Shown in pieces: positions 1 to 64,000 of a DNA stretch of 64,000 bases (position 1 is the stretch's first letter; each line of letters begins with the position of its first letter). Origin of the DNA: Patiria pectinifera (Eukaryota; Echinodermata; Asteroidea; Valvatida; Asterinidae); contig CM057149.1 in assembly GCA_029964075.1 (NCBI GenBank), forward strand, positions 18,304,197-18,368,196. Direction: 5' to 3'. Both the position numbers and the translations under genes were made by a program. The notes beneath the pieces are model-generated. The model saw nothing but the letters and a program-made list of their open reading frames with translations, ran no database searches and had not been told where the DNA came from.

Positions 1-3000
1 TCTCAAACTAGTAGTGGCGACGAATATGGATGATTCTCGAAAAGCAAATTAAATTTTGCTTTTCAACGAGTTTGGTAAAAAGCCGGGTTTTTTGTTGTTG
101 TTTTTTACCAAGCAACTGATGTGGGAACATTATTTTGCCTTAGTTGGCGAATTTTGGGAGTGCTGTATTTCTTGGCTTGAGGCTCAGCTGTAGCTCTTTG
201 ATAATTGTTCGTTTGTGTGTTTGTTTGTTTATTTGTTTGTTTTCTTCATTGAAACGTGTTTGCATCATTCACATGTCCGCTTCACAGCTTCCAGTACCAC
301 TGCATATTAACTCCCCTTCACCGTTGGAATCCCTCAGTCTCCTGCCGACGGGCAGATCGTAGGCCTACTGTCCGACACGTTGAGTTTTCCCCGGTTCTTT
401 TCAGAAACTCACAAACTCAAAAAAGAGATTTGTCACACGGTGCCACCGTAAATTGTATCTGATCGAGACGTTTTGTTTCCTTGTTTTAAGCTTCATGATT
501 ATGAAAAGGAATTAAAAGAGAATGTCTATAGTTAAACGCCCATTATATGGTGCATACTTAAACAGCAACGCAAACTCCCTACCTTCGCAAAACCTGGCCT
601 GATATTAAAACACATCGTGATTGATATTACTGTTGTGCTTATAAACTATGTAGTCGTATTCGTGTTTGTTTTATTGCGTGTTCGCCGTAAATTATTGTGT
701 TGTGTGGAAAGACAACCAGACAGCCGTCAGTTAAAATGGAAGTGTTAAACGCACGTTTAATAATAAAGCCACAGATGCGGAATGGCTATATAATATTCAA
801 GAGATACAATTTATGGCCGGTGCTTATTTTGTCACAGGAGCCGGATTGCCAGCTCAACAGATCATGAATCAATGGAACTTAATACACCGGCAGTATTTCA
901 CCGGAAATATAGCGTGTCACACCATGCTCACACGGAGTAATAGAACTCAAACATTCACGGGGAGATGTGAAACAAGGAGAGTTTTTGTTCCCAGTGAATG
1001 TGTACACATATTATTTAAATAAACAATAAATAGGTTTTTTTACGATGCGATCTGCTGATAGTACTACTTCTACTGCAGTTTTTGTCACCTATATAGTTGG
1101 CAAATTGCCAAGAACAAAGACAACTTCATTATGCCATGTACGCCTATGCATGATTCATGTAAGATAGTATAATAATTTCTTGAAATCCGGTCATTGTTAT
1201 TATGATTCATAACTGTACATAAAAGCAAGCCTTTCTCACTATCGATATTCCTTCAACTCAGTGCCCAAGGTCACCGATTCGCATTAACCAAAATAGAAAA
1301 CAAACTTGGACTTTGTACGATATCAGTGATATAATCAGAAAATGCTGCCATGTAAATTTCATGTGCTACGCGACAATCAGATGGAAAACATTGGCAATCA
1401 GTTACACATCACATGGCAGTGGTAGCCTGCGTTTGCTAATATTAATTCAACCCTTTTTCACGCGACACCAAACACGTTACAATGCCTGAGAACTTTTCGC
1501 CGTGCTTGAGAAATATTGCCAAAAATTGTCATCGTGTTAAAAGGACACCCGTGCTAGAAAATAACCCCAAAAAACATCCCTGGTACATGGTGAATTTGTC
1601 TCAATCTTTGAGAGATTTTTGCGAAGGTCCGGTCCTACGTTTTATTCACAAGATCCCTGACAAACTCATGCATTGACCGGAAAACTGCGTGTCAATTTTG
1701 GCTTTATAAACTTGGCCGCTAAAACTTCTCGAGACCAGGTTCCTCCCCCCCCCCCTGCATTTATAGCGCTATAAAGAACGGCCACAGTTAGTTTATCAAT
1801 CATGTGTTTGGGATTAATACGTTTTGATTTGAATGTTTATTAAACGCATCCTGGGATGTGTTTCAATCGTATTGTTGTTGTTTACAATGTGAAACTCTGC
1901 CGCACCCTTCCCACTTTTAGGGGCGGGGTCATCCCACTCCTTTTGGAGGATAAGTTCTTTCTGACTATTGGCAGTCGGCATGATTCTCATATCAATGGAG
2001 GGCTCATCAATTAAGCAAATCATTTCCATTGAGTAAGATTTTGTTTTGAGGGTGCCTCCGGTTCTCTCAGGCCATGCTCAGGCCAACCCAAATTCTTCCT
2101 CACCGTTTTGTGAATTTGGCAGCAATTAACCTGTGGAAGTTTCAAAAAGCAAGATATAGGGAGAATTTGCAGAGCTGCCTAAAATACTTAACAAGTATAC
2201 AACTGGAATCGTGACATTTTAAATTCTCTGTTGATTCATAAGATTATCCCATGCACTCTCCGCCTTCGGTCACCCATGTATATAAATCAGGCAAATCCGG
2301 ATGACAACCGGTACCGGTAAACAAAGTCACGTGACACATTTTATTTTATGATTCACACTGTCCTTCACCACTGAACTCTGGTCCAGATGGTTCTGAAATT
2401 CATCAGGCCAGTGGTGGTCGTGTTATGGTTAGACTGGATACAAGCCGGACTAGAGCTATTTGCCATACGAGGATTAGCCTCGGCCGACTTGTACTTTGCC
2501 TGAACGAATCGCTGTATGTCGTATCCGGGTCCGATCGGCCGTACGCGCAATGTACGCATGGGCACGTCGGCCTTTCATGCATACATGAAGCGCGTGTACG
2601 ATGACGGACCGGATCGTATGTTCGTGTTGCTGAAGTACGTAACAGGCCTTTTTACAACCTTGGGTATGTCGGACTGAAAACTGTTCAACTGTTCTATGCG
2701 GAATCAGTCTTGAACCAAGTCTAATCGTTCGTGCGATTAAGACACAGTACAGATGGGAAAGTAACCAGAAAACTCGGGCTGTAATAATTCTTTAAACCGA
2801 TTTCGGAGTTGAGGTCACTTTCAGAAAAAAAAGTGACAGACATCAGAGAATGTTTGGCTTGTAATACATCGGTAAGGATAAATAAGAAACGTAAAACTCA
2901 AATGCCCCTTTTAATAATTCAATGTACTGGCAATCACTTTAGCTCCAGATCTGTTATGCTCGCAAGTCTATTCGGCTGTGTGCGCATTGACTTCCGACCT

Positions 3001-3945
3001 GGGCTCTTTAGGCTCGCTAGTCCCCGTAGTGTGCCAATTGACATGAATGGAAATTAAGCCATAGACACAAATTCCGCGATCGGACACGGCTTACAGTAGC
3101 CAGTGAAGTTTAGACTCCCTCAAGATTAACTTCAAGTTTTGAACGCCATTTCTGTGTTTTCCAAATCACGGCCAAGTGTGAGATATGGCCACTCTTACAG
3201 AAATTAGTAATGGTATGACAAGTACCAAAACTGTATCCTTGTTTTGCAGCTTTCATTGTTTTGATCGAAACTTAGTTGACTGTGATAATTTTAGCGTTTA
3301 CTTCAGAGCAGGAGACTTCCGTGTTTGTCGGAAGTTGTAGAATAACTCAACTTTTGGCACTGAAGGTCATGACGCGGCCAGTTGTGGTTTTTATCTTGAC
3401 ATGTGGCCAACATAAGGAACTCAGGAATATCTTTCACGAATGCAAACTACTATTATAATTTTTTTATTAATTCCTCATGCTAAAATTAAAAACAAAGATG
3501 GTCACCCTCAAATTACAGCCAAAATCTCATTATCCGTATAGGATAATGCCATCAACGTTTACATAAAACGTCAAGTGAAAAAAAAAATACAAGAAAGATG
3601 TCCCAGTAACCCGCGTGGATGTTTTGCTAATATGCGTTATATCCCATTACCACACGTAGACAGTGCAGTTTTAGATTTTGTCAACGTCACATGATCATTT
3701 TGTTGTGCTGTGATTGGTTCATCTCGCCGTACACTTGTCGCATTGGGTTGTCTTTGAGATTGTTGACATTGATGATCTGTGGCAGTTGAAGTACGCCTGT
3801 TTTGATTGTAACTCACCTTGTTTCCATTCAAACTGTCTGTGCCATAACCGTCACTGAGCCGGCTTCGATTAGTGTTCTCCCCGGTAAGACTCTAACAATG
3901 ACCAGAAACATCTCATCGCACTGCCATTTGGTTTCACACCACCAG
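1..3945. other. 5' region with no gene recognised
   Basis: I see no convincing exon, RNA gene or transposon here. Open frames are short and lack domain patterns. The signal-peptide exon of the properdin-like gene that begins at 3946 should lie in this stretch or left of the window. An ATG at 3369 opens a short hydrophobic frame beginning MTRPVVVFILTC, resembling the start of the other properdin-like gene ([12 protein letters not shown]), but no good splice donor follows it. Confidence 0.5.
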
Positions 3946-4236
3946 ATCGTAACGCCCACTGCTTCCGCCAGCGTTTACCCATCGGGCGAAGGGGCAAGTG
4001 CACTGACGAGATACTGGTTCCCGCTAACGTGACCGTCTTGGATCCTAAGGAGTGCTGCCGCTTGGGCGGCACTGGCTGGTCCGAGAAATCCAACGGGAAA
4101 CGGTGCCTGGATGCTTGTCTTGAGCCTGAGCCTGAACTTCCCAGGCCGATAGGCGGAGGGGTTGACTCCATCATGGAGTCATTGGAACCCATCCTGGGGT
4201 CGATGGAAGGCGCGGATGTACAGCAACTCTCAAATG
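3946..4236 (+). CDS. exon: TB-like (properdin N-terminal type) domain of gene A
   Basis: Acceptor CACCACCAG ahead of 3946 and donor G|GTACGA after 4236; 291 nt, phase 1 to 1. The cysteine pattern is CFRQRLPIGRRGKC, then ECCRLGGTGWSEK, then GKRC-LDAC: C, GKC, CC, C, C. Human properdin's TB-like domain has the same order (CF..GKC..CC..C..C). The last 45 residues are an acidic/proline linker (EPEPELPRP). The 5' limit is uncertain: the frame stays open upstream as far as 3895. Confidence 0.72.
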
Positions 4237-6563
4237 GTACGAAACAAGTATGCTTTTAAATAGTCTCGCCATTTCACATTACCGCCAATGGCTACTACGA
4301 AATCGTATTGGCGTGGATAGAGGGCGCCCGCAATTTGCTGGGCCCAGAAGTAGAGGGCGCCCTGATCTCTGGACAGTAATAACAAACGCGCAAAGAAATA
4401 GGTTTAATGCAGGTTTGTCGATTGTTTTGAGAAGTCCAAAGATAGGCTGAGTAAATGCAAAGAATCACGATAAAATACCTTTCAATGATTGCGTTTCCTG
4501 ACTTGGAATATCGTCACGATCGAGCTTCTAAATTTACACTCACATCAGATGCATTTGTTTACTTGAACTACATGTATAAGCTTTGCCAGATGTTGTCTGC
4601 TCTTCATATTTGGAAAAAAAAAGAGTTATGGTTCGTTCAGTAAGTCAGTGTTTTGTGGCTGTTTTGATGTGGCAGATAATTTGACTTGGAGTGAGTGGGG
4701 ATCGTGGTCGAACTGCTCAGCACTATGCGGATCCGGTAATATCACACGAAGGCGAACTTGTCTACCAGAGAATGCTTGCAACGAGACGATTGAGGAGGAG
4801 ACTATCCAATGCGACACCAATGTTACCTGTCTAGGTACTGATGGCGTTGTCTTTGAAAATAATATATACCGTAGTCTTGCTACACAAGGAGTTATTTTGT
4901 CGGAGGCTGGGCATGACAGTAACATGAAATTTAAGAATTGTGTACATAACAATGAGGGCGCCCTCTAAGGATAAACTGCCATCATTTAAAAACAAAAGAT
5001 TAAGTAACTGTCAAAAATTATGTAAAACAAAATCAAAATAAACAAAAAAACAGAACCGAAATGCAAACAATTCGCATGTCTACAAATCATGGTTTAATTA
5101 GGTTTTTTCACAACCAATTTACGAATTAAGAGTCCTGTCATCAATTTGAGGAAATATTCTCTTGGTCTGAGTATCCGTTGAGCCACCAGAATGGAAAGAA
5201 GTTGTCTTTAATATGTTTGAAACATCTACTATTTTCAAAGGTTTCTTCTGTAAATCTAAACCAATCTGTATACACATTAAGGCCTAGCATGCCTGAAATA
5301 TCAGTAACACGTCCCGAGCCTTCAAGCCAAGATAAGCCAAGTTATATTCGATTTGATTTCAAGTTTCAAAATGGGCTGAGGATTTGAGGGCCGTATTCCT
5401 CGGCTGAGATGCCCATCTCTAGCAGCTGCTGAAGTCATGAAATGATCGTTCCTCCTTTCTGTTTCTCTCTCTTCAAGCGCCTCGCCCGGTGCACGGTCGG
5501 TGGACTGGCTGGAGTGAATGGTCCGAGTGCGACCTTGTCGACCCTTGCAACTCCTTCCAGACGAGCACCCGTACTTGCACCGATCCTCCTCCGTCAAATG
5601 GCGGCCGGCCCTGCCGTGGCCCGTCCACGAGGACTCGTCCCTGCAACCTACCGCGCTGTGCTGGTAATTATGGTTTCTCTTCTCAGAACTCATCTTTTGC
5701 TTGCCTGCTAGCTCTCTGGGCAGATTCGCTAATATTGGACATTCATCGCTTGGTGGCGCCGTCTTTCCTCTCTACGTAAGCGGCCAGTTGAGGGCGGTGT
5801 TCGCCAAGGGTGACATTTCACTCGGGTTCCAATTCTGGTCTTCGTCATGCGCATATTTTTTACGTAATGAATGGGAGCAAATGAAGTGGCATTCATACAT
5901 GAAACATGAATTATGTTCAATGGCAGGCTTGTTAAACATTCTCTGGTAAAATGACAGTACCTTGATCCAAGCTGATACGACACGTTTAGATAAATTCCCG
6001 AGCTCAAGTTGCTTCAAGGAATAACCATACATTCTCCAAACTTTGCCAATGAAAATGCACAATCCCAATTGTGTTTTTGTGTACACATAGGTATTCGTCA
6101 TGCGGGCTGTCTGGTGTGTCCGTTTTTTGTTTGTTTTCATTTGCCTTCAATTCTCGTTCTTCCTTTTGTTTTCGTTGTTGACACGTCTAGCTCTGGTGTC
6201 ATTTCGCCTTTGTATACAAACCAGTATGCATATAGCGGCCATCTTAGAGGCCTTGATCCGCCCTTGACTGAAGACATCATACGCATATAAGGGCTATTGG
6301 TCGAAGGGGAGAGTTGGACCTATGGCTTTCATATGATTTTGGTCAATTATTGATATTTATGAGTCTGTACATTTTTTTGCATTTTGTTTTCAGCTTTAGA
6401 TGGCTGGTCAGCTTGGAGTGAATGGTCGGCTTGCTCCGCCACATCCTGTGGGGAGAGAGGAATCACCTCAAGAACCAGAGTCTGCGACGGGGATGGCTGT
6501 GTTGGGTTGTTCCTGGATTGGGAATTTTGCACGCTACCAGCATGCAGCGTGCTGGGCTACTAG
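3946..6563 (+). CDS. properdin-like gene A (TB-like domain plus three TSP1 modules), first exon missing
   Basis: Four exons (3946-4236, 4676-4834, 5478-5663, 6394-6563) join in one frame through phase-1 introns into about 268 residues. They encode a six-cysteine TB-like domain and three TSP1 modules. In vertebrates this order is found in properdin, the plasma protein that stabilises the alternative-pathway C3 convertase; a complement or pattern-recognition role here is inferred from that. The protein should be secreted, but no signal-peptide exon was located upstream. The reading ends at a TAG in the third TSP1 exon, and AATAAA follows 190 bp later, so the gene is either short or truncated. 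Properdin has six TSP1 modules and the neighbouring gene at 38997 has five. The TB exon is clearly homologous to the one at 42838. Exon limits are set by eye from splice consensus. Confidence 0.7.
4676..4834 (+). CDS. exon: TSP1 module 1 of gene A
   Basis: Acceptor TGTGGCAG, donor CTAG|GTACTG, 159 nt, phase 1-1. It carries WSEWGSWSNC, the CSALCG turn, RRRTC and a C-terminal CDTNVTC. The W-x-x-W series fits C-mannosylation sites. CSALCG lacks the Ser/Thr of the O-fucosylation motif C-S-x-S/T-C-G. N-x-S/T sequons are present (for example NVT, NIT). Confidence 0.85.
5478..5663 (+). CDS. exon: TSP1 module 2 of gene A
   Basis: Acceptor TCTCTTCAAG, donor GCTG|GTAATT, 186 nt, phase 1-1. It encodes VHGRWTGWSEWSEC, then CDLVDPC in place of CSxTCG, then STRTCTDPPPSNGGRPC and RPCNLPRC. 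All six TSP1 cysteines are recognisable. The altered first loop resembles variant TSP1 modules in vertebrate properdin. Confidence 0.85.
6394..6563 (+). CDS. exon: TSP1 module 3 and apparent C-terminus of gene A
   Basis: Acceptor TTGTTTTCAG. The frame gives [33 protein letters not shown] and FCTLPAC, then SVLGY and TAG at 6561-6563. Unlike the other TSP1 exons in the window, no phase-1 GT donor follows the last cysteine. Either this is the terminal exon or the donor has been lost and the gene is truncated. Confidence 0.75.
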
Positions 6564-6752
6564 CTTTCCATCCAACACTTCACAGCAGGCCGGCCGAACG
6601 GGACGGGCTTGGCCTGGGGCTAACGACGGTCTCTATGTTCGTTTGGGAAATGTCACTGTACTCCCTTCACATAAAGTCTGAGTACCGGTTTTGCCGGGAA
6701 AGTATCTTCTACTTCTCCAACCCATTTTCAAGGGAAGTTTAATCAATCAAGT

Positions 6753-6758
6753 AATAAA
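6753..6758 (+). terminator. candidate polyadenylation signal of gene A
   Basis: AATAAA lies 190 bp after the TAG of the last exon. It is the first canonical hexamer downstream and fits a short 3' UTR. Confidence 0.4.
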
Positions 6759-6879
6759 TGGATTAACTATTAATCAATGCACACGAACTGCACACGAAAA
6801 CCCTAAAAGCCTTTAAAAATGAATTCGTCTCCAATCAAAACCAGCCTGAATTATTTTATTCATTGTAGGATTCAGGTCA

Positions 6880-7215
6880 GGCCAGCCGTGGGCATCATGC
6901 ACGAGTTGTGGCCATTATTGTCGAGTTCCCTGAATGCATTTTATTAATTGCCAACTGTTGAATAAGATGGCGCCAGACTGATGCAGGCATAGGGCAGCCT
7001 TATTTTACTGTCGAATTTGTTTTATTTATTTTTTATCTGGCTTAACATAAGGGAATGTTTATGATTACATATTTGATATTATTCATTGAAGCAGACTGGA
7101 ATTAATCAGAAATCAATTTGCTTTCATTTCTCCTCGCAAGTTCCAAAACTTAGGATTTGACCTCACTTTTTCAATTCAATATGGCCGACTTGTGTATAAG
7201 GCCTGTGGAAGAAGA
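6880..7215. repeat. segment homologous to intron 6 of properdin-like gene C
   Basis: It aligns by eye over about 300 bp with 50074-50370, including GTTCCCTGAATGCATT versus GTTCCCTAAATGTATT, and TTCAATTCAATATGGCCGA in both. It lies just downstream of gene A's last exon, whereas its partner lies about 180 bp upstream of a TSP1 exon in gene C. It could be a relic of the gene duplication or an old dispersed repeat. Confidence 0.6.
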
Positions 7216-7988
7216 AAAGGTATTTTATTGGGCAGCCGGGCTGCATTGAGACCCTGATGGTTACAAAGCTAGTACAGCACCAACACCGATGTTATCTAAA
7301 TTATCTTAAAAGGGTATCTTAAGAATATTTGTCTGAGTGTGAAGGCGGTCATGTTTTAAAGTAAATTGTATTTTTATTGTAAAAAAAAGGTGACTTTATT
7401 TTATTACATACCAAAGAAAAGTGTATCTGAAAGCCAGGAGATTGATGTCCGCAGTGGAATGCGGGTGTAGGAAAGATTGTAGTTTTATTTGCACAGTAGT
7501 ATGACATATTTTTAGTTTGTACGATAAAACGATACTTCTTTAGTACAGTAATATTTATACAGCCAGTTTTTGGCATGGTCATCAGTCGCTAGTTATAGTT
7601 TTGGGCATCTCATTAAGCAGCTGTGTAGCGCCCTCTATGAATCATTAATTTAACTATTCAAATTATTTATGCTATCGTTTGTGTAAAAGTCGCGTCATCC
7701 TCAGTTATACTACTAGATACACAATTGTAATTTTATAATTGGTCATTGTATTCCCATGTTTTGAAGTATTTAAGAGTTTTTGCTCAAATTCTCTTGTGTT
7801 TAACTGTATGTGTATATTGCTAGTACATATCTGAAGAAAATAATGTATTTTGTTCGCTGAAATTACTGCCTTTAAAACACATTCGTGTTAACGGTCAGTT
7901 TCTGTCATGCGAATTAAATTGCGTTACAGCTGAAACAAAAAATTGTCAAAACTATGTTCATTTTTAATCTAATAAACGAATAGTTTCC

Positions 7989-8597
7989 AAGGGCCCATGA
8001 CATGAATTTGACCTGAGAACATATGTTGTGCAACTTTCTACTCATTTAAAATGTATGAAAACAACTTCACATCCCTTTTTGGGTAATCTTATTGAAAAGT
8101 GCACTTCTTTAAAAAAATAATAATAATAATAATGATAAAATAAAATTCTATGCTTCTTCGGTTAATGAGGGTGTTGTTGCTGCTGTGATATCATTTCAGG
8201 AAGACACTGTTCAGTTTAGGGGTATTCTGTTCCAATTGCAAACCCTAAATTTGTTCATTGAAAACGTCACTTCGTGAGAAAACGTTGCTCATTGGCTTAC
8301 TGTCATGTACTGACTGACAACGAATCAATAAAGAGAAGAAAAACTGAGACAGCAAAATATCCAAATTCTGGCAAATTTTTGCTCTGAAATAGCCATAACA
8401 TTGAGTTTTCCGCCTGAAATGATATCACAGTTTTGCTCATGAATATGCAACTTTGCATTAGCATAAAAACCAAAAGGTTTAATACCAAAATGCCCTTAAA
8501 AAAAGGCAAAATTAAAATCAAAAAAATAAGGTTAAATGGGACACAAAGGTGCATTTAGAAAGACCGCATTTTAAAACGTTACATTAAATGGGCCCTT
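7989..8597. mobile_element. MITE, AAGGGCC-ended family, copy 1
   Basis: The ends AAGGGCCCATG and the inverted TGGGCCCTT bound about 609 bp. The interior is homologous, in inverted orientation, to 47409-47946 (shared stretch around ACTGTTCAGTTTAGGGGT). It has no coding capacity. Confidence 0.55.
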
Positions 8598-9218
8598 TAA
8601 CTTTATATTTCCGCATTTCGTTTCGTAACAAAGATCGCAAAATTACGAACGTGTTTCAAAATTTGAGATTGTTTATTTATCTCTACAGGAACAGTTTACA
8701 ACTTACTTTTTTGTGACAGGAGGTCACATTGATTAAATACAAATAAATTATGTGAGTCCGTAACATATTTATTTTATGTTTGTTTGTCAATCTCGTACAT
8801 TTCTAAATTTCTTGTAAATAAAGGGTTTTTTTTCTGAATATTAATCACCTGAACAGCAGAGAAAGGATTGATAAAGAAAAGTTTCGAAGTTGGGCTAAAG
8901 CCATTCCAAGAAAAGACAGCTGCATTCATATTCATCACATCATGTTGGATAACAATACATGTACTTTTAATACGCATATGTTGGATAAAAGAAAATACAA
9001 GTGTTACTTAAAAACTTAATTTAACAAAAATCCGTAGGCAGTTACGTATAAACAATATAATGGACAGTCGTATTACATTATGTACAAAACACTAACATAT
9101 GTAAGTTTATGTGCTTAGCAAATTTCTAAGATCAGCAGCGCCATCAAATACGGGCAATTCCCAATACAGCACGCCACCAAAAGGTTGCCATGGAGAGTCC
9201 ATTTTTCAAGTTTACACC

Positions 9219-9686
9219 GGTGCGTTCGTTTAGCTCTCCCGGGTCGACACGGGTCAGCCCCGTGCCGATCGATTAGCTCTGACGTCATTCTTAGGGCTCA
9301 CCCGGGCCAGCCACCACAGACCCTGCTCGTGAGCAGAGTCACTGGTGGATACACGCCACACGCATGCGTTGGTCATCCCTAGAAACGGTCAAACATGGCG
9401 GCCGGACAACTTGAACTTGAGTCTGAAGCCCAGTGAATTTAATTGTTCATTGCGATTTTAGAGGGTATAATATTCCAGCCCAACTTTATTGAGTAAAAGC
9501 AGTAAATCCCAAACAAAGAGCCAGCACGAAACGGGCGTTTTGTCAGTAGCTACGGCCACGGCTAGCTACGGGCGTCACGTGAGGATCGTGATGTCCCGCG
9601 GTTGAGCGTTCCATTAGCCCGGCCGTGGTGGCTAATATATATCTGTCTTTACCCGAGTCGATCCGGGTGAGCTACTCGAACGCACC
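9219..9686. mobile_element. MITE with GGTGCGTTCG termini
   Basis: The left end GGTGCGTTCGTTTAGCTC and right end GAGCTACTCGAACGCACC are imperfect inverted repeats of about 30 bp, bounding 468 bp. It has no open reading frame of note. No clear target duplication was seen. The GTGCGTTCG terminus resembles those of the copies at 23473 and 28777. Confidence 0.6.
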
Positions 9687-9901
9687 ATTTGCTGGTCCAT
9701 TTGCTGCGGATTCTACGAAACTTTAGAAAATCAATTGAAGATGGGGGCACAGGGCTGTGCTCGCAAATACAATCACATGAAAGTGGCAAAAAAAGATGCT
9801 CCAATCACACGGTTACGAAATTTAAACTACTGATTGGAAAAACTAACAATTTCAAATTTCCAGCGCCATCGAAATTCGGGCAATTCGAAATTCACTGCGC
9901 A

Positions 9902-10327
9902 GTGCGCCACCAAGAGTTTGCCACGGAGAGTTCATATTGCCAGTGCATTGTGGGAGATGGTCGACAAATTCGCAGCGCGGGACATTTCAAATTGTTCGTT
10001 ATCCTGTGAGTAGTTTCGTAAGCGTATGAATCGAGTATCTGGTAAGTGGTTACCCCTATCTTTTCTTTTTATCAATATATTGTGCTTTTTTTGTAAGGCG
10101 GCAGAACGCTATGCCCCAATCTTTGACAAATTAGCTCAAGTTGTCTACAGTCTTACAGACACTCATTTCAATGGGCCATGCCATGTTGTGTCGACCGTAA
10201 ACTTAAAAAAAAAAAAATTAGACTCTCCGTAGCAAATCCCAGTGTGTCGCACTGCATTGTGACTATTGACTACTGTCGACCGTCTCCCACAATGCACTGC
10301 TTTCCGTGGACCTCTTGGTGGCGCACT
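9902..10327. repeat. inverted repeat, arms about 55-63 bp
   Basis: 9902-9964 and 10274-10327 are inverted copies sharing CACCAAGAG/CTCTTGGTG, GCATTGTGGGAGA/TCTCCCACAATGC and the terminal GTCGAC. The spacer is about 310 bp and non-coding. It could be a foldback transposon remnant. Confidence 0.5.
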
Positions 10328-10738
10328 GTATTTGGAATCGCCTGCAATCCCTCCACTCAGTTGACCGAATTTCATTAGCACTCTTGTGTACACTCTGTCC
10401 TATCAATGAATTGTCCGGGACATTGTTCATTTGTACCTCCTTGGCATACCCTCGATCGAAACTTGAGACCGGCGTTCATCTCGGCCGTGCACTCCGCAGC
10501 CCAACACGTGGTCCATGAGCTCCATTCCGCCCACATAGCTGACAAGAGGTGTGAAATACATTATACTATAACACCTGCATTATTCAATTCAGATTACTGT
10601 ACCTGATTAATACATCAAAATAAATAGAAGAGTCTGCTCTTTTCCACTGCTTAATAAGTATTATAGCAATAAGTGCAAAGATGTACCCTTATTTCGTGAT
10701 TCCTGTCAATATTATTGCCCTTCAAAAATATTATTATT

Positions 10739-10940
10739 AGTTACCTCCGCCAAGGAGGTTATGTTTTCATCGGATTTTGTTGGTTTGTTTGTTGGTTGGT
10801 TTGTCTGTTAACAATATAACTCAAAAAGTTATAAACGGATTTGCATGAAAAACAATTGGGTTGGTCCTTATACAAGTACAAATCGATTCGACTTTGGAAG
10901 TGATCCGGATCTGGGTCTGGATCCAGTATTTTTTTTTTAG
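10739..10940. repeat. dispersed repeat beginning ACCTCCGCCAAGGAGG
   Basis: The palindrome CCTCCGCCAAGGAGG, the run of TTTGTT units, the phrase AACTCAAAAAGTTAT and GTGATCCGGATCTGG follow in the order of a repeat common in marine invertebrate genomes. The match is recalled from general knowledge and not from a database search. Confidence 0.5.
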
Positions 10941-11286
10941 GATTCTTCACCATTTATGCGAGTATTTATTTATTTTGTTTAATTTTTTTTTGATAGGTAC
11001 TGCACCAAACATGTACAAACATTATGGCGGGAATTGTTTAGCATTGGTGGAGGTTAGCGCTCTCTGAGTGCTTTCTAGTTGATCGATACTGTTATTGACG
11101 ATACTATCCGAACCAGAACCCAGTTTCCCCGATCAATAAAAACAGAATTTATCGTAATTTTATTAATTCGATTTGAAAAAAAATCTAACCTTTAAAAAAA
11201 TTGATAGGTTTCATGATTTTTTTTTATTTAGTAAAACAAGAATCCGGTCTATTGCAAAAAAAAAATAATAATAAATAAAAACTTAC

Positions 11287-11460
11287 GTGGGCAAGCAGAT
11301 GAGCTGCATGAATTCGTTTCAACCTCGTCCCCAACGCAGTCCAATCCGCCATGCTCCGGTGCGGGATTGATGCAACTGCGCGTGCGTCCGGTTTGACCCC
11401 CACCGCCGCAGGTCACCGAGCATGCGGACCACTCGCTCCAGTCGGACCATCCTCCATTAA
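11287..11460 (-). CDS. exon: TSP1 module of gene B (most 3' found)
   Basis: The acceptor (minus) is GATTCAG and the donor C|GTAAGT; 174 nt, phase 1-1. It encodes [38 protein letters not shown] and NSCSSSACP. This is a textbook TSP1 module with an intact CSVTCG O-fucosylation motif and W-x-x-W-x-x-W. Confidence 0.9.
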
Positions 11461-14400
11461 CTGAATCGGATCGGATCAAGACGTAATCACATTAGTATCG
11501 GTAGGCCTATCCTATGATAGTTTTATCAGTCTTGGTCAGAGTCATCTAACTGGCATCTTAATTAATCTAGATTATCCTCATAATCGAAAGTTTTTAAAGT
11601 ATTTCTGGTAGGCCCTACCTGTTGCTTAATAATAGTAATAATAATATCTAATACTTGTATAGCGCCAAATCCGTCAAAATTGACGCTCAAGGCGCTTCAC
11701 AGAAATAAAAATGAACCAGTTAAAATTTAAGAACAAACTAAAACTTATACAAAGAAAAACCTTTAAAAAACTAGGTGAACAATTGAAACTAGATTTATGT
11801 TTGTGGACAAACACAGGGCTGTTTCGGTATTTTTTTGTGACGTGTGACATGTAAAGTTTCAAGTATAAGTTCCATCAAGGAAGGATATGTAGTTCTGTTT
11901 ATAGTAAATGGTGGCATATACTATGTGATTACATTCTCATAGGGCTTTGAATTATGACGTCACATGTCACGTGATGATGTCATGATGACGTCACATAAAT
12001 TTTTATGTATAACTATAATTACTTTTATGAAATAACAAACGGGCCTATATATGAGACTTGTAGGTTTACAATGGTGGACAAAAAATGGGAGGTTTGCGGT
12101 AAACCATGTGAATGATATCTCTTTTTTGTTGTGTGGTTCTGTTAAGGAGAATGGACGTCTTGCACGAATCTACAGTTCCGAGTCTATTCTCCGACTTAAC
12201 CTATTTCTTAAAACAACAATAGTTTATGCAAATAAGACACCTGATTTTCCACAATCTTCACATTTGTGAATCAGTGTAGATTCGCATATATACAATCTAT
12301 TCAACTTTGCCTGGCCCTGCGCTTTCATCGTGACAAGATCCTATTGTTAACCCTTCGGATGGGTGCACGCCTTCTGTTCCATTCATCACATGCAGGCAGT
12401 GCATTTGTCCTGGAAAGCTAGTGATAGTTACTGGTGTATAGTGCGAACACACTGTCTATATTCCTTACTCCCAAAGCCAAATGGAGTTTATACATGTATG
12501 TTACAGCTACGGGATGTATACTGGATTCTGAAAACCATTACATGTACATGCTTTTGATGCTATATTTTATCTGCTATGAGGAGTTTTAACACCAACCGCA
12601 AGAAAAAGTCTGACAAGCAACTCATTTGTGCACAGAGGTCTTTGATTTGTGGAGCCACATGTCATTGCCCATTCAATGGAGAACCACATTGTTTATCTTG
12701 ATATTTATTATATGGAGTACACATCGGAATACCACCATCTCACTCACCACAGGAATAACTTTGGGAAATACATTACTGTGGAATATATTCTGAGAAGTAT
12801 TGATTTGGTAAGTTTCATTTGATTTCTTTAGTTATTCGTCCATTCTCTTTAGGATTGTCCTTCCGTTAATGGTCTTTTTTTCACTGGCCAGTGATAAATA
12901 GACTGAGAAATAATGATAAAAACTAAAGTAAAATGGGTTAAGACTAGATGTGAACATACACTTTAACCAAGGGATATCCACTGATTTTTTTTTTTTTCAT
13001 GCGAGTTTAAAGACAACGATAAAAAAAAAGTCAGTCAAAATTTAAAAAAAGAATCAAAGATAAAATAAAAAAAAAAAATTAAAAAGACTAAAAATACAAA
13101 GAAACAGAATTAAAAAGTCATTAAGGAGAATACTTTACACTCAACCTTAAGTAGAAATTGATAATCGCCACAATATAAAATTAAAAGTACCAGCTCGGCA
13201 AATTGAAAAAAAAATCCAAAGAGAACATTGTGTGTAATTAAAAATCAAAGAACTAAAATAGACGGCTATTTCTTTAAATCAGGTACATGTCAAATTCGTT
13301 CGAAAAAAAAAACTCTTTCGGAATTCGTACATTTGTAAGTACCTTTGAAAATACCATTTCTTTCATTTTAAAGTGGACTGTGACTTTCCCCTGAGTCCCG
13401 TTTATACATGGAGTCGTTTGCAGAGGCTAATCACAACAACACTGTACAGTAGATTCTTAAAATAATCTACAGTAAAGTGTAGATACGTAAAATAATCTAC
13501 AGTAAACTGTACATTCGTACAAATAATCTACACTTTTAACAATAGTGTGACGTCACAGAAATAGGTTAAGCTTAGAGAACCAGTTGTTTTACATCGACGT
13601 TTAGAACGGGCCTTCAATGCATCAATCCTGGCACCTAATCAATTCTATCACGAAGGCCCCCTTCAATGGCGAAATCATTGTGCTAGTTAATGGTCAGATA
13701 ATCAGTCGGATGGGCAGCTGCTTTGTACAATGGCGTGCTCAATGGTTTCTCCATTGAAGGGGGCCTCGTGAGTGAACAGTGATCACGTGCCTGGATTCGT
13801 CTATGGGCATACCAAATCATAAGAGGGCGCTCTATTGAGCACCAAGAACGAATAGCACGGGACAAGTTCGATCAAGGACCATAGTTAACCATAGTTTTGA
13901 CTAACTCTGATAGAACGCATGCTAGTCGACGATGGTTGGACTAGTCTATCTAGTCAACTATAGTCAGAACCAGCCTACCCCTCGGCTGGGCCCAATTTCT
14001 TGGCTCTGCTTAATAGCGAAAAATCCCTTCTTAGTAAGATAGCAGAACATTCCGTGCTTACGGCAAGCGTATTTCACGAGTTAGCAAGGAATTTTGGCTT
14101 CTGTGCATGCGTACATCCCGTAACTAAGGAATCTGTGCGTACAGGTTTTCTGCTAGCGCTGTTGGCACAAAATGGTAATCGTGAAGCGCGGAATTCTGTG
14201 GTTAGCAAGGCCATAAAATTGGGCCCTGGTCGTGCCATGATTTATAGCTGGTTATAAATAGCAATGGTCATAGCATAGTGCAGAGGAGACCAACTATTTA
14301 AAAAAATGGCGGGAACTGATGAAAAACGAAAACTGTGCGTGCTAAATTTCATTTTCATGGCATAGTTTTTCCATGTTAGTGTACACTTCTATCACTTTTG

Positions 14401-17400
14401 TTACCGTTGTACAATGTTTGATGTAAATTATGATGGCGATTATGTAAGGTGTCCAAAATTACGAACTCATTATTGCTTGTGTAAATAAACAGAAACTTCG
14501 AAGTGTTGAACTAGTTGATTAGCCGATGTGCGACCGCCATTTTCTCAGTGTCGTTGAATTACAATAAGCCTTTCTTTTGATACGTCACGCATCACGTGAC
14601 AAAACAAACCCGCCATTTTGGTTGGCAAACTACCGATGTTGACAAATCTCGTTTCCCGCGCAATTCGAGTTTCACAGCAGCTGAACAGTCCGCTGACGTG
14701 ACGTTCGTAAGTCTCTTGAAAATACGAAAGGTGAAAGCGGCCGGCGGCGTCACAATGGTTGTTACTTGTTGTTGTTGCAACAAGCGGCACATGAAAGACT
14801 CGGGAATAAAATGTTTCCGTTTTCCCGATTTTGAGGCCTTTCCAGTGCAACGGCAGGCTTGGATTTGTGCCGTACGGCAACACAGCGACTGGACAGATGT
14901 CTTTGATGAGCAGTGGCAACCATCACTACATGATAGGATCTGCAGTCGACACTTTGTTTCTGGTCAGTAAACAGGTAAAGGTCTATCACTAGGCCTACAT
15001 GATCTATGGGCATTGTTTGAGGTTTTTATAAATCATGAAAGCCTCAACCGGTTAAGATTATTTGTGTTTTTATTTCAACAAACCATGGGAGGAATAAATT
15101 AAAAACATAAGAATCATGAATGATTAGGCCTAGGCCAGGGGACCTAGGCCTAGCCTAGGCCTCCAGGCCTATGAATGATAAAAAAGGGTCTATTCTTAGG
15201 CAATTGACAAGGCAAACCATCATGACCATGCTAACCAGCATGACAAGTCAAGTGCTAGCCTTGACATGGCCCGCACTGGAGTAGGATAGACTCCAGGACT
15301 CTGCATCATCATGCATGCAATAAAATATTTTGGGTATTTATTATTATTATTGATAAATGGATAGTATTGTGCAAAGACATAGGGGAAAAAATGTAGCTGA
15401 ACTCATATTGCAATTTCATCATAACCTTGATTTTATTTTAATTATTTTTTATCTTTTCTGATTTGGGATTTTGCAGGAAATTACTCCAGAGATGACAATC
15501 ATGTGGACTTCGTTCCAACTGTATTTAGCGGAACTACAGCTGACCAACTCAGGAAAGGGCAGGAGCAACTTAAACGTCACGAGAGATGGCAGAAGCGCTC
15601 AGATCGAAAGAGGAAGCAAACCACCACTTCACCATCCATGCCACAGCTGGAACCAGACCCAGTGACTAAGTACGTTTGCATTTTTCTTATGATATTTGAT
15701 TTACATACACTATCAGTCTCCTTTTTGAAAAGATCACTTCACTTAATGAGATGTGAGAGAAGTATCAGGGTTCTCGCGGCATGAAAACAAAAGATAAGAA
15801 ATGAAGTCTTATATATGGTCAAATAAAAAAAAACATGTTTAGTGCTTGCCTTTTTGCAAAAAGGAAGCGGGAGGCCTTTGATTGATTTAATTCTCCAAAA
15901 TGGCCACCTGACTAGGCTATGTTGCAAAATGGCTGCCAGTTTTTTGGTTTTTTTATTACCGCCATTGGACTCAGGAAATGACATACCAGCTTTTTATGGG
16001 CTAGGCCAAAATGATGTCTGTTTAAAATTTATCATATTTTGGTTGCTAAAAAAACTGAAATAGGAGGCGGCCTCCAAAGAGCAAGTTGGCGGGAACGCTA
16101 AACGTGTTTTTTTTTATTATTTGACCTAGTTCTTTTCTCAAATTCCAGCCCTAAACAGTAAATTAATAGTCATGGAATTTTTTTGAGGACCAATATATTT
16201 TGAATTTTAAACTTTTTGTAAGTTCATTTTTGTTTAACTTCAGGCCCAATAAAAAAAAAAACCCAGGTTATCATCCCTGCCCACATGCCTTTTTGAAGCA
16301 ACCGCCTTTAATTTAAATTGTTTATACACCTCAATTTTTTTTATAATGCATAAAAATAAAAATTAATTGGTTACTTTGATTAAATACATACAACATTGTT
16401 TAATGTGAATAAGTTTACTCTACTAAGGCCAAAAAATAATAGTTCCGCATCTGGTTACCCTACCTACCCTGAATGGGGAAAAAAAACCCAGCACATCCAC
16501 GGCTTTCCCTACATGTATACCTACCTAACTCATGTAATTTTCAAATGCCATGTATTAATCAGAAGCATTTCTTTGGCCTAATGCAAAGCCTAATGCTAAT
16601 TGCCTTTTCCCAAAATCTTTTTGTTTTTTTAATTTTTTTCCAGCAGCTCGCCTTTGCTGCCACCATCCACAAAGAGGAGGAAGGAAAATTGTGTGCACGA
16701 AACAACTACCCGACAAGCTTCAAGTCAGACCATGGATCCCCAGGAATGTGACCCACACAAAATGTACCGTGATGAAATAGCAAATCTAAAATCTGATATT
16801 CGCTCCCTACACAGTAAAGTGGACAAACTAAAGTGGTCCAATGATAGAATTAAATCTGACAAAAAATGTAAATTCTATACTGGTCTTCCTTCTTATTTAG
16901 TTTTTCTGTGGTTATTTCATCAGCTTGTTCAGGGTGTGTCTTCTTCGTTTTGCAGATGTCTTAATTTAAAGGATCAGTTATTTTTAGTTCTTATGAAGCT
17001 TAGGCTGGATTTACTTTTTGATGACATAGCGGACCGCTTTCAAATATCACGATCCAGCGCTTCCAAGATATTTAATTTATGGATTAAGCACATGGCTGGC
17101 AAGATGAAGCCATTGATACATTGGCCAGATAGAAACAGTCTTAGACGCACTCTTCCCAAAGCTTTTAAGAAGTCAAAGAAGTATCGCAAAACAACAGTCA
17201 TCATTGACTGCTTTGAAATATTTATGCAACGTCCTTCAGATCTCAAACTTAGAGCACACACATATAGTCACTACAAACATCACAATACTATCAAAGTTTT
17301 AATAGGCATTTCACCTACTGGTGCAGTTATGTTTTTGTCCAGATGTTTTGGAGGTAGAGTTTCCGATAAAACATTGACCCAGAAGAGTGGGCTTTATGAG

Positions 17401-20400
17401 AAACTGTTGCCTGGTGACCTCATCTTAGCTGACAGGGGGTTCACTATTGGTGAGGAACTTGCTGTACATGGTGCCACTCTGGCCATTCCTGCATTCACTA
17501 AAGGGAAGAAACAACTATCTGGACAGGAAGTTGCAGGTTCACGCAGTCTATCAAATGTCCGCATCCATGTAGAAAGAGCAATAGGGCGTATTAAGGAATT
17601 TCACATTTTGCAGCATGTTGTACCCATAACGTTTGTTAGAACTATAGATGACATAATTGCAGTGTGTGCTGCATTGACCAATCTTCTTCCAGCTCTAGTC
17701 AAGTAGTGTGGCTACCTCAATTAAAGAAACTAAACATCCAATTTGTTTTGTGGACACTACTGTCCATCTCATTTTATACCCTAAACGGGCTCCTTGCGCA
17801 AACAAGAGAGGCTTCTTTGTTACCACTTTTGAGAACCATGTGCATGAATTCCTGAATGTACCAAAGTTTTTAGTCACAGTGTCTTCATGTGACAGTCAGG
17901 CGTGGTCGATGCGCAAATATGTTCATGTTTCTAACAATGGTCTGCCACTGCCAGACTAATCCGCACCCCACTGACTTCTGATCATGCTAAAAATGCAGTG
18001 GATGAACTGGGAACCAGTCTAGGTCTCCCCCAACTCTCTTTCTCTGACTGTTGGGAGTATTTGTGCACGGAGCCCGTAAGGGAACATAAGTACGATGAAC
18101 CAATCTTTACCATGTCAATAATGCAGTAATGTGACCATTAAAAGGTATTAAGGCCAAAAAAAAAGTCGTGCTCTTCAGTGTGTGGACTGCAGAGCAATGC
18201 AGTGGCATAGCCAAAGGGCACCCCCAACCAAAACATCCCAAGTTTCCTTAATAAAAGTGACAAAAAAGGTTTTGGTAGTTTCATCTGCCGCTCTATTTTA
18301 ATTTTCATTTCCTGATTCCGGTTATAGTATAGTATTTTCATCTAGATTGGGGATGAGTGAAAAAATGCATGCATTGGGGTTCACTGTTTCAAATGCATCT
18401 ACATCTAGATCTCGAGTCAAGTGGCTGTTGATGTGGGGTTAAATGGTCACACTGTAGTTTTTAGAGTGGTTATCGGTCAAATTCCCTTCATTTTATAGGC
18501 AATCTTTATTCCAAAAACATGCATAGGGGTTCAATCTTTTCAATGCGAGATCAACCCTTGCCATTCTTGCATTCACGAAGGTGAAAAACTATCATGAGAG
18601 GAATTTGCAGGTCACACAATCTATACAATGTCCAAATCCATTTATTTTACAAGAATAAATAATTTCAACTTAGCTTTTGTGCAAATTAAAATATGGTGAA
18701 GTACATGTACAGTATAAATGTATATAGGTAGGCCTATAGTTTGACATGACCTAAAGGCAAAAAAAAGTCTCCGGTTTCTGGTGTGGAGCTTGTCCCAAAA
18801 GTCGTGCGGCAACACAGCTTGTTTTTGTTTTGTTTTACTTTTTTCAAATGTTGGCTGATGATCGCAAGTGGTGCCCGACTAAGTTTAGTGCAAAATATAT
18901 GGGAATGTAGAGAGGACACATAAAGCTTACTTGTATACTTGATCACAACTCCCGTGTTTTAAAACAGGTTAAAATTGTGCAGCAGCAGGATTCCAGTCAA
19001 ACCAGTGAGTTTGGCAGTTTTGAGACATCATCTTACATTGAAAAAAAACTTTTTAATTTTGCTGGTTTGCATGGCTACGGTGACGTGCCCATACCAGAAA
19101 CCGGAGACTTTCATTTTTTGGCCTAGCACAAATAAATAACTTAAATACATCAATAGTTTTTTAAATATTTTGCCTTCAAACTGACCATACAACTCACAAA
19201 ATATTATTTAAATTACATTTGAATTTGAAATACCGGTATTTGATCAAATATGTGATATTCTAATTCTTCTGCAATATATTAATATTTAGGCCAACAAAAT
19301 AATTTGTGTGTACGTAAACAGTCTGGGGGGAAAACAAAAAGGGTAGTAGGGTAGGAAAAATATTTTATGCTGATTTTTTTTTTTCTCATTCCAGTTTTGT
19401 TCTTTTTTTTTGCAATTTGAGACTCATTAACAATATATGTGTACTGGATTTTTTGCAAAATGACAAACAGTTTTAGGATGGCAATTTGGCCCCAAAATTT
19501 CCAGGTACCGTAAACATGACATTTTTAGCCTATGGGAATAAATATGTAATTGGTTGGTTTAAAACATGTACACTTAAAACCAAATTGGTTTGTGAACAAA
19601 CAGTTGCCAGAATTTTAGATTACAGTGTGCATACATGTAGTAAAATTGCTTTAGTGATTCGTTGTTGTGTTAGTTCATGCCAGAAAGCCAATGAGCAAAC
19701 TTTCCTCAAAAACGTCAAAATGAAAGATGCCAATTGTTTTTTCAATAAAAAAAATCTTAATTACATAGTTTGTTTTATACAGTATATTTAACAAATGTCT
19801 AGTGCTATTATAAAAAATTAGACATAAATTAACCTGAAGATTGGAACAAGCAAATCCCACTCTGTATTGTTTGTAACTTTGTTTTTTGCCTCATTTCACC
19901 TTTACTTCAATGTACTTTGCTCAGTTCTGTTTCATTTCGCCAGGGTGGGGTGCTGATAGCAGTTGATCAAGTCGGAATTGCTAACTTAAAAAAAAATATA
20001 TACATGTACACGTACATGGTGCTTGATGCATGCACATCCACACATGTAGACGTACAATATCACTGTTTTAGTGTAACTTGTCATGCTTCTGGAAAGATGT
20101 AAAAAGTGTGTTTGGTAATTTGAGACACCGAATTAGTGCAATTCCGACTTGAGTCAAGTCTATCCAAAACTACAACTCTGGCTTTTGTGCAATCTTTACA
20201 ATTGAAGGCTGGAGATATTGTTTAAAAACAATTCACTGTATTCCTTAATTGCTTTCCACTGGTGTGCATTATGATGAATCTTCTGCACAAACATTCCTTT
20301 GGATGTCCAAACAACAAACAACCCAGATGATACATTTTTCAATTTGTTTAGAACACCAATTTGACACAACACTTGGTAAAAGTAGTCATGTTTTTCCTTC

Positions 20401-23400
20401 AGAGAGATTGTACAATTTTGTTCATGTCCTGTCATATTCAAACAGTCAATGGCTTTGGCTCCAGCAAAACTTTGTGGATCTAGGTTGTGTGCATTTTTTT
20501 GTTGTGTGGACATTTGACCTCCACACACTGCCCCACAACATGTGCGACCATGGCATCAGGAGATGCTCCAAGAAATGGTGAATCTGGGTCTATGTAGAGC
20601 CCAACATTCCACAGTGTAACATTTTGATGGAACACTGTTTCAGAGAAGCCAAGGCCACTGACTCATGATCAATCCCCATTTCATGGCTCTGGTTGGAAAG
20701 AACGAGTAAGTCCAAAGCATTTTGAGAGTGAAGAGACATCCCTCTTTGACGATCCATTCATGAATTTGACCACAGACCCCAGTACTGATGCAGTGATTCT
20801 ACCATAACGATAGAGGTGCCACAAGTTTGATTTTCTCTGTCCAGATGTGCTTGATGCAATGAGTTCTGCTTGCTCTTCAGAGATTTGCTGACGGTCGGAA
20901 CCAACTTCAAAGTTAAGGTGACAATAGGGTGTTGTTAGTCTGTCTGTCTACCAATTTTTTTTTTTATTTTCATTTTTCTGTCTCATGCAGTGTTGTCATC
21001 TTACTTAGGCGGGTGTGAAATGAAAAATGCATGCCTCTGGCTTTTCAATGCATCTAAATCAAGATCTCCTAAAGTGGCTGTTGATGGGAGGTTGAGTGGG
21101 CGTACTGACCTATTTTCTGCCGGCCTTGACTTGACTGATGGTTAGGCTTTGTGAAGCTAAGATCTTTAAGGGTACATGGGTCTAAGTCCCTCCCTCATTC
21201 ATGCAGTTGTTCCAACAACACAGGCCTTTTCAGGCATGCCTAGAAGTGTTAACCTAGGCGGTTCGTTCGCTGCCTCCAACTTGAACATTACTGCTGCAAT
21301 ATGGCTGCATGCCTCTGCAAATAACAATATAACACAAAATCATGTTAATGGAAGACAATCTCACCCCAATCCAAGAACACAAATGTGTAGGGCCCTGTTT
21401 AGTTAAATTGCAGTCAAGGTGTTTTCTTATTTAAATATGCCCTTTAACTTGAAGCAGATTACATTTCTTTTGTAATTGTTAGAAATTCAAATGTTCTTAT
21501 GCTGTTTAGCTATGTGATTCAGCACACCTTACGTGTTCACAGTACCCCCAAATTACCCTAAAATCAGCACCCCATACATGAATGTTCCTACTGTCGCCGA
21601 CTAGTTTCATTGGTTAGTCAAATAATTAAAAGTGGATTTTGTTCCCTCAGGAACCAGGGTAGATACACAATCACCTTGTGAGTCGGCACTAAAGTTCACG
21701 GGTCTTAAAACATAATATATAAATATTCCAAGTGACGTAACGTATTAATTTCGTAAAGCGCATTGATTTTTCCTGATGTAATGAGCTATGTAGGAATAAA
21801 TTATTTTGCTGTGCCAACGACTACTACTAGCATTCAGTAGTTGGTAAAGTTGGTACTTGGAGGTACATGTGACTAAGTACCATTTACCCTGAAAAAATAA
21901 ATCCTTCTAAAGTTTAAAGAAACCTTGGAATGAATTTAGTCATAAAATATATTTTATATGCTGCTTCTGAAAAGCATGTTGTCCTTTTCGGAATGAACGT
22001 TGCAACCTGACGCTGCTTTTTTTCTTCAAAATTATATCATCTCATCATAATGATGATTGGACATGTTGGACATGACTCTGGGACTGAGAAACACTTCCAA
22101 TTTGTTACTGTTAGGAAATACTTCAAAAGTTCTCTCGACTGTCCATAGACTTTGTACACAACCGCTGAAGTGGCGTCAGGTTGCAACACTTTTCCTCGTC
22201 ACAAAACTAATCGAAGTAAAGCTCTTCTCTTACCCTGCCATGCACATGCAGTGAGCAGCAACTACTGATCCTGTGGATTTGTTGATCATTATCCAGGTAC
22301 TCACAGGGGCTTTGGTCAAGCTCTGTGAATGAGTGACCCTGCTTCGAAGTACACACACAGGGCTATCAGCACTTACTGAAGAATACAGTATGGCCTGGAC
22401 AAATCCATTCACAAAGTAGCTGTAGGAGTCCAATGACTTGAATGATTTCATTGAGTCTTTAGTGTATGGGCCAGGTGAATTAATCAAATAATTATACATG
22501 TCGCCATACTCGAAGCTTTCAGGCCACAAGGTTGGGTTGTTACTGTACTCCACCGAACGGATCCGGTATCTGTAAAGTTCCGTTTGGAAATTGAACTGTT
22601 AATTTGTCATTGTACCTTTCTCTCGATAACTGATCAAGTTGGTTGACATATGATGATGTACACTCCGAACGACTTGCCTTCGGAAAATACAAATGCTCTT
22701 CATATATTTGATTAATAACGGATAGTATCGGCCGTCTTCTTGCGTACGAGTGCTCGTCCGAGTCCATTTTACTATTTAGAAAGTGCGCTAAAAAAAGCAG
22801 ACGTTTGCCAACCAGCAAATGCGCATGCGTCGGTTTCCGGTCAATGTTTACAAACAAAGGAAAGGCCTATAGTTCGACTAGAGTCGTTCGCATTTCAACT
22901 TCAGTGCGCATGCGCTAGGAACCGTGACCCACTAGTTAACAATTGGCCCTTGATCCAACTTGCCCACGAGTGCAGAAGGCATTTTTCAAACCTCGACTTC
23001 GTCTCCAGCATTGGCCCGTATCTGGCCCTTTACAAAATACTTCAAACATTGGCTTTGTATCGTAAAGGGATGTTTCCGAACCTGTAAATTGATTACATCT
23101 CCAAAGCCAAGGGTAAACCGTAATACAGTGAATGAAACCGAACCGGCTACAAAACCCAAATCTGAGAAATGGCATAAAAAATTCGCACAATCACCTGCTA
23201 GGCACGTGACGTTAGTATCGCATGGGTGCCAGTCTTCGCTGGTTCCGTTACACGGAGCCCCACCATACTTCGGTGCAGGGTTGGTACAGGTTCGATGTCG
23301 CGTGACGTTACCGACGCTACAGAAAATAGAGCAATTCTGCCATTCGCCCCACTCACTCCAACGCCCATTCACAGCTTTAAAAAAGTTCAACAAAAAATAA

Positions 23401-26400
23401 TTCAATTGGCTGTGATTACTTGAAATAAAAAAGCATGGTGTGGCGGTCGAAATCTCTACCACAGCTCTGAATGAGTGCGTTCGATCGCTTCCCCTGCGCT
23501 TACAGTCGTGCAAGCGCGACAGCGTTCGATTTGGGTAAGTATCCCATAAGGCCATGCAATAAACATGGCTGCCAACGTGACGTCCGGCGGGCGCCTCAGG
23601 CCGTGTCCGAAACGGGCTTTCCAAGTTACGGCTACGTCTATTGTCGGCGCGTCCCCGCGTATTTTTAATGGGCGCGGACCTAGACCTAGCTCTAGACAGT
23701 CGATTCGGATGCAGCCTGTGTCATGTCAAAGTTCAACTTTCCAGCTCTTGCACGAAACTTCACCCGAAACCGTTCGTTTATTTAGCTCCACTGCGCATGT
23801 CTGTCATCACGCGAGGAGCCAGGCTCGAGTAAGCTGGGGGAAGTAATCGAACGTACTCTTGATAAGTTTATACCGCGTTAATAAGTTGCTGTCTTGCAAC
23901 AACCATGAACTATTGGGAAAGGTTGAACATGTGAAAAAAGGTGCTATTTTTAAAATACGCTCAATAATTGTAATCATGTATCAATATCAGATATTGAATA
24001 AGACCAAGCAGACAGTTGATATTTCCATATCATTGTATACCTTCGCAAGTAATATTGGTATCGCACGATTCCCAATCTTCGCTGGTCCCGTCACACGGAG
24101 CCCCTCCAAACTGCGGTGCAGGGCTGGTGCACGTCCGATATCGCGCCCTGTTTCCGACACCACATAATGCAGAGCAATTCTGCCATTCGCCCCACTCACT
24201 CCAGCTTCCGTCCAATACTGCGAATGTATTTGGGGGATGGAGGGGTGTCAGTTGATATATTTTGGTATATACACTGTGATTTCCGGGACTTAACAGAAAT
24301 TCAAATTAGGTTTTGCCCTTCACCGACGTTTAAACACTGTGTACTCAGTGTGTTACCTCCCGAGTGAAAGATGGAAAAAAAATCACTCGGGTGGGACTCG
24401 AACCCACGACCTCCTGCTTTCTAGTGCAGATGTCTTACCACTCGACCACCGAGCTAACGGGATCGATCCAAACAGAAATTGGAGAAAAAAAATATCAATT
24501 CGGTGGGAATCTTGCTCACATAATGGTCTGTCCTCCACGATATTGGAAAAGTCAGGTTGCAGCCCTTATATTAAATTGTACAGACCAGATTATGTGTACA
24601 AAACATAGGTATCGGGAGATTAAGGATGCACCCGGGGACCCTGTATTAAAATTCCCATAGACACCAGCGCTAAATGGTCATACTTCTATAATGCTCAGAA
24701 CTCCCAACATGTCATCTTTCATTTTCTTTTCAATTTTTGGTGGGTTGACCAGTTGACTTTTCGAGAGATTCTCACCCAAAGAAGACGATCCCTATATTTC
24801 TCAAAGCAACAAAGTTGCCGTCTTGAAAAACGTTCCCTCCACAATGTAATAGCGCCACTTTCGAGTCCAATTGCATCCAAAATGCTCATTGCCATATCTC
24901 TTCAATTCCCCAATTATATGACTCTCAGAACTCTAATATGTAATTTTTGAGGGTATAATTTTTATTCATGAGCTCTGCGGATTGCTTTAGGCCTAACAGG
25001 TGTACACCGGCCTTTAAAGCTATAGTCCATCATTTGCAGCTATCCAAAAAAGTAACTGGCGTAATTATTGTTGGAAAACATACTGGTTGAAACCTAAGGG
25101 GACTAAACTCCCTGTGAAATTATTCTTTCTGGCAAGCTCTCATTTTGAAGAAATCAACGAAAGAAGGCATTTCAAACGGTGCTTCTTAAGAAGCACCGTA
25201 GGAAAATTTTAATTAGTTGTTCGTTTTGTTATTCGGCGCAGCGCGCACAAGCATGGGAACGACGCACAGGCGCGCGCGGTTGCTATAATTCGTCGGATCA
25301 GTGCGCGACATCGCGTAAAGCTGCAATTCAAAACAATTCGAAACATGATTTAGCAACTTTTGATTTTAAATTGAGATCCTAGAATGCTGTTTTTCTCGGA
25401 ATATGAAGCTGAAGCTGAGCTGAAACTTCATCTGGTAAGTTGTTCAGTATCCTTCATTAGATTTTGAACACTTTTGTTGCTTCAAACGAACAAAATGCAC
25501 TAATTACAAATGATGGACTACAGCTTTAATGAAACAAACCCGCAGCAAGTCGACACCTCGTTCCCATGGATGCATGATTGTGAATGAACGCGCAAGTAAC
25601 TCATGGAGTCAAGGGTGCCTAAAGGCCTGTAGGATCATTTGCGTTTATCAAATAAGGTAATATAGCGATTTATTATCAAAAAGCTTACTTAGATTAAAGT
25701 TCTGCATGGTACTAAACTCCCTGTGAAATTATTCCGTCTGGCTTGATGTCATAATTTTAGAAGACATCAAGAAATTGTAGGTGATTTCCAACGATCAGTC
25801 AATAGAGTAGACTGATATTTGGGACCACAGAGTGCTACGGACGAAATCGTGTTCCGCGATAAAAAAAAAAAAGGCTGTGCATGGCCTTTCCTTGTTTTCT
25901 CGAAAAGAGTCATGTCCACCGAGCTGAAACTTCAACAGGGTAGGTTTTGAACATTCTTCAACGGATTTTTAGTGGTGGCATTTTGGGGAACGGACAAAAT
26001 GCATGAACAGAAATTGATTCTATATACCTTTAAGGTTTTATTTGTGCTTTTATACTTGTGCAGTCCTTAGGACTCACCTGGACCGCAATCTCGTGTCATC
26101 GAGCTCTCACCAGGACAGCCCGGGTTAGCTTCTGAATCCACGAGGCACGACCGATCCCTGTTTTGAACACCGGAGACTGCGCAGTCGCTCCATTCACTCC
26201 ATGCACTCCAAGTATCTGTTATATATGGGGAAACGAAACAACTATCATCTCATCTCTAATAGGTACAAAACTGTGGGGTGCCAATAATTTCGGTTACGCC
26301 TCTATGTTCCGACACCCCTATGTTCCGACACCCCTATGTTGGCAAATCAACCTATGTTCCCACATCCCTATGATCCAACACCCCTATGTTCCGACACCCC

Positions 26401-29400
26401 GATGTTCCGACACTCCTATGTTCCGACTACTCAACCTATGTTCCGACACCCCTATGTTCCGACACCCCTATGTACCGACTGCACATATTCCTATCCCTAT
26501 CCCTAACCCTAACCCTAACCCTCACCGGGAGTAACACAATCTAATGTGCAGGTTGTCGGAACATAGGGGTGTCGGAACATAAAGGTGTCGGCACATAGGG
26601 TTGTCGGAACATAAAGCAGCCACCATAATTTCACGCGATTAAGACCAACAAAATTGGTTCTGAATGAAGTTTTGGTCTTGAATTAAATTTGGTCCGCAAA
26701 GGAATTTGTTTTGTGGCTCAAAAACTTGGTGTTTTGTTTTTTTGTTTTTTGCACAATATTTTGATATTGTCTTTGAATCCAAAAATGGGTTTTTGGTAGT
26801 AAATATTGTTTTTAACTTTATGCCGCTTTGCCATTCTATACCTGAGCATTGCGTGATCATCGTGAGACAAAAATCTTTGCAAATTTCTGATTTTTCCCAG
26901 TGTTTAACATTTCCCTGGATAAGCATTATAATTATTCAGTTCTTTGGTACCGATGAAGCGGCAGTGTGATTGCGCGAACTTACCCCAGTTAAACTCAGAG
27001 ATGATTGTGTAGTCTGACAGGGATGCCTGAGTGTTTATTAGTTATTTACCCGACTGTATTTATTGTATTTGCAATGAAGCATCCGCACAAAACGCTACAT
27101 CCACCGGATATTGCAAAGTGCATGTCACACCATAAACCTTGCCCTGGTTATAAAGCGATTGAGATATGGGGCGGTTCACAAATACTGCCTATTCAAACAC
27201 GAATCTCGCCCGTCAGTTTAGATATCTGAAGAGACTTGAACTTGTGACAACCAAATTTTCTTCGAACTCCTAGCTCTTCCTTAAACAATTGCTGGTATGG
27301 TGGTTTATTTATATATTTTGCGTCGACAGCTTTATGAAATTAACCCATCATTATAATGAGATATCGCTAGCTGTATCCGGTTTTATATCGGTGGCAGCCC
27401 GATAGTCATGTATGCATTCGGACTATCGAAACTTCGGATTAAAGAACCTTCGGACTATCGGGCGCACCCATCCGACTTGAACCGGCCGATGAGCACAGGC
27501 GAATTCGGTAAAGACGTCAATCATGGGTTATAGTCTCAACCGAACGAGCTCGTCGGTGAATATTTATGCTCGGTTCGGCCTCTAACTTCAACTTTCCTGT
27601 GCGCACGGCAACAGTTTGGGAAGATGATTCGATTCTGTTTCTTTACACGCACTCAAAACAAATCCCCCAGCTCTGTCAAAAAAAAATTATCATACAAATT
27701 CCTCAAAAATAATGCCAAACACACCCCCCCCCTGCTGTGAGTGTGACACCCAAAAAAATTATACTGATATAATGTCCGCCTGTTCAAAATACGGTACACC
27801 ATTCTATAATCTACTGTTAATAATCGTCGAATTTAAACAGCGCCCCTATTGAAATATGGTACCACCACCCCCCCCCCAGTTTTTTGATTTTACGGCCAGT
27901 GCCCGGAAAAAAAAACTGTGTGTATTTCATTTTTTTTTTTTGAAACCCCCTGTCAAAATTCCTGGATCCGTCCCTCCCAGTTTATTTATTTGCTATAAAT
28001 AATATTGTTTAGTACAAAGTATAAAGCACTTGGAAAAGTTGGAATTAATACGCCATGTCGCGCTTTTAATGAAAAATTCCCTAGGGGAGTTCGTCAAACT
28101 TTTCCAGCGGTTAGTCAGTTAGGGTTGGTTTAGTTCATTCGCAAACTGAAGACCTGTCCTTGAACTACTAGAGAAGGTTGATTCTTTGCCAACAGCTTCC
28201 GAAATAGTCTAAATACCACCGTTTCAGAATGGTCATGTCAGATTTGCTTGGCGTGAGAACTATACCAAGCACTTGGGAAACGGAACTCCCGCTGTACTAA
28301 TTCCGGAATTCATGAGGAGATTTTGTAGGGTTTAAAATGCATGTGTATTTTCTGGGTAGGTATAGCACACGTGTGTGGTGGGGTTTATCTATGATGTAAA
28401 ATAGAGTTGCAATATGAAACGCTCGTCCTTAAATGTTTTACCCAATGGTGTCCAATATATTCATTGATACAAACGGCGTGTGTGTTGTGATTGTAGACAT
28501 TTTTTATTCATAAATGGCCGCAGAAAGACAGTTGTCACGTTTGTGTCGCCAGTGTTTTTTTTTTGGGGGGGGGTCTTCTTCCCTTAAAGTTGCATACCCC
28601 CTGCTCTTCAAAATGGATTTTAACTAACAAAGTTTCAATGTTTAAGTTTTGTTCTCACGAAAAAACTACTTTATTCCGATTTTGGGCGTCTGCAACCCTC
28701 TCAAAATAGGGCTTTCATTTTGCGCACAATAAACCCGCCCTACGAGAGCCGAAATTGTTGTTTTGCAGCCAATCATGAGTACGTTCGATTAATTCCCTGG
28801 TGCTAACTCGTGCAAGCGCGACAGCGTTCGATTTACCTCTCACGTGACTTCTCGCGCTTACTCGAGCCTGGCCCAAGTAACCGACTCGCCTAGCCGGTTA
28901 CTTGGGTAAGTATCCCATTAGGTAGCAGACCATTAAGTCGGTCCGAAAATGCCTACGCCGGCCAAATCACGATTTGCATGCCCTCAAAATCTTCAGTATT
29001 TGAGCATGCTGTGGGCCATGAACTTGAGGGTTTGTAACAAATATGGGTGGCAGCCGTGCACAGGACTGTGAGCTTGTAGTTCCGTTCAATTTGGATGAAA
29101 TTGGGGCCCTTAAAGCGCTCTATTTTGCAATGGAGTGTAGGCATCGTTTTTCAAAATGGCGATGGGCTAGCTTCAGGACTATTTTCAGGGGTGATCATCT
29201 TCGGATGGAAATTTCTCCCAAAGTCATCAGTTGACCCCCGAAAATTAAAAAGAAAATGAAAGATGATGAAATAAGCTGATGTGTGTCTCGAACACCTTGG
29301 AGAGTTGTGAGTATTTTTCCCGAATTTCTGAAGTGGGAGCATTTACCATTGGGGTCTATGGACGTTTATTTACTGGTCTGTAACCATAAGGCCATGCAAT

Positions 29401-31684
29401 AAACATGGCTGCCAACGTGACGTCCGGCGGGCGCCTCGGGCCATGCTCAGGCCGTGTCCGAAACAGGCTTCCAGAGCTACGGCTACGGGTCCATGGTCAG
29501 CGCGTCCCCGCGTATATACCTAGACCTAGCTCTAGACAGTTGATTCAGATGCAGGTGTGTCGTGTCAAAGTTCAACTTTCCAGCTCTTGCACGAAACTTT
29601 ACCCGAAACCGTTCATTTAGTTAGCTCCACTGCGCATGTCTGTCATCACGTGAGGAGCCAGGCGCGAGTTAGCTGGGGGAAGTAATCGAACGCACTCAAC
29701 TCGAGTTTTTGGGAAGAGGTTAGTCACTAACTGAACGTCGGTGGGTTTGTTTTCGTTAATGTCTCATTCAAAGGTGAGGTTTTTTTCGAGATGAAACGAA
29801 TTAGGCCTAAGCTTTTGTAGACAGGTCCGAAGACATAGCTGTACATCTACGGAGGCCCTCACCATGGCAAAAGCATTGTGCTTCTGTTGTGCTAGTGCAA
29901 ATAACTGCATGCCCCGTGACGAATTAATCTGAACAATAGCTGGCTCAGTGCCAAATGAGTGTGCACGTGACAATGTACAACATTCACCAACCACGAAATA
30001 AATTCATACATTTCAAGTAATGACACGAAGGAAAGCGGGAAAATTTTAATTCCTCCTTGCCTTCCACCCAGTACCTACCCACGTTCGACATAGTGACTTC
30101 AATTGTGAAAATCGCAAGCCTATCCGGGAAGCCTTGCTTGTGGTGAGGTTAAACGGAAGGCAACTTTCTTCCGTCACCGATGTTGAAAAATATAACCTTT
30201 TGACCGCTCGACGAAACATGTTGGTATGCAAACGAAAACATGTGGATTTGATTACATTCTCTATGCGCCAAACATACCATTTTTGATATCATGTTTGATA
30301 TCCAGTAATGGCAGGACGGAGTGGGGAGTGTAGCCTAGTGATTAGGGTTCTTGATTCTTGATCAGTGGGTCAGGGGTTCGAATCCAGCTGATGCACGGCC
30401 ATATCGGGGTAGTGTAGCCTAGTGGTTAGTGTTTGTGACTCATGATCAGAGGGTCAGGGGTTAGAATCCAGCTGCTGGTCATATGTTGTGTCCTTGGGCA
30501 AGCCACTTCATCCACACTTGCCTCTCTCCACCCAGGAATACAAACGGGTACCGGCATTAGCTGGGGAGTAACCTGCGATGGACTAGCATCCCATCTAGGG
30601 AGATTCTCAGTCGTTTCATGTTACTGAAACTGGAGATAAACGCCGGCCTGATGGGCCACATTGGCTCATGACAGACTTGACTTTACTTTACTTTACTTAC
30701 GGGACCCAGCTCTGTTGATCCGCCACAATATGAGTCTTTATATACATACATGTACAGGGTGCATAAAAAAAAGTAATCCAAAAATAATTGGCTAATAGCT
30801 TGTGAAAGAATAATATAGCTTGAATAAAGAATAGTAGATTTCCATTTATACATTATTTGCATCTCTGTTGTCTCAGAATGGCTGAGCATCAATAGGGCTC
30901 GAGTACCCGACCGCATAGGTCACCAGGAACCGGTTCCAGATTATGGGATCGGGTATACCCGTAATTAAGTTTACATATTTACTTAGTACCTTCTCAGACA
31001 AAGGAAAAGAAGGGTTTTGTGCACCGTTTGGGGGGAGTTTTCAAAATGAAATCCAGGCTGAGGCTACATGGATAATCAAAAAAGATTTCACGTTTATGTG
31101 CATTTTAAAGTTGCTAATCCTTTCACTCACATATTCACACTTGTATCTTGCTGCACTGGTGCACACATTTCAATCTGAACAACACTATTCCTGTGATTAA
31201 AAATTGGCGGGTTGGGTTTCTTTCACGGCACCCGTGTTTTACTTCAATAGGGTACCCGGTTCCTGTACTACCCAGAAATGCAAATCACCCCTTGCACCAA
31301 TAGGCCTAAACCAATTAAGTCGAATAGCATAATCTTTCACCACAAAATATACATGCAATCAAAGTACTTAAAAACTCCATTTTCTCTAGAATTTGTCACA
31401 AACTTCTTCTATAAATTTCTCCATAGTGTCTGAAACGAGCCCCTCGGCATCTTTCACCTGATTATAATTTATTGTATCCATTCCCAACCCAAAATGTTGC
31501 GCCAAAATGGTGCAACCCAAAATGTTCCGACCTCAATATTACTATTAACTATAACCCTCTGCGCTAAAATCATGCGTACTACAAGCTTACCTGCTGTAAC
31601 CAAGCGTCCTGAGGTGCTGAAAATAACAAGGAACACGAAGACAGATGGCAGCTTTCTCAAGAATGCTCCTCGTAAGAAGTCCAT
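11287..31684 (-). CDS. properdin-like/TSP1 gene B (signal peptide plus at least four TSP1 modules), incomplete
   Basis: Minus-strand exons at 31684-31591 (signal peptide), 26215-26078, 24217-24041, 23374-23195 and 11460-11287 all use phase-1 introns and splice in frame. The product would be a secreted string of TSP1 modules like its neighbours on the plus strand. I could not find a TB-like exon between the signal exon and the first TSP1 exon, nor a terminal exon left of 11287, so membership of the properdin-like group rests on module similarity, exon phase and location. The 11.7-kb intron between the last two exons contains the ISL2EU transposon; other introns hold MITEs, a tRNA-like unit and a minisatellite. 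The signal exon could belong to a different minus-strand gene. Confidence 0.6.
11628..11705. repeat. SINE-like tail fragment (TAATAA)n / TATAGCGC..GGCGCTTCACA
   Basis: An imperfect TAATAATA tract is followed by TTGTATAGCGCCAAA and the complementary GGCGCTTCACAGA. The same arrangement occurs at 62993-63060, marking a dispersed family. Confidence 0.5.
11710..13640. other. intronic sequence of gene B, nothing recognised
   Basis: It is AT-rich with homopolymer A and T tracts (12980-13080). A short repeated phrase, AATAATCTACAGTAAA and variants, recurs three times at 13445-13535. I see no gene here. Confidence 0.5.
13649..13770. mobile_element. small foldback element
   Basis: Arms of about 38 bp, CACGAAGGCCCCCTTCAATGG and its near-perfect inverse CCATTGAAGGGGGCCTCGTG, enclose a short loop (122 bp in all). 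Folded, it would form a hairpin. It looks like a tiny MITE. Confidence 0.55.
13988..14226. mobile_element. MITE with GGGCCCAATTT termini
   Basis: The ends GGGCCCAATTTCTTGGC and GGCCATAAAATTGGGCCC are inverted repeats bounding 239 bp. The interior repeats TTAGCAAG-type motifs in both orientations. The type is common in marine invertebrate genomes. Confidence 0.6.
14755..17706 (+). CDS. THAP domain-DDE transposase of ISL2EU element
   Basis: Three exons (14755-14962, 15477-15669, 16644-17706) splice with phases 1 and 2 into one open frame of 487 residues. Exon 1 is a THAP zinc-finger domain: C-C-C-C-N at residues 5-9, [11 protein letters not shown], the W of QAWICAVR, and ICSRHF at the end, giving the C2CH ligands. 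Exon 2 is a basic linker ([12 protein letters not shown]). Exon 3 has a coiled-coil-like stretch, a helix-turn-helix ([19 protein letters not shown]) and a DDE_Tnp_4 core, with the first Asp in IIDCFE, the second in ILADRGF and the Glu in [10 protein letters not shown]. It would bind element ends and cut DNA in the nucleus. No stop interrupts it, so it may be recently active or domesticated. An in-frame ATG at 14596 would add 53 residues; 14755 is preferred because the THAP fold starts there. The exon 3 acceptor may be 3 nt further (CAGCAG). Confidence 0.85.
17708..18129 (+). other. unassigned coding-like stretch after the transposase
   Basis: Directly after the transposase stop an open frame runs to 17959 ([18 protein letters not shown] at its start). 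In a frame shifted by one a second runs on to a TAA at 18127-18129 ([20 protein letters not shown]). Composition looks protein-coding, but I recognise no family. The minus strand is also open at 17877-17695. It could be a decayed third gene of the transposon or the far end of its second gene. Confidence 0.3.
18350..18640. repeat. scrambled duplicate fragments of both ISL2EU genes
   Basis: 18350-18440 matches 21005-21115 (AAAATGCATGC and AAGTGGCTGTTGATG shared), which is part of the YqaJ gene. 18549-18640 matches transposase positions 17470-17570 (CCATTC(T/C)TGCATTCAC shared). Both are in the same orientation as their sources, suggesting an internal rearrangement or remains of a second copy. 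Confidence 0.55.
18755..19123. mobile_element. PIF/Harbinger-like MITE, copy 1
   Basis: Termini of about 25 bp: GGCAAAAAAAAGTCTCCGG at the left and CCGGAGACTTTCATTTTTT then GGCC at the right. It is about 370 bp and closely related to copies at 48636 and 57955, all with an internal GTGCAGCAGCAG(G/A)ATTCCAG. It is nested inside the ISL2EU element. Confidence 0.8.
20196..22766 (-). pseudogene. SWIM zinc finger/YqaJ-like exonuclease gene of ISL2EU element (decayed)
   Basis: Reading from an ATG at 22766 on the minus strand, an N-terminal part ([27 protein letters not shown]) shifts frame near 22550. It then continues to AHCMCMAG, the start of a SWIM-type C-x-C...C-x-H finger, followed by a GTAAGA donor. 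A later exon near 21315-21200 gives [15 protein letters not shown], the CxH half. Further down, [17 protein letters not shown], then [26 protein letters not shown] and [13 protein letters not shown] with [14 protein letters not shown] are the YqaJ nuclease motifs (catalytic Asp, E-x-K and Gln). At least three frameshifts or stops are seen, at about 22550, 21200 and 20500. A MITE at 21999-22187 lies in its first intron. YqaJ-type nucleases act on DNA ends; the role in transposition is not known to me. Confidence 0.8.
21999..22187. mobile_element. MITE with GTTGCAAC termini, copy 1
   Basis: GTTGCAACCTGACGC at the left and the exact inverse GCGTCAGGTTGCAAC at the right bound 189 bp. The interior shares CTGGGACTGAGAAACA and CATAGACTTTGTACACA with the copy at 55177-55379. 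It is inserted in the YqaJ gene of the transposon. Confidence 0.85.
23195..23374 (-). CDS. exon: TSP1 module of gene B
   Basis: The acceptor (minus) is TTTTTTAAAG and the donor GCAG|GTGATT; 180 nt, phase 1-1. It encodes [37 protein letters not shown] and CDTNVTCLA. It is closely similar to the next module upstream (24217-24041), pointing to a recent module duplication. CSIFCS has lost the O-fucosylation Ser/Thr. Confidence 0.88.
23473..23858. mobile_element. MITE with GAGTGCGTTCGAT termini, copy A
   Basis: The ends GAGTGCGTTCGATCGCTTCCCC and GGGGGAAGTAATCGAACGTACTC are inverted. The interior, including AAACATGGCTGCCAACGTGA, is shared with 28777-29697. Confidence 0.65.
24041..24217 (-). CDS. 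exon: TSP1 module of gene B
   Basis: The acceptor (minus) is ATTCGCAG and the donor GAAG|GTATAC; 177 nt, phase 1-1. It encodes [38 protein letters not shown] and CDTNITCE. It shares [16 protein letters not shown] and GTSEDW with its neighbour at 23374-23195. Confidence 0.88.
24375..24462 (-). repeat. tRNA-like sequence with pol III terminator
   Basis: The minus strand reads TAGCTCGGTGGTCGAGTGG (A-box-like), CACTAGAAAG (Ser-AGA-like anticodon loop) and GGGTTCGAGTCCC (B box), then ends in T8. The acceptor and anticodon stems pair poorly, so this looks like a tRNA pseudogene or SINE head and not a working tRNA. Confidence 0.55.
25014..25529. mobile_element. MITE with AAAGCTATAGTCCATCATTTG-type ends, copy A
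   Basis: The left end CTATAGTCCATCATTTG and the inverted right end CAAATGATGGACTACAG bound about 515 bp. It is matched along its length by 41485-42007, and its 3' part by 37270-37354 (TTGCTTCAAACGAACAAAATG shared). Confidence 0.75.
25680..26040. repeat. diverged relative of the adjacent MITE
   Basis: It shares GGTACTAAACTCCCTGTGAAATTATT-type and CGAGCTGAAACTTCA phrases with 25014-25529 in the same order but lacks the intact ends. It is an older copy of that family next to the newer one. Confidence 0.5.
26078..26215 (-). CDS. exon: short TSP1-like module of gene B (first found)
   Basis: The acceptor (minus) is TATAACAG and the donor CCAG|GTGAGT; 138 nt, phase 1-1. It encodes [36 protein letters not shown] and RDCGP. 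It is shorter than the other modules (46 residues) and lacks the CSxTCG turn and one cysteine, so it is a divergent TSP1 module. Confidence 0.75.
26290..26620. repeat. 16-bp minisatellite in both orientations around a CCCTAA tract
   Basis: About nine units of ACACCCCTATGTTCCG and variants (26296-26480) lead to CCTATCCCTAACCCTAACCC. About four units of the inverse, GTCGGAACATAGGGGT, then follow (26551-26610). The array is flanked by GTG...CCAATAATTTC and CACCATAATTTCACG, possible short inverted ends. Confidence 0.8.
26640..28770. other. intronic/repeat-poor stretch, nothing recognised
   Basis: No exon with TB or TSP1 cysteine spacing was seen on the minus strand, where gene B would be expected to have one. 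At 27400-27470 GACTATCG occurs in both orientations. Homopolymer C and A runs lie at 27725-27955. Confidence 0.4.
28777..29697. mobile_element. MITE with GAGTACGTTCGAT termini, copy B, with nested insertion
   Basis: The ends match copy A (23473-23858). At the point where copy A reads TATCCCATAAGGCC, this copy is interrupted by 28921-29395, which itself has inverted ends GGTAGCAGACCA and TGGTCTGTAACC flanked by ATTA/ATAA. It is a second, younger MITE nested inside. Confidence 0.65.
30318..30699 (+). repeat. tRNA-derived SINE with duplicated head
   Basis: TAGCCTAGTGATTAG ... GGGTTCGAATCC (A and B boxes) is followed by a second head, TAGCCTAGTGGTTAG ... GGGTTAGAATCC. The body follows with TGTCCTTGGGCAAGCCACTT, and the tail is (ACTTT)n. 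The order is typical of tRNA-derived SINEs with a shared core. Confidence 0.75.
30890..31275. repeat. fragment related to the hAT-like element at 56594-58379
   Basis: It contains GAGTACCCGACC, CAGGAACCGG, GATTATGGGATCGGGTA and GGGTACCCGGTTCCTG. These phrases recur, partly inverted, at 57240-57300, 57905-57935 and 58340-58360. Confidence 0.4.
31591..31684 (-). CDS. exon: signal peptide, probable first coding exon of gene B
   Basis: The minus-strand ATG at 31684 opens [20 protein letters not shown] and continues hydrophobic to GRLVTAG, ending at a strong donor G|GTAAGC in phase 1, the phase used by every TSP1 exon here. The 94-nt length and layout match the signal exon of gene C (38997-39060). 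It is linked to gene B by orientation and phase only. Confidence 0.6.
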
Positions 31685-32680
31685 GGTGTGTTAGCGCGCG
31701 TCCTGCTCGAAGTGTTGCCCTGCTTGACAGATCGTCACGTTTGTTGGCCGTTCGCTTAGGCCTGGGCAGTTTGCCAGTTTGCGGTACAACAACTAGGAAC
31801 GGGACGTGGTTTTTGGTACTAGTTGAAAGCTTGTATAAAGGGAGGCTCGAACCATGAATGGAATAAATCTGGCGATATCTCTCACTGTCGATTCTGAGTA
31901 TTGGTAGAAAGTGACACAGCTTTTTACACCACAGGGAAGTTCCGTTGCGGTTCAAAACACAGGCAGAAAACTGAGTACTGGCGCATTCACTGTCCAAGTG
32001 TCAAAACTGAAGAAAGACAGTTGTACTGAAAGAGTTTCCAATGTAGGCCTAGACCTACGACGTCAACACGTTTGGGGGTCAGTCGGTTCTGTTGTGTCAA
32101 TTTATGTCTTTACGTGACTTATGATGACCATGACACTGGATGCCACTTCCTAACGTCATCCCACCCACCAATTGACGTACTTGGCTGACATTCCAGCGAA
32201 TTTTTCCAAACCTCGGTATGGGCCCGGTTTCGGATTCAGTTCGGCTCCAGAGGAGTTGAAATGTTCAAACCATAGAGCTATATTAAATTACTGGAGCGCT
32301 AACTCGATGTACAAAGTAATGCCTGGTGGGTGCATATAACCTATGGAAAACTCAAAATTTTGTACGGCTTTTGTACGGCTATTTGCATATATATGCGTTT
32401 GTATTCCATACCGATGCGTCATCGAAGCCGATACGCCCAAAACCAAACCATACGATCAGCAAATGAGCGTTTCATTTTGCTCTACGCAAACAGCGCAGCG
32501 TGTGCGCGTCCCTCCGCTGCAGATGCTTTTCGCCGTGACGTTTTTTGAGCCGTCATGACGCGCTTAAGTTGTTTGCGTATCTTCTACTTGCGCGTTGTGG
32601 AACTCGAGAACCACAGCTACGCTATTTGCCCACCAGTATACTTTGAGATGGGATTACAATATGCGGACTTGGGTAAGTAA

Positions 32681-34190
32681 CATTATCTTCAAGCAAACTT
32701 GATTCCTCGATCCTGATTGGTCGATCCATGGCAACAAGCCGTGCTACATATAACCATACCGCACGGCCACGGTCCATACCGCACTCCGCGTATTGCGCTA
32801 TATTCTAAGCCTACGTGACGCGATTAGTGCTGCAAAATTCACTGTGAATTCAAAAGTTGCGCGTAGGTTACACAGCTGCATGCGTGTTCCAACTTTACTG
32901 TGCGTCAAGTTTGCTTGAAGATAAATTCGTTATCGCGCTCGCGCTCGTGGAACACGGAAAATGTAGTGCGTCTGTGTCCCACATACCACTCGGCCTTCGG
33001 CCTCGTGGCATGTGGGACACAGACGCACTACATTATTCCGTGTTCCACTCGCGCTCGCAAGATAACTAATATTATCTTCCAGCAAACTTGAATCCTCGAT
33101 CCTGATTGGTCGATCCATGGCAACAAGCCGTGCTACATATAACCATACCGCACGGCCACGGTCCATACCGCACGCTGCGTATTGCGCTATTCCAAGATGC
33201 AAGCGACATTCCAGCTGCATACGCTAAGTTGCCGAATGTCCGCGTGAAGCGTGCTAGTTCCAACTGTACTGCGCGTCAAGTTTGCTTGAAGATAAATTCG
33301 TTATCGTGCTCGCGCTCGTGGCACACGGAAAGTGTAGTGCGCTGTCCCCATACACCACACGGCCAACCCGGCCTCGTGGCATGTGGACACACACACTGCA
33401 TTCCGTCGTCCTCCGCTCGCCGCTTCAAAATAATATTATCTTCAAGCACACTTGAATCCTCGATCCTGATTGGTCGATCCATGGCAACAAGCCGTGCTAC
33501 ATATAACCATACCGCACGGCCACGGTCCATACCGCACTCTGCGTATTGCGCTATTCTAAGCCTACGTGACGCGATTAGTGCTGCACAATTCACTGTGAAT
33601 TCAAAAGTTGCGCGTAGGTTACACAGCATGCGTGTTCCAACTTTACTGTGCGTCAAGTTTGCTTGAAGATAAATTCGTTATCGCGCTCGCGCTCGTGGAA
33701 CACGGAAAATGTAGTGCGTCTGTGTCCCACATACCACGAGGCACTCGGCCTTCGGCCTCGTGGTATGTGGGACACAGACGCACTACATTATTCCGTGTTC
33801 CACTCGCGCTCGCAAGATAACTAATATTATCTTCCAGCAAACTTGAATCCTCGATCTGATTGGTCGATCCATTGCGTCAAGTTTGTTTGAGATAAATTCG
33901 TTATCGTGCTCGCGCTCGTGGAACGGGAAATGTAGTGCGTCTGTGTCCCATACGCACACCTCGGCTCGGCTCTGGCGTGGCGGACACAGACGCATCAGCC
34001 TTCTGTTCATCGTGTCAATAGCTATTATTAATGTCGGCACATGCATGTGAAATCTGATTGGTCGATCCATGGCATGGGCCGTGCCACATATAACCATACC
34101 GCGTACGACCCCACGGTTCAACTGAGGGCGCTACTCTTTCTATGCCTACGTGCCGATTAGTGCTGCACGCGACACTGTGATTTCAAAATT
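32681..34190. repeat. tandem array of 360-390-bp units with long palindromes
   Basis: Units start at about 32681, 33072, 33433 and 33823, with a worn fifth near 34050. Each has a spacer part (CGATCCTGATTGGTCGATCC, CATATAACCATACCGCACGG) and a foldback part. In the first unit the foldback spans 32908-33090, running from CAAGTTTGCTTGAAGATAA to its inverse, centred on GGCCTTCGGCC, with arms near 90 bp. Open frames across the array are by-products of the palindromes. Confidence 0.85.
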
Positions 34191-34479
34191 GCTCTTTTTC
34201 ACATGTATCATTCGCTTTTTACTGTTGCACAAGTTTGGCCGAAATATCCACCCGATAGCAACAGTGTCTACCCCTGAAGCGTCTATTGACCCCATAGCCC
34301 TAGCTACTGCCATATCCTGAAGCCTTCAAGTCCCCAGGCGGGTTCTGACCTTATCATTCCTGCCCTCTCCGATGCTATATCTCACAACCTGCCACCAGGC
34401 GCGGCTCAGAGTTCATCAAGAAGATGACATGATTGCAAAACATTCCTGGCATGATCTTAGCGCTTGAATCGAGGATCGA

Positions 34480-34720
34480 GAACAAGAACAATACAGTCGC
34501 CGTAATACGCTCATTGTTCACGGCATTCCTGAGCCAGCATCGCCGGAGATTGAGAATACTCACAAAAGATTATCGACGTTTGCGCAACACCACCTGGGCC
34601 TGGACCTGAACCTGAACAGTATTGACCGCGCCCATCGTATCGGTTCGCGCCTGGATAAGTCTGAAATGTTCGTTCCAGACCTGTCGTCGTTTGGAATTTT
34701 TGGACTACGGCATGATCTTC
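34480..34720 (+). mobile_element. LINE ORF1 fragment
   Basis: A plus-strand frame gives RNTLIVHGIPEPASPEIE, HLGLDLNLNSIDRAHRIG: the VHGIPE and RAHRIG signatures of non-LTR retrotransposon ORF1 proteins. It decays after about 34660. Confidence 0.65.
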
Positions 34721-35179
34721 CTTCTACCGCCTGAGGTCAAAAAAAAAAGGATTTTTGTTCACGAGAGGAAGGCACCAGGTGCGGATTGCAAACACCGCCA
34801 GACGTCTTCCCACGGTGGAAAGCTGGACCCAAGATGGACGCATCGAAGTCCCGGAAAAAGTGTGCCCCCGCATCATAATCAGTTGCTGACGACCCTCTCA
34901 ACAAACTCAAAACTATCTGACAAATTCCCATGGTTGGGCCATCTTTTTTTTATAGCTCCATGGTTGGACTGGTTAGTTATTCTTGTTTTGCCCCTCCTGG
35001 ACCAAGGGCTGGCTGTGTCGCGATAGTAAATACGCATAGTTTTCTTTTGATCTATGTCGCATTAGACAGTCTAAAAGCAATATTCTGGCTGTCAGTTTGA
35101 GTCTAAAGAACAACATTCATAAACGTGGAAGGTCATAAATTCAGTCTTAAAATAGTTATCCTCCGGTCACGACCTGATT

Positions 35180-35640
35180 AACTCTTCTATTATTAAAAAC
35201 ACTATAACTGTCATCAGTAGACCTGTTGTTCCTATTTTTAAAAATGGTGATCTTCATTCAGTTATAGACCCATTTCTATTTTTGACTGTTTTTCAAGATT
35301 TTTGAAAAATGTGTTTATGTTCGTATTATTCAATTTCTCTTGTAAGGCCCTAAAAATGGTGTGTTCACAGGGTCAAGGGCCCATTGCTTTTTCTGATCTA
35401 TATTAATGACTTTGTTAAATCATCTGGTGTGTCATTTATTTTCTCTCACTAACATGTTAATTATGAGTTAAAATCTATCAGTAATTGGTTTGCAGTTAAT
35501 CTGTTTAACATTAAGAAAACCAACTATATGTTATTTAGTAAAACTGCAGTGGCCATGGAAAAAGCAGATTGTCTTAAATTTCTTGGATTATATAGAGATT
35601 CTAAATTAACATGGACTAATAGTAATGGTATACTGCCTGG
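35180..35640 (+). mobile_element. LINE reverse transcriptase fragments
   Basis: Broken frames give VVPIFKNGD, GPLLFLIYINDFVKSSG, ELKSISNWFAVNLFNIKKTN and KFLGLYRDSKLTW, the order of motifs in a LINE reverse transcriptase. Large internal deletions remove the catalytic part. It probably belongs with the ORF1 piece at 34480. Confidence 0.65.
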
Positions 35641-36141
35641 GAGGATGTTCTCTCAGGATCAAAAGGAATTTCCTTTTAGAAAAAAATAATTAATGACACT
35701 GATTTTAATGCCCATACTGATGCAATATTCTTTCAACATAAAATCTTGGAAGTTAAAGATTTGATTTCGCACAGGCACCTCACCATCTTCCATTACTTCA
35801 ATTTTTTGGAATTTTGATGTTCATTTCTCTAACTTTGATCTCCCATTGAATCACACAACTTTACAAAAAAATATGAGGACCCAGGCTGTGGAACTCCAAA
35901 ATTTGTCTACTTTCAAACGAAATATAAATCGACCCTGTTGTATAATTATTATGATCCCGTGTAACCCATTAACTTCGAGAATTGCTTGTGCAACAAATCT
36001 TATCCTGCTTGTTAACTGGCATGTAAAGTTTGTGTATTGTCCTTGTCTATTGTCTGTCCTGTGTCTTATGTATTAAAAGCAACTTTAAATTTGTATACAA
36101 GGGGCCTACGATTACAAGCTTAGCGTCTTAAACAAGACCGT

Positions 36142-36338
36142 CTAATATAACCATACCGCAGGCCACGGTCCATACCGCACTCTGCGTATTGCGCTATTCT
36201 AAGCCTACGTGACGCGATTATTGCTGCACAATTCTAAATTCGTTATCACGCTCGCGCTCGTGGAACACGGAAAATGTAGCGTCTGTGTCCCACATGCCTC
36301 GGCCTTCGGCCTCGTGGCATGTGGGACACAGACGCACC
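36142..36338. repeat. detached unit of the palindromic array
   Basis: ATATAACCATACCGCAGGCC through GGGACACAGACGCAC matches the 32681-34190 units. It is separated from them by about 2 kb of LINE remains, so insertions split the array or a unit moved. Confidence 0.65.
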
Positions 36339-36339
36339 T

Positions 36340-36964
36340 GGGGTGGATTGCAATAACCGGTCTTAAAGCTATCTATGCGCATTAGACAGTCTAAAAGCTC
36401 TGGCTGTCAGTCAGTCTATAAGTTAGACCATTGCAATGACACGGTCTAAGTATTAAGACAGTCTTAAAATAGTTAGCCTGGGTTGGGCTGGCTTAAAACG
36501 GTCTATAGTTGGGATTTTTGGATGAATTTTTTGTGTTGAATTATTCTTTCCCAAAATATTTCTTCCCAGTTGATGAGTGTTTGATGATTAAATCTTTAAA
36601 AAGCAGAGTACTGCTTGGAGGAAAAATTATCTGGGATAGAAGGATCTTCTGGAACAATGTAATGACACTGAGTTGAACTATGCAAATACAATTTTCTCAA
36701 CATAAAATTTCGGAATTGACATTTGATTTCGTATGATATGAATCACACAAACCTAAAAAAAAAAATGGTGCAGTCTCTCCAGTATTTTCCCGTAACCATG
36801 GAATGTTTGTTTGTGAATCATTACTCTAAGCGGACTTAGTAAAGACCAGCTTATTGGAATGGGCTAAGTTTGGTGTCTTAACCAAGACCGTCTAAGAACA
36901 ATAGCCGGCTAAAATTGGACTGGTTTAGCCAGCCGACTAAGACTACGTTTTTGCAATCCGCCCC
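36340..36964. mobile_element. non-autonomous element with GGGGTGGATTGCAA termini
   Basis: The left end GGGGTGGATTGCAATAA and right end TTTTTGCAATCCGCCCC are inverted. The interior repeats (A)GACAGTCTAAAAGC, AGACCGTCTAA and CAGTCTTAAAATAGTTA. The same phrases border the LINE remains at 35030-35170 and 36120-36140, so a related element probably once contained or flanked that LINE. Confidence 0.5.
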
Positions 36965-36965
36965 T

Positions 36966-37250
36966 GAGGTACTAAAAGAGCGAAACCTCACAGTAAATAT
37001 GTCTAAGACAGAGAAACACCACATCAGTAGAAACGGAAACAACACCAATTGGAAGAAATGCAAATACTTGGGATCTTTACTCGACAATGAGCAAGACATT
37101 ACCAAAGGGAAAATACTTTCGATGGCACCTTTCAACAAATTCAGGAATGTCTTCAACAGTGATGCAATCTCTAACAACACGAAACTCAAAATACTCTGCG
37201 CCTTCATATAGCATCTGTATTTCTATACAACAGTTAACTATGGACAGTGA
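36966..37250 (+). mobile_element. LINE reverse transcriptase C-terminal fragment
   Basis: An open frame reads PEVLKERNLTVNMSKTE, KKCKYLGSLLDNEQDI, APFNKFRNVF and TKLKILCAFI. The KTE and LGSLLD...DI spacing is typical of the thumb region of LINE reverse transcriptases. It is of a different family from the piece at 35180. Confidence 0.7.
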
Positions 37251-37269
37251 CTAAGTCACTAGAAGAGAA

Positions 37270-37354
37270 CAGTACCTTCTTTAGATTTTGAGCAGTTTGT
37301 TGCTTCAAACGAACAAAATGCACAAATTACAAATGATGGACTATAGGCTACCTT
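37270..37354. repeat. 3' end fragment of the CCATCATTTG MITE family
   Basis: TTGCTTCAAACGAACAAAATG followed by ACAAATGATGGACTATAG matches the right ends of 25014-25529 and 41485-42007. Confidence 0.65.
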
Positions 37355-37476
37355 TAATATAGCTCTATGGTTCAAACCAACTGAACACACCCCAAATACT
37401 CAGGCTTCATATCGTAGGATGTCATGTTTTTGAAGGCAGAACATGGTCCTACATTAGGCAGGGGTGCCTCAGGACT

Positions 37477-38156
37477 CAACCTCGTCCCCAGTGCTTACTA
37501 TATTTCCAACCTCGTTTCCAATAGTAAGCCCTGGATAGGAAACTTTATTTCTGTTTCCTGATTCGATACCGCAATGAATTTATATCGTGTAGTTGGTGTT
37601 GTTATTTCCAACGTGCATTACGTGTTTTCACGTTAATTGTAATCTTAACGTCCACGCCTTCTCAAAAATACTCCTTTCTCAAAAATACTTCGTTTCCAAT
37701 AGTAAGCCCTGGATAGGAAACTTTATTTCTGTTTCCTGATTCGATACTGCAATGGATTTATATCGTGTAGTTGGTGTTGTTATTTCCAACGTGCATTACG
37801 TGTTTTCACGGTAATTGTAATCTTAACGTCCACGCCTTCTCAAAAATACTCCTTTCTTTTCCAGTTTGCTCATATTAATATGAAATGTGATACTGCATAT
37901 TGGCGGGCCAGATTGTAACATTTTAACTTCCGAAAAAAATCGTGTTTTCATAACTCACGGCGCCACAAATTGATGCTGTTTTTACCCCAGGCACCGCATA
38001 CAAAAACAAACGCTAATGTAACGCACAGGCAGGCACCAGACTACTCCTCATTTGCATACGTGTTCAAAAATCTTGCACATGCAAATGATCCAATACCAGG
38101 GTGAGAGAGCAGGTAGTGGTGGGCTCGTCCTGCTTGACACCCTAGGGACGAGGTTG
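37477..38156. mobile_element. MITE with 10-bp target duplication (Mutator-like), copy 1
   Basis: The ends CAACCTCGTCCCCAG and CCTAGGGACGAGGTTG are inverted. The element is flanked by identical CCTCAGGACT at 37467-37476 and 38157-38166. It is 680 bp, with an internal tandem duplication of about 170 bp (37516-37850). There is no coding capacity. Confidence 0.85.
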
Positions 38157-38284
38157 CCTCAGGACTGGACCTTCAATCTCCAAGTCGTGGCTGGGAACGA
38201 GGCCGAGGTTTGGGGAAATAAAGAGTACATGTACATGTATGTCGTTTTCTCACCTTTAGAACGTCAGAGAACACGTCAGTGGCG

Positions 38285-38572
38285 CAAGGGCGGATCCAGG
38301 GGGCAACGGGGGTCATGCCCCCCCCCCAATAAAAAAGGGAACCCAGTGATGTCACAATAAAGGCTGGTACCGCGTACACCGCCATCTTTTCCTTTAAAAA
38401 TGTTGAAATGGTCAGAAATTGCCTCAGATCGCACCACAGAGCATCTAGAATCCCAAAAAAATCAGAGCCTTTAAAAGGGGCCAGAAGTCCACGCCGTAAT
38501 TTTTGGACCAAGTTTTTGGGGGACCAAAATTGTTTTAGACCCCCCCCCCCAAGTGTTTTTGATCCGCCCTTG
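38285..38572. mobile_element. non-autonomous hAT element
   Basis: The inverted ends CAAGGGCGGATC / GATCCGCCCTTG bound 288 bp. It is flanked by the identical 8-bp duplication CAGTGGCG at 38277-38284 and 38573-38580. 8-bp duplications are diagnostic of hAT. Confidence 0.85.
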
Positions 38573-38996
38573 CAGTGGCGCCAAAGGGACCAGTCCAAAC
38601 AAGCGGCCAATTGAAACGCCTGAAATATTAGCTTATGCCTTAATCGTCTGGAAAAAAAAATCCGGAACACTCACACGGCCAGGGAAAAATGGTGAGCATT
38701 CACCCTTATTAATTTAAGCGCCAATGACTTTAGAAGAAAAAAAACACTGTATAGGGTCGAGCACCATGATATTTGATTCCATTCTTTCCTTGAACTCTCG
38801 TACTCTGGCGCGTAAAACGAAAGTACACGTCACAATCGCTACCAAATCAGGATCCCACCACTGATTATCAAACACTTTCATGACTTCCTGGTACAGAAGC
38901 ACCACCAAAATCCGGCAGAGCTGTAGTGTTTAATTGGCACCCTTGCTAGTACAGCGTTAGTTAGGTGATCAACTTCAGTCCGTACAGAACTAAAAC

Positions 38997-39060
38997 ATGA
39001 CTCGGTTTGTGGCCACCGTGGTGGCTTGCCTGATTGTGTGCGGCAAGTTGGCAGACACCG
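38997..39060 (+). CDS. exon 1 of gene C: signal peptide
   Basis: The ATG at 38997 opens [20 protein letters not shown], a classical short secretion signal, and ends in phase 1 at G|GTAAGT. The codon completed by the next exon begins the TB domain (DGYCF). No TATA box is evident upstream. Confidence 0.78.
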
Positions 39061-42000
39061 GTAAGTCGAAGTTGTATATTGTAACATCGTAAAAGCAAAA
39101 CACGAAGCAACATTTGTTTTTATAATTCGGTGGGCCTGAAGTTCAAAACTCCAGTTGGATAAAGATCACATTCTTTGGTCTACCCTCTTGTAGCAAACAG
39201 TGAAGAGTGAGGATCAATTTTGGTGTTTTTCCCCTTTAAATTCTATCAAGGGCACTCAAATGGTCACTTTATGCTTAGGTAGATTTCTGTTGAAAATCGG
39301 AGCCCTCACAAAAACGGAACTTTTCGTGCAGCTAGAATAACCAGGTTGTAGGATCGAATTATTGGACGCTTTACTTTAAGGAACAAGATAACTTGGTGCT
39401 TAAGGAAATGTTGCGTAAATCGTCAGCGTTTGGGTATTATTGCTGACATGCATTTACGGATTATCTGGTTTACGCCATTGTGGCCGACTTAGGCGTACTT
39501 ACGATTTTCACAGACAGTACCTTTAATACTCCACAGTGACCGCCTTAAGCCCGATTCATACTTCACGCGATAGCTAAAGCGAAGAGAAATTCGTGACGTC
39601 AACAATACATTCGAAGCACGTCCACCATTGTTGACGACAAGAATTTCGCTTCGCACATGCCTTTTGCATGAAGTATGAACCGGGCTTTACGATCCTGACT
39701 GGTTCTTTCAACCCAGTGTTTTGCTTTTTTTTTCGACTTCAATACGGCACGGTTAAGAGTTTGATGTTAAATTAATAGCCCACTTTTAGAGAATACAGTG
39801 AAAATGCATGTATGATTTTATCATGATGGAAAACGGCATACCAAGAAACACTAGACTGAAACTAATGGTGCATAATACAAAAGGGTGTGATTAAAAGATC
39901 CATAAAAAAAACATGTTTCTTTTGCATTGACCCTTTCATGCTCGACTTGGCACTATGCTAAAGGTAAATGGACCACGTGCCAAAACAATACGTATTTCCT
40001 AATTTATTCCTAAGCAAGGATCCTGCAAGGAAGTTCCTTGTTGGTTCAGCTGTTACATAGTGACGCGTAACACATCCGTTCACACGCTGGGTTTCAAACA
40101 AGATTTGGTGTTTTCATTCATTATCAATTTGTTTTACTAGAAGACCGTAGGTTTTCCTCATTGTTCATCTCTAGACAGTAACATTGTCAAAACGAAAATC
40201 TATTATATTAAAATGAGGTGCGAGCGAGGAATTTCGAGCACGGCACTCCGCATGAAGTGGGTGGAGCCTGGTTCGGTTTGTGCGCGTGCGCGGATTTAAT
40301 ATGCATATGAATGCAGTATAATGACGGCGAACGTGCAGTGGCCAATCAATAACACTGAGAATGAAAACGTCAGAACATAACTTGCATATGAGTCAACTTT
40401 ATCCTCAATTCTAAATTTCTTTGAAATTATTGAATTTCAGCTCCGCTTTTGTTCTAGAGGATTCCGTGCGCAGAGCGGATTACAAGTTCATTACACTTTG
40501 TTGACTCAAAGATTGAGAGAAAAAGAATAGGCCGATCAAGTAATAACCCCCCCCCCTCACGTGCTCATACGTCATCTTCCAGTCGGGCGCGTCATGCGCG
40601 CGTGAACGCATGTCCGACATAAATCACGGCTGTGAGGGTCAGATCACCCGGTGGGTCGGGGCTGAATGGATCGGCCCTATCTCGTCTCCAGGGTGTCGAG
40701 CAGTACGCGCCCACCACTACCTGCTCTCACCCTGGTATTGGATCATTTGCAAGTGCAAGATTTTTGAACACGTATGAAAATAAGAAATAGTCTGGTGCCT
40801 GCATGTGCGTTACATTAGCTTTTGTTTTTGTATGCGGTGTCTGGGGTAAAACAGCATCTATTCGTCGCACCGTGAGTTATAAAAATGCGTTTTTTGGGGA
40901 AGTGAAATGTTACAATCTGGTCCGCCAATATGCAGTATCACATTTCATATTAATATGAGCAAACTGGAAAGAACAGGAGTATAATTGAGAAGGCGTGGAC
41001 ATTATTATTACAATAATCGTAAAAACACGTAATGCACGTTGGAAATTACAACACCAACTACACGATAAAAATCCATTATTAGCAAGTTGTAATATCGAAT
41101 CAGGATACAGGAAAAAAGTTTCCTATCCAGGGCGTACTATTGGAAACGAGGTTTGAAATAAAGTAAGCACTGGGGACGAGGTGTAGATCGGCCAGCCTCG
41201 ACTCCACGGGCGCGTTCCTTACACTAACCCCTGGCCGTGATGTACACGTAAACGATGCTGACAATTCCAAGGGTTAAGATCGCGCGAGGCATGACGGGAA
41301 ACAACATGGCGCAGCAAGATCGTACCCATGGGGAACGAGGTTGGGGATCGGTCTATTATAGAGTACCGGAAGTGTTATCTCATCTTTGTTCCGTTTCACG
41401 CACTGGTTAGCGCGTAGGCGCGTGAACCGGAATACGTAGGAAAACTTCGGTGCTCTTGCAATTTTGTGTAGGCCCTATTCCTCCTTAAAGCCAGGGTCCA
41501 TCATTTGCAGCTATCCAAAAAGTAACTGGCGTAATTATTGTTGCAAAACATACTTGGTTGAAAGATAGTAAGGGGACTAAACTCCCTGTGAAATAAGTCT
41601 TTCTGGCAAGCTGTCATTTTGAAGAAATCAACGAAAGAAGGACAATTCCATTGGTGCGTAGTTCCGTTTTTTTTATTCGGCGAAGCGTGCGCAAGCGTTG
41701 ACACGACCGACACGCGCACGGTTGTTATTACTCGTCGGATCGGTGTGCGACATCGCGTAGCTGCAATCGGCTAGTGAGAACGTATCTTGGAAGCTGAATT
41801 CGGGCCCAATTCAAAACATGATTCAGCAACTTTTGACTTGAAATCGAGATCCTAGAATGTTGTTTTTCTCGAAATATACAGCTGAAGCTGAGTTGAAACT
41901 TCATCAGATTAGTTGTTCAGCACCGTTCTTTATAATTTAGACTTTGACAATTTTGTTGCTTCAAACGAACAAAATGCTCAAATTACAAATGATGGACTAT

Positions 42001-45000
42001 ACCTTTAAATTATACCTTTAAAGTTGTCAGGTCAAAGAAAATCTTTCACAATCGTTGGATATCGGGGGATTTTTTAACCGACGGTAGGTTGTTGTGTTTC
42101 CAAATAATAAGGATGTCCTCATGTTTAAGGAAATCCTGATCCGGGTCATTCCAGACAATACCCACATGTCATCCTCACAGACCCCACAGTCCTATTACAA
42201 AAATCGCACATGTTTCAACTACATGTACATGTACATGTATATCTAAATTTACTGTCTGATTGGTGCAGCATATCTGGTTCGTCTATAAACCAGATATTTG
42301 TCATATATTTGTCAAATATCATTGAGTTGATGCTGAAATATTTTGAGAAAATCAAAATCAGGTACCAAGTTTCAACTCTATTTCGCTGTTGAAATAAATC
42401 ACATTTCTAACAAACTTTAAGACATTATTCGTTAAATTGGCTGCTTTTTTGGGGGTGTTCGTTTTTAAAGATTTCAAAATCAGTTTGTGGGTCTAAAACT
42501 GTAAGGACAACTAACAATTAGATTTCACATTATTTAGAGTTATCTCTAATTTTCAGGTAGTGAAACTAGGGACTTGGACTGTTTAGAGTGAAAACAACCA
42601 TAAGTTTAAATTGAAATACTTTGAAAAGGAAACACTTCAGTCGATTCTTCATCATAAAAGAGATGGATAATAATAATAAATTCAATTCTCAACAGATCTA
42701 GCCGATGATTTATTTCGAGTGAAATAGATTAAGCAATGAATATTCCACCATATACTCTTCAATATATTTACAGCATATTTTCTGACGATAAACCATTTTT
42801 GTTTTTCAAAAATCTTCTCTGACATGGTTAGCACAAGACGGTTACTGTTTCCGGTATCGTGACCCGCTCGGCTCACGGGGGAAGTGCCAGCAACTGGTGG
42901 AGAGGTTACCAGGCCCCGACGGTGCCCCCGTGGACACGAGAGAGGCGTGCTGCCTGCTGGGCGCCGAGGGTTGGTCCATTAAGATCAGCGGGAAGAGGTG
43001 CGCTGCGGCGTGTGAAGTACCGGGGCCAGTGGAGGTGCAGGCACCGCAGGTCGTCCAGCAGGTTGCTGAATACGAAGAAGACCAGAATTCGGGTACGTGA
43101 TCCTTCCTTTTGCCTGTATTCCCTTATCCAGCATATTGTGCCGTTTCTTTTAGATCCACAAATGTTAACGAATTCACCCATGTTATCGCACGAAAAAAAA
43201 TCGGCCCATGACAAGTAATCAGTTATTAATTCCAACTTCTGAATTAAGAGCGGGACGCAATTCGTTCTGAATAAAATTCGCAATTTCTGAACTGGAGCTC
43301 ACCATTTAAAACCAATTTTTAAAACTGTGTAAAGGCCTACAAATACAAATAAGCAAATTTATTTGTAACATGATTTATATTCCTTTAAATTTCGTTCGGA
43401 AAGAAAATCGAAATTTTGAAAAAGCACGTATATACCAACTTTAACGCTTAAATAATGTACTGTCAATGCCTTCCAACAAATTCCATTTATTTGTTCTCCT
43501 CTACGTATATTCAATTTGTATGTTGAATTTAAACGACAAAACGTTCTACTTTGTTTCCTTTTGGACGTCTTTAACCCTCTGAATAAGCTTTTATTTTTGA
43601 GTTTCTTTTGCGCCTCTAAAGCGCAAATAATTGGAATTTTGTACAGTAATTATACGCCATAACTAAACAATGGTGGTAGAAACTTCTCTGAGCGTAATTA
43701 CAGATATGGCGGGACATACGAGGGCGCTATTTGGTTTGGGTAAATACCATAGACTAGGTTCTTTATGTCTATGGTAAATACAAAGACTTTACGCAGCTCA
43801 AACAGCGCCCTCAATTTTGTCTGCCATATCTCAAATAAGCCCTCTTTGAAAACTGTCATCAGATTTGACTTGAAACCAGTCTTGAAAGCACGATATATGT
43901 GGGCACAACTGATAACAGTTTCACATTGCTTTATTTTAGTTAAGAAGCATGACTGAGTGCAGTGGAAAGTCTATGGTGAACAGGTGAAACGGGTCGTGGT
44001 TTTCCGCAGTGACTATAGATTTCTAGAACCATGGAGGTTTCCAGAAATAGAATAGAACTTGAGATAGTTTCAGCCTCGTTGTTATATTTAGTGTGTTACT
44101 GAAATATTTTGAAATACTTTAAGGTAATTTATCTGGCAATTTTTTTGCGTCATAATGACGTCACGTTTTGTTTGCATGTGCGCTTTTAAACTGGAGCAAA
44201 GTGGGGACAAGAACCACCAAGCTCCCTGTAGAAAGCGTGATGTAATACAAAGCATGATATCTTTATGTTTAAGCGTTGTTCATGTCATTTTAATGGTTTT
44301 AACAGTTGAAGGCGTATGGGGAAGGTGGAGTGACTGGCAGCCATGTTCTGTCACGTGCGGTGCGGGATTTGAAGAGAGAAGGCGAGTTTGTAAACCCTCC
44401 CCCGATAATCCCGACGACAACTTTCAGTGTTCAGGGGACAGAGTTGAGCATCGAGACTGCAACGCCGGCATTATATGCCCCGGTAAAGAATTGGACCTGT
44501 TGCAGTGATTTTACAACTGAACGTTGTAGTACTGTATCTCTCATTGTTGATTAGCTTGCCCTCGTGTCTGTGACACATGCGCAGTTGCATGCAATAGAAG
44601 TTTAGGGATTCCAACTGCGCATGTGCGCCTCCAGTAAGGTCACTCAAATGTCTCAGAGACCCTTTTGATTAAACAAAAGACAACTGAGGTACAAGTTTCC
44701 CTTGTTATGTGTGGGTTGGTTATTCAGGACTTGGGACAATGGGGTGTGTGCGATTTCAATGGGCCCGAGGACCTGGGCACTGGCCCTGGAAAATTTCGAG
44801 TACAAACAAAAGGGAACAAAAGAAGGAAAGGATCAGGTTCTCATGAGTATAGTAAAACATGTGTTCAAGCATTACATTCACTTTGTGGACTTCCGAGCAA
44901 AGGATGTTTACATCAAACAGGTAGCAGCGACGTTGTGTGGACTTGCCCACGTCCACACAATGTTTCCCCCTCTCTGGAAAACAGGTTTAGAGGCATTTTC

Positions 45001-48000
45001 GGGTTAGGTTTACTTGTATTTGCGGCAAAATGAAGAGAAACACCAAAGGGATTCATAGAAAAACCTTTGGGCTGAAAGAATTTTCTCAGTGTGAGTAAAA
45101 ATGAGTTTTTTTCACAGGTTTTTTAACTACACGAAAACAAAAGAATGTCCACACTAGGTATGTAACGTGCATGCGTCTGTGGGTGTGTGTGTTATACACG
45201 AAATTGCGCCTAAAATGATTGTCCGAACCTTTTTACATGGGTGGTTTGCTGAGAGAGAATAAAAAAGACTGGTTTCCAGTGTCTTCATATTACGCTATAG
45301 ATATGGAAAGAAGGAACAGGATCCAGTCTTTTATTCTTCTTTATTATTAATTGTATGAGTATTTTCATTTTTGAATTATGCACAAGACAGTGTCTCATAT
45401 AGCAAGTTATCGCATTTTCGACGCTGAGGGCGCGGGGTATTTACGAGTCCACACCCATTCAGTTACGAAATCGTCACACGCACGGCTCAAAATGTTATCA
45501 CGGATAAAAAGTCACAACTCACATATTAAATTGTTGGCCTGAAAAGAAACTACGTGAGAATGTATGGGGGTCTACTTTTTACAATGTCGATTATGATAAA
45601 AGCGAGCATTTTTTTGACAGCCCCATTTTCCTTCCATTTCCAGTGCACGGTCAATGGGGCGAGTGGTCTCTGTGGAGTGAGTGTAGCGCCACCTGCGGTG
45701 ACACAATGGCCAGGTTTCGTGAGTGCGATTCGCCCAGCCCACAATTTGAGGGGAACCCGTGCGTCGGAGAGAGCAGAGAGGTGCAGTGGTGCAACGATAA
45801 GAGGCACTGCCCGAGTAAGTTTGGAAAACAACACATGAAGAAATTGTAAACCAGTCGGCCGTACGTTTTAACCCTAAAACTAGTAAGAGGACCGGGGAGG
45901 AATCCGCCACCCCCCCCCCTCCCCCTCCAAACTTATTCCACGATACCGTTACTTTTTTTAGCCTCGAGTCTTGCGCATCTTTTGATACCACAAGCATAAA
46001 TTTTCCAGTGAAAACTGAATTTCCCCAAATACGTAGTGTACACAAAGCAGAATTACCACTGGTGCATATGAATAATTAATTAGCCATAATTCCAAAACCC
46101 TTTGACGTATAGTCATGAAATGTCTTGGTATGTTTATATTAAGTTGTTTCATGCATGTACCGAGTTTTGTAATTTTTCGTCACTCGATGGCCAAGATCTG
46201 AAGGGGGCGGAATCCGCCCTCTCTCCCCCCCCCCCCCACCGGCTGTGAGATGGCCAAAATAACCCGGCCCTTTAACACGTATTAATTTTGCATGTGATCC
46301 TTCCCCTTCCCTTCCCCCACATCTCCCCCATCCCCCATTCAGACTTCTGGTTGCGAAGTGAGGGCGAGTGAAAGAACAAATCAATAAAATAATAAATACA
46401 TTTTTAAATAGACAACTTTTTGCCATGTTATTTACGTTGGATACTTATGTAAATTTTGGTTTGTTTTTGGTGCTACGAAACTGTGTTGACTGTTAGGTGT
46501 TTTAACATTAAGTTTGGCATTTTTTTCAAAGTCTATTGTAATTTGGTCTTCTGGTTTTTTTTAATGATGGCTGTTCTTTATTTGGCAAGAATCAGTTTGC
46601 GAAAATCAATCAAGCAAGTAAACAAAACACTACGACTCCGATGTAGCTGACGGTAGGTTTTGTATCATTGGTTTCCACATCTTTGCGTTCTCTTCTCTTT
46701 AGTCAACCATGCGAAATTCAACCAAGACAATAGTTCGTTTCTGTGGTACATCGTAAATGTGCTGGGTACATGTGTGAAGGTTAATTTTTGAAGGCGTTTT
46801 TTTTTCTTGCTCTTTCCCTTTTCTTTTTAAGTTCATGGCGGTTGGAGGGAATGGTTAGACTGGTCCCCGTGCTCGGTTACCTGTGGACGCGATGGGGAAC
46901 GCAGTCGCATCCGTAAGTGCACGGCGCCAAGGCCTCGGTACGGCGGCCGTGACTGCATCGGCGACCAGACGGACATCCGGTCTTGCAAGGCAAACGCCCT
47001 CAACTGCCCAGGTCAGACCAGTTGGACAAATTTAGGATTTCTAAAAAGTTTTCGATCTCCCCGTTCTATTTCTGAGTTTCGCCCCGAAAAAAAAATTAGA
47101 TTTTGATTTTAAATTCCCATCTTTGTAGCAATACAAAAGTTAATCACACATTTTTGGACTGTTTACTTTACAACTTTCGAACTATTTACTTTATAACTTT
47201 TGAATTATTTGCAGCCCGACGGATAATTGAGGGGTATCTTTTGTGCGTTGTGCACGCACAAGCAACCCAGAATACGTCTTTAAGAGCGTATTATCAGATG
47301 GTTGAAAATATCCAAACATATTTCCCATAAGAAACATACAAATTGAAAATTCGTTAGAAGGAAGAATCTTATAGGCTACAGTTGAAGAACACGGATAGAA
47401 CAACCTTCAAGGGCCATGCACCGTAATTTTTTTGAATGGAATCCTTGGAAATGCAACTTTCTATCCCATTTAATCCTATTTCCAAATTTCGTTTTGCCAT
47501 TTTTAATGGGGTTTTGGTGCCTTTTTTTGGGGGGGGGGGTTGATGCTAATATATATTTCCATATTCATGAGCAAAAGTGTGATGTCATTTCAGGCAGAAA
47601 CCTCAATGTTACTGCAATTTTAGCACCAAAATTTGCCAGAATTTGTATATTTCATTGTCGTAAATTTCCTTTTCTTAGGTGATTTGATTCGCTGTTGTTG
47701 TATCAGTACATTGCAGTAAGTCGATGAGCAACCTTTTATCACAAATATTTTCGGCAAGCATATTTTTGGTTTCGTTATTTGAACAGAAAACCCCTAAACT
47801 GAACAGTGTTTTCCTGAAATGTCATCCTCAGTGATCATGAAAAGCATGGAAATGTTTTAATGTGTAAACATATTTTGCGTACATTTAAAAGGAGTAGAAA
47901 AATGCACGAAATATGTTCCTCAGAAAAATTTAATGCACGGCCCTTTAAAATATCCGCAGAGCACTCGGTGTTTTGGGGATTTTTTTACATCCATGGTTTT

Positions 48001-51000
48001 AAGTCTTGATAACGTAAGTTTCCTTTTTGTACTCCGCTAAAAGTACCGTATTAACAACATTTTTTTTTTCGATTGCAATTTTCCTAGCAACATAAAAGTC
48101 ATTCACTGGGACATTGAACATCAATAGAAATCCACCGACGTATTGTCATTGAATAATTTCTTCGTAAAATGCGAATTATTGACTGCGAGACAATAACTCG
48201 GCTCTCGCAGGCCGACTATCTGTGCACGAAACGAAAGCCCTTGTTTTCAGAGGGTTGAAGAAACCCAAAATGGGGTTTTCGTTTAAATACAAAATTCGTT
48301 AGAGGAGAAAAATCCATATTTTCGTTTGAAGAGCATGGGATATACATCTTTAAATAAATTCGGCTATCAAAACGGAACCATTAGCTTCGTAAAGCAGTAG
48401 ATATGAATTTGAATTTTGCCCTTGCAGTTGATGGCGGAGTCAGCGAGTGGGGTCAGTGGCGATGTCCGCCGGAATGCATAGGTGGAGGTGGAGGGTTGGC
48501 GCTGCGGTCGCGCTCATGCACCAACCCCGTACCGCGGTACGGAGGGAGGCAATGCCGAGAACGACTCAACGATATAAGAAACTGCTCTGATGTCATCGTC
48601 ATCTGCCCAGGTAACCCATTTTTGTTGTTCCATTAGGCCAAAAAAGTCTCCGGTTTCTGGTATGGAGCTTGCCCAAAAAGTGGTGCGGCGACGCGGCTTT
48701 TTTTTTTTTTTTTTTACCTGATTGTTTTGCTTTAAAATTAATGTCGGCTGATGACTGCAAATGGTGCCCGACTAAACTTAGTGCAAATATAAGGGAGTCC
48801 AGAGAGGCCACATAAAGCTTATTCTCGACCATAACCCAATCTAAAAACACGTTAAAATTGTGCAGCAGCAGGATTCCAGTCAAACCAGTGAGTTTGGCGG
48901 TTTTGAGACATCATCTTTCATTGAAAAAAAACTTTTTCATTTTGCCGACGCGCATGGCTACGGCGACGCGCGCGCATACCAGAAACCGGAGCCTTTTTTT
49001 GTTGCCTTATTTGGTTTTCCACTCATTAAAGTACCAACTGTAATCAAACGTGCGTGTGTCAGGAGCTCCCTGCAAGGTCATTGGTCAAGATGGTATGACG
49101 TCATAGGGCCAGGAGAGCCAGCATCGAGCATTGTGCTCAGAGATTTTCAACAGCTTTTTTGAAAAGAGCGAAAATCTGGCTAGCAAATTTGTATCACCCG
49201 TGTGTCTTTCCTTCTGAAGAGAGACTGTCCTATACAAAATACGCATTGCAACAGTAGTTTAATGTTGTCGACTTATATACCCAACGTTAAATATTAACCG
49301 ATTTTCCCACGATCGACAACTTTTACCTGAGTTATTGCAACAGTGTTGTGGGTATGGACCCAACCTCGTCCCCAGTGCTTACTTTATTTCCACACACCAG
49401 TGGCGTCGCCAAGGGGGGGCCAGGGGGGGCACGCCCCCCGAAAAGAAACCTGCCCCCCCCCCCCCCCCATCTGAGATTTGGGTTGGTAAAAAAATATATA
49501 TATATTCACCTAAGTGCCCCCCCATCAAATGCTGGTGCCCACCCTGTGCCCCCCCAGACTGAAAAGTCTGGCGACGCCACTGCCACACACGTTTCCAATA
49601 GTAAACCCTGGATAGGAAACTTTCTTCCTGTATCCTGATTCGATACCTCAATTGGCTAGAAATGGATTTTATCGTGTACTTGGTGTTGTTATTCAAAACG
49701 TGCAGTACGTGTTTTCGCGATCATTCGTCCACGCCTTCTCGAAAATACTCATTTACTTTCCAATTTGTTCATATTAATATAAAATGTGATACTGCATGTT
49801 GTTTCGATAAAATCGTAACAGTTTAATTGAATACATCGTGTTTTCGTAACTCACGCCATGCTCGCGCTGCGACGAATTGACTCTGTTTTTACCCCAGACA
49901 CCGTATACAAAAACAAGCGCTAATGTAACGCACATGCAGGCACCATACTAGTCCTCATTTGCATACGTGTTCAAAAATCGTGCACATGCAAATGATCCAA
50001 TACCAGGGTGAGAGAGCAGGTAGTGGTGGGCACGTATTGCTCGACATTCTGGGGACGAGGTTGGGTATGGACCTTATTCATGAGAAAGCCATTTTGGTCG
50101 TGTTCCCTAAATGTATTGTATAAATTATCACCTGTTGAATGGGATAGTGCCAGACTATTTATGGATTGTAGCCTCACTTTAATTTTTTTTTTTTAATGTG
50201 GCTTAAAACTTTAGGGTGTGTTTAATCACCGATTTTAAATTATTCATCAATACAGACTGGTATTAATTTGTAATTAACTTTTTGCCATTACTTTCATTTC
50301 TATTTGCAAGATCCAAAAATGAAGATTTTACCTCGCTTTCAATTCAATATGGCCGATTCGTGAATAAAACCCACGGAATAATAATTTTCCCAACTTTTGT
50401 TGTTTTTTTTGCATTATGCAAGCAAAAAAAAAAATTCTTCATGATTTCATTTCACGGTATGTGCCGCCCGTGGTCGAATAAGAAATAATCTCTCTTTGTC
50501 GACCATTTTACAAGGGAAAAACTCGTTTTCTGTTCTTGATTTTCAGTTGACGGTATGTGGAACACGTGGTCACCCTGGAACGACTGCTCGTCGACCTGTG
50601 GGAAGGCCAGCTTCAAAACCCGCACGCGGCAGTGCGACAATCCGCCACCGCAGAACGGAGGGCTCAAATGCCAGGGGGAGAAATTCGAGAACAAAAACTG
50701 CAAAAAGGACCCCTGCCCGGACGATGGGGACTCATCCTGTAAGCAATTATTTGCTCAGTACCCAGTTACCCTGGAACTAAGGGTACTGGTTCAGGCTAAT
50801 TTTTGTAGCGTCTTGATAGGACGGTTGGCCCTTGCCAACTTTTGGGAGCGAGGAAACTGTTTGGTTTGTTTTTTAATTAAACAGCCTTATGCAAGAGGAT
50901 TTGTTTTCATGTGCGTAGTTTGAGCATCTTTTAGTTGAAGTTGTCACATTTTTAAAAAACTTTATCGACATTGATCAAACAAATTTGCAATCTGTGGTAT

Positions 51001-52606
51001 TTTGAATGGACAGACTGTATTCGGAATTTTTCTGGTATTATGCTAAATACTTTCACGGTGAGAAAACTTTCCAACCCATCTTTGTCCTTATAGCCCATTT
51101 TCGTCTTCTTTTATCCAAAATTATAACAAATGGGGGAACATCAAAACTGCGTACATATTACAGTTTTTGTTCCACGTTCCTGCTCGTATCAATTTGGACT
51201 CAATATTAAAAGAAAACTATCTTTTTACAGATCCCGGGCCAGCCGACTCATCCGTAGAGGTAAGAGATTAAGAAAACTTACAATATTTGATTATATAAAC
51301 ATTGTATATTATTATCCAGCACAACGTTTTTCAGGGGTAATAAATGGAACAAAAATACCAGAAAATCATAACGACAAATTAAAAACAACAATTTTACCTA
51401 AATCATTAAGAAATGACCCAAAGATTATGAAAAAAAGAACCAAGATATGGTATTGTTTGCAATGTAGCTAAAATATACTGAGTAAACAGCCGTTGACAAT
51501 ATTTTTCTTTAAGAAATGTACATATATGTATTATTTGGTGTGACTTACGGTGTTTCTTTTACACGGATTATGTGCCGTGATTTCGATAAAATGATGTAAT
51601 TTAGTTGCCTTTATATAATGTTGCTATAAATGAAAATACAGTGATATACCGACAACGGCCAATTCTAGCAAAGCTCTTATGACCTTATGACCCATCCCAA
51701 ATTCGGCGTGGGCCCTTTGTTATCTTAACAACTGTCACAAAAATAAGACGCTCCTTTCGTGCATGGATATCGTGTGTTCTTATGTGGAAGGACAGACTCA
51801 AGATTGAATGCGTCATTAGATTTTGATAATTAAAATATCCAATCGTTTCTTGTCAGCATTTCAGAAGTCCAGCCTGTAAAATGGCTTACTTTTTAGTAAT
51901 GTGCCTCTCACTCCACGCTGCAATACTTTTTTGTGTTCTGCAACCAACTATAGTCACCGACCGTAATGCACATACGTCAGTTGGTAACATAATGGTTCTC
52001 GGACTTTATACTCTCCTCTAAAACAAAAATCCCTAGTACCATAAATCGGAAAAAGCCAAAATTTATCTTTGATACTTAAGCCTTGATTAAACTCAATTTT
52101 AGAGAGAAAAATCTTTTTTGAGGGGGAAAAAACAAATGATTATATCAAGCTTTGAACCAATGACGTCCAGTATATGTATACATATCCAAATCCTTAACCA
52201 TGTCATCAAGTTTTCTCAAATTGCATGATTACATCATACACATCACTTGATATCGTACACATGGCTTTACTTGGTTGTAGATGAAAAATGTCCCTCCATG
52301 CTGACTGCGGGGCTTGCCCCTTACTACACAGCATTTCTTTGAATAGTGCTTAAAACTTCTTCATCTTTTCAATGAAAGAGGGTAAAAATCGTTGTCCATG
52401 CAGTGAAAAAAAACATGGAATAAAATGTCATTTCCCGCGTTTTTTTGCCGCATTTGCAGGGAGGGTCCACTCCGCCATGTGACGATGAAGATTACCCGTC
52501 TTCGACGGGAGAGGGCGGTAGTGGCTGCCGGGATCCTACCGACGGTAGCGGTAATGACGTCGACAACGGCGAAATATCCGTCGAGAGTTTGGATTACTAT
52601 GAATGA
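38997..52606 (+). CDS. properdin-like protein gene C, complete
   Basis: Nine exons (38997-39060, 42838-43092, 44306-44482, 45644-45814, 46832-47011, 48428-48610, 50547-50738, 51231-51259, 52460-52606) join without a break into 1398 nt, 465 residues. Order: signal peptide (1-21), TB-like six-cysteine domain (about 24-80) with an acidic linker, TSP1 modules at about 107-165, 166-222, 223-282, 283-343 and 344-407, and an acidic Gly/Ser-rich tail (408-465). Human properdin is 469 residues with the same order, a TB-like domain then six TSP1 modules and an acidic end. Properdin oligomerises and stabilises the alternative-pathway C3 convertase; that role here is inferred. W-x-x-W motifs suggest C-mannosylation, and CSVTCG or CSxTCG in modules 1, 2, 3 and 5 suggests O-fucosylation. 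All TSP1 introns are phase 1. Introns host at least six transposon copies. Exon limits are set by eye. Confidence 0.82.
39546..39688. mobile_element. short MITE with AAGCCCGATTCATACTTC ends
   Basis: AAGCCCGATTCATACTTC and the inverted GAAGTATGAACCGGGCTT bound about 143 bp in intron 1 of gene C. Internal GCGAAG/CTTCGC motifs also pair. Confidence 0.65.
40679..41185. mobile_element. MITE with 10-bp target duplication, copy 2 (inverted)
   Basis: It is the reverse-orientation homologue of 37477-38156. It is flanked by GATCGGCCCT and GATCGGCCAG, 8 of 10 matching, so it is probably an older insertion. It lies in intron 1 of gene C. Confidence 0.75.
41485..42007. mobile_element. MITE with CCATCATTTG ends, copy B
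   Basis: The left end TTAAAGCCAGGGTCCATCA and the right end AATGATGGACTATACCTTTAA bound about 520 bp, matching 25014-25529 in order and length. It lies in intron 1 of gene C. Confidence 0.75.
42838..43092 (+). CDS. exon 2 of gene C: TB-like domain
   Basis: Acceptor AGCACAAG, donor G|GTACGT, 255 nt, phase 1-1. It carries [31 protein letters not shown] and GKRCAAAC: the six cysteines, GKC and CC of properdin's TB-like domain. About 18 of the framework positions match gene A's exon at 3946 (CFR-R-P-G-RGKC, CC-LG--GWS-K--GKRC--AC). A hydrophilic linker with EYEEDQ ends the exon. Confidence 0.85.
43100..44300. other. intron 2 of gene C, no recognised repeat
   Basis: AT-rich sequence. A near-palindrome around 43745-43775 repeats TAAATACCATAGAC / GTCTATGGTAAATAC. 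No exon was seen. Confidence 0.4.
44306..44482 (+). CDS. exon 3 of gene C: TSP1 module 1
   Basis: Acceptor TTTTAACAG, donor CCCG|GTAAAG, 177 nt, phase 1-1. It encodes [34 protein letters not shown] and [11 protein letters not shown]. Intact CSVTCG and W-x-x-W. Confidence 0.9.
45644..45814 (+). CDS. exon 4 of gene C: TSP1 module 2
   Basis: Acceptor CCATTTCCAG, donor CCGA|GTAAGT, 171 nt, phase 1-1. It encodes [37 protein letters not shown] and [10 protein letters not shown]. Confidence 0.9.
46832..47011 (+). CDS. exon 5 of gene C: TSP1 module 3
   Basis: Acceptor TTCTTTTTAAG, donor CCAG|GTCAGA, 180 nt, phase 1-1. It encodes [37 protein letters not shown] and [11 protein letters not shown]. It is too short, with its flanks, to show as a long open frame, and is recognised from the module pattern. 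Confidence 0.88.
47409..47946. mobile_element. MITE, AAGGGCC-ended family, copy 2
   Basis: AAGGGCCATGCA and the inverted TGCACGGCCCTT bound about 538 bp in intron 5 of gene C. It is homologous in inverse orientation to 7989-8597. Confidence 0.65.
48428..48610 (+). CDS. exon 6 of gene C: TSP1 module 4 (variant)
   Basis: Acceptor CCCTTGCAG, donor CCAG|GTAACC, 183 nt, phase 1-1. It encodes [38 protein letters not shown] and VICP. The first tryptophan and the CSxTCG turn are replaced (GGVSEW, CPPECIG), so this module probably lacks O-fucosylation. Confidence 0.88.
48636..49006. mobile_element. PIF/Harbinger-like MITE, copy 2
   Basis: It begins GGCCAAAAAAGTCTCCGG and ends CCGGAGCCTTTTTTTGTTGCC, flanked by TTA on both sides. 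It lies only 25 bp after the splice donor of exon 6 of gene C. Confidence 0.82.
49361..50063. mobile_element. MITE with 10-bp target duplication, copy 3
   Basis: CAACCTCGTCCCCAG ... CTGGGGACGAGGTTG, flanked by identical GGTATGGACC at 49351-49360 and 50064-50073. It contains the nested hAT element at 49398-49582. Intron 6 of gene C. Confidence 0.88.
49398..49582. mobile_element. nested non-autonomous hAT element
   Basis: CAGTGGCGTCGCCAAGG and the inverted CTGGCGACGCCACTG bound 185 bp, flanked by CCACACAC on both sides (49390-49397, 49583-49590). The 8-bp duplication and CAGTGGCG terminus fit hAT. Confidence 0.88.
50074..50370. repeat. intron 6 segment homologous to 6880-7215 of gene A
   Basis: It is the partner of the segment downstream of gene A. 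The homology appears to continue to the left of the MITE (GTGGG(T/C)AT), so the MITE inserted into an already shared sequence. Confidence 0.55.
50547..50738 (+). CDS. exon 7 of gene C: TSP1 module 5
   Basis: Acceptor TTGATTTTCAG, donor TCCT|GTAAGC, 192 nt, phase 1-1. It encodes [37 protein letters not shown] and NCKKDPCP, followed by an acidic DDGDSS start of the tail. Confidence 0.9.
51231..51259 (+). CDS. exon 8 of gene C: 29-nt linker exon
   Basis: Acceptor CTTTTTACAG and donor GAG|GTAAGA, encoding [10 protein letters not shown] and shifting from phase 1 to phase 0, the phase required by exon 9. It is small, but both splice sites are strong. Confidence 0.65.
52460..52606 (+). CDS. exon 9 of gene C: acidic C-terminal tail and stop
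   Basis: Acceptor GCATTTGCAG. The frame gives [20 protein letters not shown], then [20 protein letters not shown] and TGA. It is strongly acidic, comparable in charge to the short acidic end of human properdin. Two cysteines may pair with each other. Confidence 0.7.
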   Translation, partial: GGSTPPCDDEDYPSSTGEGGSGCRDPTDGSGNDVDNGEISVESLDYYE

Positions 52607-53207
52607 ATGGTGACAGTATATAAGGCAGAGGTATCTTGAGGTGTGTGGAACAAATTAAAGTAGCTCCCGCAGCTCTTTTCATTTTGAAAAAAAAAACACC
52701 TTAAATTGTTAAAACGTCCTTCGCGTCACCTTCGAAATTGAAGCCGCAACGTACTACAGAAATATCCAGGATCGGGAATAGATACCAATTATTAAGATGT
52801 ATCCAAAATTAAGATAACCACCTTGCACTGTTTCATGAGCACTTCGCGGTTGTGATGAAACAAATGCATTTGTTTTTACAGCAATGAAATCACTGTAACA
52901 TTTATACATTTTGCGGAACCTTGATTTTCTAAAGGGGGGGGGCGGTTCGGGGCGTTGAATTCGAACATTTTCCAAGAGGTTAGAGTGGCCTCAAGCAAGA
53001 AACCATAGTGATTGTTGATGTCATTTAGGGAACATCATTGATCGGTCGGGTATGTTAGAGTCCGCGACTGATGTGAATCTCCTTTAAATTGTATTTCTCT
53101 TCTTCTGTCTTAGGTTTGATTAATATAACTTGTCCTAACTTTTCAAATGAACCACGAAGGGAAACTGACCAGGTGTCTACTTTGTAAAGTCTACTTTGTT
53201 GATTATA

Positions 53208-53213
53208 AATAAA
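53208..53213 (+). terminator. candidate polyadenylation signal of gene C
   Basis: AATAAA about 600 bp after the TGA. The variant AATTAAA near 52651 is closer and is an alternative. Confidence 0.35.
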
Positions 53214-53219
53214 GATCAG

Positions 53220-54730
53220 TCAGTACAGACACATGTGTCTGCCTTACTGTTTGTTATTGTTGAGTGAGCCATGGTATGCTGTGTGCGAGAGATTGTTTTT
53301 GCATTCAGTAGGGGACGTTGAACAATGGAGGACAATAGGGTCCACAATTCTCGAAGGTCCACAATTGACAGTTGTGCACAAAACATATATGGGAGGCCGT
53401 CCTAAAAAGTTGAAGTACTGATTCTTCCTTTTTTATAAACAGTGCCCCCTATCAGAAGATGGTGCGAACCACCGTCCCCCCGGACAGAATACGAACAGGC
53501 AGGGAATTTCTTAAAAGATGCTAGAACGTGATGAGGAATATGTAATGTTTGCCCATTAATGAAATTGAATGCCTGATCGACCCCTTACTGCTGGTTCAGA
53601 CGAAATTGAATAAAAAATACGACCCTTTTAATTCGAATGCATCTTTTACAGCGACAAGTGAAGCTAAAAGACGATAGAATATTCGGATAGTGAAATTGAA
53701 TGATTCTTTTTAATTGTCGAATGACGATCTGTGTGATCTTTCAATTTCAATCTAAACTGAATGAACTAAGCGTTAAATTGAATTGGCCGGAAAAATCTAT
53801 ATTTTGTATTGCTGATTATTGGGGTTCAAGTTCACCTCCAAAAAAGAGGGGTCCAGCTTTCCCCATTCCCGGGTCACTGCTCATCTCAAAATTGTTCTAA
53901 TTCCCCGATCTCTCTCAATATTGCTCACCTGATTTAATTTCTTTTGTCGTCAGTGAAAAACCATAAAAAATTTCATTGTCTGATTTTGCTATATAAGTTT
54001 TTATTGATTGTTTTGGATTTTGATTTGTTTATTTTCCACATGAAGTTGCTCGAATAATGCCCTGAATGGGCCATACGAGAGAAGCTCTCTTCAGATTAAA
54101 AACAAAATATACAAATCATCAACAGCGACCTCTATCGCCTAATAATTTCTTGGAACATGATATATTTTGCATGGGGATTGTTTACATACAATTACCCAAA
54201 TATATTTCGATCCGTTGCATTGTCTGAACGCAACTTGATTGAATTTGCACAATTTAAGGATATCAACACGTTTATTTAAAATATTAAGTCATGACGAACT
54301 GTAGCTTTTGAATGGTTTCAAATCACTATTATTAATGATAACCCATTAAAAAAATAGTCTATTCCAGTCCATTCAGCACGCGAATCGTTTGGGCGCTTTT
54401 CAAGCCGCAATGGGCGCTCCAAGTGTCCAACGTCTGCTGTTGCGTTGTGCACATGGGAGCACAAATTGGGCTACTGGAACCAAATAGTAGGTCACATGTG
54501 TTTTGTGTGTACACAAATGTACGTGCGCCACACACTGCACAGACTAGCTACACAGTACGCAAAGAGATTAGACGTGACATGCCCCGTGTGTTGTGTAGTA
54601 TGTACGAATGACAGCTATACTTATTCGGCACAGTCACTAGCTGTTCATTAGTTGATTTCTTCAGCATCAGCTGGCATAATAATCTTCTGCGATTCCGAGG
54701 CCTTTGTGGGATTCATATTTTTTTTTCTCA
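53220..54730. other. intergenic region between gene C and CAMK1
   Basis: No exon or clear transposon recognised. The CAMK1 promoter or an upstream non-coding exon probably lies here or just left of 54732; no TATA box stands out. Confidence 0.4.
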
Positions 54731-54792
54731 GACTTTTGTTGCCGTTGCTTCCAGTACCATACCAGGACTTAGCAGAACGAACGGCAGACATC

Positions 54793-62788
<7,996 letters not shown>

Positions 62789-62992
62789 GTAAGTATTCAC
62801 TCATTCCATCTTACTTACTAATAAGGTTTCTCAAAGTCTAATGGACTCCGTTCGTGAACAAGAGAGGGCGTATTTCTTACCATCTTTGACAGCTCAATGG
62901 ACGGGACACACCGCGTGCCCATACTGGTTTGCGTGCGTAAAGTGCAGAGTGCACGACTAATTGTGCACTGTAAGCAATAGCTTCTTTGCTTT

Positions 62993-63190
62993 GAATAATA
63001 ACAATAATAATAACAGGTTTTTGTATAGCGCTTTTAACTAAGATCAAAGCGCTTCACAAATGAACATCATTGAAGCGTCACCGTCAGGCGTCGTCGGCAG
63101 TGAATTGGAATGTCTCTCCCAGTGGTCTCCCCCAACTCTCCCTTCCTTGCCGTTTAGCGGGTACCTGTGCATGGTGCCCATAGGAGGTTT
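62993..63190. repeat. SINE-like fragment with TATAGCGC palindrome
   Basis: An (AAT)n tract is followed by TTGTATAGCGCTTTT and AAAGCGCTTCACAAATG, then a body with CAGTGGTCTCCCCCAACTC. It is related to 11628-11705. Confidence 0.55.
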
Positions 63191-63194
63191 TGGG

Positions 63195-64000
63195 AATTAA
63201 CAGGATTTAGGTTTACTTACTGTAGGAATGGGCCATTGGTTTCCTGCGGAACGAAGGATTTTTCGGTCCTCTTAATTAAGTAAAATCCAATGAGACTGTT
63301 TGGTAACCAGTTGGCACAGTACATGTATGTGATAAACATCAAGCCACATGTAAAGTACATACTTCGGTGGGTAAGTGACCTTGCCTGAGTTTGCTTTACT
63401 GTTCTGAATGCATTCAATTAAGCAAAACCTGAAACAAAGATAACAAAAACTGAAATCTTCAAAAAATGTTTTACCCAATTACCTTTCAGCGTACAGGAAA
63501 AAAAAGAAGCAATTATAGAAATCTATTTAACAATTATTGCATCTCTGTTCAACAAGAGCACCACCCCATCCCCCCAATCGCGCCCCCCCCCCCAAAAAAA
63601 GCTATTAAAGAAAAATTTAAAAAAATGTTATAGTTTGAATTATCAGTGAATACATATTTTGCTGTATCTCGCCTGGCATACGTATGTGACTGTCTGATGG
63701 TTTTTCTCTCCACAAACCACACCGGGCTTGCCCGCCAGAATCCACTCCAACCGGCTCGATTTCCAATGCAAAATGGCTCCACTCAGAAAAATTCTGAGGG
63801 CCAGTCACTGCATACTAATGTCAAACAACACTATTGGAGAGGTGTGCTTGAAGGCATACAAATGGGGTCATTTGTGCGCATTAATGTGAACTTCGTGCAG
63901 CTGGATGCATGCGTGTATACAATTAGCATGGCTGTTAATGTTCCCTTGATACATTGTGTTGCCATTAAAGGGTTTGTCGCAAACTGAAGTGTACGCTTGT
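63195..64000. other. CAMK1 intron 3, right edge
   Basis: No exon encoding the next kinase segment (GGELFDRI region) was found before the window ends. Confidence 0.5.

What the first reader, a model, noticed from the sequence alone, without database searches (positions are those of the whole stretch)
38997..52606. Complete properdin-like gene in an invertebrate deuterostome
Nine exons splice without a frame break into 465 residues: signal peptide, six-cysteine TB-like domain, five TSP1 modules, acidic tail. The TB-then-TSP1 order and overall length match vertebrate properdin (469 residues, six TSP1 modules). If correct, alternative-pathway stabilisation may have a counterpart outside vertebrates, with one module fewer.
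Basis: partly seen in the sequence, partly recalled or inferred. Interest (0 to 1): 0.85.

Follow-up and report, generated by a model that had tools for sequence, protein, structure and literature searches.

The report
Properdin-shaped secreted TSP1 gene pair
The predicted gene is really there and has the outline of the immune protein properdin, but it lacks the loops properdin uses to grip complement enzymes and its parts are no closer to properdin than to other proteins, so it is best read as one of a pair of secreted adhesive proteins that may or may not share an ancestor with properdin.

Summary
Observation: holds. The nine-exon, 465-residue model at 38997-52606 is reproduced exactly, with a 29-base micro-exon: signal peptide, six-cysteine TB-like domain, five TSP1 modules, acidic tail. 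It remains a predicted model; no RNA was available. New here: a second TB + TSP1 gene (B, three TSP1) at the left edge of the window, and between them on the minus strand gene C (five TSP1, no TB found). A and B were the only such TB exons found in the assembly.

Interpretation: the outline is properdin-like, but the step to a properdin counterpart is not supported. Properdin's TB profile (PF18487) picks up neither TB. Human properdin's TB is more similar to two follistatin-N-like and two fibrillin-type TBs of this genome than to A or B. None of A's five modules has the TSR5 loop, the TSR6 insert or the extra cysteines of human properdin. All five are closer to thrombospondin-1 repeats than to properdin repeats, though that comparison is weakly diagnostic. 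Structure prediction could not decide the TB fold. Distant common origin is not excluded; convertase stabilisation by the known contacts is unlikely.

The parts
38997..39060 (+). Gene A exon 1: start codon and signal peptide, [21 protein letters not shown]
   Evidence: consensus donor CCG|gtaagt, phase 1; gene B has an equivalent signal exon and a first intron of similar length
42838..43092 (+). Gene A exon 2: six-cysteine TB-like domain plus 26-residue linker; alternative start 42832
44306..44482 (+). Gene A TSP1 module 1
45644..45814 (+). Gene A TSP1 module 2
46832..47011 (+). Gene A TSP1 module 3
48428..48610 (+). Gene A TSP1 module 4, divergent: CPPEC in place of CxxS/TC and a glycine run
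50547..50738 (+). Gene A TSP1 module 5, ordinary spacing without insert
51231..51259 (+). Gene A micro-exon (29 nt), [10 protein letters not shown]
   Evidence: best of 3 candidates by splice score, restores frame of the tail; predicted only
52460..52606 (+). Gene A last exon: acidic tail and stop
   Evidence: predicted only
3946..4236 (+). Gene B TB-like exon (its signal exon lies about 120-212 bases left of the window, in L015)
4676..4834 (+). Gene B TSP1 module 1
5478..5663 (+). Gene B TSP1 module 2
6394..6563 (+). Gene B TSP1 module 3 and stop
10378..31684 (-). Gene C: five TSP1 exons (open frames 26070-26249, 24033-24305, 22989-23720, 11252-11491, 10378-10560) and a candidate signal exon 31591-31684; no TB-like exon found
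   Evidence: exon joins of gene C were not worked out in full

Best explanation
Gene A encodes a secreted rod-like glycoprotein: a short TB domain, an acidic linker, five TSP1 modules and an acidic tail. It is one of two tandem TB + TSP1 genes in a three-gene TSP1 cluster. Most likely it works as an extracellular adhesive or bridging protein: the TSP1 rod, with sites for C-mannose and O-fucose in most modules, carries ligand binding, and the TB domain and acidic tail make further protein contacts, possibly self-association. It resembles properdin in outline but does not carry properdin's known C3b-gripping parts. Shown: the predicted exon chain, domain order, module anatomy and paralogy. Inferred: secretion, glycosylation, ligand binding, oligomers. 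Whether the TB + TSP1 order was inherited from an ancestor shared with properdin or arose separately is left open.
For: Exon chain and domain order. Paralog B with signal, TB, three TSP1 and stop. CxxS/TC motif in 4 of 5 A modules, WxxW-type motifs in all 5 but only one in module 4. Properdin loops and extra cysteines absent in 5 of 5 A modules. TB domain of A and B scores above cysteine-fixed shuffles against several TB domains of the same genome, e.g. L034 z 4.2 and 5.1. A's modules score higher with human thrombospondin-1 than with human properdin in 5 of 5 cases.
Against: No expression, binding or localisation data. The best whole-protein PDB match is properdin, and A's TB ranks human properdin second among 16 TB domains compared. 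Thrombospondin-1 repeats are also the nearest match of two human properdin repeats (TSR2 and TSR4), so nearness to thrombospondin-1 says little. The TB fold itself was not confirmed.
Confidence: 0.6

Rival explanations
1. Divergent properdin kin: A and B descend from the same TB + TSP1 ancestor as vertebrate properdin, which later gained a sixth module and the TSR5/TSR6 loops.
For: Same order signal-TB-TSP1-acidic end; same six-cysteine short TB pattern (for the definition); A's TB beats all but 13 of 2000 cysteine-fixed shuffles against human properdin's TB; among the TB hits and TSP1 hits listed for this genome, TB next to TSP1 occurs only here (lists are lower bounds); in the limited set the nearest module to human TSR5 is A module 3.
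Against: PF18487 detects 8 places in the genome at E up to 10, neither A nor B among them. B's TB is weak against human properdin (70 of 2000 shuffles reach it; about twelfth of 16). Human properdin's TB is closer to L042, L043, L039 and L029 than to A. A profile of A and B ranks human properdin tenth of 16. Module tree unresolved, 1 well-supported branch of 27.
Confidence: 0.3
2. Functional invertebrate properdin: the protein binds C3b/C3bBb and stabilises the convertase.
For: Architecture; the genome has thioester-domain genes of the C3/A2M superfamily (30 exon matches). A 'Properdin (CFP; contig_312)' was named by similarity in a sea star transcriptome, with at least one contig of each complement component higher in treated animals (PMC4503460, passages).
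Against: The contacts that grip C3b in human properdin, the TSR5 loop (residues 328-336) and TSR6 insert (passages of PMC6713926 and PMC6736995), have no counterpart in the 5 A modules; cleavage of that TSR5 loop abolishes C3b binding in the human protein (passage). C3 itself was not identified here: the anaphylatoxin search found nothing but also nothing in its controls.
Confidence: 0.08
3. The model is a piece or a mis-join: real transcripts extend to other domains, or the tail and micro-exon are wrong.
For: Weak acceptors at the TB exon and tail; introns of 1.5-3.8 kb could hide exons.
Against: Gene B shows the same start (signal exon, about 4-kb first intron, TB exon) and ends in a stop after its last module; no further cysteine-rich exon with good splice sites was seen in the scans of the region and no TSP1 in the 10 kb to the right.
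Confidence: 0.1

Closest known systems
Vertebrate properdin (CFP)
   Different: Five modules (A) or three (B) instead of six; 26-residue linker after TB in A where human properdin has almost none; no TSR5 loop, no 31-residue TSR6 insert, no extra cysteines in modules 1-2; TB not detected by PF18487; PF22195 matched only over profile positions 2-38 of 90 (best stretch) against 2-90 in human
Thrombospondin-1/2 TSP1 repeats
   Same: Closest single repeats for 5 of 5 A modules when set against properdin
   Different: No other Pfam family than TSP1-type ones reported for A at E up to 1; thrombospondin's other domains are not seen
Fibrillin-type TB and follistatin N-domain
   Same: TB superfamily cysteine pattern; A and B score above cysteine-fixed shuffles against several of them
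   Different: Those occur in other gene contexts here (C1:14.07-14.13 Mb, C14:47.15-47.17 Mb, C655; C1:26.73 Mb); names of these loci are inferred, not tested
'Properdin' contigs reported in echinoderms
   Same: A sea star contig was named properdin by similarity (PMC4503460, passages)
   Different: That naming reports no domain order; whether it is the same gene cannot be told here

Membership tests
Properdin (CFP) | Signal peptide followed by a six-cysteine short TB cysteine pattern | tested here: met
   Sequence itself; definition in PMC6736995 section 13. Pattern also occurs in some other TB domains of this genome.
Properdin (CFP) | N-terminal domain recognised by PF18487 | tested here: not met
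   No match for A's TB at E up to 1 or 10 or for B's at 10, HMMER filters on; not among 8 genome places at E up to 10. Human TB scores 4.7e-25.
Properdin (CFP) | TB fold of the N-terminal domain | tested here: inconclusive
   pLDDT 57.8 (one sequence) and 69.0 (two sequences); Foldseek against PDB gave 9 and 4 matches at E up to 10, none a TB protein. One helix carrying the CC pair and three strands is compatible.
Properdin (CFP) | Six TSP1 modules | tested here: not met
   Five in A, three in B
Properdin (CFP) | TSR5 loop: nine residues between first and second cysteine | tested here: not met
   Spacing 3 in 5 of 5 A modules, 9 in human TSR5
Properdin (CFP) | TSR6 insert: 31 residues between third and fourth cysteine | tested here: not met
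   11-12 in 5 of 5 A modules, 31 in human TSR6
Properdin (CFP) | Extra cysteines for the TSR1-TSR2 disulfide | tested here: not met
   Six cysteines in each A module, seven in human TSR1 and TSR2
Properdin (CFP) | Reciprocal best match with human properdin | tested here: not met
   Forward: properdin is top PDB match. Reverse: gene A's best exon is 17th of 100 rows; gene C has rows 2, 4 and 9 (95 of 166 candidates scored).
Properdin (CFP) | Binds C3b and stabilises C3bBb | not testable with these tools
   Needs protein
Thrombospondin family | Thrombospondin N-domain, vWC, EGF, calcium-binding and C-terminal domains beside TSP1 | tested here: not met
   Pfam at E up to 1 reports only TSP1-type families for A; domain list from PMC10381214 section 24
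ADAMTS / ADAMTS-like | Metalloprotease, or spacer and cysteine-rich domains | tested here: not met
   Only TSP1-type Pfam families in A; transcripts not available

The most novel reading that the evidence does not exclude
A and B preserve the pre-complement form of properdin: a secreted TB + TSP1 bridging protein that existed before vertebrates, to which the convertase-gripping loops and sixth module were added later. Properdin would then be a recruited matrix or pattern-binding protein rather than an invention of the vertebrate alternative pathway.
Probability: 0.25. Interest if true: 0.75.

Novelty: new variant of a known kind. Interest (0 to 1): 0.4.

Why it matters
The origin of properdin, described in the held literature as the only positive regulator of complement (for instance the abstract of PMC8760278, seen in a listing), is not settled by the papers searched here. 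A TB + TSP1 gene without the C3b-gripping loops gives a concrete candidate outgroup and shows that architecture and BLAST rank alone are not enough to call an invertebrate protein properdin, a naming that is in print for a sea star contig (PMC4503460).

Tried and rejected
Single-domain PDB searches with the TB region found nothing and a profile-profile comparison with human properdin's N-terminus gave 1.3% probability, E 0.04. Synteny: human CFP lies beside SYN1/TIMP1 (recalled); synapsin exons lie on unplaced contigs C619 and C620, so the test was uninformative. Complement context: thioester-domain matches exist, NTR gave two matches not near them, anaphylatoxin gave none and nothing rang in the controls either; C3 versus A2M was not resolved. 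Mitochondrial code to fix the phylum: no COX1 match. A third weak TB candidate on C4 (E 3.2) showed no TB pattern when translated; one on C15 (E 5.6) was not examined. Tree of 30 TSP1 modules: unresolved. The comparison used 22 named modules plus 8 of the 11 other genome loci tried (3 gave no module by the pattern). In one search, 13 of the 15 PF00683 hits were used (two below the cut-off dropped) plus two weak PF18487 hits that look like follistatin N-domains; domains were trimmed by hand.

Full report
The observation. The window is 18304197-18368196 of contig C21 of an unnamed 613.5-Mb assembly. My first model had eight exons; the ninth is a 29-base micro-exon at 51231-51259 with a strong donor, the best of three candidates that restore the frame of the tail. 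All junctions but the last are phase 1. Pfam finds five TSP_1 stretches (E = 2.1e-44). TB exon acceptor and tail are the weak spots, and no transcripts were available.

The surroundings. A second TB-like exon lies at 3946-4236, 44-50% identical to the first. With a signal exon just left of the window and three TSP1 exons it forms gene B, 298 residues ending in a stop. Between B and A, on the minus strand, lie five TSP1 exons and a candidate signal exon (gene C); three kinds of scan found no TB exon there. C's fourth module and A's third are each other's best match in the set compared, and B's first groups with C's second and third (support 87/85), so the cluster probably grew by local duplication. 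Genome-wide, searches with each TB found only A, B and one chance-level match apiece (E 3.2 and 5.6). The TSP1 and TB lists are lower bounds (150 of 297 candidates scored).

Is the N-terminal domain properdin's? The cysteine pattern C, C, CC, C, C is that of the 'short TB' of properdin (PMC6736995 section 13). Sequence evidence beyond that is mixed. For: against human properdin's TB, A scores above all but 13 of 2000 shuffles that keep its cysteines in place, B above all but 70; for A alone human properdin ranks second by z among 16 TB domains. Against: Pfam's model of this domain, PF18487, which gives the human sequence 4.7e-25, reports neither A nor B and in a whole-genome search lists 8 places at E up to 10 without them, the best being a TB on C1 in a run of TB domains (28.7 bits). 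Human properdin's TB is closer to L042, L043 (follistatin-N-like), L039 and L029 (C1 TB run) than to A, which is fifth of 17, with B twelfth. A profile of A and B ranks human properdin tenth of 16. This agrees with the published structural neighbours of properdin's TB, follistatin and fibrillin domains. So A and B carry a TB-superfamily domain with no special tie to properdin's.

Are the TSP1 modules properdin's? Forward, the best PDB match of the whole protein is human properdin (2e-45, 158.6 bits over three stretches), but one stretch of thrombospondin-1 alone gives 129.7 bits. Module by module, 5 of 5 A modules score higher with human thrombospondin-1 than with any human properdin repeat; for B it is 2 of 3, for C 3 of 5 with one tie. 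This is weak evidence, since human properdin TSR2 and TSR4 themselves are nearest to thrombospondin-1, and the nearest module to human TSR5 in that set is A's third. In reverse, human properdin's best match in the genome is on C3, gene C takes rows 2, 4 and 9, and gene A's best exon is row 17 of 100. The tree of 30 modules is unresolved.

Can it work like properdin? In the human protein the concave face of TSR5 with its loop at 328-336 and an insert in TSR6 grip the C-terminal helix of C3b; TB binds TSR4 and TSR1 binds TSR6 of the neighbour to form oligomers; TSR1 and TSR2 share a disulfide (passages of PMC6713926, PMC10087229 and PMC6736995). In A the spacing between cysteines 1 and 2 is 3 in all five modules (human TSR5: 9), between 3 and 4 it is 11-12 (human TSR6: 31), and each module has six cysteines (human TSR1 and TSR2: seven). 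A's fourth module is odd in its own way (CPPEC and a glycine run). Without loop and insert, the known way of stabilising the convertase is not available; another way cannot be excluded.

What it most likely does. A secreted, probably C-mannosylated and O-fucosylated TSP1 rod (CxxS/TC in 4 of 5 modules) with a TB domain at one end and an acidic tail at the other suggests an extracellular bridging or adhesive protein, in matrix or body fluid. Self-association through TB is possible by analogy and untested.

What is known. Searches of the held library for properdin with invertebrate, sea urchin, amphioxus, lamprey/evolution, jawed vertebrate, 'properdin-like' with several invertebrate groups, and TB domain with TSP1 showed no paper in their listings describing a TB + TSP1 gene in an invertebrate, though only listings and passages of eight papers were seen. 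A sea star study names a contig properdin by similarity (PMC4503460 passages).

Verdict. Real gene model, properdin-like outline, tandem pair, not a demonstrable properdin. New variant of a known kind; the open and testable question is whether it shares properdin's ancestry.

Noticed in passing
3946-6563 (+) and L015 end: Tandem paralog gene B: signal, TB, three TSP1, stop; signal exon just left of the window.
   Followed up: yes
10378-31684 (-): Gene C: five TSP1 exons and candidate signal exon in opposite orientation between B and A; it matches human properdin better than gene A does.
   Followed up: partly
14581-14967 and 16633-17703 (+): THAP domain exon and a long open DDE_Tnp_4 transposase frame (E 5.3e-49) inside gene C's long intron.
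   Followed up: partly
62598-62789 (+): Exon resembling part of a protein kinase domain (Pkinase 22.6 bits, below cut-off) at the right edge.
   Followed up: no
48428-48610 (+): Module 4 of gene A has lost the O-fucose site (CPPEC), two of its tryptophans and has a run of five glycines.
   Followed up: partly
L039 (G000:C1:14080697-14081061): A TB domain in the C1 run passes the cut-off of the properdin TB profile PF18487 (28.7 against 25 bits), so that profile is not specific to properdin.
   Followed up: partly
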